Below, piece by piece: positions 1-64,000 of a stretch of 64,000 bases of DNA (positions are counted from its first letter, which is position 1; each line of letters begins with the position of its first letter). The translations under genes and the position numbers were made by a program. A model generated the notes under the pieces. It was not told where the DNA came from. It saw only the letters and a list, made by a program, of their open reading frames with translations, and searched no databases. The stretch lies in assembly GCA_024345305.1 (NCBI GenBank), contig BRON01000011.1, positions 248,001 through 312,000 of the forward strand, read 5' to 3'. The DNA comes from Mrakia gelida. Its lineage: Eukaryota > Basidiomycota > Tremellomycetes > Cystofilobasidiales > Mrakiaceae.

Positions 1-1994
1 GATGGGATCCAGGGAGTCGAGTTCGTCGGAGAGGATGAGGTTATCGAGTGGACGAGGACCGAAGAGAGCGAGAGGGAGGGGACCTTCCTCCATTCCGAGG
101 GAAGGGTAGTCGGCGGAGGAGAACTCGTCCTCGTTGTCGTCGTCTCCGAGCTTTTGGAACTGGTAGAGGTAGCTAGAGAGGTGAGATAGAGGGCAAAGAT
201 CGTCAGTGAAGTGAGAAGGGGGACGAAGTTGATGAGGTGAGACGATGAACTGACTGGTTTCCGAACTCGCTGGCGACGAAGAGAAATCCAGATTTGAGAA
301 TGCAGAGAGCCGAGGCGACGGGAACGGTGTCGAAGTACTTGATCTTGAGCGAGAGAACCTCCTCGTCCTTGTGCTCGATCGTGACCTTGAAGAGATCTCC
401 ATCCTCGGACTGCAGCAGAAAGAAGAAGTCGCCCTGGAAAACGCGAGACGGGATCGAGGAAAGAGAGGGAGCGAAGTCAGCTCGAGCTCTTGCCCTTCTA
501 CCCTTTAACGTATGTTACCCAGGAAAGCAAACTCACCTTCATCTTGTGCATGACGGCAGAGACGATGATGATACCTCTCGAGTCGTTGGCGAGAGGATGC
601 CTCCTCTTGGGGATGGGAACTCGGTGTTGAGGCGCGTCCATATGTCGGTAGATGATGTAGTCCTCGCAGCAGACGAGAACTCCAGAGGGTCCCTCGAATC
701 GATCCGTCGACGCCGACTGTCCTCCAGGAACTGTTGAACGAATAGGAGACGGGGGGAAGGTGAGCTCTCGACGTCTCGTGAAGCGAAACAAGGGAGCTGA
801 GCTCGGGAGCGAACGAGATGAGGGAACGAACCTTGAACGAGCAAGTTTGCACGAGCATCCGTAGGCTCCGACCACTTCCTGACGACGTGGTTGAGTCCGA
901 GATCCAGCTCGTAGAAGGTAAGCATCTAGAGTCGAGCAAAAGAAAGGAAGGAAGTCGAAAGTCAGCTCGAGCTCCTTCCCTCCTCCTTCGCACCTGGCCT
1001 CCCAGCGCCTCCTTCGCCTCACACTCACCTTCTCAGCGTTGTTGAAAGCCTCTCCAGTAGGGTCCGCGTCACTATCTCCGTAGTCGACCTCCAAAGCAGC
1101 GAACATGGGGTTGTCGAACCCGACGTCGACTCCGACGATGCTGAGGATGATGGCCTGCTGCTTGTGAGCCTCGAGCGGGGACGAGATGGTGAGGTTGGCG
1201 GCGGCGTCTCTGTTGAGGATGTAGACGAGCTTGGCCTTCTCGACTGCTCCGATCATGACTGCTCGACCTTTGGGATCCGTGGCGAGGTATTGACCGGGAA
1301 CGATTCGACGAGAGCCTGACTTTCCGTACGTCTCCTGATGAACCTTTTTGAACGACGACGGGGAGGAGATGTACTCCAGGATGACAATTCGACCAGAGTC
1401 CGATCCGACGATGATATAGTCTGTGAGAGTGAGAGCAAGGAGGTCAGCACGCTGAATGAGGTGAGGGAAGGAGGGCAAGATGGGTGGTGGGAAGGAAGGG
1501 AAGGAGGTGTGCGAGGTCGAGCTCGGTTGATGAGCTCCTCCTTCTGCCTCTGAGCTCTGCAGAGGGCGTAAATCACTCGAGCTACGCCTCTGCATCTTCC
1601 TACTCCAGCTAGCATCGCTTCAGAGGCTCTCTCAGCACTGTCGAGGGCCGGATGCACGTCGAACGAGCTCGTTCTCGACCTCAGCCCTCCTCCCTCCCTT
1701 CTCCTTCTCGCCCTCCCGACAATCTACACGACCTCGAACGATGCACTTACCCTTATTTCCACCCGTCAGCCTGAACCCCGCCAGACTCCTGACTGTCCCA
1801 AAGACTTCCATCTCGAGTACTGTCTCAATCTTCCCTGAGCTCGCATCCGGCTTGAGAAGTTCGATCCTCGTCCCTCTGGCGACGACAATCTCCTGCGATT
1901 TAGGAAGCCCAGAGAACGATCCAACGATGGCGTGCGAGATAGATTGAGGAGGGGAGAGAGTGAGGTTGTAGAAGTGGGGGCCGGGAGCCGCCAT
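1..1994 (-). CDS. RSE1: Splicing factor 3B subunit 3 (SF3B3/Rse1), 5' part, truncated by window edge
   Basis: Core U2 snRNP protein of the SF3b complex, needed for branch-site recognition in the nucleus. The start is the ATG at 1994; the protein begins [13 protein letters not shown] and runs through the N-terminal beta-propeller. Exons read in order: [12 protein letters not shown] and [15 protein letters not shown], then [33 protein letters not shown] and [10 protein letters not shown], then [19 protein letters not shown], then [15 protein letters not shown] and PIPKRR, and near base 1 the segment [18 protein letters not shown]. Each matches the conserved SF3B3 order. Introns are short with GTAAGT/GTGAGT donors. 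Only about the first third of a roughly 1,200-residue protein is here; the rest lies beyond base 1. It is transcribed divergently from APC10 118 bp away. Identification is firm. Confidence 0.95.
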
Positions 1995-2112
1995 CGTGAA
2001 CGAGAAACGAGAAAGGAGAAGGGGAGGAAGGGAGGGAGGTCGTGTGGAAGTTGAAAGTGCAACGAAGGAGCTCGAGGAGAACGCGAGGTTCGACACCAAC
2101 TTTCATGTCGAT
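1995..2112. promoter_or_regulatory. Divergent promoter between RSE1 and APC10
   Basis: Only 118 bp separate the two start codons, so this interval must hold both core promoters and both 5' leaders. It is purine-rich on the plus strand next to RSE1. I see no clear TATA box. Confidence 0.5.
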
Positions 2113-3270
2113 ATGACATCAAAAGACTTGCAGAGTGAGTAGTCACATCAACTTGAAGCTCTTCGACAACCTACGAGCAATTGTGTACGACTTTGGAGCT
2201 GGGATGACCCGTCGTTGTCAAGCTTTCCTCAACTCGCCTTTGCTCTCTCGCTCCTTCCCTTCCTTTCTTCCCTCTCCCACAGATGCCAAAGACATCTCCC
2301 CGCTAGCAACCTGGTCGGTCTCGTCCCACAAGTTTGGATTCGGATGCCAGAACCTCAAAGACCCGGATCCTGAGCTTTTCTGGCAGTGAGCTCGACTCTT
2401 CCTCTTCTTCAGCTCAACGGGAGCGAGATCTCGTTCTCGTCGTCACATCTCTCTGCTCACGCTGACCTCCTCCCTTCTTCCATCTTCCAGATCCGAAGGG
2501 CCACAACCTCACTCCATCTCCCTTCAGTTTCCTCATCGAGTCAACATCCTCGTTCGTCTCTGTCTCGCTTCCTTCTCACAGCTCTCAAAACACTTCGGTT
2601 CGACCACGTCTGACTTTCGTTCGTTCACCTTCTTCGAGCAGAAGATCTCCATCCACCTCTCCCACCCAAAAGACGACTCCTATACTCCTCAGAAGATCTC
2701 CATCCGGGCTGGAACTGGTCGACATGATCTGACAGAGGTTCGTCGTCCTCGCTTCGTTCTTTTCTCCTCGTTCATTCTCAGCCCACTGACTTCAAGCGTT
2801 GTTTCCACCTCGCAGGTCCGAATGCACGAGATGGACAAGCCCGATGGCTGGGTCACCGTTGACCTCCGAGATGGAGCTGTGGAGGGAGAGGATGCGGATG
2901 AGATGGAAGAAGGGTGAGTCGTTGCGATTCGACGCGTCCTGCTTCCCTCCCTCTTCCCGTTCGGTCCTCTGACACCTCGCTCTCCACTCTCTTCCTTCCG
3001 CAGTCAACCAATACCAGCATTCCTTCTCCAGATCGTCATCATCGCCAACCACCTGAACGGGAAGGACACTCACGTTCGAGGACTCAAGGTTTGGGGACCA
3101 AAACTGTACGTCTCGTCTCGTCTCGTTCTCTCTCCTTCTTCGACGAGCTTCGGCTGACTCTGAGCTTCGCGATTTTGGTTGGGTGGTTACGCAGAGCCGA
3201 CATGGATCCAGAAGTGGACGACTACCCTTTCTCAACGATCGCGATGAAGCAGCACGAGTGCTTGAGATGA
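2113..3270 (+). CDS. APC10: Anaphase-promoting complex subunit 10 (DOC domain)
   Basis: Subunit of the APC/C ubiquitin ligase that helps recognise D-box substrates in mitosis. Seven exons join in frame: 2113-2134, 2283-2385, 2491-2551, 2642-2737, 2816-2913, 3004-3105 and 3195-3270. They give 185 aa, about the usual family length. The DOC fold is clear: [14 protein letters not shown], then [20 protein letters not shown], then [19 protein letters not shown] and [19 protein letters not shown], ending with LKVWGP. The start ATG lies only 22 bases before the first donor and is supported by the phase of the second exon. All introns carry a CTGAC-type branch sequence. Divergent from RSE1, followed in tandem by CIA1 after 257 bp. 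Confidence 0.95.
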
Positions 3271-3527
3271 TGAGGAGGAGAGGAGGGAGACTTTGACGCT
3301 TTGAAACGAGACTACTTGAGATTTATGCAACTTCACTCACATCTCTCTCTTTCTCCTCCTCCCTTTCTTTCTCTTGATTTTTGACTCGTGAAAACCTACA
3401 TCGGCAAACCGAGCCGAAACCTCCCTTGCTGGAATCCCTCGAGCTCGACTCGCCTCGACTGCTCGGATCTCGCAACGTCCAGCATCTCCCTCTCCTTCCA
3501 CCCACTCACCCAACCCATCTACGAAGC

Positions 3528-5602
3528 ATGTACCCACCTCTCCAACTAATCCAAGAACTTCCAGGTTCGCCTCTGCTCCCTTTCACCCTCGTCTCCCTCA
3601 CACCCTTCCTCCTTCCCTCCGAGCTCACCTCCCCTCCTTCCCACTTCCCCTTCCCCTCTGCCTTTTGTCCCTTTCCCTCTTCCCCACCTCGCTCGTTTTA
3701 GGCCACACCGACCGAGCCTGGCACGTAACCTGGTCCCCTACGGAACCCATCCTCGCCTCGTGTTCTACGGACAAGACGGTCAGGATCTATCGACACACCG
3801 TCCCCAAGCTGGAGGAGGGAGGAGACGAAGAGAAGATTCTGCCCGAACCGGTGTTTGGGTTCCAGACTAGTATCGCCACTGGTGAGTCCGAAGTGAGGGA
3901 AGAGTGGGGGAGTGAGGGCAGGGGAGGGGGAGAGAGGGAGGAGGGGGAGGGAGGGCGAGGGAGGGACAGGGTGCTTGGGTTGATGAGCTCGTTGTGGGGT
4001 TGGGATACGTCGAGGAGGGGTCCGGGAACCTACTGAAAGAATAGGGAGGGTATGCTAGAAGGCATTACTCGCTTCTCAGGCTCTGAAGACCTCATCTTTG
4101 AGCTCAACACCTCTCGGAAGGTCGACCTCGACCTCAACCTCACACCTCCTCCCTTCCTTCTCAAAGCTCAAGCTCACCTCCTTCCTCCTTGCTTCCCTCT
4201 TGCTTCTCAGGCCACACCCGAACCCTCCGCTCAATAGCCTTCTCCCCGAACGGTCGCTCCCTCGCAACAGCCTCTTTCGACGCGACCGTAGGGATCTGGG
4301 AACGGACCGTTCCCGAGGACGACGATGAAGAGCCAGAGTGGGAGTGTGTCAGCACGCTTGAGGGACACGACAGCGAGTGCAAGAGTGTCGCATGGAGTGC
4401 TAGTGGAGGGCTGTTGGCGAGCTGTAGTAGGGATAAGAGTGTTTGGATTTGGGAAGGTGAGTTGCCTGGACGAGCTTGGGAGGAAGGAGGGGTGGGGAGG
4501 GCTGAATGGCTTGAGACGAGTCGAGCTGACCTTCGTTCGTTCTCGCTCCTCGTTTCGCGAACCAGTTCAAGCGGATTCGGACTTCGAGTGCCTAGCAGTA
4601 CTGATGGAGCATACTCAGGACGTCAAGTCTCTTGCTTGGCATCCTCACGAGGAGGTTCGTTCTCTCCCTCGCTTCTCTCCTCGCCTCCGTTCGTTCGAGC
4701 TCACCATCTTCCCCTCGTTCGTTCCTCCAGATCCTCGCCTCAGCTTCCTACGACGACACCATCCTCCTTCTCTCCGACGATCCTCAATCCGACTGGTCGC
4801 CTTTCCAAACCCTCAAGTCTCACACCGAGACGGTCTGGGCTGTTGTTTTCTCGCCGTGTGGGAAGTGGTTGGCTTCGGCGGGAGATGGAGGAGAGATTCG
4901 GCTTTGGGAACGGACGTGAGTTGGCTCTGCTCTCTCTAGCGTTGCTGCTTTTGAGTTGAGACGCTGACGAGATCGTTCCTTGGTTGGGGAAAACAGAGGA
5001 CAGACGACTGAGGCGCCGTGGAAGGAGGTTGTCTGCTTGAGGGTTCGTTCTTCTTTCGACGCGTCTCGTTTCTTTTGTTGTTTCGTCGAGGTTGTACGCT
5101 GACTCGCTTTTCACGCTCTCGATCCTCCGATCCAGGGAGCTCATTCTCGTACGATCTACTCGCTCTCGTGGACTCCTTCGAACTCGCTAGCGGCCAGCGC
5201 GACTGGAGTCGGTCGTCTCGCGTCGGCAGGAGGTGATGGACGGATCTGTATCTGGCAGGTGGTACGTCACTCTTCTCTTTCTCCTCCTCCCTTGCTCTGC
5301 CTCGTTTCTTCAACTTGGCTTCGATTATGAGACGAGTCGGATCGAATTGGATCTTGAACGCGAGCTCACCCAATCCTCGTCTGCCCTCTTGCCTCCCTCG
5401 CCCACAGACCTCCGAGCCCAACTCCCCACCCCAAGTCGAGCTCCTCTACACCCAAAAGGACGCCCACGGAGTCTCAGACGTTAACTTCGTCGAATGGTGC
5501 CCTCCAAGGGAAGGACCCGTCGGAGAGGGAGGTGCGATGGTCGGCGTTCTCGCGAGTGCAGGAGACGATGGACTCGTGAAGATCTGGAGGGCTGGAGACT
5601 AA
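3528..5602 (+). CDS. CIA1: Cytosolic iron-sulfur assembly WD40 protein Cia1
   Basis: Seven-bladed WD40 scaffold of the CIA targeting complex, which passes Fe-S clusters to cytosolic and nuclear apoproteins. The start at 3528 gives [16 protein letters not shown] repeats follow in order: [20 protein letters not shown], a [20 protein letters not shown] blade, [20 protein letters not shown] with [30 protein letters not shown] with [10 protein letters not shown], and [21 protein letters not shown] final blade reads [18 protein letters not shown] before TAA. The spacing and the [10 protein letters not shown] and SYDDT signatures are those of Cia1/CIAO1 rather than of a generic WD protein. Blades 6 and 7 are split by short introns around 4910-5430. 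Confidence 0.92.
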
Positions 5603-6016
5603 ACTAAACCTATTCTATGGGAGCTTCACCTCGAAGATCTAGCTCTTGCTCTCGGAGATGTGTCGGAGAGGCAGCGAAAATTTGCCTTCTTGAGCTTGAT
5701 CAATCAGCATGACCTCTTGCTCGGTAATCAACGAAGCTCGTCAGGCGAATCAGCCCACGATCTCGCCCTCCTGCCCTTCCTTGCCCTCCAACACCCACCT
5801 CGACGATTTTATGGCCTCTCGTCTCACCTCTGCTATCAAAACATCAACACAAGCTAGGTGAGTCTCTCTCTCTTCTGGCAGGAAAAGCGAGATGAAGTCG
5901 TCATTCGATTTCGATCCGAGCTCATCCCTCCGTTCCCTTCTTTCCCTCTTCCTCCTTCCTTCCCTCCGAACCTCTTCCCTCTCCTCGACTTCAATCTATC
6001 CCTCAGCTTCAGAAAC
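5603..6016. other. Intergenic between CIA1 and the GST gene
   Basis: About 410 bp holding the CIA1 3' end and the GST promoter and leader. Pyrimidine-rich (CT/CCTT tracts) near 5930-5990, as is common upstream of starts in this window. No gene seen. Confidence 0.5.
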
Positions 6017-7600
6017 ATGTCTTCCTCCTCCACCTTCAAACCTCTCGATGTCTATACGATGGCAACCCCCAAGTCAGTCTGAGCTGTCTCCTTCGGAGGG
6101 ACGAACAAGATCGAGAACTGATCCTCTCCTTCCCTCTCCATTTTGTCGTCCTCGTTCTCTCGCTCGTTCTATCAACATCTTCTCAGTGGTCAAAGTAAGC
6201 TCTCTTCCCACTCTTCCTCTCCTACCATCCGAGCGCAAAGACTGCCAGCTCGGCGAATGGATCACAGAAAGCTGACATCTCTCGCCCCCTCCCTCTCTCC
6301 ATCTCCTCCACCTTCCTTCCTTTCCAGAGGTGACCGTCTTCCTCGAGGAACTCAAGTCCGCCTACCCCGGCTTCTCGTACAACACCCACGCCATCGACAT
6401 CAGCAAGAACACTCAGAAGGAGCCTTGGTTCATCAAGGTCAGCCTCTCCCTCAGCACCGTCGAAGCAGCTCGAAGCTAGAAGTTCGACTTGACCTCGGCG
6501 TCCCTCCGATGCTGACCCTTTCCCTTCCCTCCCTTTGTTTCCTTCCTTCGTCGCAGATCAACCCCAACGGTCGAATCCCTGCCATCGTCGATCCCAACAG
6601 AAAGGACTTCGCCGTGTTCGAGACAGCTGCTATCCTTCTTTACCTTGAGAAACAGTGAGTTCACCTCGACCATCATCTCACCTCGACTCGCTCGTTTGAC
6701 TGACCCTTCCCTCTTCGTTTTTCGCAACAGCTACGACCCCGAGCACAAGTTCTCTTTCGCTGCTGATGGACCTGAAGGGGAGGACTACCGATCTGAAGTC
6801 CTTCAGTGGATGTTGTACGTCCTTTCTTCTGTCCCCTTCGCTCGTTCTCCATCTCGTCTCGCCTCCGCTGGCGTTCGCCCGTTTCTTCATCCAACCTCTC
6901 TCCTCTATCTCCTCCCTTTCGATTCCCCCACTCGCTACTACCTTCTCTTCGCCCTCCGCTCCTCTCAGCTTCGTCCACGGAGGAGTGGGACCCATGCAAG
7001 GCCAGTCGAACCATTTCTACCGATACGCTCCCGAGAAGGTCCCTTACGCCATCAAGAGGTACAGAGATGAGACCAAGAGGTTGTACGATGTTGTGAGTAG
7101 TCGATCTCCGCTTTCTTTTTACTCTCGGTGGTCGCGAAGGGGCTTTACCGAGCGAGATGGACTCGATTTGGCGACAGGACGAGGCGCGACGGAAACTGAC
7201 CTCTTCCTTCTTTTCGTTACCAGCTCGAGATCAAGTTGAAGGATCGAGACTGGCTCGTCGGACCTGGGAAGGGAGTTTACTCTATTGGTGAGTCCTCTTC
7301 CCCTTCCTCTATCCCCTCTCGCTTGTCGTCGTCTAACTTCTTCCCTTTCCCTTCTCTTCCCCCCTCTCCTTCGTTCTTTTCGTGGTACCAGCCGACATCA
7401 ACGCCTTCCCCTGGGTCTTCTGGGGTCCTCTCGCCGGAGTTCCCAAGTCCGAGTACCCTCCCTTCCTTCGAGCTTGGGTCGACAGGAACCTCGCGAGGAA
7501 GGAGGTCGTCAAGGGCTTGAACGTGCCCGCTGAGTCGGATCTCGTCAAGAAGCTTATTGAGACGGGGGAGGATCCTGCGCCTCCGAAGTATGCTGAGTAG
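6017..7600 (+). CDS. Glutathione S-transferase, Ure2-like
   Basis: Predicted cytosolic glutathione transferase or glutathione-dependent thiol enzyme. From the ATG at 6017 the protein reads [18 protein letters not shown]; splicing at the first two introns yields [12 protein letters not shown], the usual start of the thioredoxin-fold N domain in Ure2/YfcG-type GSTs. Then come [14 protein letters not shown] (cis-Pro glutathione-binding loop) and [15 protein letters not shown]. The C-terminal helical domain has [19 protein letters not shown] and INAFPWVFW. Length is about 250 aa, normal for the family. Around six introns have CTGAC branch sites. The substrate cannot be told from sequence. Its neighbours are unrelated, so there is no pathway context. 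Confidence 0.9.
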
Positions 7601-8762
7601 AGAGAGGGTGGTAGTTCCATGATTTGAATGGTGACTTGATCCGCACAGAGCAGGAAGCGCGAAAGCAGTTCGACGCGTCGCGGCCACAGCGGTCTTTCGT
7701 GCACTCTTGAACGCAGTTATCACGTTCTGATGATTTTGACGTAGGCTTACAGTGAATCTTAGGAAGCGCGGCTCTGACTCCGCGCTCCACGCCGCTCTCT
7801 CTCTCCCAAGGCAGTCGAACGCTTGGAGAAGCGACGACGCGGTCTCCGGTCTTCGACTTGGTCGCCTTACAACTGCGATATCATTTGCGAAGTAGCAGAA
7901 CCGCTTCCTCGCCATCATAGCTACCCTTTCGCTCGTATCACGACTAGAACGATTCCAGTATAGCAAGAGTCGAACGAAAACAGAAACGCGCGACGGCCCT
8001 CCGTCCCTCATCGAGTCACTCCCATCTCCCCCAGCCAATTCACGATTGTTCGGTACACGGCCGGAGATGGATCCCAATGCATCTCCCGCTTCCGTGATTC
8101 AATCAACGCTAAAACAAGCTGTTATCGCGATCTGACTCGAAGTTCGAGCTAGCAGAGATAAAGTTGGACGAGACGACGCGTCGAGCTCGTCGCCTCTCTC
8201 TTCGTCCCCTCTTTCTCTCTCGTCCTCATCTCGCAGTGACCTCCCTCGTCACCTCACCTCCCCACCTGCGAGATGAGCAGTCGTCTCGTTTCCAGGGCTC
8301 TCTTGGTTCGTCGCACAGGAAGAAAACGGGAAAGACAGAGGACCCCGAATCGATTGCGATAGGTCTCGACCAACGGGGTCGACGGAGGTTGAAACCACTG
8401 CCGCTTTTCTTTATCTCTCTAGCCGCAAACCACCACCCACTCCCACTCCCTCTCACACTCACTCTCACACGACCTCCTCGAACCTCGTTACTTCAAGATT
8501 GTAACAGCCCTGCGGTTGTGAAGTTAGGAACGGAACGAGAACGGGAGAAGAAAACTTCGAATCACGACCCTCCTCGCTCTCGATCCAAACCCACCTCCCT
8601 CCCTTTCTCCTCCTCCCTCCCCCCTTCCCTTCCCTTCCCTCACCTCTCCTCTCCCATCAACTCTAGGACCACCTCACGCTCCTTCTCGTATCGGCCAGAA
8701 GACACCCAAGAGCAAAGTCTAGAAGACCTGTCGGGACGCATCAAGCTCAAGCTCTCCCTCCC
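7601..8762. other. Long intergenic region, no gene recognised
   Basis: About 1.16 kb after the GST stop. Long open frames occur on both strands (for example minus 7277-8077 and plus 8164-8868), but they are low-complexity or run antisense into GST exons, and none shows a protein motif. A small GC-rich inverted repeat (GCGCGG...CCGCGC) lies near 7767-7786. Probably the 3' end of the GST transcript plus the promoter of the next gene; a non-coding RNA cannot be excluded. Confidence 0.4.
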
Positions 8763-11281
8763 ATGTCATCGACTTCCTCTCCCTCTTCCTCCTCCTCCCC
8801 ACCTCCCCGACTTCCGTTCGTGCTCCTCTCGTTGGTTGGATTCCTCGTTGGGTACGCTTGCAGACTAGCCTTCTCGGTGAGTTTCCATCTTCTTCTAGAA
8901 CACCTCGTTCCCCCAAAGCGGTGTGCTGGAGATGCCTGCTTGCGGGCTAGAGAAGGAAGGTCGGACCAGCTTCGAGCATGGAGACCCCCTGCCAGAACAA
9001 GTCTCGTCCTCGTTTCAGTTCGGTTTGGGTTCTTCAACTCTCTGACCCTCACTCTCTCTTTGGGTATATAAACCCTCGCAGATCCTGGTAACTGTACTCG
9101 ACGCTGGATTCACTCGCTGGAAGCGTACTAGAAACGAAGAGGTTAGTTCGCGTGCTCAGGAACGACCCGTCCCTCGCTCCCTCTTCGAGCTCCTCCCTAT
9201 CTGAGCTGACGGCCTTTCCTTCTTCCCGAAACCCAATCTTGTCCTTCTCTTCTTCCCTTTGTTCAGATGAGCACCATCAACGTTCAAGAAGGACGTCGTC
9301 CCTCGTCGCAGGAGGATCAAAGCGACTCGTTCTCCCTCCAAGGTCTCTCCTCGTCCTCCTCCGAATGGTCCCTCCGCTCCCTCCCCTCCAACTCAGATTA
9401 CTCGGACATCGACCTCGTTCACATCGCAGGAGAAAGCACTTCAACCTTCTCCTCACCTACGTCGTCTCCTCAGTATCAGAAAAGCGGAAGTGGGAACGGA
9501 GGACGGAGGAAGAGATGGAACTCAGCAGAAGAACCGTCGACGACCAACCCTCTCGAACAGGTCGGCGACCAACTTCTTCATCTTCCTTCTTCCACCACCA
9601 TCAACGACCCCACTACCACCTCCGCAAACCCTCCTCCTCTCCAAACGTCAAGTCGTCGTTCTCGCTCCACCTCAGCGGATTCCACCCTCTTCCGGCGTCG
9701 TACCTTCGCCTTTCAACCCAACGACGTCCCTTACCCTCGCTACGTCGACTCGTTCCAACCCTCCTACGTCGAGGAAACTCCCTCTCCCTCTCCAGCAACA
9801 CCCCTTCACCTCAACCTTCCTACCCTCTCACCTCCCCTCGCTCCTCCTCCTCCTCAACCCCAAATCCAAGCCCGTCGTCGTCGAGCCCTCTCCGACTCGC
9901 ACCTCTTCCCCTCCTCATCCTCGTCGCGTCGCTCAAGTCGAGCCACCACCTCCTCCCTTCACGCTCGAGCCCACCCAGCAACCTACCTCGCCTACTGGCT
10001 TGATCTCGCCGACTCCACCTCGACCTTCGACTCGTCGAACGACTCGCAGGAGGAGGAGGACGAGAACATCTCGGACGAGGAGGAAGGGTCGTTCGACGAC
10101 GACCATCACGACGGAGGATCAGGGATGATGCTGAACAGCGATTCCTCGGACGAGGACGAGGACATGGGACAAGAATGGGATTACGGAGGAGACAACGACA
10201 ACGACAACGCTTCTCTCCCTTCAACAACCTCCTCCTCCTTCCACCTCTCAACCCTCTTCGAAGACTCCGACTCGGACGAGGACGACGCGACGGGCAACAA
10301 CGTACCCATGCACATCGAACACTACTCGCCCTCGCCTCCACCGCCGCCCACCCCTTCTTCCTCCTCCCACCTTCAATCAAACTCCAACTCCCCTTCAGGC
10401 TCCCTCTCAACCCCAGACGGACGAACCCTCCTCCCTCCCTTCACCCAAGATCAATTCCTCACCTTCCTCGCCGACCAGAACTCAACTCGACAAGCCCAAA
10501 CCTCTGGCTCCCCGTCGCGTCGACCTCCCTCCCGAACTAGAACGGGAGTCTACCCCGTGACGATCCACGACGAGAGCAGTTCGTCCGAGGACGACTCGGA
10601 TTCGGACGACGATGACGCGAATGGGCGAGCGGTGGTGAGGTTGATGGCGGAGAGGACGGTGCGAGGCGAGGAGGAGGAGCCTTGGAGAGCGATGCAGACT
10701 CCACGACCGAGACCTCGCGAGGAGATGGGAGGAGGGTTCGAGAGTGGGAATTCGTTGGGGTTGGAGATGTGGTTACAGGATCAGGAGGGCGACGGTGAGA
10801 GGGGAAGGAGGGAGGAGTTCGAAGCTTGGAGACGCGGGAGGTCGAGGGAGGAGGGGCGGTATCCTCGGGGAGGGGGAGGGGATATCGAGGTTGACGAAGA
10901 TGATGAGGATATGGTTGATGATGACGAGGAGGGAGAGGAGGGGGGACAGTTTGTGAGTCTTGCTCGTTTCGTTCGTCGCGTCGTTTTGGTTTCGCGTTCG
11001 CTGACCCCGTCCTTCGTTTCGTTTTCGCGTCAAAGTCACCACCCCCCTCCCCCCACTCCTCCTTCGCTTCTCTCCCCTCCCAACACCAACACACCCACCG
11101 CCCCCGCCAACGCTACAAGAAGGTGCTCGTCGACCTCGGACTCAGGCTGACCCCTCACTTGTCCTCGCCGTTCTCCGAGATTCTGGCGGAGAAGTGGAGG
11201 CTTTGTGAGGTGGATGGACAGGTGTTGCAGAGTAAGGGGAGGTTGGGGGGGAGTCCTTTGAGGTTTGAGGTTGTGTTTTGA
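8763..11281 (+). CDS. Hypothetical single-pass membrane protein, acidic and Ser-rich
   Basis: Not recognised. Exon 1 from the ATG at 8763 encodes a Ser/Pro-rich start and one hydrophobic segment (LPFVLLSLVGFLVGYACRL), likely a signal anchor. Exon 2 is a short basic stretch (FTRWKRTRNEE). A long exon 3, starting at the ATG at 9267, carries Ser-rich and strongly acidic tracts (EEEDENISDEEE, DSSDEDED, EDDSDSDDDD). All junctions are phase 0. The last intron donor follows GGQF near 10950. Splicing to TCACCACCC after the acceptor near 11036 opens a frame ending in QRYKKVLVDLGLRL and LRFEVVF before TGA at 11281. That compact tail looks folded and may be the functional part. The middle looks disordered. 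Function unknown; localisation is inferred only from the N-terminal segment. Confidence 0.65.
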
Positions 11282-11641
11282 GCGGGTGGGTGGGTGGGGA
11301 GGGAGGGGAGGGTGGGAGGGTTGTTTTCGTTTCTCGTTTCTCTAGCATTTTCTCGCATCACACACACACACACACACACTTGCATATGCCTCGCTTCTCG
11401 TCACACTCGCACACACACTCACTCTTGATTTGTTGCTCACTTCTCTCGTCCGTTCCTCGCTCGTCGTTGTTCTACTATTTATGCACTTCTCACGCTCTCG
11501 CTCGCGCTCATTCGCAACTGGTTCTCCTCCTTCGCGCGCTCAACAACAGACGCAGAAGCGCAAGTAGATTGAGCTGAGAGAGCCGATAGATCGTACAACG
11601 GCTATGGCAGTAGATGGGTGGATGGATGAATCGTCTACGAT
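11282..11641. other. Convergent 3' intergenic region
   Basis: The 360 bp between two convergent genes. It contains a (CA)n microsatellite and GT/pyrimidine-rich sequence but no coding signal. Confidence 0.5.
11359..11379. repeat. (CA)n microsatellite
   Basis: About ten perfect CA dinucleotide units in the convergent intergenic region; a shorter CACACA tract follows near 11410-11420. Confidence 0.9.
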
Positions 11642-13404
11642 CTACGCTCGCCGCTCCCTCTCCAGCTTCTCGATCTTACTCGGCCGAATCTTCATCGCAG
11701 GACCGTTGATCCAGTCAGATTTGTTGGTTTGAGAGGGAATGGGTTCGTCTTGAGCGACCTGCACCAACAACAAAGACCGAGCAGAAAAGCAAAACGAACG
11801 AGGGTCAGTTCGGCGCGTCTCTCCTCCTCTCTCCTGCTCCCTCGCTCTTCCTCCCCCTCGCAGAAAGTGAAACAGAGGGCCAGCCCAACTCACCCCAACG
11901 ATCAGCCGACTCCCCTCAAAGATCAACTCCCTCCCCACCAGCCTCCTCACCTGCTCCTCTCTCGTCCAGAGGAACCCCAAGCCCGAATGGTTGGTTTCGC
12001 CTTTGTGGCGAACGAGTTGGAGGGCTTCGATGTTGTGGATTCCGGAGGCGTGGAGGAAGTGGGCTAGGGAGGGGAGGGGGGAGTAGAGGGGGATGTTGGA
12101 GATCTGCGCGAACGAACGAAGTGGGTGTGAGTTAGGGGAAGAGTTGGGACGGAAAGAAACGGAGGAAGGGACGAGAGGACGAACAGCGAGTCGTCGTTTC
12201 GAGGGAGTCTGTGCGAACGAAACAAAGACGAGTCAGCTTGGGAGAGTGGAGTGGAAGGTGAGGGAAAGGGATCGAGTACGAACAAAGATATCCGAAACGG
12301 TATCGAGGTTCCCAGTGATCTCGATCTTGTTCTTGAGCTGAACGCGAAACGAAGACGCGACGGTCAGCTCTCTCTCTCAGCTCTCTCTCTCTCCGCTCTA
12401 CCTCCCCTCCCAAAACAAAGGTCAATCCGACTCACCACCGGCATCCCCTCCACAAGCTTCTTCAACGCCTCCCTCACTCCGATATCACTCTCCAACTCCA
12501 CCACCGCCGTCGACCTGTACCCATCCACGATCGCCTCGCACGTCGACACCTTCAGTCCAGCTTTCATCAAGGAAGGGTAGATCTCTTGAGCTGTGATTTC
12601 TACGGGGAGGGAGTTGATCTGCGAGCACAGGCGTTCCCCAAAGTCAGTTTTTCTCCCGCCACCTCCGAAAAAGACGACAAAAGACGAGAAGAGACGTACA
12701 TGAAGCGTCAAAACCGGCTCCTCCACTCCCTCCTCCTTCTCCCTCTCCCTCCCAACGACATCCCTCTCCACCCTCGGACCCAAATTGAACCCACCCCGCT
12801 CCAGAGGGACCTCCTTTCCGTAGTTCGGATGTCGGATCCTAGCGGGGATCGAAAGATCCTCACCAGCTCCGGCTGGAGGTTGAGCTCGACCTCGAGGGTT
12901 GACCTCCCTTCCTCGATCAAGGAAGCCGCCCCTGCTGCTGTTGAAAGGATGTGACGACGAGGTGGAGGAGGAGGAGGAGTCGGCGTCCTTCCACGTCGGA
13001 TGCAGCGGACCCCTGTAGTTGGAAGAGTAAGGATGGGTGGTAGGTGGGTTACGATTCCGAGGGGACGACAAAGGTGAAGCTGAAGAAGCTCGTTGTCGAT
13101 CCCTCCAGGTCTCTACAACAGCAGCCTTCCGAGGAGATTCAGGTTCCCGAGCGGTGGTCCTGTGTCGATCTGAGAGACCGAAATCGTCTTCGAGTTGAGC
13201 TGAGGGTGAGCGAGGTTTGTAGAAGGGAGTTTCGTCCCTTCGTTGAAAGTCGATGGGAGAGGTAGGGAGTCCGAAGGAGGAGACACCTGAGGAGGAGGAG
13301 GGGCGGGGGCGACGTTGGGCGGAGAGGGACCGGGTGGAGAGGGGCGTGAGGGTGGTGCGGGTGGTGGGGAGGAGGAGAGCGAGGGCTAGGCGGGTGGAGG
13401 ACAT
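11642..13404 (-). CDS. Putative mitochondrial RNA-binding protein with RRM-like domains
   Basis: Not assigned to a named family. The N-terminus (MSSTRLALALLLPTTRTTL, then Arg/Ser-rich with no acidic residues for about 35 residues) looks like a mitochondrial presequence. A Ser/Arg-rich low-complexity region follows. Two modules resemble RNA recognition motifs. The first is INSLPVEITAQEIYPSLM with YRSTAVVELES, giving the beta-alpha-beta pattern. The second is ISNIPLYSPLPSLAHFL followed by GLGFLWTREEQVRRLVG and SRLIVGVSWA. The C-terminus ends IKPSK-like basic residues and RRA. RNP1 and RNP2 are weak, so RRM assignment is by pattern only. It could be a mitochondrial translation or RNA-processing factor. 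Introns have CTGAC-like branch sites. Convergent with the acidic membrane protein. Confidence 0.55.
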
Positions 13405-13779
13405 GGTTGAGGGAAGGAAGCGGAGGGGAGGAGGAAGGGAAGTTGAGCTTTTCGAAGAAGCCGTCGGAGATTGAAGTCGAGATTACTGGGAGAGCTGTTT
13501 TTCTTTCTTCAAAAGATCCGACGTTTATAGTAGGTGGAAGACAAGGTAGAAGAACGTCCAAAGCGCCTTAAGAACCGCAAGAGAAAGCAAAGAGAGCAAG
13601 AGAACGAGCGATGCAGCTATAGGAAGAAAAGCAAGAGCGTGCGTGTGTAGAAGAGCTGGGAGAAGAGAAGTAAGACGAGAGTGCGAACGTACGAGCAGTG
13701 AGCGAGAAGAAAGCTAAAGAGAAGAAGCAGAGGCAAGAGAAAAAAAGCAAGAGTACGACGCGTCCGAGTCCATGATCCC
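13405..13779. other. Intergenic, purine-rich
   Basis: 375 bp between two minus-strand genes. The plus strand is strikingly rich in AAGAGAAG-type purine runs between 13580 and 13750, so the minus-strand leader is pyrimidine-rich. No gene seen. Confidence 0.5.
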
Positions 13780-16088
13780 TCAAACGTATCTCGACCTCGC
13801 ACTGGGCGGCTCGTACCTCTTCCCGCTCCCTCCTCCACCCCCACTCGCATCCGCCAGAGGTCTGTCCTTCCCCTGCTGCTGATCCGTAGCTCCATAGAGC
13901 TTCTGAACGGCGTTGAGGAGGTCGATCTTCGAACCGGGAGGGAGGGTGTCGCCTCTCGTCGAGTAGACGGAGGACGGAGAGGAGTTTGTGGATCGATCGG
14001 GGGCTGAAGGGATGTTGAGTCGTCCTCCTCCTTGCTGCTGCTGGGACTGAGCGAGTCGTGACTGTTGTTGCTGCTGCTGTTGCTGCCAGGGAACCTCCTG
14101 TTGTTGAGCTGGACGAGGTCGCGAGGCGGAGGGAGGAGGAGCGCCTTGGGAGTGAAGAGGGGACTGAGGAGGTTGTTGGTTGTTAACGGGTCGGAGGGCA
14201 GTGGGAGGTCGCATGAGGGTGGAGGAAGGGTCGAAGAACTCGGGAGTGAGGGTTCGATTCGAGACGGCGGGTGAAGGTTGATGAGTGGCGATTTCGCGGG
14301 GACCTAGACCTCCTCCTCCTCCGAAGGCCTGTCGCTCGGCGGCGAAGCGTTGCTGCGGTTCGTAGATGACCCTCTGTTCCTCCTCGTATCGCCTCTGCTG
14401 CTCGAGGGTCTGGCGTTGGGACATCTGGGGTTGCTGATCGAAGTAGGGCTCCGAGGACGCGATGCCGACTCCTCCTCCTCCTTCGCCGGACTTGTTTCGC
14501 TCCCAAGGTCGGATGTAGGCTTCGTCAGGAGGAGAGACGGCTCCTGGCTCGAGATCCTCGGCATAGAACTTGGTGGAGCGATTGGCAGCTTGTTCCGAAG
14601 GAGGAGCAAGGAGGGAGGACCATTGTTTCGAGCTGGAGGGAAAGAAGAATCGAATCAGCGCGTGAAAGCTCGAGGAACGAAGACAGAGATTCATCGCTCA
14701 CAGAGGTCGCTTGATGAAGTCTCCTGGGTAGAGAAAGTGTTGTGCTACGGATGCGGCGATGCTGGAAGAGCGACGGAAGCGCGAGGAAAGTCAGCGAGGT
14801 TATCTTCTCAATACGACGCGACTTGAGAACGAGACTTACGCGACGGCGAGGCCAGAACCGAGGATGATCTGAGTAGAGAGAGTTGGCTTGTAGTTCGTTC
14901 GAACGAGGAGCTGTAGGATTGCCGCAGAAACGAAGTCAGCCTCGAGAGCTCGATCCGAAAGCCAGAGCATTGACTCACAGTCTTGTGTGCATCGTTATCG
15001 TCGAAGATGACCCTTAACGCGAACGACATCCCTTGTTGCTTGTTGACGATGAGATCGACACCGAGAGAGAGAAGGAAGGAGCCGACCATCGAAGACATCG
15101 AGAGCTGGGGAAGAGACGAGTCAGCGTCGCCAGCGACGGACACGAGGAGCGAGACAGATCTTCGACTCACCACACCGATTCTCTGCCTTCCCACCCCAAG
15201 AACCAACCCCAAAATGGCAGCCAGCCCGACCAGCCCCCAAATAACCTCCCTGATCGGGATGAGGAGCCCTTCGCGAAACAGCATGAGCTGAAGCACGAAC
15301 GCGATCCCTCCAGCCATGCAGAGGAGGTTGTGTCCGACGTATCTCGCTGGTCTGAAAAGACCGAGACCTAGGGCGAGAGCTGAGAGAACGAGAGTTGGGA
15401 TGGTGATGAGGACGTCGCTGAGGAACGGGGTGGAGGCGAATCCGTTGGTGGGAGAAGAGTTGGCGAAGGACTGCACGCGACGAACGGGAAAAGGGAAGGT
15501 CAGCATCGGTGAAGTCATAAAAAGAAGGTCTATCCAGAAGGGTACGTACGACCCAGACTGAAAAAACGGATAACAGACGTGTCAGATCGCAGGGGAGGGA
15601 GGAACGTCGGAGAGAGCGACGAGCCGTCCACAGCTGAAGCTGAAACGAAACGACTCACCGACGAAGCAGAGCACGAGTCCAAGACCAGCACCACAGGTGA
15701 ACCTCATCAGCTTCAACCCAGCGGTGAGGAGTGGGAGAGCTATGAGGATGCAGACTAAGAAGATCGTTGCGACCCAAGACGAAAGAGGAAAGGGATCGGC
15801 TCAGCTCTCTCGTCGCTCGACCTCCTCGCCTTTCCCTTCGCTCGAAGCTCGCAACTCACAAGCAGCCCAAACGAAACCCATAGCACCACTGCCTCCATCT
15901 GTTCCCTGCTTGAGAGCAGCTGCTTTGAGGGTCGCACTCGTATCCTGAGCGTTTTGAGCGTCGGTTTCGTTGGCAGCTTCGACTCGGAGGGGACCGAAGG
16001 CGAGAACGAGGGAGACGGCGAGGAGGAGACTCGGGAGGGACGGTCTAGGTGGGGAGATGGAACCTCGCCACCGGGACGAAGAGGACAT
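13780..16088 (-). CDS. TMEM198/TM7S3-like (DUF4203) multispan membrane protein
   Basis: Predicted secretory-pathway membrane protein of unknown biochemical role. The ATG at 16088 starts a signal peptide (SLPSLLLAVSLVLAFGPLRV). Several exons then encode hydrophobic spans: TIFLVCILIALPLLTAGLKL, GAGLGLVLCFV, VLITIPTLVLSALALGLGLF, NLLCMAGGIAFVLQLMLF, VIWGLVGLAAILGLVLGVG and MVGSFLLSLGVDLIVN. The arrangement of seven or so Gly-rich spans after a signal peptide fits the TM7S3/TMEM198-like family of fungi. The long cytosolic tail is Gln/Pro-rich, with a run of eight Gln near 14075-14100, and ends SRYV. The family call is by topology rather than motif. Confidence 0.65.
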
Positions 16089-16693
16089 GGAGGAGGTGGT
16101 AGAGACGACGACGTGGGATAGATTGAAGGAGGAAGGCGAAGGAGGAAGGCGAAGGAGGAGAAAGAGCGACGAGCCGAGAGTGTTGCGAGGGGAGGGAAGG
16201 GAGGGAAGCTGAAGCTGGTGAGAAGGAACGAGTGTTTGGACGGCCCTGCCGACGGTGTGTAGAGTGTTGAGGATGGAGCTTATCGAAAAGAAGGAAGGTG
16301 GTAGTGCAGAGTGGAAGCTAAGGAAGAAGACTCAAACCTCCTGGGCCGAGCAGCGAAGAAGGGGAGGGGAGGGATGGCAGTTTGGGGTGAGCTGATCCTT
16401 CAGGGGAGGAGGAGAGGAGGTCCATGGAAGAGGGGTTGAAGGAAGGCTCAAATCACTGCGAATCAAGGGGGTCGACAGATAAGATCGTGTGAGTAGAGAA
16501 GAAGTCGGATTTGGGTCGAGGAGAGAGTTGGTTGAGGGAGGTCATGGCTGCTTGGAGGACGAAGAGAAGGAGGGAGGGAGGAGAGCTCGAAAGTTGAGCT
16601 CGACGGAACCTCGGAGGCTGTCAAGAGATCAAACGCGCCGTCGTCGGCTTCTTCTGCTGGAGATCGAAGACCGAGAGAGCTCACGACCTTCCA
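16089..16693. other. Intergenic upstream of the DUF4203 gene
   Basis: About 600 bp, purine-rich on the plus strand (repeated GAAGGAGGA near 16130-16160). It holds the minus-strand promoter. Minus-strand open frames near 16463-16684 have no recognisable content. A block near 16585-16615 resembles the GTCGAGCTCAACTT element of the F-box/MYND promoters but is unaccompanied by genes. Confidence 0.4.
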
Positions 16694-17009
16694 TCAGATC
16701 AGGCTACGTAGGTTGAGGAAGTTACAGACCCACTCGATAAAAACCCTGGAGACGAAGAGACGCGTCGAGACGGAGAGTCAGCGTCCGTTTCTCGAAGGGG
16801 GGAGCGAAAGGAATGGAACTGACAGGATAAGGCTCCTATGGAAAGCCAGTAGTCCGAGCTTGATTTGAGTGTGGCGTCTTGGTCGCTGTTGAGAGTGAGA
16901 GAGGAAGTCAGCAACGCGACCTTCGCCGCGACACGACGACGAACGGAGAGGAGGCGTACGAGCTGCTCCAGGAGGTGAAGGATAAGACGATTAAGAAGTA
17001 TGAGTCTCA
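16694..17009 (-). other. Possible exons just downstream of MYND-A (3'-UTR introns or C-terminal extension)
   Basis: Three blocks bounded by good splice signals follow the MYND-A stop: 17009-16961, 16885-16824 and 16745-16694. The intron before the first block (17064-17010) has a GTGAGT donor 14 nt past the TGA. Joined in one frame they give a hydrophobic peptide with NRLILHLLEQL, IKLGLLAFHRSLILVFIEW and CNFLNLRSLI before TGA. No in-frame ATG starts it, so it is either a spliced 3' UTR or a read-on version of MYND-A. Low confidence as coding. Confidence 0.3.
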
Positions 17010-17077
17010 CTATCTCCGAGCGAAACCGAAAGAAGGAGGAAAAAGAGGGAGAGAGCGGACTCACGAGTCGCGTCCGT

Positions 17078-18380
17078 TCACCAACCCGGTTTGAAGCAGA
17101 CGAGCTTGTGTCGTTTCCAGTCGGCCTTCTGGTGCTCTGAGAGAGCGAGAAGTAAGACGAGAGTCGGCTCCTTATTTCAGAGCGTTATAAGAGCTGGAAG
17201 ACGAACCTCTCGAGCAGTAGCGAACGGCGATGCACTTTTGAACGCGACGAAAACGAGGGAGTCAGCGAGTCGCTTCTCAACCTCCGAGAGATGACAGCAC
17301 TCACTCTTGAACAAGCTCGCATCTGCTCGCCTTCCTCCATCTTCGCACACTCCCCAGGAGCCTTCGCTTGACGTGCTAACTCGCAAGACCACCAATGCTC
17401 GCATGAACTGTCCGCCCTCTTCGACCAAACTGACTGTAGCTTCCTCATGTCCGAGGTCGAAACCAAGACCAACAGAATACTGATGGCGGTCTGACACTGG
17501 CGCTCCGAGCCCCAGGTCGCGGACTCCGATATCCTTGGGTCCTCCTTGCAGACGGACGCGACGGCGCGGATGCCAGCCTTGGATCGAGCGGGAAGGCAAG
17601 GCATGGTTACTGAAGGTGGGAGCTGGTGGACGAGGTAGACGAGTGAATTGATGAAGGATGTGATGTTTCGTATGAGGTCCTTGACACCTTCCTCCTCGAC
17701 CTGTTGGTTGCGAGAACAAAGTAGAGAGAGTGGAGGGGGAGGAAGCGAGTCGAGTCGATGAGCCCTCGTTCCATCTCTTGAACGCCCTTCCGATGAGACC
17801 TTACGTACAAGTAGTGCGTCGTTTTCCTCTGTCTGCAGGGCGAGCATATGTGCCTCCCAAAGGTAGACCTCGCAAGCTTCTTGAGGATGATCTCGGATGA
17901 AACGATCGAGGGAGGTCCTCGAGCTCGCGCACATCCACTGGAAGAACCTCAGAAAGTAGAGACCTTGAACTTCTCCTCCGACGAGCATGGTCTGGAGAAA
18001 GGATGGAAGGTACTGGGACCAGGACTCCTCCTGCAAACGCAAAGAAGAGAGAAGAAGCGAGTACCGTGGACGACGTCAGGAAATCCTGATGGCTGCCTTC
18101 CCTCCGCTCATAGAGGCAGACGTGTTCGATACTGACGGCATAGGACTCCTGAGGTTGTCTAGGAGCATCCTTCGCAAAAACTTATCGAGTCGAGAACGCA
18201 GAGGTGTCAGGAACGAGACGACGAGTCGATTCAGAAGGAAAGGGAGAAAGGACGAACGAAACTCCAGAGTCGGTCTAACGCCTCCTTCATGGAGTCCTGA
18301 GCCACTATCGAAGCCGTTCCGTCGGCTCCGGATGAAAGTTGAAGAAGCTGAGCGAGCTCAGTAGGGGAGATAGAGAGCAT
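17078..18380 (-). CDS. MYND zinc-finger family protein, copy A
   Basis: Member of a local family with a C-terminal MYND finger, a zinc-binding protein-interaction module. Start at 18380 (MLSISPTELAQLLQL), aligned with copy B. The central helical region contains YLPSFLQTMLVGG and LDRFIRDHPQEA, matched in copies B and D. At the C-terminus three exons make the finger: MRACSR, then CIAVRYCSR, then EHQKADWKRHKLVCFKPGW and TGA at 17078. Both intron positions and phases inside the finger are the same in copies A, B, C and D, which shows common descent. The usual Cys of the ECQ motif is His here. There is no SET domain, so it is not a SMYD methyltransferase. Head-to-head with F-box-1 at 174 bp. Function unknown. 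Confidence 0.8.
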
Positions 18381-18554
18381 GGGAAGGAAAAGGAGGGAGA
18401 GCCAGGGGAAGGAAGGAAGGCGGTTGACGTTGAGCTCAACTTCGAAACTCCTTCTCTTCTTCCCTCTCACCGCTTCAACCTCCCAGAACACGTGTTTTCA
18501 GCCTCAATATCCAAGTCATACAACCTCGAGGGTGACATCAGTCACATGGCCTCC
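18381..18554. promoter_or_regulatory. Bidirectional promoter of MYND-A and F-box-1 with CACGTG palindrome
   Basis: 174 bp between the two ATGs. A block at about 18424-18496 recurs almost unchanged, inverted, between F-box-2 and MYND-B. It starts with GTTGAGCTCAACTTCGAA, continues through a CT-rich run and CCTCTCACCGCTTC, and ends with AACACGTGTT at 18487-18496. The palindrome ends 58 bp before the F-box ATG. Confidence 0.7.
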
Positions 18555-20244
18555 ATGTCGAATCCGTCGTTCTCGAAGGAAAGGGAGCAGCAGACGAACG
18601 AGAAGGTGAGCTTCGATCTTCCTTCCCTCCTCCCTCCCCTCCCTTCCTTTCCCTCTCTTCCCTCTTTCAGTCTTTTCTTTCGTCCTGTCTTGGTACTCAG
18701 AACTTGAGCTGACTCTCCTTCACCCGTCCCCTGATTCTGTCTCGTTCACCAGGTTGACCTCATCGCTGAGAACCCCCAACTCGAACCAGCTCGCCTTCCT
18801 CCTCCCCCTCCTCCCCTCAACCCTCCCTCCTCTTCGTCTCTCCTCCCTCCCACCGCCCACGATCCGTCTCTCACCAGCATCATCTCTTCAGCATCGTCAG
18901 GAGATCTCGTCGCCTCTCAAATCGCTCAACTCTTCTCCCTCGTCGGTCGTCTCTCATCCGAGAACGAAGCTCTCCAAACTCAGATCGAAGTTCACTCGAC
19001 CCAACTCGACGATCACTCCTCCTCCATCGCTCGTCTCTCAGCCGAGAACGAGGAGATCAAGCGAGGCAAGGAGGAGAGCCACAAGACCATGGAGGAGATG
19101 TCGAAGGCCTTCGGAAGTCACTGGGTCGGGGAAGCCGGAGGAAGGGAGGGAGGGGAGGAGAAGGGACGTTGGCGTTGGTCGGTCGTGAGTCGCTCCCTGG
19201 GTTCTCTTTCCATCCCCCTGTTCGTTTCTGAGCTGGCTCTGACTGCTGTCTTTTTTTTGGTTCGTTTAGGAGAAGCGCAGACAAGCCGTCACCCAAGTTC
19301 CTCGCTCAAAACCACCTCCCTCCCTCGACTCGATCCCAGTCGAACTCTTCGACATCATCGCCTCCCTTCTCCCTCGATCCGACAAGCTCCGGCTCTGCGC
19401 CGTAACGTTCAGCTTCCTTCAAAGGATCGCGCCGAGCTTCTATGGTGGTAACGTGTTTATGGGATACGCACAAGTCTCAAAGTTCGTCGCCAACAGAGTA
19501 CGTTCTGCTCTCCCTCTTCTCTCTTTCGTCCCGACGCGTAGCAATCGACCGACCTTCTCTTCCTCCTCGCCTCTTCAGGTCGTCGACGGAACCGTCTCAA
19601 ACGATCGCATCGGACCTCTCCTCCTTCCTCAGAGGGTCGTCGTCCAAGGCCGCAACTTGAGCGCCGACAACATCACTCTCCTTCAAACTCGCTCGTCGAC
19701 TCTCCCTCCGATCCCACTCGTCAGCCTCGAACTCCAAGATAACGAACTCAACGCCAACACCACCTCCCACTTCCTCCGACACCTCGATCCTTACAGGCTC
19801 GCTATCGGTACAGACGATCAAGATTCCGTCCCTCCCTCCCACATCACCTCCGAAGCCGACATCCGCTCCTTCGCCCTCAACTGGACGCGCCTTCGCAAGG
19901 TCGCCTGCGCGGGGATAGGCTCCGTCCCTCTCCTCGCAGGGAGCGCTTCCTTCGCGTTCTCCGAAACGCTAGCTAGGTGCTCGCCCCTGGACTCGGAGGA
20001 AACGATCAGGCTGGTCTCAAATTTGGATGATGGGTCGGTGAAGGAGCGCGAGCTCGAGTCCGAAGGGAGCGACCTTGCAAACTTCCTATTCACAGCATCT
20101 GGGGAGAACTTAGGGACTAGCGTGGAGATTTCGGACTCTGCGTTGAAGGTGGATCGACTGAGGACGACGTCTGAGGTCCGAGAGAGGAGAGGGAAGCGAG
20201 CGCGAGCGGAGGGAGAGGAAGGAGGAGCGTCGACGGGCATGTAG
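18555..20244 (+). CDS. F-box coiled-coil protein, copy 1
   Basis: Likely substrate adaptor of an SCF ubiquitin ligase (inferred from the F-box). Four exons (18555-18605, 18753-19184, 19270-19497, 19579-20244) join in frame to 458 aa. Exon 1 is the family start MSNPSFSKEREQQTNEK. Exon 2 holds a Pro/Ser-rich linker and a coiled coil (QIAQLFSLVGRLSSENEAL, then ARLSAENEEIK). Exon 3 carries the F-box at about residues 176-215 (SIPVELFDIIASLLPRSDKL, LRLCAVTFSFLQ). Exon 4 is a repeat-like C-terminal region with LRKVACAGIGSVPLLAG, conserved in all copies, and a basic tail. An upstream in-frame ATG at 18546 is possible. Paired head-to-head with MYND-A; convergent with F-box-2. The C-terminal region should be the substrate-binding part. 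Confidence 0.8.
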
Positions 20245-20473
20245 ATACACCTTTCATCGCACCTCCCTACTAGTATATACTTGATCCTAGTGTTCCGGTT
20301 TGTCCTCTGCGGCTGACGGGGGAGAAAGAAGAAGCACCGAGCTCGATGTGAAAGGGAAAGCCGCGACGCGACGCGACCTCGCTTCCCTTCGTTCCTCTTC
20401 GCACGATCGAGCAGCGTTGCATATGTACGAAACCGAGCACCAGCCTCAAGAGTAAAAGTAGTCAGGTAAATAT

Positions 20474-22152
20474 CTACTCCTGTTGAACTCGATCCTCCTT
20501 CCTTCTCAACACCGCTGAAGCTCTAGACGACGTCGCGAGGAGTGGGCGCCGATCTATCAAGGTTTCGAAGACGTCCAGCACGAGCTTCTCTTCCACGGAC
20601 CCGTCCTTCTGTTCAATCTGCTCCCACAGCTCAAGCTCCGGCACTCCTCCATCCTTCGCCCGTTCGAAACACTCCTTGAAGAGCGACCGCTCGTGGGAAG
20701 TCTGGCTCAAGGGATACAGGACGGAGTTCTCTCCAAAGCTGGTGATGGACCGTAGCTTCCGCCACGAGGCAAGGAACCCCATCTCCTCCACGTGCTCCTC
20801 GGTGACCTGGCCCCAGGAAGGGTGTCCTCCGTTTAGAGGGTCCTCAGCCTTCGCGATCACGACAACGTCGACCGGATCGAGCAGGCGAAGGAGGGGAGAC
20901 CAGTGGACGAGATCGTATTCGACGAGATCTCTGGGTCTCAACTCGAGCTGAAGCCGAGGGACTTGGATTGGGATGGGATCCGTTGGAAGTCGCTTGGTGA
21001 GACGGCGGAGAAGAGGTCGAAGTCCTTCGTCGAGGGGGCGAAGAAGGGTGACTTGTTGGGGAAGGAGGAAAGGAGTGATTCGAATGGCGAGAGGATTGGG
21101 AGGAGATATCTGAGACAACGTGAGCAAGACGTTTTATGAGATCAGCCAAGCGTGAAGCGAATCCAAAGATGAGGGAAGGTGCAGGCGAGACGCGACTTAC
21201 TCGAGGTCGAACGAACAGCATCGCCGTCTGAGCGTTCGATAGTTCCACGTTTCGGTAAAGAATGGGAGCGGCAACTCCGAAGAGCCTGAAGGATACGCCG
21301 ATCAGCCGTAGGCGGTCGTTCTTGGTGGCGAGGAGGAAGATCGCGCGGAGGAGTTCGTCGGGGAGGGAGAGGAGGGAGGTTGGAGGTCCGATCTTGACCG
21401 TACGCGATGGGAGTCGATGCCTGTCCTGAACAGTATGTGAAAGTACGTTTCAGCGTAGGCAACTTCTCGGTCCCACGAAGTCAGGCTTCGTACCCTCCGG
21501 GGAAGGAAGAACAAGCAGGAGGCAGGAGACAACTCGATCTGCTCACCTTCGACCAAACCCAGAAACCTTCTCCTTCCTTCAGCTTCTCCCGTACCCAGAG
21601 TCCTCCGGGAAGGACCTTGCTCTCCAGTTGACTTTGTATAGTGGTGTTAGACTCGGCTTCGGAGGAGAGACGTGCGACGGCGGAGGAGAGAGGAGATGGT
21701 CAAAGCTTGGACGTCGGATTGGGTTCTGAGTGCTTCGTTCTCGGACGAGAGACGACCGACGATAGCGAAGAGTTGAGCGATTTGGGAGGCGATGAGATCT
21801 CTTGATGATGATGACGAGGCAACGTTGGCGTGATGTGTATCTTGGGAGGGGGGAGGGAGGAGAGACGAAGAGGAGGAAGGGTCGGAGGAGGAGGGAGGAG
21901 GAGGCGTCGCGAGAGCTGGTTCGAGTTTGGGGTTCTCGGTGACACGGTCGACCTGTTTGACGAGAGAAGTGCATGGAACGAAAGGTCAGGCATTCAACTC
22001 TGACATAGGGGTTGAGAGAGACAAGAAGAAGAAAGAGGCGAGGGTGACGAGGAGAAGAAGAGGAAAGGAAGGAAGGACGGGGAAAGAAGATCGAAGCTCA
22101 CCTTCTCGTGCACCTGCTGCTCCCTTTCCTTCGAGTACGACGGATTCGACAT
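20474..22152 (-). CDS. F-box coiled-coil protein, copy 2
   Basis: Paralogue of copy 1. Start at 22152 (MSNPSYSKEREQQVHEK), then a 149-nt first intron (22101-21953) very like that of copy 4. The linker exon has Pro-rich sequence and IAQLFAIVGRLSSENEAL followed by ARLSSEAES. The F-box is the clearest in the family: LPDELLRAIFLLATKND, LRLIGVSFRLF and APILYRNVEL. The C-terminal region has DLVEYDLVHWSPLLRLLDP and WRKLRSITSFGENSVLYPL, the family counterpart of the GIGSVPLL segment, and ends VQQE before TAG. Presumed SCF adaptor with unknown target. Head-to-head with MYND-B across 180 bp; convergent with copy 1, so modules 1 and 2 are mirror images. Confidence 0.8.
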
Positions 22153-22332
22153 CTGGGTCGAAGATCGAGGTGATGCTAGGCGACGTAGACCTGATGTGAC
22201 GAGGACGAAAACACGTGTTCTGGAAGGTCGAAGCGGTGAGAGGGAAGAAGAGGAAGGAGATTCGAAGTTGAGCTCGACGTCGACCTCCTCCCCGTCCTGA
22301 CCAAGTCCAGCCTTCACTCCTCCGCCTCTACG
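22153..22332. promoter_or_regulatory. Bidirectional promoter of F-box-2 and MYND-B with CACGTG palindrome
   Basis: 180 bp between ATGs. AACACGTGTT lies at 22210-22219, 57 bp from the F-box-2 ATG, the same place as in module 1 but on the opposite strand. The flanking block to about 22285 is the inverted counterpart of 18424-18496, including AAGTTGAGCTCGACGTCGA. Confidence 0.7.
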
Positions 22333-23576
22333 ATGGATACCTCACCCACTCAGCTCGGGACACTACTCGGTCTCCATTTCAGAAGCTGCGATACGACTCT
22401 ACCCCCAAGAATCCTCACTCAGGAGGTCTCGATGGAACAGTTGACGTCCGAGCTCACCTGCTGGAGCAAGATCGTTAGCCTTCGTCCCCCCTCCTGCCTT
22501 CTTGAGTGCCATACTGAATCTCGCTTCACGTTCTTGCAGCACTCAACATTCACGAGGGTCTCGGAGGAGGAGCTTCACAAGTTCTTCGTGCGTTTCTTTT
22601 CGCATTCGCCCCTTCTTCGTCTTGCGGATTGACCCCCTCCCTCTTAAACAGGCCGAGTTCAACGCATTGTATCTTCCATCCTTCGTCAAGACGGTTATCG
22701 CACAGGCTACACATCAGTTTCCTGGCTCCCAGCTATGGTGGCTCATCCTCTACAGCACGCTGCACTTCGTAGCGATGGAACCGTCCTTCTCTCGATTCGT
22801 CCGAGAGCACGACGAAGACGCTCGTCGTCTCTGCTCGTTCTACTCTCTCACTCTCGGCAACATCTCTCACGATCTGGATAACAGCATAGTTGGTTCTATT
22901 CTGCATCTTTGTGGGTAAGCTTTCGCTGACACGCTGGCTTTTTTTCTTCTTCAGCAGACCTCGTACGAAGAGGCCGTCGTGTCGATCCATCCTCTCGTCC
23001 TCAACCTCGACGATGTCGTCAACGCTCTATCGGACCAATTCCCTCCCCTGTCGAAGTCAAGCATCCTCGACGACGCATCCAGAGCTGCTCTCAACAAGAC
23101 CCTCCCTCACCTCCTTCGACAACGAATCCAACCGAACCCCGAGCTTTGGACTCGAGCCTTTCGTCTTAGCGGTATCGTGGAGGCCATGCTCGGAATCTCA
23201 AGTGAATCAGAAGCCAATCGGCTGAGCCTCGAGCTTCGAGGATACTGGTGGAGATGCGAGACGAACAGAGTGGACGGCGCGTCGTGCTCGACTGTCCTCG
23301 CCGAGGGAGAGGAGATGATGGCGTGTGGTCGAGTGAGTTCCTTTCCACTGCCTGAAAACTGGTCATCTCTTTCGAATCTGACCACTGATCACTCGACTCG
23401 TCCCTCAGTGCCGCGCTGTTCGATACTGCTCGAAAGGTTCGTCACGTCGAGATCTTCTCCCTGTTCCGCTCTCGTCCTTCCTTCAGCTGAAGTCTCTTCG
23501 CCGTCTTCTCCTTCCAGAACATCAGCGAGCCAACTGGAAGCAGCACAAGCTCACCTGTTTCGAGCCGAAGTGGTGA
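22333..23576 (+). CDS. MYND zinc-finger family protein, copy B
   Basis: The best preserved MYND copy, about 300 aa. Start ATG at 22333 (MDTSPTQLGTLLGLHF). The core contains FNALYLPSFVKTVIAQ and FSRFVREHDEDARRL, aligning with copies A and D, then a helical stretch and LELRGYWWRCE. The finger is spread over three exons: MMACGR, CRAVRYCSK, and EHQRANWKQHKLTCFEPKW followed by TGA at 23576. Ligands visible are C-x2-C, C of YC, H of EHQ, H of KQHK and the final C; the first Cys pair of a full MYND is missing or lies in the WRCE/ASC segment. The stop overlaps a GTGAGG donor-like sequence, so an alternative 3' end is possible. Shares its promoter with F-box-2. Role unknown. Confidence 0.8.
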
Positions 23577-24641
23577 GGGTGGAGACCGAGAAGAGACGAC
23601 GCGTTGGAGGTGTCTCGTTTGCGCTGGGTTTTTTTCGTCGAGGTTCCGGAATCGATGGCCATTCTCTCTCGTCCACCTCGGTGTCGCAGGAAGTGCTCGT
23701 CTTTCTTGGAGTAGTAAAGCTGTACCTTCAACATCAGTCGTCGAAGCGTCGGACGAGAACGGAGCGAGAAGGGAGGGAAGGCGTGCTCTCCCTTTTTTCG
23801 ACGGTTCTCCTCCAACCCCATCTCCCTCTTCCCCTCTTATCCCCTACAGGATTCTCGGTACTCTGCTTCAACAGCAGAACGTCTCATCCTCGTCCTCGCC
23901 TTCCTCATCTAGCGTCACTTCGAGCTGCTGGACGGAAATGGCTCTGTTGCAAAGAACAGTCGCGGAGGGAGGGGAGGGAGGAGAGATCGAGCTCACCCAC
24001 TTTACTTTTTGGTCCAATCCTGGTGAGTCCTCGGTATCTCTGTCAAAACTGCACCTCGGGGGCAGAACATACAGGTTTGGAATTCTGATCTAGCTGGTCG
24101 TCAAGGATGGGGGCGAGGAGGGCGAGGCCCAAGTCGAGAAGAGAAGAAGAGGAAGGAAGGGATGGGATGTTGAGCTCGATTCGGCCTTCCTCCGTTCGTT
24201 CTCGTTCTCGCTGACCCTTTCTTCCGCCTTTCTTTGCTTCTTTTACACGTTCAGAGCCATGAGCGTCACAGGCTTCGAACCAAACCTTTCATCGGCGACA
24301 GAAAAGCTTCAAATTCTACCGAGGAACGAGTCCTCCAGCCGGGGTTCCCGCTCTCGTCCTCTCCAATTCTCGAGCTCAAGTCAAAGACCTTCGTCCTCCT
24401 TCTCTGTCATAGGACAGATCTTTCTTTGGAGATCACTCCACTCCACCAAGTCAGTCGTCGAAGGCGCCATCCATCCTCGAAGATGGGACATGGTTGAAAA
24501 CCCAGGAAATTTGGATGGGCTGACTTCCCTCTCTTCGCTCCTAACAGCCATCCTCCTCGACCAACTACTTCAATCTGCTTCCGACACCCTCTCTCTCTCT
24601 CACTCCGAAACTCTCACCTAGGAAACCTCTTCCCCTGAACA
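23577..24641. other. Intergenic with possible coding remnants
   Basis: About 1.06 kb between MYND-B and the transporter. A plausible exon at about 23850-24022 reads LGTLLQQQNV, WTEMALLQRTVAEGGE and ELTHFTFWSNP, ending at a GTGAGT donor. A second open block from an ATG at 24259 reads MSVTGFEPNLSSATEKL. I could not join them into one credible protein, and neither resembles a neighbour. They may be 3' exons of MYND-B, a small unknown gene, or remnants. Confidence 0.3.
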
Positions 24642-27494
24642 ATGACCGACGTCAGCTCTCGTTCACCCTCGCCGGCGAAACTGCAGCATCAAATTGAGGA
24701 GAAGGAGGTCGTTCGCGTTCCGTTCTTTCGTTCAGTACAGTTCGCTGTGAGTACCTTGTCGCCCCCTTCTCTTGCGTAGCTTTTTTCTCAGTGATTCCAC
24801 GACGTTGGGGGAGACGAGGAGTCGGTAGAAGTTGATTGGAGAGCTCAAAGCTCGCGGATTCGTTCAAAACTCGAGCTCACACCTTTCCCTTCCTCGCCCT
24901 CGTTCCCCTTCCTCGCAGGTACTGATAGCGGGTCTGGTGACATTCACCGCCCCAGGCATGTATGACGCGATCGGTGAGTCCTTCTCTTTACGGGCACGAA
25001 GCCTTCTTCTGCGTCTTCTCAAAGCTCGACTTCCCTCCCACCCTCCCCTCCCCCTGCGATTCGAGGCGCCTCGTGAGACTCCCGCTGACTTCTTTCTCTC
25101 TCATCTTTGCTCACGTCCTCTAGGAAACCTCGGAGCTGGAGGAGCTGCGGAGCCTTGGGCTGTATCTGCCGCGAACGCCATCGTGTGAGTATCGAAGAAA
25201 CGTTGTCCGCGAACTCGGCGTCTCGTCCGTCGAAACCGAAGCTCACATTTCGCTCTCCCTTCTCCCTGCTCGCTTCAGTTACGGTCTCATGACTCTCTTC
25301 TGTCTCCTATCTGGTGGTCTCATCAACACCATCGGTGTAAAATGGGCTCTCGTACTCGTGAGTTCCTTCGACCCAACTCTTTCTTCGATCCTCCCTCGGC
25401 TCTTTCTTCCGGAGCTCGAGCTGACCGAGAATCGCTTTGTAAATCGAACTCTTAGGGTACCATCGGATACCCTCTCTACGGTGCTGGACTCTACACCAAC
25501 TCCTACACGAGTGAGTCCTCGCTCGCATCCTTTTCCTTCGCTCGTCATCGTCGTTTCGTTGTCGCGAAGAGAGTTTGAGAAACTGGAGGAACGATTTCTA
25601 CAGCTGACTGAGCGCTTCTGTCCGTCCTCTTTTCTTCCTTTCAGCCAACACCTGGTTCCTTATCTTCGGATCCGTCTTCATCGGAATCAGTGCTGGTTTC
25701 TTCTGGGTGAGTCGAGTCGAAATTCGGACGCGTCGAGTCGGACGCGTTGGGGCTCTTCCCTCCTCCCCTCCCCTACTTTTCCGTCTTCCAGGTCGAGCCA
25801 GATGCGACTTTATCTTGGCTCAGTCCGGTACGAAGCGTCGACCACGTTTTCTGACCCCACATTTTCCGCTCTTCTCGTTCTTTTTTTCCCACAGACGGCC
25901 GAAGCTTCGATCTACATCGGATACCCTGAACCTGGACAGAAGGGTCGATACCTCGCTCAATGGAGTTTCTGGAAGAACATCGCTCCCGCCGTCGGTGGTG
26001 CCGGTACGTCTTTGCTGCGATAGAAACTAGGAGGAAGAAGCTCGACCTAACCGCGTTCGCTTTTCGATTTTCACAGTCTCTCTCGGAGTCAACTCGAAGA
26101 CCGAGACTGGAGGTGCCATCTCGGCTGCTACTTACATCGTCTTCATCGTCATCATGTGCTTGGTGAGTCGCTATCCATCCACGTCGCTGAGCTCTTCGTC
26201 GAAACTGACCTCGTCGTCGTCCCTTCGTCTTCTTCTTTCCAGGGTCTTCCCATCTCCATGTTCCTCCCCTCTCCTGCCAAGGTCCTGCGATCCGACGGAT
26301 CCAGCGTCCCTAATCGAGTCGGAAAGGGAGCTCTCAAGGAGGTCCTCGAGGTCTTCAAGCTCTACAAAGACAAGAGGGTTCGTCTTCTTTCGCGAACGAT
26401 TCTCTTCCACCACGCGACGGTCGAAACTGACGAGCTTCCTCCCCCTCTTCTTACTTCCTCAGGTTCTCCTCCTCCTCCCCTCCTTCATCTGCTCGTACTT
26501 CTACCTCTCCTGGCAGAGTATCTACCTCTCCACCTACTTCAACGTTCGAACTCGGTCGCTCTCTTCCCTCGTCTCTCCCTTCGCCGGAATCATCTCGTCA
26601 TACGCCATGGGATTCTACCTCGATCAGCGACACATCACCGTTCGAACTCGAGCCACCGTCACCCTCGCCATCCTCTTCTTCGCCGAGATGGGTCTCTGGA
26701 TCTGGGCCACCGTTATCGAGAAGGAGTTTGCCGTTTCCCAGCCCATCATCGATTGGTGAGTCTTTCGTCGCGTCTCGATTCTTTCTTTTTTTCGAGCATC
26801 CTCGGGGCTGACTCTCTCCCCCCTCCTCTCTCTTCGCAAACAGGACGAGCCCTGAGTTCGGAAAGGCTTGGGTCTTGGTTTTCTTCTGGACGTTCGTCGG
26901 CCAGGCTATCCAGAACTACGTTCGTCCCTCGTCTCGCCCCGCCGTCCAAATCGAACGAACCTCGAGCTGACCTTCTTCGCTCTTTCTCACAGTTCTACTG
27001 GGTCATCTCGCATTTTGCCAAGGATATTCACGTCATCTCGCGATACGCTGGACTCTTCCGTTCGATGGAGGCTCTCGGACAGGTTCGTTTTTCGCAACTT
27101 CTCTCCTCGCCAGTCGTGGTCGCGTCTTTCGTCGTGACTGACTCTTGCTCTTCTTCTCCTCCACCACAGACTATCGCCTGGGCCGTCGCCTCCAAATCCT
27201 ACATCTCTTCTTGGGCTCTGTGAGTTCCATCTCCTTTGCTCCTCATCATCGTCGTCTGATCGAACTCGTCCTGACTCGACGCGTCTCTTCCCTTCCCCTC
27301 TTCTTCTCCTCAGCATCGGAATGAACTTCGGAGGTCTCTTCGTTGCTCTCATTCTCGCCTACCCCGTCGTCCGAAACCTCACCGAGATCGACGCTGCCGT
27401 AGTTGGAGAGGACGGTTCGCTGGCGTTGGGACACGAGAAGGAAGTTCCTACGAGCGGTTCAGCGACGCCCGAGGATCGCGAGTTGAGGGTTTGA
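24642..27494 (+). CDS. UNC93-like major facilitator transporter
   Basis: Predicted 11-12 span membrane transporter of the fungal UNC93-like MFS group. The ATG at 24642 begins a cytosolic tail (MTDVSSRSPSPAKLQHQIEE), then RSVQFAVLIAGLVTFTAPGM, the usual first span. Further spans across many exons include YGLMTLFCLLSGGLINTIG, TWFLIFGSVFIGISAGFFW, YLSWQSIYLSTYF and WVLVFFWTFVGQAIQNYFYW. Between them is EASIYIGYPEPGQKGRYLA, a loop typical of the family. The C-terminus is soluble and acidic (GEDGSLALGHEKE). Substrate is unknown. At least eleven short introns have the local splice consensus. It sits inside the F-box/MYND cluster with no evident functional link. Confidence 0.82.
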
Positions 27495-27977
27495 GCAGTT
27501 GGATCATGTATTTGTCTGAACGTATAGAATCAGAGCTAGACTTTTGGTGTATTGTTTATATTCTAATGTACTCGGTATTCTTTCGATCATCTGCCGTTCG
27601 AGAAGTTGAAACTCGATGCGTCTTCTGCCTAACGACTTGCTCGTTCTTTCTCAGGCTTCAGCCTTCCTTTCCTTTCAAGCACGGGCGAGCACGAAGTATA
27701 TTAATTTTTGAGCCTATCTATATCTCTCCTCAGAGGGCGTACGAACGAACAAAGTAAAGTAAGGGCAAGCGAGAGTCGTCGCTCCCTCTTGAATCGACGG
27801 GTTGAGAGAAGAGCGAGCTTGCGACGAAGGACCCCAAGTCATCCGGCCTCGAGATTTGACGAGACGTAAGTCGCCTCTGCTGGATCGAATAGGCGGAGGT
27901 CAGTCGAAGCACGGTCGAAGAGTAGCGCGAAGGGAAAGGTCGGGAGAAAAAGGGGAGACTCACGCGACGCGACGAGA
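27495..27977. other. Convergent 3' region of UNC93-like gene and MYND relic
   Basis: About 480 bp. AT-rich stretch 27510-27730, probably terminators and poly(A) sites of the transporter. On the minus strand a GTGAGT donor near 27961 and an acceptor CCAG near 27895 suggest a 3'-UTR intron behind the MYND relic. Confidence 0.4.
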
Positions 27978-28317
27978 TCACCAAGTCGGCGGGAAGCAAG
28001 TCTTTTTGTGCATTTTCCAGTCGAGTTTTTGATGTTCTGGATGGCGACCGACGTAAAGGAATAGGAAAGAACACGTCAGCGAGGCGAAGTCGAAGAGAGG
28101 ACGGCGACGCGACGAACCTTTCGAGCAGTATCGAACCGCGCGACACTGCGAAAGAGGAAGGGACAAGGCGTCAGGACTGGAAGTAAGAGGAGCAGAGGAT
28201 TGGGGTGAGTCTACTCACCCGACTGCAAGCCAACATGCCCGCCAGCTTCGACTGCTCCGACTCGAGTCGATTGCTAGGACGGACGAGGACCTCACCGCGG
28301 AGATCAACGAGGGAATC
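27978..28317 (-). pseudogene. 5'-truncated MYND family relic, copy C
   Basis: Only the C-terminal finger exons of the local MYND family remain. The first block (28317 to about 28219) encodes LESEQSKLAGMLACSR; it is followed by CRAVRYCSK and EHQKLDWKMHKKTCFPPTW with TGA at 27978. Splice sites and phases are exactly those of copies A and B, with intact CTGAC branch sites. No in-frame ATG lies upstream except the Met of MLACSR, and an in-frame stop occurs shortly 5' of the first block. The conserved N-terminal start and the YLPS core are missing; that space is taken by the divergent gene at 28327. It could still be expressed as a 34-residue finger peptide, but a relic is the simpler reading. Confidence 0.6.
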
Positions 28318-28326
28318 CTGTGAGTC

Positions 28327-29300
28327 ATGGACATGGAGATGGAGGGAGTCTCATCGGTCGCAGAGTACCTAGGCTGGGTCGTTGCTGGATTGAAGGAAGG
28401 GAAGTGGCAGAGGGACGAGGAAGGAAGTTTGAACGGATGGGCGTTCGTCGTTTCGAAGGTGAGCTCGCGTCTCTCGTCTCTCCTTCTTTTCGCTTCCGCT
28501 CTTCGTCTGTCTTGTGGGATGCTGATGAACATCCTTTTTCATTCATCCACGGCTTCCTCCTCAGATCATCCCCATCCTCTCCGCTGCCGTCGAAGCTCTC
28601 AAGTCCAATTCATCTTCGTTCGACGTCCTCCTCTTCGCGACTCAGCTCCAGCTCCTCGATCCCGAATCTGGTTTCTTCCTCCTCCGAACCTTCGAGCGAG
28701 TTGATAAGACTAACGAGGAGAAGATCGAGTTCATCGAGGACGCTATCGAGGATCTCGAAGTCACCGTTCGAGTGGTGAGTCTTTCGTTTCTCCTCGTCTC
28801 CTCGCTCGACGTCTCGTTCGACTCGAGCTCGTCGCTTCGCCTTCCTCCACTGGAGCTCGATGTGACTCCCCTTTCCCTCTCCTTCTACACCTCTCCTGCC
28901 ATCCTCGCAGTTCTATTCAAAGGAATCCTCCTCCGCTCACCTCCTCAAAGACTCCTCCTTCATCGGCTCTTCCTCCTCCGCCTTCTCCTCCGACGTCGTC
29001 CCTTCTTCTTTGGAAGCCTACGCGCTCGCGCCTCAACTGATGGATTCCTACTCGAGCTTCGGCTCCAGTGCTCCCGACTCGGCTGTCTTTGAGCAGCTCG
29101 ACGAGGTTGAGCTTGGAGTGGAGCTTCCGGTCGTGAGAAGGAGGGACGAGCGGATGAACTGGTGGAGTGAGGAGGAGCTCGTCGTCGCTGAGGCTCGCGC
29201 GACCGAGGAGGAAGAGGAGATGTCTGAGTCCGAGGAGGAGTTGGAGACACCTGGGCTCCGAAGGGAGGTCGTTGAGGCGTGGTGGGTGGTGAGGAAGTGA
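28327..29300 (+). CDS. Hypothetical acidic protein inside the F-box/MYND cluster
   Basis: Not recognised. Three exons. Exon 1 from the ATG at 28327 reads MDMEMEGVSSVAEYLGWVVA and ends WAFVVSK at a GTGAGC donor. Exon 2 (from about 28565) reads IIPILSAAVEALKSNSS, LLFATQLQLLDPESGFFLL and KTNEEKIEFIEDAIEDLEV. Exon 3 opens FYSKESSSAHLLKDSSF, is Ser-rich, and ends in an acidic tail (ATEEEEEMSESEEELE) and WWVVRK before TGA. Both joins are phase 0. The middle is amphipathic helical; there is no membrane span. The start lies 10 bp from the MYND relic on the other strand, so the gene occupies the place where an F-box partner or the MYND 5' part would be. Function unknown. Confidence 0.65.
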
Positions 29301-30025
29301 GGGAGGAGTTGCGGTGTTCGTTTCGGTTTCTCGTGTCTCGTTCGTCTGTTTCTCGTTATCCCTCGATTTGTTTTTCGTATTGGTAGCCAGACTTGCCTTC
29401 TTTGTTATAGTTTTCCGTTCTCTTGACCTCGTCTCGCCGTTCTCGCTGGTCTTTCTCCCGTCTCTCTCTCATGTCCTCGTCGCGTCGTCTCTCTTTTTCC
29501 GTCTCTTCCATCCTTCACGCCTTTACGCTTCTCCTCGATATGTTGCTACTTCCCTACCCTCGATATTTTCTCTTGTTTTGCCTCTCTCTCTCCTCCATGC
29601 ATCGTCAATTGTAGATCTAGCCCACCCTTCTGTTCTCTCTTCTCTCGCCTCGATTCTCGTGTCTCATTCTAGTCTCGTCTCGTTTCCCTTTTCCTAGTCT
29701 TGTCTTCCTTTTCAAACCTTTCTCGATGACGCCTCCTTCTTGATCGCAGTCTGGAGTGAAAGGCTGACTGCTCATTGATGCCAACTGGAGTCCTTCCGAG
29801 CTTTCCCATCCTTCTCTCGCGACGCGTCCAAACGGATCGTTCGAAAGGACATCAATCCCCGTCACCTCGGCTCCCTCCTCCGCTCGCCCACTGATCGCTC
29901 AGTCTTCCCACTTCGAAGAGATCGTCCTGTTCTGTGAGCGAAGACACGGAAGCATGTCAGTTGAGCGAACGAAGCTCAAAGAGGAACAAAGGGAAGCTCC
30001 CCTCGACGCGTCGCCCTCGTCCGGA
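29301..30025. other. Intergenic, T/C-rich
   Basis: About 725 bp, pyrimidine-rich on the plus strand (TCTCGTCTC-type runs 29310-29740), between the 3' ends of the acidic gene and MYND-D. An acceptor-like CTCACAG for a minus-strand 3'-UTR intron lies near 29935. No coding signal. Confidence 0.4.
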
Positions 30026-31458
30026 TCACCACTTCGTCTCGAAGCAGAGCTTCTTGTCTCCCTTCCAATCCTTCTTCTGGTGTTCTGAGGAGTCAAAGAT
30101 CGAAAGAAGGAGAAGTCAGCGCGCTCGTCGTCGGTAAGAGACGGAGGGGGAAAGGGAAAGGACGCGACGCGACGAACGTTTCGAGCAGTATCGAACAGTG
30201 AGGCACTGAAGAACGAGGAACAAGAACGGTCAGCGCGATTCAAGCGCATAGAGCAGCTGGTGAGCAATACTCACTCGTGAACAAGCCATCACTTCGTCTA
30301 CCTCGACGCACTCCAAGCTCTAGCCGTGGTTCCCGACTCGATCCCAGGTCGCCTCGCATCTCCACCACGCACCAGGAGACCTCTTCGCCGCCATCTCCCT
30401 TCACCCCTGGTAGTACCGCTCCGGAGAACCTAGAAGGATGCTGATAAAGTCTTGCAATGTCTCGCGGGTCTCGGCGGTGAAGAAGGTCTCATCACGACCG
30501 ACGGGAAGGGCGAGACGAAGTTTGACGAGACCTTCGAGCGTCTGACGACGGGGCTGAGGAAGATCAGCGAGGGAAGGGAGCTGTTGTGGGATCTGTTCGA
30601 AGAGGTTCCTCCACAAGTGAAAGAGGTTTCGAATGGTGGGCAGTCTCGCCTCGAGAATGTCTGGCTATATAAACGGGAAGAGCGAAGGGCCAGAAGTGAG
30701 CTCAAAGATCATCACTTTCTTCGACCTGCCCATCGAACGAAGACAAAGAGGTACTCACCCTTAGGAGACCAAGACCACCAAGAGACTCTAGCGCAAACGC
30801 ATAGAGCTTCAAAGCCTCTGCGTCCTTCTCTCGCACGAAGCGGGCCAGGTATTCCGAGGTTTTGGGACGGAAGATAGCGGCCAGAAAAGCGACGTGCAGC
30901 CCCCACCAGGTTCCAGAGTCGCCCTCCACTGACATGGGCATGATGAGAAGCGTTCGGATGAGGCTGGGAAGGTAAGCGGCGCAGAGTTGGCACTGGTCGA
31001 ATGGAAAGGGAAGAGAGAGAAGTGGGAGAGAAGGTCAGCTTCCTTCGCCGTCGCTCAACAGCTAGCTTCTGCTTTGAAGCGGGCGGACGGAGCGAAGACT
31101 GAGGACTGAGACCTACAGCGAACCTGGTGAACGCATCAGGTTCCACGATACAGCACTGGTGGTACTAGGAGTGGGAGAGCGACTGAAGTCAGCGGCGGCG
31201 AGAGAGGAGGGAGGGAAGACGAAGGAGCGACCTCGAGCTCACCATCTCTTCAAGTCGATCCACCTCCTGGGTAGTAGGTTTCTTGAGAACTGGAAGTCCC
31301 GATGAGGGAGAGAGACTCATGAGATCGGCTAGCTCGGTTAGAGAAGGAAGGACGATCGGAAAGAGGGAAGAGGGGAGGGGAGGGGAAAGAAGGGAGGAGG
31401 TCGACGTCGAGCCCAACTTGAACTCGTCGAGCTCGCTTCCTCTTTCTTCCCCTCTCAC
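30026..31458 (-). CDS. MYND zinc-finger family protein, copy D (degenerate)
   Basis: Fourth family member, drifting. The family N-terminus is present as LPSLTELADLMSL, but the Met that opens copies A and B is not there; translation must start upstream at 31458 (MRGEERGSELDEF) inside the ancestral promoter, or not at all. The core has CQLCAAYLPSLIRTLL, WWGLHVAFLAAIF and YLARFVREKDAEALKL, aligned with A and B. The finger reads VMACSR, CLTVRYCSK and HQKKDWKGDKKLCFETKW, ending at 30026. The zinc-ligand His of the family K-x-H-K is Asp (KGDK), and Glu before HQ is Gln. Intron positions are conserved. Head-to-head with F-box-3 at 74 bp. It may be losing function. Confidence 0.65.
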
Positions 31459-31532
31459 GGATTCATCCTCTTAGCAACGAAACGTCTTCTTCGTCTCTTT
31501 CTTCGCCAGCGGGACTCCATACATCTCCTACG
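31459..31532. promoter_or_regulatory. Short divergent region of MYND-D and F-box-3
   Basis: Only 74 bp if MYND-D starts at 31458. The GAGGTCGACGTCGAG element of the module promoters lies just outside, at about 31396-31412 within the annotated MYND-D frame. No CACGTG is present. This suggests the true ancestral promoter spans about 31390-31532. Confidence 0.45.
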
Positions 31533-33393
31533 ATGTCCAGACGAAAAACGAGATCAGCATCTGCTAGAGAAGCTGAGCAACAGGTGAGTGATCCGAGCTC
31601 ATCAGGCAACCTTCCTTCCCTCCTTTCCTTCCCTTCTCTTGCCTCGTTCGTACGACTTTTCTCGATACATCACTCACCTGGCTGAGTCCTTTGCTCGATC
31701 ATTCTTCCTCCTCTTTTCTGGCAGCCTCAACTCGCTCCTGTTGAAGCTCAGAACTCCTCCCACAACGTCGCCATCTCTTCCCCTTCAGCTGCTCCTCCTG
31801 CCTCTCCCGTTCTTCCCCTTCTCGTACACGTCTCCTTCGGAAACGACGAAGCTGACTTTCCAAAACCTTTCTCCTTCTCCCAGGATCCTGCTCTTCTCAC
31901 AAACGTCGAATCTCAAACGAACGTCGTTCCTCCTCCTCCTCCTCCTCCTCCTGCCGGCGCTTCCCTCAACCAGCCCTCCTCGTCCTCTGCAGCCAACCTC
32001 GCTGCTTCCCTTCTTCCCTCTCACACCACCAGCGCCTCCTCCGCTTCATCCTCAGGAGATCTCATCGCCGCTCAGTTCGCTCATCTCTTCGCCATCGTCG
32101 GTCGTCTCTGGTCGGAAAACGAAGCTCTCAAAGCTCAAGCCGAAGATCACTCGTCCGAACTCGAAGCTCACTGCTCGTCCATCGCTCGTCTCTCGGCCGA
32201 GAACGAAGAGCTAAGGATGAATGACGAGAAGCAGACGAGGATCCTGGACGAGATCGTCAAGACGTTGTGGCCCACTGAGATCGAGGGAGAAGAGGAAGGG
32301 AGCAGCGTCGGGACGTCATCTGCGGTCAGTTCCCTCGCGCGGCTTTGTTCCCTTCCCTTCTTCATCTTCGTTCGTTCAAAGCTGAATCCCTGCCTCTCAA
32401 AATGTGTCTACTTATCCAGTCATCGCCTCTCATCGACGCTCATCAACAATCTCTCTCGCCATTCGAAACCCTCCCTCTCAAAGTCTTCCGAAGACTCTCG
32501 CTCTTCATCACCCGAGGAGAACTCTTCGCCCTCTATGGACTTTCCTTCTCCACCCTCCGAGCCGTAGCTCGTGTCTTCTACTCAGCCTTCTACCTGGATT
32601 TCCTTTGCGTTCCTTCAGATCGCATCGCTCGATTCGTCTTGCCCAAGGTGAGCATTCGACATCGACGCGTTTCAATCGTCCTTTCTTCTTCACGCTGACT
32701 CTGGTTTGGTCTCGTCACCTCCCACTTCATTATCCAGGTAACCTTGCCTGAAGAGAGGGTTTCTCCCCTCCTCCTCTCTCCTGCCATCCTCCTCGATGCT
32801 CAAGGGTTCGAGCCGTCCCATCTCGACTTCCTCGAGGACCTCCAACCCACCCATCTCATCGACGTCCTCGGTCTCTTCTTCCTCTCCTCACCGAAAACCT
32901 CTTTCCCTCTCGCTCTCACCCAATGGGCTCCCATGCTTCACCTCTTCAACCCTCGTGCCCTCCATCTCTCCGAGGATGTCAACCCTCCGAAGGAGCCCTT
33001 CTCCTACTTCTTCGTCGATCCGGACCATCTCCCCTTCCTCGAGCTCTGGACGAGCCTCGTCATGGTCTTCGCGATGGGTCCTGGATCGGTCCCCATCCTC
33101 CAAGGAACCGAGGACACCTCCGCGTTTGGATCGTCTCGCTTGCCGGAGCGGGGGACGAGGAAGCCGTCGTTTCGTTCGGGTCGGACTTAGAGGAGCAGCA
33201 GCAGCAGGACGTCGAATCGTCAGCCGAAGAAGAACAACAACCCGACGTCGTCGACCTCATGGAGCGTTCGTTCGACCTCGGTCCCGCACACACGACCTAC
33301 CGAATTTGGATGCCTCGGAAGATGGGGTTGAATAAGGAGGGCTTTGCACGATGGAAGAAGGTGTTCGAGCGAGAGGGAGAGGAGGACGCGTAG
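31533..33393 (+). CDS. F-box coiled-coil protein, copy 3, with apparent frameshift
   Basis: Paralogue of copies 1, 2 and 4. The ATG at 31533 opens a short basic exon ending AREAEQQ. Exon 2 is Pro/Ser-rich and carries the family coiled coil (HLFAIVGRLWSENEAL, ARLSAENEELR). The F-box follows: SPFETLPLKVFRRLSLFI and LFALYGLSFSTLRAVAR. The C-terminal exon reads LLDAQGFEPSHLDFLEDL and WTSLVMVFAMGPGSVPILQG, aligned to the family. Right after that, near 33,095-33,125, the frame is broken. The same frame stops at TAG 33190 after about 25 unrelated residues. Another frame continues with VWIVSLAGAGDEEAVVSF, an acidic Gln-rich stretch and YRIWMPRKMGLNKEGFARW to TAG at 33393. No intron fits the break. 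It is a pseudogene, a recent frameshift or a sequence error. Confidence 0.65.
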
Positions 33394-34297
33394 GGGAATG
33401 AGCGACGCGCAAAAACGACGAGGACGGAGGGGTCGAAGTGAGGAATGGATGGAGCTTTGCTTTACTTTCTCGATACGCTTTCGTCACGATTTGATCTCAC
33501 TTTCCTCGACGACGCGAGCAGAGGAGAGGTCGTTCAGCTTTGGTTCGGTCGCGCTGTCGTTCGTTCCTCGCCCTCTCTCTTGCCAGATTCTCCTCGGTGA
33601 TGTCTCTATCTGACTCAAAGCAAGCGCACGATGGCTCCCGCAGTCTCTACTCTTCAGCCCATCCGAAAACACAGAAAACAATTGAAGTCGTCGCGTCTCG
33701 CCCGCGTCGACGAACTCCAACATCGACGACGCGTCTTTCCCTCCTCTCACTCGGCTCACAGTTCCTCTCTCTCGACACCCAACACCTCCGAACAAAAGAG
33801 AGAAAGGACTTCAGATCCATCGAAAACCAAGGCAAAGCAAAGCGCGCACGTCCTCGAAAAATGAACGAAAGGGCAAGTGGCAAGGGGCAAAACGAACGGC
33901 AGCACGCAAGGAACGCAGTTAAAAAATGAAGGATGAGGACGAGTAAGGTGGAGGAGGAGGGGTCGTGAAAATCATCAAGGGGTGGACTTCCGAGAAACGA
34001 AACGAACGGGGCGAGAGAAAGCAAAGAAGGAAACGGAGAGAGGGTCGGGCGTCGATGTTGTTGGTCGACGTTGTTGGTTGTTGTTGTTGTAGCAAGCAAA
34101 AGAAGAGAGAAGGAGAGGAGGGGAAGCGTACGAAACCGAGATCCAGAGGGAAGGGGACGTTAAAAGAGAGGGAGGTGGAGGGAGCGCAAGGAGAAAAGCA
34201 AAAGATGAAACGAGGGAGGAGAGGGAAGCGAAAGAGATCCGTAACGAGAGAAAGGGATGAAGAAACGAAAGGAGAGTGGGGTGAATGATGAGTCCGT
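33394..34297. other. Intergenic between F-box-3 and the LRR-RhoGEF gene
   Basis: About 900 bp between convergent genes. The second half (33,960-34,280) is very purine-rich on the plus strand with a short GTTGTTGTT run at 34070-34090. Open frames here are low-complexity. No gene seen. Confidence 0.45.
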
Positions 34298-37200
34298 TTA
34301 TGAACGGGAGACTTGGAAGGATACATTGATGGCTGTATGAAGGATGGGCGGGAAGTCAGCGAGGGAAGGGACGAGGGAGGGACGTGGACGAAGGGGAAGG
34401 GAAAGTGAGACGAACCATTCAACCAAGTGAGAGCCGCGCTCGTGCTGGGAGCTTCGAAGTAGAGGATGGCTCGGTTGTCGACGACTCGGATGGCTGAGAG
34501 ATCGCAGAGAAACAAGGAGAATGAGTCAGCGAAGTCTCGACTCGGACAAGGAAAACGAACGAAGACGCGTCCAAACTCACTCGATCCATTCGTGATGCTT
34601 GCCGGCTGCGTCTTCGTCTGCATCCTCAACACCGCAAACAAATCCACCGTCCCATCCCTCGCCAACCCATTCGCATCCGTCTTCACCTTCCCAGCCGGAT
34701 CCGGTTGAGTCTTGCACAGAACGAGCAGATCGCTCGTCAGGACCGCAACGAGGGGAGTGGAGAGGGTTTCCGGATCCGCAAGGCATTCAATGGCGACGAC
34801 GGACTTGGAAGCTTGGATGGTGTTATCTCCGTCGTCGATGATGGGGAGGGTGACCTCGACGTAGTCGGTCATCTTCTTGACGATTCGAGTGAGGGTGAGG
34901 CTTCCGTCGAGGAGGAGTTTTCGATGAGGTTGGACGAGAGGGGAGGGGAATTTGCCTCGGATTCGGGATTGCCATCTGAGAGACGAAGAGGGAAGCGAGG
35001 TCGTCAGTATGGAGACCTTCGCTAAGGTCGAAGCGGAAGGGAGAGAATCGACTCACTGCACGAGCCGACGACGAGACTCCGAGTCCCTCTTCTCCTCGTT
35101 CATGCACGACGCGAGGGACGAGATCTCCTCGAACGCATCCTCGAGAGGGTCGTAGGCTTGGTCCGAGAGAGGAGGAGTGGACTTGAGAAGGTCCTCGAGC
35201 TGTTTATCGAGCGAAAAGCGGAAGAAGTCAGCGATCTCGAACTGGAGGAAAGGTGAACGAACGAGATCGGTGACTTACGAGCATTCGATAACGAGGAATC
35301 CGCTGGACTGGAAGGAGCAGATAAGACTCGAGGTTAAGCTGAGTGTGCTTGGGGTTCTGACGAGCTCGCTGTGACAACCAAAGAGAAACGAGAACAAGGT
35401 CAGAACGCGTCGAATGAGAGGCGAAGGGAAAGCGACGAGAAACGACGAACCTTCAAGAAAGCCTTGACCCTCTTCCTCTGGGTCGTCGACAACGAGCTCT
35501 GAGAAGACGAGTCCGGCGTAAGAGGAGGCGAGACAGCACTGAGAGCCAATCCCATCGTCGCGAGAGCCGCGGTGCTCGAGGTGGGAGATCCAGGAGTCGA
35601 GTACGGCGAAGGAGCGACCGTCCAGGACTTCAACCTCTGAAGGGAGTTGTCGAAGTTGCTGCGAAGGGAAAGAGGCAAGTTCGGTTAGCGAACATCGAAG
35701 AAACGAGTGTAGTTAGTCGCAACTCACTTGATATAAGTCGAATACATCCTCATGAAAGGGTTGTAAGTCCTGAACACGTCTCCCACGTCGGCAGCCACAG
35801 CTCTCGAGAGCGTTCCATCCTGATCGTCGAGGTTCGGGTTGAGGAGCGGCGAGGCAGCAGCTTCGAGTTTGGGAAGGAAGGAGTCCTGATGGAACTTGAG
35901 GAGCCCTTCGAGGCCGCTGAAGACGACTCTTCGTTCGGCGAAGGGGACGACGGTTTCCTTGGATCCGATTCCGTTGAAGGGAGCTTCCGAGGGTTTGACG
36001 TAGAGTTCGACGAGTTGATGGAGACCTTTGACGTAGGTTCGTTCGGTTCTGAAAGGTGGGCGGGTGGGGGGGGGGGGGTGGGTGGTGCAAGGGAGGGAGA
36101 GAAAAGGTCAGTTTCGACTTCGACGCGAGGTTCGATGCCGTCTCGACGCGTCTCCTCAACCCTCGAACGAAAAATCTCAATGGACTGAGTACTCACTCAA
36201 CAATCTCCCTAACAACCATCGCCCTCTTGACCTTATCCTCCTTATACTTCCTCATCACCTCCATCACCCTCTCACTACTCTCATCACTCCCGTTCGTCCC
36301 CGTCCCACTCTCCGTCGTCGTCGTACTCATCGCTCTCCCCATCCCCACCCCTCCCCCTCCCTCAAAACTCGCTCCTCCCGGACTCGACTGAGCCATCATC
36401 ATCGACCCTTCCGAAAACTCCCTCTTCATCTCCGGTGGCCCCCCTCCTCCCGAACCCGTCGTCGGTCTCCTCGTCCTCATCTTACCAGACGAAGAGAGCA
36501 AAGGAGGTGTAGGAGTCATCATCGCCGGACTAGGGGACGACCCCGAGAACTGGGAGGCAGGGGTATCGAGGCCAGTGGGACCGTCGATGGCTCCGTTTCC
36601 GTTGGATTGGAAGCCGCCTGCGTTGGCGGGGAGGGAGAGGTCGTGGAGGTCTCGGAGGTAGCCCATGACTTTGCGGAGACCGGCGAGGTAGGAGGCTCGT
36701 TTGAATTCTTCGGAGGCGGCTTGGGAGGAGGTGGGTGGTGGGAGTGGGTGTTGGTTGGACGCGTCGCCGTTGGGAGGAAGGGAGGGGTTGGGGTAGGTCA
36801 TCGTCGGTGAGTCGAGAGGGGATTGTTGGAGGTAGGATTCCAAGATGGATGCTGAATCTCCTGCTTCCTCTGCTTCGTCTTCATCCGAGTCCTCGTTGAC
36901 GTTGACTGACGAGGGGAGGTAGTGATTCGACGTTGCTGAGGAGAAGGTGGAGACGGAGGACATGAAGGGGGAGGTGGAGGGGATGGGGATGTTGAGGGAG
37001 GGAGGCATGTCGAGAGGGAGGTAGGATCGACGTTTGTTTTTTCGAGAGGTGATGGCAGCGGCGGAGAGGGAGGATCCGAGGTACCCTGGCGAGGGGATCG
37101 CTGGAGGAGTTGCGTCCGAGGAGACGAGGGACGAGGTTGAAGGGGTTCCGTTCGAAGTCGAGTTGCTCGTTCCGTTGGAGTAGGAGTTTCCATTCCCATA

Positions 37201-40010
37201 CGATCCCATTGAAGTGCTGGGTCTCGTCGGAAGTCCAGGGACCTGTCGATGCGAAGGGTCGAGGACGGGAGCGGTGTTGGAATGAAGAGGAGGAGGAGGT
37301 CGAATCGTCGCGCTTCCACTTCTCATCCTCCCCATGCTCATCTTCTTCAAGAATCCCCACTTCCCCTTCTCCTTGTCCTTCACCGGCACTCCTCCTCCTC
37401 CAACTGCGTTCAGCTCCCCACTAGGAGTCGAGGGTCTCCTTAACCCATGTCCTCCTCCCTCCTCTCCATCGAGCTCCTCAATCCCATCCGACCCTTTCGT
37501 CGGTCGATAGCTCATCGCCACGCTCTTCCCTCCCTCCCTCCCCATACTCGCAAACCTCTTCTGAGGAGGTCGAGCAGGAGGAGCTCCCAGTCCGATCCCC
37601 GAACTCGCGAACGAGGGTTTCGATGAGAAGAGTCCCTCCGTCGGCGATCCAGGTCTCGACGACTCCTTCGATCCTCCTCCCAGTCCCAGATGGAAGAGCG
37701 CTCCAGCACTCTTCATCCTCCGCACGACAGGGACGCGTTCGGGTTCCGAGGGAGTAGGGGGAGGAAGGTGGTGAGGACCTCGAATGGTCGCTTGGGAGGG
37801 AGCTTCCGCGAGAGGAGGAGGATCCGACGACGAGAGAGTTGTTGACCTCGCGAATCGACTTCCGAGACCGGTTGTCGAGTGAACGAGCCCTTGAGGGAGG
37901 GAGGGACGCCGACTTGCGAGCACGGCGGCATCTCGATCGGCGGTGGCTGGGGAGTAGGAGTGATGGGAGTGGTTGTTCTGAAGAGGAGCTGATCGAGGGG
38001 AGGACGAGGAAGCGACGGGGGAGGGGAACGCGGCGTAGACGGATTGATGATGTCCTCCTCCTGTTGAGACCTCCTGTCCGTACGTCGACGAGGCTGCTGG
38101 GGAGGGAGGGATGACGAACGTAGGATCCTGCGACGAGGGGGAAGGGGAAGCGTCGGCGAGGTAGAACGAGTCGGTGTTGGGCGTCGATCCTGATCCACGG
38201 TTTAACGACGACGACGACGCGTGCTGATCCGTCGGTTCTCCTTCCGCCGGACTCCACTGCACCAGCATCTGCTCCACCAACGGTTTCCACGGCCCAGCGA
38301 ACGGGTTGTCCTCCACCAGCAAGGTCTCCATGTTCGGTAGCAAGCTCAACCATCCAGGAAGCGAAAGCAACCTGTTTCTCCTCAGGCAGAGGGTGTGAAG
38401 GTTCTGAAGAGCCGCGAACGTCGCTGGGATGGTCGAGCATCCGATCTCGTTGGCTGAGAGGACTCGGAGGGTGTGGAGTTGGGAGAGCGAAGGAGGGAGG
38501 GTTCGAAGAGGGTTGTTGGAGACGTTCAATTCCTCGAGGACGTAGAGGTTGGAAAGCTCTTCGGGGAGGGAGGTGAGGTGGCAGGAGGAGATGTCGAGGA
38601 CGAGGAGGGTTGAGAGGAGGGAGGGGAGGACGGTGTCGAGGAAGGTTGGCATGAGGTAGGGAGTTGGGGAGGAGGAGAGGAGGAGATGGGTGGAGCCTGT
38701 GAACGAGAGGAACGAGCGCGCGAGAGAGGAGAGAGAAGGTCAACAAACGAGGCTCGCCCTTCTTCGCGTTTTTTTCCCTAAGGAAACTCACCGATCAACT
38801 CCGAGGCCAGTCTCGGTTTCTGCAAATCCAACCCTTCCCCTCTCACAATCTTCCCCAGGCCATTCTCCACCAGCGCAACAGCAGCTCCCTCGACCGATCC
38901 ACCACCCTCTCCCTCCCATCCGTACCCGCTCGACTCGCTCTCCCCGTCACTCTCACTTTCGCTCTCGTACCCTCGCTCCACTCCATTCGCTCCACCTCCA
39001 TTCTGATGGATCTGCTGCTCTCCGTACCCGCTGACCACGCTCGAGGTCGACGAAGTTGCGTAGGCGTTGGACCATCTCCTCCCTCCGTCGTTGGATCCCG
39101 ACGGAGCAGGCGTAGGAGGGAGGTGAATCGCCGTATCGGAGGTGATTCCGAGTCCGATTCTCGAGTGGTTGTTCGACGAGGTAGGGGAAGAGGAAGGGGT
39201 TGAGGAGTAGGAAGGGTGAGGAGCGTGTCGACCAGGGTACGGGTGGTTGTTGGTCGAACTGAGGGAGTAGGACGCCGAAGGAAGAGGAGGTGCTTGAGCT
39301 TGGGGTTGTTGCTGATAGCTTCGGTGATGAACTTCTCGTAGAGGTCGAGCTGGGGTTTGCTGGTGCTGTTGACGAGGATGAACCGAGGACGACTGCTGCT
39401 CTTCTTCCTCCTCCTCCTCCTCCTGCTCGTCGAGGTGATCCTCGCCTGCTCCTCCTCCTCCGACGATGTACGAGTTGGTTCGCTGATGCTTCCCTCCTCC
39501 TCCTCCTACCGCACCTCCGTTCCCGTAGAGAGCGTAATCTCCAAAAGACGAGGAAGCTCCGCTATCTCTTACGCTCCCACTTCCTCGACTGGTTGTCCTA
39601 GCTGTCCAGCCTCCCGAGGAGGAGGACGTGCCGCTGCTGACTGCTGAACCTCCTCCGAACCTGTAGTCCTGAGGGATAGGGAACGTCGTTGGGTCTGGGA
39701 GGGAGTAGGTAGAGGAAGCTGTTGAAGGGAGGCGAACGAGTTCGGGAGGGGAGGCGACGACGTGAGGAGGAGGGAGAGGTTTCTGGTAGTTGGAAGCTGC
39801 TGATCCTGTCGAGGCGGAGAGGGGAGGGGAAGGCGAGGAGTGAGAGGATATCGATGGTTTCCTCGTCGTTGTTGGAAACCCGTTGGTGTTGGTGTTGTTG
39901 TTGTTGTAAACAAGTTGTTGGGGAGGAGGGGAGGGAGTTGATGTTGATACGATTCGATGGCGAGTTGATGAAGACGAGGACCTCTCGAGAGGAGCTGGGA
40001 GCGTATCCAT
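34298..40010 (-). CDS. Leucine-rich repeat RhoGEF (LRR + DH-PH)
   Basis: Very large Rho-family guanine nucleotide exchange factor, about 1,650-1,700 aa. Exon 1 (ATG at 40010) is a disordered Ser/Gln-rich region with an acidic run. The second exon begins at about 38,699. It has leucine-rich repeats: LLVLDISSCHLTSLPEELSN, LEELNVSNNPLRTLPPSL, LHTLCLRRNRLLSLPGWL. A long Ser/Pro-rich linker follows. Across the next exons is the DH domain: VVREIVETERTYVKGLHQLV, FNGIGSKETVV, then SYLLLPVQRIPRYRMLLEDL, the diagnostic helix. The PH domain follows: LLLDGSLTLTRIVKKMTDYV, LLVLCKTQ, AIRVVDNRAILYFEAPS and W. The stop TAA is at 34298. It should activate a Rho/Cdc42-type GTPase in polarity or wall growth; the exact GTPase cannot be told. 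A run of 13 G (C on the coding strand) near 36066-36078 is an intron polypyrimidine tract. Confidence 0.88.
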
Positions 40011-41557
40011 CGAGGAGGTTGGAAGGGAGAGGGAGGCTGGCTGGGATCGGCTAGGACTCCAAGCGGTTCAGCGAAAGGTTGAAGGCGAAGGTGGTGGGTT
40101 TGGCTCGTGTCTCGGGTTGGGGTTGGCTGGGGTTGAAGGGAGTGGTTGCGTAAGAGGGAAGGAGAGAAGGGAGAGAAGGCCAGGAGAGGGGAAGGGGGCA
40201 AGGCAGGAGCTGACAGAAGCGAGAGGGAAGACAGCGAAGGAAGGTCAGAAAGGGAGGTTCTAAAATTCTCACATATACAACTGATGGCTCCTCCTTCTCC
40301 CTTCGGCCCTCTCTTGATGAGGGGATGAAAGATTGGGATCCCAGCATGGGTCCCTCGGTCTCCTCCCTTCCCGCCAGCTTCAACTTCACCTTCCTCGCAC
40401 TCTCCTCCCTCGATCTATACACTCGACTCACTCTGTCCTTTATTCCTACGTATCGTTAAAATCGTCCGACCTGCGTTCGATCCCTTTGTTGTGAAGAGTT
40501 GGCGGTCGGAAGGGAAGCGAAGAAGGAGAAAGGAGGCTGGCGAGGATGAGAGCGAGCGAGAAGGTGAAGGAGAGGGAGGGAAGGTGAAGTGGTTGAACGA
40601 CAACGACCTGGGTTCTGGCAGCACTACTGCGGAGAGAGGTCCAAGGGCGAGAGGGAGGAAGAGGGGAGGGAGGGAGAGGGATATCCGAGGTTGTTGGACG
40701 TTGGAAGGAAAGAAGAAGGATGGATTGTGGGCTTGCTTCGAAGATGAAGAGGCGGAGGGGAGGGGAGGGAAGGAAATCCCTGCTCGACGCGTCTTCTTCC
40801 TTCCTTTTTCCTCCTTCGAAAGTCAACCTTATTTTCCCTAGCGCCTTCCGACCTCGCCGATTTTCATCAACAACAACTCCATCATCGTCTCAAGCTGTCT
40901 CTCTCTGCCCTTGCTTCCATGGAAGGAGAAAAACTGAGCTTGCGAGTGAGCTCCAAAATCCATTGACTCCTCAAAAGGCGGGACGTGGGGAGAAAGAGGG
41001 TGTTTGTCCTCGCCTCCTCGCCTCCTCTTCATCTCCTTTCCCCTTTCTCTGACGTCTGTCGCGCCCTGGTCTAGGGGGGAAGACCAGAGCTGGGTGGTCG
41101 GTGAATCGAAGGAAGATCGATGAGCTCGAGTGATGGGTGAGCTCGACGCTGATCCCTTCGTCCTTCAAGAGAGGAAGATCTTCACGCCTCTCGGGCGAAC
41201 CCCGCTCTCAGCTCAACACGCGGTTGGACTCTCACGTTTTCGGGGTGAAGACCTCTTTTCGGTTCGATCAGAAGTCTCTGTCCCTGGCCTCTTCTGGCAA
41301 AGACCGCTGCCCCTCTCGCTCCTACAGGTATATGAGCTCGGGTTCTTGTGAGAACGAGAGCGAAGGGAAACGCCGACGAACGAGAGCGAGCAGCCAAGAC
41401 GCGTTTCGTCGCTGCGTTTCGCCTTTCTGGAAAACACAGAGAGACAGAGAGCAAGATTAGTTCGCCGAGTGAAGGGTAGGTCGTTAGGTATGCAAGACAG
41501 GTCGTAAGGTAATAAAGGGACAAGGCGAGGAAAAGAAAGAGGGAGAGAGGGAAGGGA
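40011..41557. other. Long upstream region of the LRR-RhoGEF gene
   Basis: About 1.55 kb between the RhoGEF start and the KRE9-like stop, both minus-strand genes. Purine- and pyrimidine-rich runs (40,140-40,260; 40,500-40,780) suggest a long leader, possibly with 5'-UTR introns. No protein motif in any frame. Confidence 0.4.
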
Positions 41558-42764
41558 TCAAGTCCGCGACGCGACGAGGAGTAGCGAGAGCGCCGTCGCC
41601 GCAAGAGCCCCCAGGCTGAGGAGGTCGAGCGTTTCCCTCCTGTGTCCAGAGGAGACTTGAGAGGAGGAGGGCGAGGGGGGCCTAGGAGAGGAGAAGGAAG
41701 GCGAACGGGAAGAATGGAAGAGTGTGTTGAGGTCAGCCTGGCTTTCGCGCGCGGGATCTGTTCGAACGAGACGCGTTTCGTAGATGAGTTGGGTTGGGAT
41801 GATGAACTCACGAGGATGATTGAGGGGCGTCGAGAGAGAAGGATGAGGGGAAGGCGACTTGACTGGGGTAGATGAGGTAGGAGGTTGTTGGCGAGGTGGG
41901 AGAGGTCGAGGGAGAGGTGTTGTGGGTTGATTCGGCTGAGCAAAGGTTGGAGGAAGGAGGAGAGGTCAGAAATGGAATCAAATGAGAGAAAGAAGTAAGG
42001 GATGGTGCGTACCTTCTATCTCGAACTGCTCGCTCGATGCAAAGACTTGGGAGGGAGAGGAGACGTTGACGAAGAGGAGTCGATATCCGAAGCTGTTCAG
42101 CCCAACCGGGGAGACGGACGATGCTCAGCTCTGGCGCGTCGATGAGGTCGGGAGATATGATCTTGACTTACGCGGGAGGTAAGCCTGGACATGTTAACAT
42201 GTTGTCCCAGAGCTTGAGCTGATCTGAGGGATGGAAGGGACGGGGCGAGGAGAAAGGGAAGGGAGAAAGTGGTGAGCTTCGACCTCGTCCCTCCCTCTCC
42301 CTCCCTCCCGTGAACGAGCTCTCTTCCTTCGCTTCCACCCACAGCTGAAGAAAGCGAGCTCTCTTGGAACTCACCACTCGAAGCAAGGGCATATGCTCCT
42401 GAGAGGACCTTCTGATCTGCGTTCAGGATCTCGACGGTGAACGAAGGAAGAGCGGAGGAGGAGGTGAAGTTGACCTTGCTCGTCGTGTTGATCTTCCTGG
42501 TTTCCACGCATGTCCAAGACGAGAGCAGGTCAGCCCCATCGTCACTCATACAAGATGGAAGCGCTATATATGCGCTCACCAGGAAGAGGTCGAGGAAGGT
42601 GAAGTTATCACGATGGAAGCTGAAAAGCGAAAGGAGAGAGCGAGAGGGGTGAGCTCGACGTCTCGGATTCAGTTGAGAGTGAGAGGGGAACACGCACCGA
42701 GAGCGTACGAGGTGAAGATTTGAAGGAATGTGAGTATCCGTAGGACAGAGAAGGAGGTGACCAT
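41558..42764 (-). CDS. KRE9/KNH1-like cell wall protein with C-terminal anchor signal
   Basis: Small secreted Ser/Thr-rich wall protein. The ATG at 42764 starts a signal peptide (MVTSFSVLRILTFLQIFTSY). The mature part opens SIVITSPSSTSSWKINTTSK, followed by VNFTSSSALPSFTVEILN and GYRLLFVNVSSPSQVFASSE with QFEI: the KRE9/KNH1-like N-terminal domain (SP..W..G, F.IEL, SEQFEI). A Ser/Thr/Pro-rich stretch follows. The C-terminus is a hydrophobic tail (LLSLGALAATALSLLLVAS) without charged residues until RT, as for GPI anchoring. Seven exons. Inferred role: beta-1,6-glucan or surface assembly. Divergent from the MID2-like sensor 728 bp away. Confidence 0.72.
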
Positions 42765-43492
42765 TCGAGCGAGGGAAAGCGAAGGAGGCTGGGTTTCTGA
42801 GCCGGGTGAGCGGTAGAGGTCAAACACGAGAGGGAAGGGAGCGAGTTCGAGTCGGCGGGAGGAGGCGCAGAGGAGGCGGCGACCTTCGTCCCTCCTCCCT
42901 CGCGCAAAAAAAGTAGCTGTTTTCGGAGCGGGAGTCAAGGATGAGACTTGTATCTACAAAACGGTGTGATTTTTTTCAGAGGTTGTTTTGCTGAAAAATG
43001 GTCAGGCGGCCTTGACCTTCTCTCCCTCCCTCCCCTCCTTTGTTCCACTAAGTCTCACCTCCTCCTCCTTCTCACGGCCCTTCTCCCTCCCTCCTCTCCT
43101 TCCAAGCAACCAAGGTACGATTCATTCAACTCGTATCAGATCAAGAGGAGGCGGGTCTCTCAGTTGCTGACGTTCTGCATCTCTCTTCTCCCTCCCCATC
43201 TATATGATTCTCATCTGGAATCCTCCGTCGCCTCTTGACCTCCGGTCTCTTCCTTCCCTCCCTCCCTTCCTCGTCGTCTCCCCCCTCCCGTTCAGCCTCC
43301 CCTCCTTGGACTCGCATCCACTCTTTCCCTCACACTCTTTGGCCATCTACTCGAATCCGCTCAAGCCGGATTAAACAACAAACCCCCTTCAAACTCGCTC
43401 TAGCTCGTCCTCGGAACTCATCAGCCCACCTTCCTTCCCTCCTTCCCTCCCTCCCTCTCATCCTCCTCCTCCTCGGTCGACCTTCGTCCAAC
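42765..43492. other. Divergent region between KRE9-like gene and wall sensor
   Basis: 728 bp shared upstream region of two cell-surface genes. Strongly CT-rich on the plus strand from 43,010 to 43,490 and T-rich near 42,960. No clear TATA box at a fixed position; no gene seen. Confidence 0.45.
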
Positions 43493-45461
43493 ATGCGCCC
43501 CTCCTCCCTCACTCTCATCGCAGCAGGTCTTCTCCTCTCCTCTACCGTCGCCGCTCATGAGTTCCATCACCCCGCTCGAGATCACAAGATGATCCAGGTC
43601 AGGCAAGCGAACACGACCACAGCGGCTGCTCCCACCACAACCGTTCGTCCCTTTTCCCTCCCTCTGTCCTGAACTTGAGAGTCTACAGAACTTTCGTCTC
43701 TTCCTTACCCTTTCGCTGACGCGGATTCCTTTGTCGCAGACGGCCGCCACTACGACAGCCCTAAACACGGTCACTTCGACGTCGGCTAGCGTTCCCTCGT
43801 CGACCTCCGAGCTCACAACCTCCACAACCTCTACCTCTGAGACCCCTACCACCTCCTCCACCATCGAGACTACCTCCTCAGCTGTAAGTCTCAGCTCTCA
43901 GGTCTCTTGAATCTCACGAAGAGACGCATCGTTCTCGTCTCCGCGCTCGAGCTCACCCTCCCCTTCCTCGACCCCTCTCTCTCCCTTCTTCCCCCTCCCT
44001 TCAGCCTCCTACCACCACTTCAGCAGCTCCTACCACCTCGGCCACCCCTACTACCACCTCAGCAACCTCGACCACGGCGGTCGCTCCTACCACTCTCTCG
44101 AAAGCCACAACAACCTCAAGGACTTCGACAGGCGCCCTCCCAGGTCTCGTCACGTCCACATCTAGGACCACGGTCCGTTCCTCTCGACGCTCCTATCCCT
44201 TCCAGCGATTCATTTGGCTGACCCTTCCTCTCCATTCTTCTGCATACAGACGGCTAAGGCCTCTTCGACCTCAGCTGCTGCCGCGTCCGCGAAGACTACT
44301 GGTCTCTCGTGAGCCTCCTCCCCTTCTTTCCTTCCCTCGCCTTGGCGCGTTCTTTCGAGCTGACACCTTTGTCCTCTCGTTCCTCAGCTCGGGAGCTACT
44401 GCTGGAATCGTAATCGGATGCCTCGTTGGAGCTGCTGCTGTCGGGTTCTTCCTCTTCAGGAAGTTCAAGCTCGCAAAGTCCAAGAAGTTCCTCCCTCTCC
44501 TCTTTCTCTCGTTGCCCTTCCGAGAGAGCTCTTGAACCTGATCTCGGTTGCCTCTCGCTTCCTCCCAACAGGTTCAACCGACGACTCCAACCTCTCGACT
44601 TCAGCGGAGGAGGAATGCCCGACGAGCACGAGTTCAAGACGACTGAAGGAGCCTTCGCTGCTGGAGAGAAGCGAGGCGACTCGGAGTGGGATCGACGAGA
44701 GAGGGAGCGATCTGATCGTGAGTTTTGCTTTCTTGTATCGCCTCCAGGGACCTGCTCTCTTCGTCGATGCGCTTCTCGCTCGGGTCGTCGCTGACTTCGT
44801 TCTTCCTCGTTCTCGTTCTCCCTCGCTCAGTCGTCGCCGGTCTCGACGACAACGATCCTGCCTACGCCACCAGCTCTACCGCCATCGCCGGTATCCCAGA
44901 CCACGACTTCACTGCTTCCTACCCCGCCTACCCTCCTGCCACCGATCCCTACGGCTACCCTCCTCAGGGCCAAGATCCCTACGCCGCCAACGGTTACGAG
45001 AACCCTCAGCACCCTACGTCCTACTACGGAGACAACACCGCCGGTTTCGGAGCTGGATACGGAGCCTACGGATCCACTGAGGGAGCTGGAGTTCAGAGGC
45101 AGCCTAGCAATGGAGCAGTCGCTCAGGGAGGAGACTACGGCCAGGAGCACCTCGCGTACGAGCAGCAGCAGGCCTACGGATCTCCCGATCAGGGAGTCTA
45201 CGGATCGCCAGAGCAGCAGCAGTACGGAATTCAGAGGCAGCCTAGCAACGGAGGAGCGGCTGGATACGACGTGAGTTGCTTCGTTTCGACTTGCGCTCTC
45301 GAGCTTTTTTCGACGCGTCTCGACGAGACTCAAACTGACGACGTTTCCTTCTTCGTCTCTCTCAGGCCTACAACACCGGCTACAACTACCAAAACACCAC
45401 CGACTACCCTCCCCAGCAGCCTCAGCAAGCTCAGCAGCACCAGCAGCACCCTCAGTACTGA
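43493..45461 (+). CDS. MID2-like cell wall integrity sensor
   Basis: Type I plasma membrane protein with a heavily O-mannosylatable ectodomain. The ATG at 43493 begins the signal peptide MRPSSLTLIAAGLLLSSTVA. The ectodomain is nearly all Ser/Thr/Ala/Pro over several exons. The membrane span follows SGATAGIVIGCLVGAAAVGF; after it comes the basic stop-transfer RKFKLAKSKKF. There is no Cys-rich WSC domain, so it is MID2-like rather than WSC. The cytosolic tail has FNRRLQPLDFSGGGMPDE and a long Tyr/Pro/Gln-rich part. A duplicated element QRQPSNG occurs twice (about 45,092 and 45,230). Predicted to report wall stress to Rho1-type signalling. Neighbours on both sides are surface or glycosylation genes. 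Confidence 0.75.
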
Positions 45462-46208
45462 GCGTGAATCACCTCGACCTCTCTTCCCTCCCCTCCCTCC
45501 CTCCCTCCCTTCACTTCACCTCGTCGGTCGATCCGACCATCCGGCCTTCCCTTCTCCTTCTTTCTCGTTACTGTTGGGTCTCTTCTAGTTCCTTTTTCGT
45601 TTTCCTCGGGTCTTCTTTCTTGGTCTTCCGCGTTTCGCTTCGAAACTCACACTCTTTAGTTCCCTTTCCCTCCTTCGCTTTCCATCTCTTTCGCCTTCTT
45701 TTCTTATCGTGGGACAATCTTTCCTTTTCACTCCGTTCCTAGCCTAGGTAACTTCTTCGTCCTTCTCTCGAGGTGGGAGGGAGGGGAGGCGGGTTTGTTT
45801 TTTGGATCGCTTTTTTTTCCTTCGGTTTCGCGACTCTGCCCCTTTGCAACTTCGTATTCGTCTCGTACTTTACTTTTATCTTGATACCTTTGTCAACATC
45901 ATCCCAGCGCCCCGCTTTCCTTCGCCTCGACTCGGACTTCGAGCGAGCGAACGTCGAGGCCAACGACGCGTCCCTTCGCTCCTTCGTTCGTTCGTCGAAG
46001 CGATGAGGAGCGAAGGGGTCTCTCGTTCGACCCACGGAACGAAAGTCTTTCCGGTTCAGACAACAAGCACCCCGAAAGTGCTATACTTCATCTATCCACC
46101 TCGTGGAAAACAAGGTTTGGAGAGTCAAAAAGCGCCCTTTGACCAAACGAAGGAAAGCGAGGAAGGTCAACTTCGACGAGCTCCTCCCAACGACGACGAC
46201 GGCCACAA
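45462..46208. other. 3' region of the wall sensor and upstream of the glycosyltransferase
   Basis: About 750 bp. A CCCT-repeat tract at 45,483-45,512 and a T-rich stretch to about 45,900 fit terminator and poly(A) sequence; the rest is the promoter of the next gene. No gene seen. Confidence 0.4.
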
Positions 46209-47303
46209 ATGAACGACGACGACACCTCGCATCCTCTCCTCCCTACAGGGTCATCCTCGGCAGCATCATCTACTTCCTACTCGTCTCCTCCTTCGAAAGG
46301 GCCTACTCGGAAAGGCTACCTCTCGCTCCTCAAACGACCGCTAGTCACCCGGAGATGGATCCTCCTCGCCCTCGCTTTGATGGCGCTCTTCGCTCTCACG
46401 CTCAGTCTCGGAGGTGGGAGTCGGAGTGGGAGGAGTGGGAGTATCCAGGTGGAGGGCTGGAGGTGGAAGAAGAGGCCTAAAGCGAGTGAAGGACTCCTGA
46501 AACCTGGATGGAAAAGAAGAGCGAGAAACGAATCGTACACGAGTGAGCTTCGTCTTTCCTTCTTTCCGACCCTCTCCTCGGCTTCGTAGACTTCTCCGGG
46601 GCCTTCTTCAGTCGCTCTAAAGGCATCCTCGTATGCAGAAGCTACTCTGGCAGAAGTCTCAGCTCCTCCCTCCTCGAACTCGTGAAACCGTTGAGCTCAA
46701 ACGTTAATCCCTCCTCCTCCCTGTCGTCCTGCAGCCAACCTACTCCCAACCATCAACTACTTAACATCCTTCCACATCGAAGGACTCAACAACGAAATCA
46801 TGACCCAATTCAACCTCCTCCACCTCACCTTCCTACTTCGCAAATCACCTGCTTCCCCTCACCCCTACACACCCATCTTGTCGCCCTTCCTCCCCCACTG
46901 GAACCATCTCTCCGCCCCCGATCCAACAACCAGAGCAGCCCCCCTCCTTCGCTTCTCCCAAGTCTTCGACATCGACCGTTTAGCGGAGTCGCTGGGGTTC
47001 GGGATTGTAGAGTGGTCGGATTTGAAGGAAGGCGATCCTGGGATGGGGATGGGTGGGAGGGTGGAGGATGAGTGGAAGACGGAGGAGGAGAGGGAGGAGG
47101 AGACGAGGTTGATTAGGGCTGGAGAGAAGAAGGTTGACTGGATTGGGATTGGGTTGACGAGGGAGGTGATGAGTTGTTGGAGTACTTGGATGACGACGCA
47201 TGAGGGGAATAGGATACAGGTGAGTTGACGAACGAAGGGAGGAGACGAGACGAAAGGAGACGAGACGCGTCTCGCGGTACTCTCGCCTTTCGTTCTTCCT
47301 CTT

Positions 47304-47334
<31 letters not shown>

Positions 47335-49095
47335 TTCGCTGACATTCTTTCCTCTTACAGCCGGGATCGGGACAGTACTACAACTTCAGTAAGTTGTACG
47401 AAACGAACACGAGAAGGAAGCGAACGCGAAACGCCCTTGGTCTCGACGCGTCTCGTCTCGCTGACACTCGTTCCTCTTCCATCCCTTCTCCCCTTCCCTC
47501 CCTCTTACTCTCTCTCTCCTTTTCCTCCCTCCCAGGAACATCCTACACCCCCCTCCCTCCCTCCCTCTTCGCTCAAATCGACCGTCACTCCCGACATGTC
47601 CTCTTCCCCTCCCTCGCCAACTTCCTCTCCCCTCCCGAGAACCGTCTTCGCTCCGAATACATCACTTTCAAGAGCGACGAGGCAGAAATAATGATCAAGT
47701 CATGGAACAAGAACCTCACCATCGCCGACGTCTTCACCAAGAAGAAACAGCCGAACGATGATCTTTGGTTGGAACCGAACACGGCCGGAGGTCAGGTTAC
47801 GTGCTTCGATGTGCTTTACTACGGGTCGGATAAGGGGGAGGAGGTGAGAGAGGTTTATACTCCTACGGTGCCGGTGCCGAGAGGTGAGTTTGACCTGGAG
47901 GAAAAGGGAGGAGGGAGGAGGGAGACGCGTCGAACGAGCGAAAGCTGACTTTTCTCGTTTCCCTTCGTTCTAAAGACGCTGGCCCCTGGTGGAGTGCAGG
48001 TCAGTACGCTCACTGGAACCCTGAGCTCAGAGCTATTGGAGTCAACACTGTTCGCCAACTCCTCGGAATGCCAGCTGGAAAGTCGGTGCCGAACGTGAGT
48101 TTTCGACTTGGAGTTCGAGGTTAAGTCGCGTCGACTCAGCGAGGGGACGTCCTTTTTCTCGGAAGAACGCTGACCGACGTCCTCTTCTTTCTTTCTCGTC
48201 CGAAACAGATCTTCACCGTCCACATCCGTCGAACAGACTTCATGCGAAACTGTCCTTCAGACGCTCAACCTTGGTTCGTTTTCTCGTCGCACCGCGCCCT
48301 CGTCGACCTTGCTTTCTCTCTCTCTCTCTCGCACGGGTCTTCTTCATACTGACGACCCCCCTCCTTCCTTCTTTCCTCGTTGGTGCAGTCTCGCCGTCCC
48401 TCACTTCGCCGCCCACGTCAAAGCCATGCGAGATCGATTCGTCAAGAACGGGACGAGAGGAGCGGAGGACTGGCCTGTTTTGGTGACGACGGACGAGTCG
48501 GATCCTGAGTGAGTGTATTTCCATCTCTTCCCTCCTTTTCCCTCTCTCTCCTTCTCTTTCCCTCCGTCCGCGAAAAGACGGGAAGCTACGCAGCTGACCG
48601 CTCGTCTCCTCTCCTTTCGTTCATTCGCGTTCGCGTTCAGGTACCTCGCCGAGATCACCAGCCTAGGATGGTTCCTCGTTGACCACCGCGCTCTCGACAC
48701 AAGACGGATCCATGGAATCTGGTACCCCAGCTTGATCGATAACGTGGTCCTGTCGCTTGGACAGGGCTTCATCGGTTCGTCCCTCAATTCGCTCGCGTCT
48801 TCATTTCTTCTCGTTCGACCTTCTCTCGCTGACCTACCATCGACCTCGCTCTGTTCGTTCTCTATAGGTACCGCAGACAGTACGAGTGAGTCTCGCTGCG
48901 ACGCCGCTGCCTCTCATCCAGCCCTCGCTCTCGCGTTCGCTGACGAAACGACGTGTCCCTCTCGATCTTTTCTTTCCTTTTGCAGTGAGCATCCTCGCTT
49001 CCCGTCGAGTCGAGGATTGGAACGGTGGAAAAGCAGAGAGAGTAGGACCGCTAGAGACGAGATGGCCGTATGTTCCTCCTTCCAGCGATCCTTAA
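46209..49095 (+). CDS. Type II membrane O-fucosyltransferase-like glycosyltransferase
   Basis: Golgi-type enzyme. The ATG at 46209 gives a short cytosolic tail, then one span (RRWILLALALMALFALTLSL) followed by a basic stem. The luminal domain includes NYLTSFHIEGLNNEIMTQFN, the substrate-pocket start seen in fucosyltransferase-like families. The catalytic strand is IFTVHIRRTDFMRNC, with the H-x-R-R motif. Near the end are PVLVTTDESDPEYLAEI and GQGFIGTADSTMSILASRRV, the sugar-nucleotide binding signature. About ten introns; the join between the first exon and the one starting at 46,733 is uncertain, because no clean donor gives the right phase. Donor sugar GDP-fucose is inferred from the family, not shown. 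Stop TAA at 49095. Confidence 0.65.
47303..47330. repeat. (CT)n microsatellite in an intron
   Basis: About 13 CT units inside an intron of the glycosyltransferase gene, upstream of its branch site, so it lengthens the polypyrimidine part of the intron. Confidence 0.85.
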
Positions 49096-49452
49096 ATTCA
49101 GCCCGCGTCGTCTCTCGGTTCGGGTTGATGTGTTTTCCCTCGTTCAGCATAGAAGCATCCCGCATTCCTCTATATATCGTATATTTATCTTCATCTCGTT
49201 TTCTGATCCTTGTTCATCTGTAAGAGTTCGAGCGAGCGAGGGAGGTCGAGGCAAGTCGAGTCGCGTCGGATCTCTCGGCTCCTCCATCGACCGCCGCTCT
49301 TTCTTTTTCGGACAGGTCGCAATCTATCAGCAGCTGACGCGGAGTCCATGCCACCTTGGTTGGGGAGTGGGGAGGAACAGGAAGGAAGAAGGGAAAGACT
49401 CGAGCTCGAGCGAACTGACTTCAAACCACCATCAACTTGACTCGCGACGAAA
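49096..49452. other. Intergenic, terminator and promoter
   Basis: About 357 bp between tandem genes. AT-rich ATATATCGTATATTT near 49,170-49,185 is a likely poly(A)/terminator region. No gene seen. Confidence 0.45.
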
Positions 49453-52395
49453 ATGAGCAGCAGCGACCCCAAGCTCTCCAAGATTCTCATCGTCGGGGCT
49501 GGGCTTTCTGGTATGATCAGTAAGTCTCTCCACTCCTCTCTTCAACGAGCTCGAGCTAACTTTCTACTTCGCCAACAGCGGCGAAAACTCTTCTTGACGA
49601 CGGCTTCTCGAATGTCCAGATGATCACGAAGGTCAGCCCTCTCTCTTTCCCGTTCCCTTCTCAAGCCTCGAGCTGACCAGAACTCGCTTTCAGGCCAACG
49701 CGGTGGGAGGGAACTGGGCTCCTGGAGACGAAGGGAAGGTTTATCCTGGGATTGTTGTGCGTCGTCGTCTTTCCTACTCGTCCTCTCGCTTCGAACGGAA
49801 GCTGATCGTGGGGTTGACTTGCTCACAGGCCAACTCCCTCTACGGATGTTTCCATTTCTCTGCTTTGAAGATGCCCGTCGAGGATCTGGAGGATGACAGG
49901 ATCCAAGGTGAGTTCGAGAAAGCGAGCGAAGCGAGAGTCGAGTCGCGCAGGAGGACGCATGAAGCAGGGAGCTGAGTTTGGGCTGCTGGGGGTTTCGCAT
50001 CAGGTTCGACGGCTGTCAAGTACTACCAGGATTTCTTCGAGACGTTCTTGAACGACAGGATTGTTGTTCGGTGAGGTTGAGAGCGAGGTTGGAAAGGATG
50101 CGACGCGACCGAGCTGACTTCGCTAACCTGGTCACGTCGTTGTTCCTTTTCGTAGCTACGGTCAAGACGTGACCTCGATGGTTTGACGAGACACTGGATC
50201 CGGTTGGGCTCTCAAGATTCGCTCAATCTCTACTGGGGAGGAATCAGAGGAGGAGTTCGATAAGGTCGTTCTCTGCGTCGGAGTGAGTCGACGCGTTTCT
50301 CTCACACCTCGCCCTCCTTTCGATTTCGTTCCCTGACCTCTTTCGCTTGAACAGGGAATGAGCAACCCTTACCTCCCACCCAACATCGTCCTCTCCGACT
50401 TCAAAGGAATCGCCGTTCACTCCTCGCAAGTCACCTCGTCCGTCGACGCAGCGATCAACAAGCTTCCCTCGTCGAGCAACAGAGTCATCGTCGTTGGCCT
50501 AGGGAAGTCGGCGAGCGACCTAGCTGCGAGGTACGCTAGTCTTGGGAAGGGTGTGACCCTCGTTTTCAACAACGTGAGTCCGTCGTTTAGCTCGAGGCTG
50601 GAGAGCGAGAGAGCGGAAAGCTGAACCGACGCGTCGTTCTCCAGCCCAGACTCTACTACGGCGCTTCCAAGCTTTCGAGCTACGTCGCGAGAACAAGAAT
50701 TCTCAGTGTTCTCTTCCCTGCTCAAGTCCTGAGAACTTCGATCGAGAAGTTCCTTCATCTTACGAGCTTCGGAGCGTGGTTGAGAAAAAAGCTGTTGACG
50801 GGGATCGAGAAGAAGTCGGTGAGTCCGTCGCTTCCCCTTTCTTTCCTTCGACTTAAACTGACTTCGCCTCCCTTTACAGAACACTCTCCTTGGCATTACG
50901 CCTGACTCTCCGTTGGCTGGAGCGCCGAACATGACCTGGCAGTGAGTCGACGCGTCGCGTTTCGCTTGATGAGCTTGAGAAAGCGAGCTGACTCAATTCC
51001 TCTCTTCCGTTCTCGGATTCAGTGGTCCTCTTCAGGTATGTCGCTCAAGTAACGCAACGACTGTGCGATGGATATTCTCGTCGAAGCTGACATCTCGCGA
51101 CTTTGGCTCGTTTTCGTTCGCACAGGCTGGAGGTCGAGCTTCGAAGGGACCTCTCTCCTTCCATTCTCTCGTCGAATCAGAAAAGATTCAGCTCGTTCGA
51201 GGAGTTACGGTCACCACTTTCAGCGAAGACGGAAAGAGTCTCGAGCTCAGCGACGGCAGCTCGATTGAGGCGGACGTCGTGATTTTCGGAACAGGGTTCA
51301 AATCTCCCTTCGACTTCATCCGTGAGTTTTCCTGCTTCTCTTCTCTCAGACTTTCCGCCACTCCCTCAACATCTTGTTCTCCTCGCTCAGCTCTCGAAAC
51401 TCGCATCGCTCTCGGAATCGAACCCATCCCTCCCGTCAACCCCAACGCGTCCGCCAACCTCCTCTCGCCCTACCTTTCCCTCAAGGATGCGCCAACACCC
51501 GGCTCTTCTCTCTACCAAGCACCTGGATCGCACGTCTATAGAGGGATTGTTCCCGTCGGAACGCTGAAGGAGAGAGATCTGGCTTTGAAGTGAGTTCAGC
51601 TTCGCTTGCAAGTCGAGTCGAGTCGCGTTGAATGAGGACCTGACCTTCGTCTTCTTGCAGCGGATTCATCTTCTCGGTCGGGATCTCATACATCGCAGAG
51701 CTCACGAGTCACGTAAGTCTTCTTCGTCCCAGCTCCTCGACCTTCCGTAGCGTTACTGACCGTCGCCTTCGCTTTTCTTTTTTTAGTGGATTTCGTCGTT
51801 CTTCCTCGAAGATTCGGTCTTGGAACTGCCAACACCTGAAGAAGCTTTCGAAGAGACGGAAGATCACAACATTTGGGTGAGTTTCGCCTCGTTCCCGTAG
51901 CATCGTCTCGTCAAAACTGACTTGGTTCTTTTCGTCAGACTCGAGCGAGATTCCCAGGCAAACAACTTCCGTCTGTCCCCTCCTTTGCCATCTTTCCTCA
52001 TCCAGGGACTCACTGTCACTTCTTTTTTGCCATCTCAGATTCTCGACTATGAAGTTCGTCGCTCACTTCAACACCGACGTGAGTTTCTTGGTCTTCGTTT
52101 TGAGCTCGAGACGCGTCGAGTCGATTCGAGCTGACTTTCGTTCGCCTCTTTCGTCTCCAGCAATACAACGACTCTCTCATGGAAGACCTCGGACTGGATC
52201 CTTATCGACAGAAAGGTGGCTTGCTTAGATTGGGTTGGCTTCTCGTGAGTCTCCTTGTTTTTCTCGAATGCGAGCGAGACGGCGGACGCGTCAAGGCCTG
52301 ACCTTTTTTTGGGTTCACAGGATCCCGTCGAAGCCGAGGGACTCGCGACACTTGGAGAGGAGCGTCGAGCAAACAGAGAGAGACCTTCGTCTTAG
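49453..52395 (+). CDS. Flavin-containing monooxygenase-like protein with in-frame TGA
   Basis: FAD/NADPH monooxygenase of the FMO/BVMO superfamily. The ATG at 49453 leads to ILIVGAGLSGMI (FAD Rossmann). Next are NAVGGNWAPGDEGKVYPGI and FHFSALKMP. The NADPH-side region has FKGIAVHSSQV, near the FMO identity motif F-x-G-x3-H-S-x2-Y, then VIVVGLGKSASDLAARY. ADVVIFGTGFKSPF is the ATG-like motif. The C-terminal exons (SHWISSFFLEDSVLELP, MEDLGLDPYRQKGG) end at TAG 52395. One anomaly: the exon starting YGQDVTSMV meets TGA at 50184-50186, and the same frame resumes at once with RDTGSGWALKIRS. No intron can remove it. The rest is intact, so this is a recent nonsense mutation, read-through, or a base error. 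Substrate unknown. Confidence 0.75.
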
Positions 52396-53093
52396 ACTGA
52401 TGGTCGCAGACGGGCGATATAGATGAGCTTTGAACGAAAACAACGAAAGTTACTTCCCCTTCGCTTTTCTCCGCCCCCTCTTCGTCTTCCCTCCCTCAGA
52501 TCTCAATTTGAGCCCAAAATTTTCGCCATCTTTCCCTTCGAGTCTTCATCGGATATACCTCCCTCTCCTCGAAAGAATCCTCAGATCGCCTGTTCAGACT
52601 GAAGATCTCTCGCTGGAAGCTCCCGACGTTGCTCCTCGTTCCTGATCAAGCCGACCCGCCCCTCGACTTCCCGCTTTCGCTCTTCTTTCCTTCTGTTTCA
52701 AGCCTGCTGGCTCGAAAGTAGTTTTGAGCGGATTGGGAACGGAGGCGAGGTCCTCCCATAGTATGGAGGGTGGATCTTGATCCGAGCCGAGAAGATGAAG
52801 CTTGATCAGAAGCGGGGGCTGACCCCTGACGGTCGTTCGGTCGCTCTCCAACTCCCTCAACTTCGCCGCTTCGTTTCTCCACCACTACTAGGGCGTTTGA
52901 AGAGATCCAAGGCGGTGCTGGCAGATGAGAGACAGAAGATACCGTCACTGCGAGGACGGGTGTCTTACCTCCCTGTGAGGGCGGCGGGAAGGCGCGAAGC
53001 GCAGACCTGCCCAGAAAGCTCTGGGACGCTCCCCTGGCTTTCTGGGTTGATTTTGACACCTGGGACTTGTACAGACACGGAGGCAAAAAGCTG
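52396..53093. other. Intergenic between the FMO gene and the tRNA
   Basis: About 700 bp. CT-rich near 52,440-52,570. Open frames on both strands are antisense images of each other with no motif. No gene recognised. Confidence 0.4.
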
Positions 53094-53256
53094 TGTCAAA
53101 CAGAGGGATCGAACCACTGACCTTAAGAAGGCGAACTGTCAGAATCGGAGCCTGAGAACCGCATCGTTGAGGAGCGAACTCCTTTCTGATCTGATCCTTC
53201 AGCTTCTCTTCCTGTGAACTTCAGTCTTACGCTACTACCAACTGAGCTAGTTTGAC
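53094..53256 (-). tRNA. tRNA-Phe (GAA) candidate with 89-nt intron
   Basis: On the minus strand the acceptor stem GTCAAAC (5', from 53256) pairs perfectly with GTTTGAC (53101-53095), followed by discriminator A at 53094. The D arm reads GCTCAGTTGGTAGTAGC, one base longer than usual. The anticodon stem TAAGA pairs with TCTTA, and the loop is CTGAAG before the intron, so the anticodon is GAA (Phe). The intron (53218-53130, 89 nt) starts after position 37, the canonical site. The variable loop is AGGTC. The T arm is AGTGG-TTCGATC-CCTCT with a T-T mismatch in the middle. The acceptor stem is unusual for tRNA-Phe. It may be a functional or slightly decayed gene. Confidence 0.6.
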
Positions 53257-53644
53257 GTCGATGACATTAATTTCGACCCTTGTGACCAGTACCTTCGTCG
53301 AGGAATCCAGGTCGGAAGACGGGCAAGACGGAGAGGGAAAGGGAGACGCGTCAAGGTCGAAGTTCAACCTTGCCTCTCGTTGCCCCTTTCTCTCTTCACT
53401 CCTCTCGTCTCGCTACAGCTCGGCGGTGAACAGGAAGATATAAGCAGTCTGGCCGTCGAAGGAGAGGTAGGAGGAAGGTCGAAGAAGAGGAGGGACAAAG
53501 GTCAAGCGCGCGTCCACCGTCGCTCAAGCGAGAGCTTCGACGCCGACTACTTCAACCCTTTGCCCCTCCCGCGTTTCCTTCCGATCTCTGCTATCAGCGG
53601 CGATGCATGTTCATGACGATACCAACTAGTCAAACTAACGAAAG
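53257..53644. other. Intergenic between tRNA and F-box-4
   Basis: About 390 bp; includes upstream sequence of the tRNA (minus strand) and the 3' end of F-box-4. No coding signal. Confidence 0.45.
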
Positions 53645-55282
53645 CTACCGAACCACGTCGTCGCCATCTTCTCCGCCATCTTCGATCTCCTCCGTGATCA
53701 CGAACGACGTTCCCTCCTCCCCTGCAACGTACTGTTCCGACCACTCGTACGGAGTCACTCCCACCTCGACAGTCCGCTCATTATCCTCCGACCCTCCCCA
53801 GTGGACCCGACGGGTCGGCTCGACACACGTCTTCACCTTCCTCTGCCCCCTTGCTCTCCAGTGACGAGAAAACACCGTCTCCTTCTTCTCGTCCCCTTCG
53901 ATAAGCACTATAGACCCTTCCCCGAAGTAGCGGACCTTCTTGAGATGAGTCCATGTTGGAAGGAACGAGGTCGACGCGAGCGGGATGAAGGAAGAGGAGG
54001 GAAGGCGAGCACCCGACGGAGAAAAGAGGGCAACGAAATCGAGTTCGACAGGGTTGAAGGAGAATCGAGCAACGGAGGAGAGGAGAGTTGTGTCCACGAA
54101 GAGGTCGGCCAGCTGAGGAAGGTACAGGCGAAGCCGGTCGACGTCGAGCGGCGCGCCTCTGACCTGACGGATCCGTTGAAGCGCTTGAGCCTGGTCGCAC
54201 TCCAGTCGTCGCTGTCCAGGCCTATGTTGAGGATATGAGGAACGAAGAGGGAGGTAATTCGGGGACTTCTAGGGGTGTCGGCCGAGGCCTGTCGAGGGAA
54301 GAGACGTGGTGAGCAACGAGAGACACGCGGACGAGCAGAAGCAGGACAGCGCGACTCACCCTGCCTTTGAAGTACAGAACCGTCTCCTTGGGATCTATGA
54401 GGTGCGGTTCCTTGTACAGGAATGGCGAGAGAACCTCCGCTACTCGAAACGAGACGCAGAAGAAGGGAAAGAGATTCCCCTCGTCCGGTTCCACGAGCTC
54501 GAAGATCGTCTTGATAAGCTCGACGGGGAGGGAGAGGAGGGACGTTGGAGGTCCAGCTGCGATCGGAGGAGGGTTGGGTCTGTACTTCTCCTCTTAGATA
54601 CAAGACTCGGTCAGCTCGAGAACGATGGCGAAGGAAAAAAAGTGAAGCTGAGACTAACCAACGAGAACAGCCAACGACCTTCGTTCCCTCTCGCCCTCTC
54701 GAGCTCATCCTTCTTTGTCTCCCAAATCCAATGACCGTCCGGGACAGCAGCTCTGGATAGCTCGGCGATGACTCGATCCTGATCCTCGACTGTCCTCCTG
54801 AGGGCTTGGTTCTCCGACTTGAGGGACGCGAGCTCGGCGTTGACTCGAGCGAAGGAGTTGAGGTGAGCTTCGTTCTCTGACGAGAGACGACCGACGAGGG
54901 TGAAGAGCTGAGCGATTCGAGCGGCGACGGGATCTGCTAACAATGATGATGATGCTGAGGCGACGTTGACTCGAGTTGGATCGTGGAAGGTGGGAGGGAC
55001 GGTGGACGAAGAGGAGGAAGGGTTGAAGGGAGGAGGGGGAGCGAGAGCAGGTTCGAGTTGAGGGTTTCCGATGACAAGGTTGACCTGTTTGACAAGAAAA
55101 GAGCATGGAACGAGAGGTCAGGGAGTCAGCTCTGACATAGAGGGCGAGAGGGACAAGAAGACGAAAGAGGCGAGGGTGAAAAGGAGAAGAAGAGGAGAGG
55201 AAGGAAGGAGAGAAGGGAAATCGAAGCTCACCTTCTCGTCCGTCTGCTGGTCCCCGACCTGCGACGATGACGGATCTGACAT
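53645..55282 (-). CDS. F-box coiled-coil protein, copy 4
   Basis: Solo member of the F-box family, 20 kb from the main cluster. Start at 55282 (MSDPSSSQVGDQQTDEK), with a first intron of 147 nt (55231-55085) strikingly similar to the 149-nt first intron of copy 2. The next exon has NPQLEPALAPPPPF, IAQLFTLVGRLSSENEAH and ELASLKSENQALRRTVED, a coiled coil. The F-box is clear: LPVELIKTIFELVEPDE, LFPFFCVSFRVAEVL and PFLYKEPHL. The C-terminal region shows LPTWTHLKKVRYFGEGSIVL, aligned to GIGSVPLL of copy 1, and ends in an acidic tail at 53645. There is no MYND partner; it is divergent from NSE2. Presumed SCF adaptor. Confidence 0.8.
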
Positions 55283-55446
55283 GCTGGCCAGCTCGGTAAG
55301 ACGATCTCGAGGTCGGAAAGGAAGCCAAGAAGGAGACAAAAGTATGGGTTTCTTCTGGCGAAAGGGTTGGGCGACAAAGACGAGCTCAACTCGCTTTCGC
55401 GACGAGTCGATCCCAACTTTCATCCTCCCTCCCTTTCTCTTCCAGC
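55283..55446. promoter_or_regulatory. Divergent promoter of F-box-4 and NSE2
   Basis: 164 bp between the ATGs. Lacks the CACGTG palindrome and the GTCGACGTCGAGCTC block of the module promoters; only a short GAGCTCAACT near 55381-55390 is similar. Confidence 0.45.
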
Positions 55447-57560
55447 ATGTCTCGAGGTTCCAAAGCAAGAGTTGTGAGTCTACCACTCTCTTCGTCCACA
55501 CGCCTTCATTTAGCTTACGCTGTCTCTCTTGTCCCAGGTCGGATCCCCGCAAGATGGTGAAATGGCTCCTGAGGAAGCTCAAGAGGAGGAGCGACCACGC
55601 GCCGGACGAGCTCCAGCTCAGGAAGAAGATCAAGAGATGGAGGACGAGGAGGACGCTCCAATCAAGACTCCAGCAGAGAGAGGTCTCACAGTCGACACCT
55701 TCCAGAACAGACCGCTCAAGGGGGACAAGGCTCTTCTCGCAAAGGTCAGTACAAGCTCGAGGAGAAGGGAGGGAGGGGAAGGAAGGAGGGTGGCGAAGGA
55801 GCTCAAGCTGACCTCCCTTTGCGCTTTCTGCTCGTTCTCTTACAGCTGAAACCTTTGGTGAAGGACTGGGATGGAGTTAGGACCAAGATCGAGCAGAGCA
55901 TGGAGCATCTTCAGGATACGGCTTCGAGTTTAATGGAAGCTGGCTTGCTGGAAGACGAGGTCAGTCGAGTTCACCTTTCCCTCCTTCCCTTCCCTCCCTC
56001 CCGTCGTCGAGCTCGTCACCCTCCCCTTCCACCCTTGGAGCCTCTGTATTCATCTCGCTCGACTTCTGGCTGACATATTCGTCTAACGCTGTTTCGTTTG
56101 TTGCTTCTCGTTGCAGGACCTCTTCGAATCCATCGACAAGAGCTTCCGTGAGCTCCTCGACGAGTACGCGTTGATCGAGATCAGACGAGAGGAGCTCAAC
56201 AAGATCTACAAGGCTTTGGGAGAGGACGAGGAGGAAGTGGGGAGTCCCAATTATCTCTCCTATCTATCCGTTTTGGCTGCTTCGATGGGAGAAACGAGGA
56301 CTGGGAGGAGGCGAGGAGAGAAGGAAGGAAAGCTCGAGCTCACCACCTCTTCCTTCCCTTCCTCCTTCCCCTCTCGCTCCTTCGACTCCTCTCCCTCTAG
56401 GCCGACTCTCAAGGGGTCTACCGAGCAGGCTGCCAGAAGACGGAGGAGGCGTACAAGGCTCAGTCTGCCAAAAAGAAGTGTATGTCTTTTCCAGCTCTCC
56501 TCGTTCTTCTCTCCTCACGCTTCGACCAACCTCAAGAAGCTCACTCTTTTGCTCGTGCCGCTCTCTCTTGCATAGACGCCAAATCCGCTCGATACAAAGC
56601 CTTCCGTCAAGCCGTCTGGGTTCGTCCCTCTTCCTCCGCTGTCTCCTCCTATCTCTTCTCTTTCGCTCGCTCCTTCGTCCAAACTGACCCTCGCTCTCTC
56701 GCGTCGCTTTCTTCTCACCAACAGGACTCTCGACCAGGGGACAAGGGAATGCCTCCCATCTCGGAACTGTTCGCACAAGGTTCGTACCAGCTCACCTCCA
56801 TCACCTCTTGTTCAGCGACGCGTCGTCCCTTCGCTTCGTTCGACGCGTCGCATTCAACGAATTGAGCTTCCTAGCTCCCTACCTCGATCGACGAGCTGAC
56901 CTTCGACCATACTGCTGTCTTGTTATTACTAGACGCTCGAAACGACAACGATGGATCGGACTCAGACTCGGACATCGAAGCAGGAGGAGTCACCCAGTCG
57001 TTCAAGTGCCCGTTGACGTTGAAGACGTTCGTGGATCCTTGGTCTTCGTGAGTTCACGTCCCACCACCCTCAGCATCCCCTCTCGAGCTCTTTGAGATCG
57101 ATGAGTCAAAGAGCTCGAGCCGCTTCTCGTTCCTTCTCTCGAACTGACCTCTCTCGTCCCGTTCCCTATCCACTCGCGCAGAACCATCTGCCCTCACTCC
57201 TACGAGAAGGAACAGATCCACGCCTACCTCAGGAAGGGACCCGCTACCTGTCCCGTCTCAGGTTGCAATGCCAAGTTGGACCTCACGAAGATCAAGGTGA
57301 GTTGTTTCATCTCTACTCCCGTCGACGCATCGTTTGCGCTCCCGCACTTCGTCTTTCCCCATTCCACCTTTCTCGCCCCTCGGAATGCAGCTGCATCAAC
57401 TCGAGTACTGACTCGCCTACCTTTTCGTTCGGTATTTCGTTCCTTCCAGGCCAACAAAGCGCTCAAGAAACGAGTCGAGGCCGACACGAGGAAGCACGCT
57501 CGAGCGAGGGAGGAGAGGGAGGATAGTGCTGAGGAGATTCAGTCGGATGATGAGGAGTAG
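55447..57560 (+). CDS. NSE2: SMC5/6 complex SUMO E3 ligase Nse2/Mms21 (SP-RING)
   Basis: SUMO ligase subunit of the SMC5/6 complex, acting in DNA repair. The ATG at 55447 starts a tiny exon (MSRGSKARV). An acidic N-terminal region follows, then PVKD-type coiled coil: LKPLVKDWDGVRTKIEQSME and MEAGLLEDE, followed by DLFESIDKSFRELLDEYALI and ELNKIYKALGEDEEE, the SMC5-binding helices. The SP-RING is at the C-terminus: TQSFKCPLTLKTFVDPW, then TICPHSYEKEQIHAYL and GPATCPVSGCNAKLDL. Zinc ligands C, H, C and C are present in the Nse2 spacing. The tail is acidic (EIQSDDEE), stop at 57560. Confidence is high because helices and SP-RING agree. Confidence 0.9.
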
Positions 57561-57892
57561 ATCCCAGACCCCTTCTCTTTTCTCGTTTTTGCTAGTCGGG
57601 ATGAAGGAGGGTCGAGTTCTTCGTTCGTGGTGTTTTGTTTTGTCCGTCCGTTTTTCGCTCGTCTTCGTTTCTTCGTTCCCGTTTCTTCGCCTTCTCTGCC
57701 TCCTCTTTTTTTTCACGACGACGATTCATGATCTTCCCTCCTCTTCTCTCCCTACCCCTCCCTCTAAGTTCAAGAAGGTTTTCCCAGTAAAAAGATAAAG
57801 GAGCGATCGCGTCAGCGTGCTCTGGAACTTCGATTGAGCGGTTCGCTTTCGTCCGATCCCCTCAAACCGCATCTCTCTCTCTCTCTCTCTTC
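57561..57892. other. Intergenic between NSE2 and GPX with (CT)n leader
   Basis: About 330 bp. T-rich 3' region to 57,715, then the GPX promoter. A (CT)10 run at about 57,872-57,891 abuts the GPX ATG, so it lies in the 5' leader. Confidence 0.5.
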
Positions 57893-58925
57893 ATGTCTGC
57901 CTTCTACTCCCTCTCTGTACGTCCTCTCCCCACCCCCTTCCCCACCCTCACCCAAACGCTGACCTTGTCCTTCGGATCCGTCAACACAGGCCGCTCTCAA
58001 GTCCGGAAAGACTCTCTCCTTTGACCAGGTTCGTCTCCTCCCATCTTTCGTGTGCTCGTCTTCCCCCTTCCCTTCCTCGCTGACTCGTTGTTCGTGTTTC
58101 GTGCGTTTCACAGTTCAAGGGAAAGACCGTCCTCATCGTGAACGTCGCTTCTCAGTGCGGTAGTGAGTCGCTCTTCTTCTGTTCCCTTCTGCCCTTTTGA
58201 GGGTCGAGCTCGAGATCGAACCGGAGGGAAGGAATCGACGAGCTCACCTCTCGTTCTCACTGTTCGTTCTCAGAGACCAAGCAATACGCCAACCTCGAAG
58301 CCCTCTACCAGAAGTACCAATCCCAAGGACTCGAGATCGTCGGGTTCCCTTCTAACCAGTTTGGAGTGAGTCCCTTCTCCATCACAAAGCAAAGACGGTC
58401 GAGCTCGAGCTGTCGATTTCAGCCCTCCCCCCGAACTGACCTCGTTTCGTTTCGTTCCCCAGGCTCAAGAACCCGGAACCGACGAGGAGATCGCCACCTT
58501 CTGTGAACGGTACAACGTTACCTTCCCTCTCGCGAAGAAGAGCGATGTTAACGGCGCTGATGCCAACCCTGTAGGTCGCAAACGAACGAAACACGAAGGG
58601 CGAGCTCGTCCCCGACGCATCGAAGATCTCTGACCGCTCTCTCCTTCGCTCGGCTTTTTATCTTCGCAGGTCTACAAGTACCTCAAGTCTGAGGCGGGGG
58701 TAGAGAACATCCAGTGGAACTTCGCGAAGATCCTGGTTGATAAGACTGGGAAGGTTGTGGGAGTCTTTGATAAGACTCATCCTATCGTGAGTCCGTGTCG
58801 ACGAGCTCGACGAGGTTTCGCATCTTCTTGCCTCCTTCCGAGCGAGAGCTGACCCATCTTTTGCACCTCGGTCGGTCGCGTGTTTGCAGGAGGAGCTCGA
58901 GCCTGAGGTTCTTAAGGTTCTCTAA
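57893..58925 (+). CDS. Glutathione peroxidase, GPX3/HYR1 type
   Basis: Thiol peroxidase reducing hydroperoxides and possibly sensing peroxide. Spliced protein is about 154 aa. The ATG at 57893 gives MSAFYSLS, then LSFDQFKGKTVLIVNVASQC, where the Cys is the peroxidatic residue (Cys, not selenocysteine). Next come GKTKQYANLEALYQKY, GLEIVGFPSNQFG and QEPGTDEEIATFCERYNVTF, whose Cys is the usual resolving residue. WNFAKILVDKTGKVV supplies the catalytic Trp-Asn. Small size and the resolving Cys mark it as the fungal thioredoxin-dependent type. Six introns follow the local consensus. Convergent with EAF6. Confidence 0.93.
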
Positions 58926-59289
58926 GGGAACTCGACTCGACGCTGGATCGGAGGAGGCTGCTCTTCGACGATTGATTGATGAGGCTGAGCTCTCAAGGTC
59001 AGACCCAAGGGACAGAGAGAGACGTGGCATTCATAAGGGTTCGATTCGTAGCGAGTGTGTAGTACGGAGAGGATGAGGGAGGGAGGGACAAGATAGGGAG
59101 GACGCGCGAGCCAAGGGACGCGTCCTGCAGAGTCCGATGAGAGACTTCGGAACTGAAGAAGGCGAAGGGATGGGATGATGCGAAGTGAGGTGCAGAGTAG
59201 GTAGGGGTGGCGATTCCGTGGAACGAGGAAGTATGGGAGAGGAGTGCGAGGTGAGGCAAGGAGGCGGGCTGAACAGCGGTGAGCTCGAC
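58926..59289. other. Convergent 3' region of GPX and EAF6
   Basis: About 360 bp between two stop codons. Purine-rich on the plus strand; no coding signal. Confidence 0.5.
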
Positions 59290-60264
59290 CTAGCGACCTT
59301 CAGCGGCCATTTTGAGCTCGAGCGACTGAAGAAAGGGAAAGAGAAAGGAGAAAGTCAGCTCCTGAGTTCGTAAAACGGTTTCAGCTGCTTCAAGGCTGGA
59401 TGGGGAGGCGAGAGGAGCGAAGAGGGAAGGAGAAGCGAGCTCGCGCTCCCTTCTTCCTCGACGTCTCCCTGCCATCCGCCTCGCCCGAGGCTCGAACAGA
59501 GCTCAGACCAGACCCCCACGCACCCTCGAGTCTATCCTCCTCGCTCTCCGGCCCTCATCGCGCTCTAGAGACACTCCTCTGGAGAAACAAGCTCAAGCGA
59601 GCTGAACTGACCTTCCCATACGTCAACGAGCTTCCCGAGAACAGCCTATCCGCATCCGTGACCTCGTAACGCTTCTTGTGAGCTCCCCCAGTAGGGGGCG
59701 CTTTCAGGTAACCGTCGAATCCCTGCGAGAGTCGAACGAGGTGAGATGGGAAAGGAAGGGAAGGAGGGTGGTGAGCTTCGACGTTCATCGACTCGACCCG
59801 TCAAGATTATCCAAAAAGACAGAAAACGTACCTTGACGATGTTCCCACCCGTGTTACTTGACTCCTCGAGATACGATCCCTCGAACGCGTAGATCTTGCC
59901 CTCGATGCTGGCCTGAAGGAGCGAGGGAAGAAGGAGAGGGGACGAGGTCAGCTCAGCTCGAGCTCCTTCCTTCCCTTCTCGCTGGCCAGCCCAGCCTTCG
60001 AGACAAGCGAGACGAACGCACGAGTTGCTTATCGACGGTTCGTTTCTTGATGAGAGCAGCCTAGATAAACACGAAAAGATCAAGCTCAGTTATAGAAAGG
60101 CGAGGAGAGAAGGAAGGAGGAGGAGGTCGAGCTGACCTGAAGTGCCGCCTTCGCTGCCTCGTTCGCTGCCTTTCCTTCAGCTTTAAACGAGGAGGAAAGA
60201 TCAATTTAGCATCGTTCGTAGGCGCGCGAGGTTGAAAGGAGCGCTTACCTGCTGGACTTGACAT
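59290..60264 (-). CDS. EAF6: NuA4 histone acetyltransferase subunit Eaf6
   Basis: Small chromatin protein shared by NuA4 and related acetyltransferase complexes. Six exons from the ATG at 60264 give 108 aa. Read in order: MSSPAAEGKAANEAAKAAL, then AALIKKRTVDKQL, the heptad helix, then ASIEGKIYAFEGSYLEE with NTGGNIVKGFDGYL. These are the hallmark Eaf6 segments (I-Y-x-F-E-x-S-Y-L followed by GN-I-x-K-G-F-x-G-Y-L). The C-terminal part reads HKKRYEVTDADRLFSGSS and ends LKMAAEGR. All joins keep frame. The stop is at 59290, convergent with GPX. Confidence 0.92.
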
Positions 60265-60464
60265 GTTTGTAGGGGGAGAGGGTGGAAGTCGGTGAGGATC
60301 GAGAGGCCGTGGTTTCCGAGCTCATTTCGTTCATTCCTTCTTCCTCCTTCTTCTTCCCTCCCAACCAGAACAGTCAGCTTTTTTCGACTTCGACATGTCG
60401 ACTGGGAGACCTGTGTCTAACTCCTACAAGGATCATCAACCGATATGTCTTGGAAATGCTCGTC

Positions 60465-61406
60465 GAGGACGTTGCTCGAGTCTCTCGGACGACCCCTTCG
60501 AACCCAGCCCTTTCTCGTCGACACCGTCAGCTCAACAGGACTCGACCTTCACCTACAGTTCGAGGGCTCTCTCTCTCTCGAATTGAAAACTAGCATATGG
60601 TGTTCATGGTGAGTCATTCTACGTCTTCGAAATACAGGAGGAAGGGGTTGGGCTGAGCTGCTCGGACTCGGACGAGGAAGGAGGGCGAGGCGTTCAGCTT
60701 CGTCGGATGAGAGTTTCTTGGAGAGGCCAACCTTGCTGGTCGTGGATGGACATCTTTGGAGGTAAATCGGACGCCCCTCTGTTTCGGACAATGAGTCTCG
60801 TGAGAACGAGAAGGTTTTCTCGACTCGCTTCGACGCGTCGCTCCCCCTCCTCCTGTCTCTCCCTCGTCCTCCTCGCTGTCTCTTCGCGTCCCAAGCAGCT
60901 CAACTGACGTGTTTTCCTCTCTTCCTCTCTCCTCTCGAACTCGGGCTGCCTGATCAGAATCTGCGTGGAAATCCAAGAGGAGCGACCCTGCCCGAGCCGA
61001 GCTCTTCCCTAGCTCGCTTCCCTGGACGCGTCGTTCCCTCCGCCTCGTCTTCCTTCAACGCCTCCTTTTCTCGACAGGGAAGACTCCTGACCCCCTCTCT
61101 CGGCTCCTCTCGAACTCCAAAGACTCTCAACAACCTTCCTTCTTCCTCGCCGCCCTCTACGACTCTCTCTCCCTCGACCTCTCTTCCCTCGGCCACCCTT
61201 CGGCCTCAGTGTTGATTCCACGCCCCACCCCTCGGAATTTCTTCGCTGCAAGTCCATCTCGGAAACGAGAGCTTGAAACCCTCAACGAACGCCTTCTCTC
61301 AGACCTCTTATCGCTTGGACAGGTCAGTTGATCCTCGCTCCTCCCCCTTCTCTCTTCTCTCTTCTCGCCTCTTTCCCTGCTGAACCAGGTCTCCATCATC
61401 GTCTAG
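60465..61406 (+). CDS. Hypothetical protein, 5' end uncertain
   Basis: Not recognised. A well-supported exon begins after an acceptor near 60,595 and reads YGVHGESFYVFEIQEEGVGL, CSDSDEEGG, then RVSWRGQPCWSWMDIFG up to a GTAAAT donor near 60,757. The next exon (from 60,958) reads ESAWKSKRSDPARAELFPSS, LRLVFLQRLLFSTGKTP, FFLAALYDSLSLDLSSLG and KRELETLNERLLSDLLSLGQ. A final tiny exon gives VSIIV and TAG at 61404-61406. The first exon is least certain; a frame from an ATG at 60465 (MLVEDVARVSRTTPS) fits the phase if a GTCAGC donor near 60,527 is used. No domain or membrane span. Divergent from EAF6 and 8 bp upstream of the bHLH start. Confidence 0.5.
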
Positions 61407-61414
61407 GGATCACC

Positions 61415-63245
61415 ATGAACGAGTCAGTCAAGCCAGAAGAGGAAGCGGACGACGAGATCATCTCTCCAGGTCGATTGGAAGGTGAGCTCGCACTCTCCAT
61501 CTTCCTCGATCTCTCTCTCCTTCTCTTGACTGATCCTTCTCGTTCTCTCGCACACAGACACCTCCCCCCTCCCTACCTCTCTCTCCTTTGGTTCTGCCCG
61601 TGAGTAACTCGATCCGATACACCTTCTCTGGCTCTCGATTCCCTCGCCTGCTTACGTACGATTCCTCCTCACTCTTTATCTCGATCAGGCTTTCCGTCTC
61701 AACCAATCTTGGATAGATCGGCCACTCCTCAACAGCAGATGTCCTTCTCTTATCCACCTCTCGCTCGAGACTATCAACCCTACACTGGTGAGTCGCAATC
61801 TTTCTTCCGACCGAGGGCGGAGGTGATCTCGTCCCCCAAAACCGTCAACCGACCTTCCCTCGTTCGATTCTCTCTCGTTCTTCCACCAACCAGCCTACCG
61901 ACCTCCCATCTTCCCAAGCTCCAGCTACGGTCGACCCTCCGTCTCCCCTCTCAACACGAACACCTTCTCGCAACAGTCCCACTTCTACAGCTTCGACAGC
62001 ACCACCCACACCTCTCCTCCTCTCAGCTCCTCCAGCTCCAGCGGTCTCTCCGTCGGCGGAACGATGTACAGCTCGACCCCATCCTTCAACTTCCAATCTC
62101 GGCCTCAAGGCTCAATGCCTCCACCTCCTACCACGTCGACGAAAAGGAAGAGCTTCGATGCGGACGATGGATCAGGATTTGGAGCTCTAGGGATCGAAAC
62201 GGAGGACCTCGAGTCGGTCGAGGGAGAGGACTACTTCGGTTCTGCTTCTGCTGGAGGAGATGGGGAGGATGGCGAGGAGGGAGGGGAGAGGAAGAAGGGG
62301 AGATCCGCTTCTTCAGGCTCAGCTACAGGGTATGTCCTTCTTCCTCCACGAAGAGGCATTTTTGAAGGGGTCGGAGACGCCTCGCCTTCACGGGATCTCT
62401 GTCTTCCCGGCCGCCCGACGAAACTTACTAACCGGCCCTTCCACCTCTCCCTCCACCTGTCTATCACTAGCCAATCACCAAGCACATCCAAGACGCTCGA
62501 TCCTGTCGCTCGTCAAGCGAGAATCCGTTCGTACTCGTTTCGCTTGATATCTCTTGAGTCTTCGACGCGTCGTCTCGTCTCGCTCGACTCACCATCCTTC
62601 TTCTTCCTCTTCCGATGCTCACAGAGGCTGAACAACGACGCCGAAACGATCTTCAAGAGTCCTTCCGTAAACTCAAGGAAGTTCTTCCTCCCGGAAACGA
62701 CAAGGCATCCAAGAAGCTCATTCTGGAACGAGGTGACGCCTTCTTCCTTTCCTTCGTTTCGTTTCGACGCGACTCGAACTGATCCGTCTCTTCTTCTTTT
62801 GCTCCTCTTCAGCTGTGACAAGAATCAACGATCTGAATCACCAAAACCGAACCCTGATGGAACGACTCGAGAGGTACGAAGGACCTACTTCCTCGTCGTC
62901 GAGCACTGGAGCAAGCTCGTCGTCGAGCAGGTCCGTTCTCTTTTCGTCTCTCTCGCCCCACCTTCTCCGTCCCTCCCGCTTCATCTCTTACTCTTCCTTC
63001 TGGCTCGTCCCAGAACACATCAACCGCTCCCTCCCCGACCTCACATCTCCGTTCCTCACCCTCCACCACCCGACGCCTTCCCTCCTCCCTCCCCCTCGGG
63101 ACCTCGATCCGCCAGCCACGCTCCTCCCCTCTTCCCACCTCCTCCCACACCTCGTTCCACCTTTATCGACCCTTCAGCTCCCTCCATGCCTCAGTTCGCG
63201 TTCGACAGCCATCGAAATCAGCCTCAAACTCCAAGGGATCCGTGA
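61415..63245 (+). CDS. bHLH transcription factor
   Basis: DNA-binding regulator. The ATG at 61415 opens an acidic start (MNESVKPEEEADDEIISP). Several exons of Ser/Pro/Tyr-rich, probably disordered, activation-type sequence follow, then KRKSFDADDG and an acidic stretch. A short exon, preceded by CACTAG near 62,470, gives DPVARQARIQ, joined to AEQRRRNDLQESFRKLKEVL (basic region, helix 1), the loop PPGNDKASKK, LILERAVTRINDLNHQNRTL (helix 2) and MERLERYE as a zipper-like extension. The usual His of the basic region is Arg, but the E-x2-R pair that reads E-boxes is kept. The Pro-rich tail ends at TGA 63245. It is not INO2/INO4-like enough to name. Target genes unknown. Confidence 0.82.
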
Positions 63246-64000
63246 AGGTCGACGCGTCGTGTGTTCGTTTCGTCTCGTTCGTCTTTGCTCAAAAGGACTG
63301 GCTCCTACTCTATCTCCCTCCCCTCTCTAGGTATACATGCTCCCAAATCTTTGCTACTTATAGTCTATCAGTCACTCTATAGTACTCCTCCCTCTGTCTT
63401 CTGCCTCGCGTCGTCTGTTCAACTCCCTCGCTCGTCCTGTCGTCGATTTTCGTGCACCTTTTTGCTCGTCTCATGCTTTCGATACCCACGATAGTCTTCT
63501 CAAATATGTAGCTCTACCCCATGACCCTTTCGTTCGAGCTTGGGCATTCGAGAAGATAAGAAGGTCGAGAAGATCGGGAAGCGAGATGGGAACCGACGAC
63601 GCGGGAGGATCAGCTCTCTCGAACGTTTCCTGGCGCAAATTTACACTTCTGAGGTCGGATTTCATCGGGCCAACTTTCAGACGCGTCCGCAGTGCGTCGC
63701 AAGGGAGTCGAAAGCAGTGTGAAGTTTTGGAACGAAGGTCAAAACCGAAGATCGTCTATTTCTGACCAAACAGCTTCGCTTGTCGTGTGCGCTGCTTCTC
63801 GCAAACCTTCCTGGACCAAATTTGTCCCTCCGACCGCTGCAGCATCGCCCTCCGTAGCTTCCCTGACGACGAGTCTTGAAATTTTTCGTCATGCGCAATC
63901 AGGAGCCGAAGCATCGGCGTCAGCCGCCCTCTTCTTCCTGCGTTTGGTCGCTAGCTCGAGTCACCTTCCAACCATCACTCACTTCCTCAACCCATGATCC
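63246..64000. other. Region after the bHLH gene, no gene recognised
   Basis: About 750 bp to the window edge. AT-richer 63,330-63,400 fits poly(A) sites of the bHLH gene. Open frames from 63,540 on both strands carry no motif; the window may end inside an upstream region of a further gene. Confidence 0.4.

What the first reader, a model, noticed from the sequence alone, without database searches (positions are those of the whole stretch)
17078..33393. Head-to-head F-box / MYND-finger gene modules, repeated three times
Seen: MYND-A/F-box-1, F-box-2/MYND-B and MYND-D/F-box-3 are each divergent pairs of one gene from each of two unrelated families, plus a MYND relic (C) and a solo F-box copy (4). 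Family A has conserved finger-exon introns; family B has a conserved start, coiled coil (IAQLF..VGRLSSENEAL), F-box and a G-x-x-SV-P-L-L segment. Known: F-box proteins are SCF adaptors and MYND fingers bind peptides. Inference: the pair is one unit (adaptor plus partner), spread and kept together by selection or shared control. I know of no described fungal system with this layout.
Basis: partly seen in the sequence, partly recalled or inferred. Interest (0 to 1): 0.87.

Follow-up and report, generated by a model that had tools for sequence, protein, structure and literature searches.

The report
Reshuffled head-to-head F-box/MYND gene pairs
In a cold-loving yeast, probably Mrakia gelida, pairs of neighbouring genes that point away from each other (one for an F-box protein, one for a MYND zinc-finger protein) occur about twenty times on one chromosome, and the copies have traded partners through a shared middle segment, so they look like a fast-changing, mix-and-match gene repertoire rather than one fixed two-gene unit.

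Summary
In detail: three divergent F-box/MYND pairs, a MYND relic and a solo F-box gene lie as described. MYND is clear by Pfam; the F-box is weak in single copies but clear by profile. The layout recurs: 21 pairs with 1.4-1.8 kb spacing genome-wide, 19 on this 1.56-Mb contig, where 20 of 54 F-box loci have a divergent MYND neighbour within 2.5 kb (random placement: mean 1.7, maximum 7). The layout is kept, partner identity is not: across 15 sequenced pairs MYND and F-box distances are uncorrelated (Mantel r about 0), trees conflict, and one pair is a mosaic of the window's pairs 1 and 2, switching inside a core (promoter plus F-box exons 1-2). Most listed MYND loci (133 of 157) have no family F-box found within 2.5 kb, and three of the window's eight copies are broken or relics. 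The contig also carries HD mating-type genes. Best reading: a fast-evolving, recombining repertoire of SCF-type receptors with co-expressed MYND partners. Function is inferred; neutral duplication is the main rival, and a toxin-antidote reading is not excluded.

The parts
17078..18380 (-). MYND-A: upstream exons plus C-terminal MYND finger split by two introns round a 28-base micro-exon; 5' exons uncertain
   Evidence: Pfam zf-MYND E 1.2e-12
18381..18554 (.). intergenic region of pair 1, read as bidirectional promoter, with palindromic CACGTG at 18489-18494
18415..19045 (.). core of pair 1 (promoter, F-box exon 1, intron 1, coiled-coil part of exon 2), 74% identical to the core of pair 2
   Evidence: W1 1516-2146 against W2 1709-2342
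18555..20244 (+). F-box-1: 4 exons, 458 aa, open; coiled coil, F-box-like domain, variable C-terminal domain
20474..22152 (-). F-box-2: same 4 exons, but exon 2 is frame-shifted
21659..22292 (.). core of pair 2, inverted with respect to the core of pair 1
22153..22332 (.). intergenic region of pair 2 with CACGTG at 22212-22217
22333..23576 (+). MYND-B, finger complete
27981..28145 (-). MYND-C relic: finger micro-exon and last exon only
30026..31320 (-). MYND-D: same exons, two in-frame stop codons before the finger
31321..31532 (.). intergenic region of pair 3; no CACGTG in the scanned upstream stretch
31533..33190 (+). F-box-3: 4 exons, alternative N-terminus (MSRRKTRS...), frame ends at 33190
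53635..55282 (-). F-box-4, solo: no MYND trace found in about 3.1 kb upstream

Best explanation
This is a lineage-specific, fast-evolving gene repertoire built from divergent F-box/MYND pairs. The two start codons of a pair share one short intergenic region, read as a bidirectional promoter. In most sequenced pairs this promoter with F-box exons 1-2 (coiled coil) forms a common core of about 600 bp. The MYND body on one side and the F-box plus C-terminal domain on the other are variable arms. Ectopic recombination or gene conversion between paralogous cores and neighbouring exons exchanges the arms, so the divergent layout persists while partner combinations change (shown by sequence). Inferred: the F-box proteins are SCF substrate receptors whose variable C-terminal domain picks targets, and the co-expressed MYND protein is a peptide-binding accessory. 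Together they serve a recognition task that rewards diversity (nonself, parasite or selfish-element proteins), with birth, decay and reshuffling of copies. I hold the structural and evolutionary part at about 0.85 and the functional part at about 0.35.
For: 21 pairs with spacing 1.41-1.76 kb: 19 on C11, 1 on C2, 1 on C7; 20 of 54 against 1.7 expected. Mantel MYND against F-box r = -0.006, p 0.51, 15 pairs. Correlation falls with distance along the module: Me3-Me2 .89, Me2-promoter segment .56, promoter segment-FBe2 .36, FBe2-FBe3 .27 (p .07), MYND-FBe3/4 between -.15 and .10. MYND clade A is supported at 96/96 yet rejected in the F-box exon 3-4 tree (AU p 1.4e-46); F-box clade L015+W2 is supported at 96/91 yet rejected in the MYND tree (AU p 7e-4). 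MYND-clade labels need 7 changes on the F-box tree, shuffled mean 7.4; 2 on the MYND tree. Mosaic L015: 514 sites with pair 1 and 108 with pair 2 on the left, 109 and 501 on the right; the switch lies in the core. CACGTG in 12 of 16 pairs, 1 of 12 solos. dN/dS 0.38-0.90 over the larger segments. F-box profile. Homologues found only in M. frigida (candidates capped in 51 and 60); the best exon matches of two of them in this genome are 66% and 76%.
Against: No expression or binding data. Identities of 25-40% between many copies approach saturation, which alone weakens the Mantel test; the L015 mosaic and the clade tests depend less on it, though some branches are long. Five of 16 pairs share the core with the others mostly in short pieces. 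dN/dS below 1 and the broken copies also fit relaxed constraint; F-box exon 3 alone reached 1.16 in one of 8 comparisons. The layout may persist only because copies inherit it. Structure models were too poor to support an SCF receptor fold (pLDDT 48 and 34).
Confidence: 0.55

Rival explanations
1. Plain duplication: one ancestral divergent pair was copied many times within a chromosome; layout and promoter are inherited, arms are homogenised or swapped by ectopic gene conversion, and the two products have no joint function.
For: 19 of 21 pairs on one contig; three window pairs within 16 kb; broken copies; 11 of 13 solo F-box copies, each searched over 2.8-3.5 kb, show no MYND trace upstream, L019c has a finger relic and L021b had only 0.5 kb, so F-box genes persist alone; 133 of 157 listed MYND loci have no family F-box found within 2.5 kb.
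Against: Despite partner exchange the divergent layout is kept in 20 of 23 close F-box/MYND neighbourhoods on C11; CACGTG goes with the paired state, though shared ancestry could explain that; close copies keep dN/dS below 1 over the larger segments. None of these excludes it.
Confidence: 0.3
2. Toxin-antidote or drive elements: the MYND protein harms spores or zygotes lacking the pair, the F-box protein degrades it, as KSS F-box antidotes do to their toxins in Caenorhabditis tropicalis.
For: F-box family concentrated on one contig (54 of 65 loci found), as ksl F-box genes are (78.4% on Chr II; passages of PMC12680543 read); tight linkage; rapid divergence; the contig carries HD mating-type genes.
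Against: Cognate partners should be inherited together, but they are exchanged. 133 of 157 listed MYND loci have no family F-box found within 2.5 kb (the F-box list is a lower bound). Toxicity was not tested.
Confidence: 0.1
3. Two independent family expansions that lie together by chance.
For: F-box-like genes are numerous genome-wide (135 exon hits over the cut-off) and MYND genes too (166 pattern hits); F-box-like hits outside the family show no clear preference (3 of 6 close ones divergent).
Against: Fixed spacing and orientation, a common intergenic core in 10 of 16 sequenced pairs, 20 of 54 against 1.7 expected.
Confidence: 0.02

Closest known systems
KSS/ksl F-box antidotes of Caenorhabditis (PMC12680543, passages read)
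   Same: Large, fast-evolving F-box family mostly on one chromosome; some members act with a closely linked partner gene; the F-box is barely recognisable by sequence.
   Different: There the partners are toxins derived from a tRNA synthetase subunit and antidotes are cognate-specific; here the partner is a MYND protein, partners are exchanged, the layout is divergent with a shared intergenic region, and no toxicity is known.
Basidiomycete HD1/HD2 mating-type gene pairs (PMC8545103, passages read)
   Same: Divergent gene pair with a short intergenic region; one such pair lies on the same contig.
   Different: HD pairs are mating-locus transcription factors that heterodimerise; here there are about 21 paralogous pairs of other domains.
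MYND-finger gene enrichment in Microbotryomycetes (Table 3 of PMC4469406, passage read)
   Same: Lineage-specific enrichment of zf-MYND genes in basidiomycetes (7, 11 and 26 in three species).
   Different: Larger here (166 pattern hits) and partly paired with a distinct F-box family; no pairing is mentioned in the passages read.
Plant S-locus F-box/S-RNase systems (recalled)
   Same: F-box genes tightly linked to a functional partner gene and under diversification.
   Different: One locus with an RNase partner; the partner here is a MYND protein.

Membership tests
F-box proteins (SCF receptors) | F-box domain of about 40 residues (LPxEL ... xVSFxxL) | tested here: met
   19 of 25 exon-3 sequences hit F-box-like at E<=0.1, best 9e-6; of 3 window copies given singly none passed the cut-off; profile finds F-box chains in PDB, best E 0.0011
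F-box proteins (SCF receptors) | Skp1 binding and a substrate-binding C-terminal domain | not testable with these tools
   structure model of pLDDT 48 was not used
MYND zinc-finger proteins | MYND zinc-ligand pattern at the C-terminus | tested here: met
   Pfam PF01753 over the cut-off in 4 of 4 copies given
Fixed co-inherited gene pair (adaptor plus partner) | the two genes share one history | tested here: not met
Bidirectional-promoter gene pair | short conserved region between divergent start codons | tested here: met
   174, 180 and 212 bp in the window; core alignable in all combinations of 10 of 16 pairs, mostly short pieces in the rest; CACGTG in 12 of 16
Bidirectional-promoter gene pair | co-expression of both genes | not testable with these tools
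   no expression data held
F-box toxin-antidote element (KSS type) | cognate partner kept with its own F-box | tested here: not met
   partner exchange
F-box toxin-antidote element (KSS type) | partner toxic in non-carriers | not testable with these tools
   needs crosses

The most novel reading that the evidence does not exclude
The common core is a recombination hinge that generates combinatorial F-box x MYND diversity on the HD mating-type chromosome. In the window, two inverted cores flank two convergent F-box genes, so an inversion between them would swap partners in one step. The resulting repertoire acts in nonself recognition or spore drive at mating, a fungal counterpart of linked F-box recognition systems in plants and worms.
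Probability: 0.12. Interest if true: 0.9.

Novelty: new variant of a known kind. Interest (0 to 1): 0.6.

Why it matters
Expanding, fast-changing F-box families are known in plants and worms and have given rise to self-incompatibility and toxin-antidote systems. A fungal repertoire in which an F-box gene can share a promoter region with an exchangeable partner gene, on the chromosome that carries HD mating-type genes, would give a genetically tractable case for asking what drives such families. It also shows that a conserved gene layout need not mean conserved partners.

Tried and rejected
Fixed adaptor-plus-partner unit: rejected. Chance neighbours: rejected. Microbotryomycetes origin: rejected; the homologues found are Mrakia frigida, and PMC12749792 (passages read) gives the M. 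gelida assembly GCA_024345305.1 as 25 contigs and 34.9 Mb, as here (34,857,517 bases, 25 contigs). M. frigida itself: rejected; its F-box proteins P0002 and P0004 match this genome at 66% and 76% at best, exon by exon. General F-box/MYND coupling: of 135 F-box-like hits over the cut-off (of 150 listed; typed into) 7 lie within 4 kb of a listed MYND, 3 divergent. Clustering of pairs round the HD genes: 19 pairs, mean distance 256 kb against 496 kb for uniform placement (p 0.0009), but p 0.056 when the pattern is shifted as a whole; all 54 F-box loci, 383 kb, p 0.043 by shift; post hoc, so only suggestive. Off-contig MYND loci as pairs with other E3 adaptors: of 3 such loci fetched, L029 faces a BTB gene (Pfam BTB E 8e-8), L028 and L030 face other genes; of 18 BTB loci only that one lies within 6 kb of a listed MYND. 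Structure models: pLDDT 47.8 and 33.7, so no fold search was run. The dynamic-programming gene models can step round breaks with small introns and are not used as proof of intactness. Papers: searches were judged by title and start of abstract; none listed there describes F-box/MYND pairs (listings are capped, e.g. 20 of 1,042). PMC12749792 has 0 occurrences of F-box or MYND in its main text.
Full report
Observation. The three divergent pairs, the MYND relic and the solo F-box gene are present. MYND fingers are certain (Pfam E 7e-13 to 8e-9, 4 of 4 copies given). The F-box is cryptic: of three window copies given singly only copy 2 matched Pfam, below the cut-off. Of 25 exon-3 sequences (of 33 found) 19 match F-box-like at E<=0.1. 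Their profile finds 14 PDB sequences at E<=10, 10 of them F-box proteins, the first at E 0.0011. Pair 1 reads clean apart from MYND-A's unsure 5' end. F-box-2 has a frame shift in exon 2, MYND-D two in-frame stops, and MYND-C is a relic: three of eight copies. The intergenic gaps are 174, 180 and 212 bp by the start codons I read.

Genome census. The window is C11:248001-312000 of a 34,857,517-base, 25-contig genome. The MYND micro-exon with its donor site occurs 166 times (control 0); a narrower pattern with up to 3 mismatches gives 129 (control 1). Protein and pattern searches give 65 F-box-family loci, 54 of them on C11; the tool scores only the best candidates, so this is a lower bound. 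Listings are capped at 100 places, so I hold 157 MYND loci and those beyond C14 are under-listed; the list with at most 2 mismatches is complete (84: C11 25, C16 16, C5 9, C20 7, C7 5, others 22), but its pattern came from C11 copies. Of 65 F-box loci, 27 have a listed MYND within 6 kb: 23 divergent, 2 convergent, 2 tandem; 21 of the 23 have a spacing of 1.41-1.76 kb. The other two are a relic facing its F-box at 219 bp and one at 5 kb. On C11, 20 of 54 F-box loci (the relic included) have a divergent MYND within 2.5 kb, against a mean of 1.7 and a maximum of 7 in 2000 random placements; the other configurations together give 3. Seen from the MYND side, 24 of 157 listed loci have a family F-box within 2.5 kb, 22 of them divergent; off C11 2 of 117. 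Copies are related, so this measures the persistence of a layout, not independent gains.

Anatomy. I read 16 pairs (13 fetched, 3 in the window) and 13 solo F-box copies; five lone exon-3 hits (L010, two in L018, L022, L023) and a lone exon 2 (L026) were dropped before the counts and trees. DNA comparison shows a common segment: the promoter, F-box exon 1, intron 1 and the coiled-coil part of exon 2. All 45 combinations of 10 pairs (L011, L015, L016, L017, L023, L024, L026, L032, W1, W2) align through it over 571-2415 bp at 66-84%. L021 shares about 250-1050 bp with these. L009, L010, L031, L033 and W3 share mostly short pieces of it with them, although L009, L010 and W3 align with each other over 2.2-2.4 kb. 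Pairs 1 and 2 share it at 74% over 650 bp while their MYND arms do not align. CACGTG lies in the promoter in 12 of 16 pairs and 1 of 12 solos scanned; in 9 of the 12 pairs my scan found a start codon 65-68 bases downstream, in 3 (L015, L032, L033) it found none; the pairs without CACGTG are L009, L010, L011 and W3. No MYND trace lies in the 2.8-3.5 kb searched at and upstream of the start of 11 of 13 solo F-box copies; L019c has a finger relic, and L021b had only 0.5 kb.

Partners are exchanged. For 15 pairs (L017 left out, as its F-box is truncated) MYND and F-box distances are uncorrelated (r -0.006, p 0.51). Correlation decays along the module.89 within MYND.56 from MYND exon 2 to the promoter segment (which holds some coding sequence on both sides).36 promoter segment to F-box exon 2.27 exon 2 to exon 3 (p .07), between -.15 and .10 from MYND to exons 3-4; exons 3 and 4 correlate at .52. 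MYND clade A (W1, L015, L024, L026) is supported at 96/96 and is rejected by F-box exons 3-4 (AU p 1.4e-46). The F-box clade L015+W2 is supported at 96/91 and is rejected by MYND (AU p 7e-4) (some branches are long). MYND-clade labels need 7 changes on the F-box tree, as many as shuffled labels (mean 7.4, 52% at or below); on the MYND tree itself they need 2. L015 is a direct mosaic: of sites that tell pair 1 from pair 2, the left part matches 514 to 108 for pair 1, the core 67 to 47, the right part 109 to 501 for pair 2, and the switch lies inside the core. In the window the two cores of pairs 1 and 2 are inverted and flank two convergent F-box genes, so an inversion between them would swap partners; this is inference.

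Selection and relatives. dN/dS of close copies is 0.43-0.90 for MYND exons 2-3 (11 comparisons), 0.38-0.68 for F-box exons 3-4 (10) and 0.41-0.69 for F-box exon 2 (6); F-box exon 3 alone gives 0.23-1.16 (8 comparisons of 62-66 codons). This is fast, but mostly below 1. The only homologues found in a 5.8-billion-protein collection are from Mrakia frigida (5 F-box, 1 MYND; candidates were capped). Two of them, searched against this genome, match at 66% (P0002) and 76% (P0004) at best, so this is not M. frigida. PMC12749792 (passages) gives M. gelida GCA_024345305.1 as 25 contigs and 34.9 Mb, equal to this genome; I take the organism as M. gelida, not proven.

Setting. C11 carries a divergent HD1/HD2 mating-type pair at about 376-379 kb: a Homeobox_KN hit and, on the other strand, an exon ending in VW followed by one starting FQNRRNRKK (assignment as HD2 by eye). 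A second Homeobox_KN hit lies on C14 and was not followed. C16 has two STE3 receptor loci. In the complete list of 84, MYND loci are densest on C11 and C16 (16.0 and 12.9 per Mb; C20 8.3, C5 4.3, C7 2.5, the rest 0.8). Pairs lie nearer the HD genes than uniform placement, but not clearly so when clustering is kept (p 0.056; all F-box loci p 0.043).

How it most likely works. Shown: layout, shared core in most sequenced pairs, exchange of arms, broken copies. Inferred: F-box proteins act as SCF receptors with a variable target domain, the MYND protein is a co-expressed peptide-binding partner, and the repertoire is used for a recognition task. A neutral history of duplication with gene conversion is the strongest rival. 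A toxin-antidote reading is weakened by partner exchange and by the many MYND genes without a family F-box, but the chromosome bias resembles that of the ksl F-box genes in Caenorhabditis (PMC12680543, passages).

Noticed in passing
L034 (C11:371000-378999), about 5300-7900: Divergent homeodomain HD1/HD2 mating-type gene pair on the window's contig (Homeobox_KN E 2e-4 in the genome search; FQNRRN exon on the other strand).
   Followed up: partly
C16:465013-466017 and C16:503471-504508: Two STE3-type pheromone receptor loci 38 kb apart on one contig, one with a stop inside the matched frame; two STE3 genes are also described in homothallic Phaffia rhodozyma (PMC8545103, passage).
   Followed up: no
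C14:442915-443007 (+): A second Homeobox_KN match, not examined.
   Followed up: no
L029:2226-3035 (-), C5:663 kb: A BTB/POZ gene lies head-to-head with a MYND gene at 1.65 kb, the same spacing as the F-box pairs; single case.
   Followed up: partly
C16:868942(-)/871536(+) and C16:585738(-)/588300(+): Two pairs of MYND loci face each other head-to-head, about 2.6 kb between finger exons (one coordinate approximate).
   Followed up: no
whole genome: F-box-like domains are very numerous: 135 exon hits over the Pfam cut-off among 150 scored of 428 candidates, with tandem runs such as C7:983.9-986.5 kb.
   Followed up: no
window 24.6-27.5 kb: Between pairs 2 and 3 lies a multi-exon gene that by eye looks like a membrane transporter; no family search was run.
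   Followed up: no
L015:6802-6858 (+): A stray MYND finger tail lies just after the recombinant pair's F-box gene.
   Followed up: no
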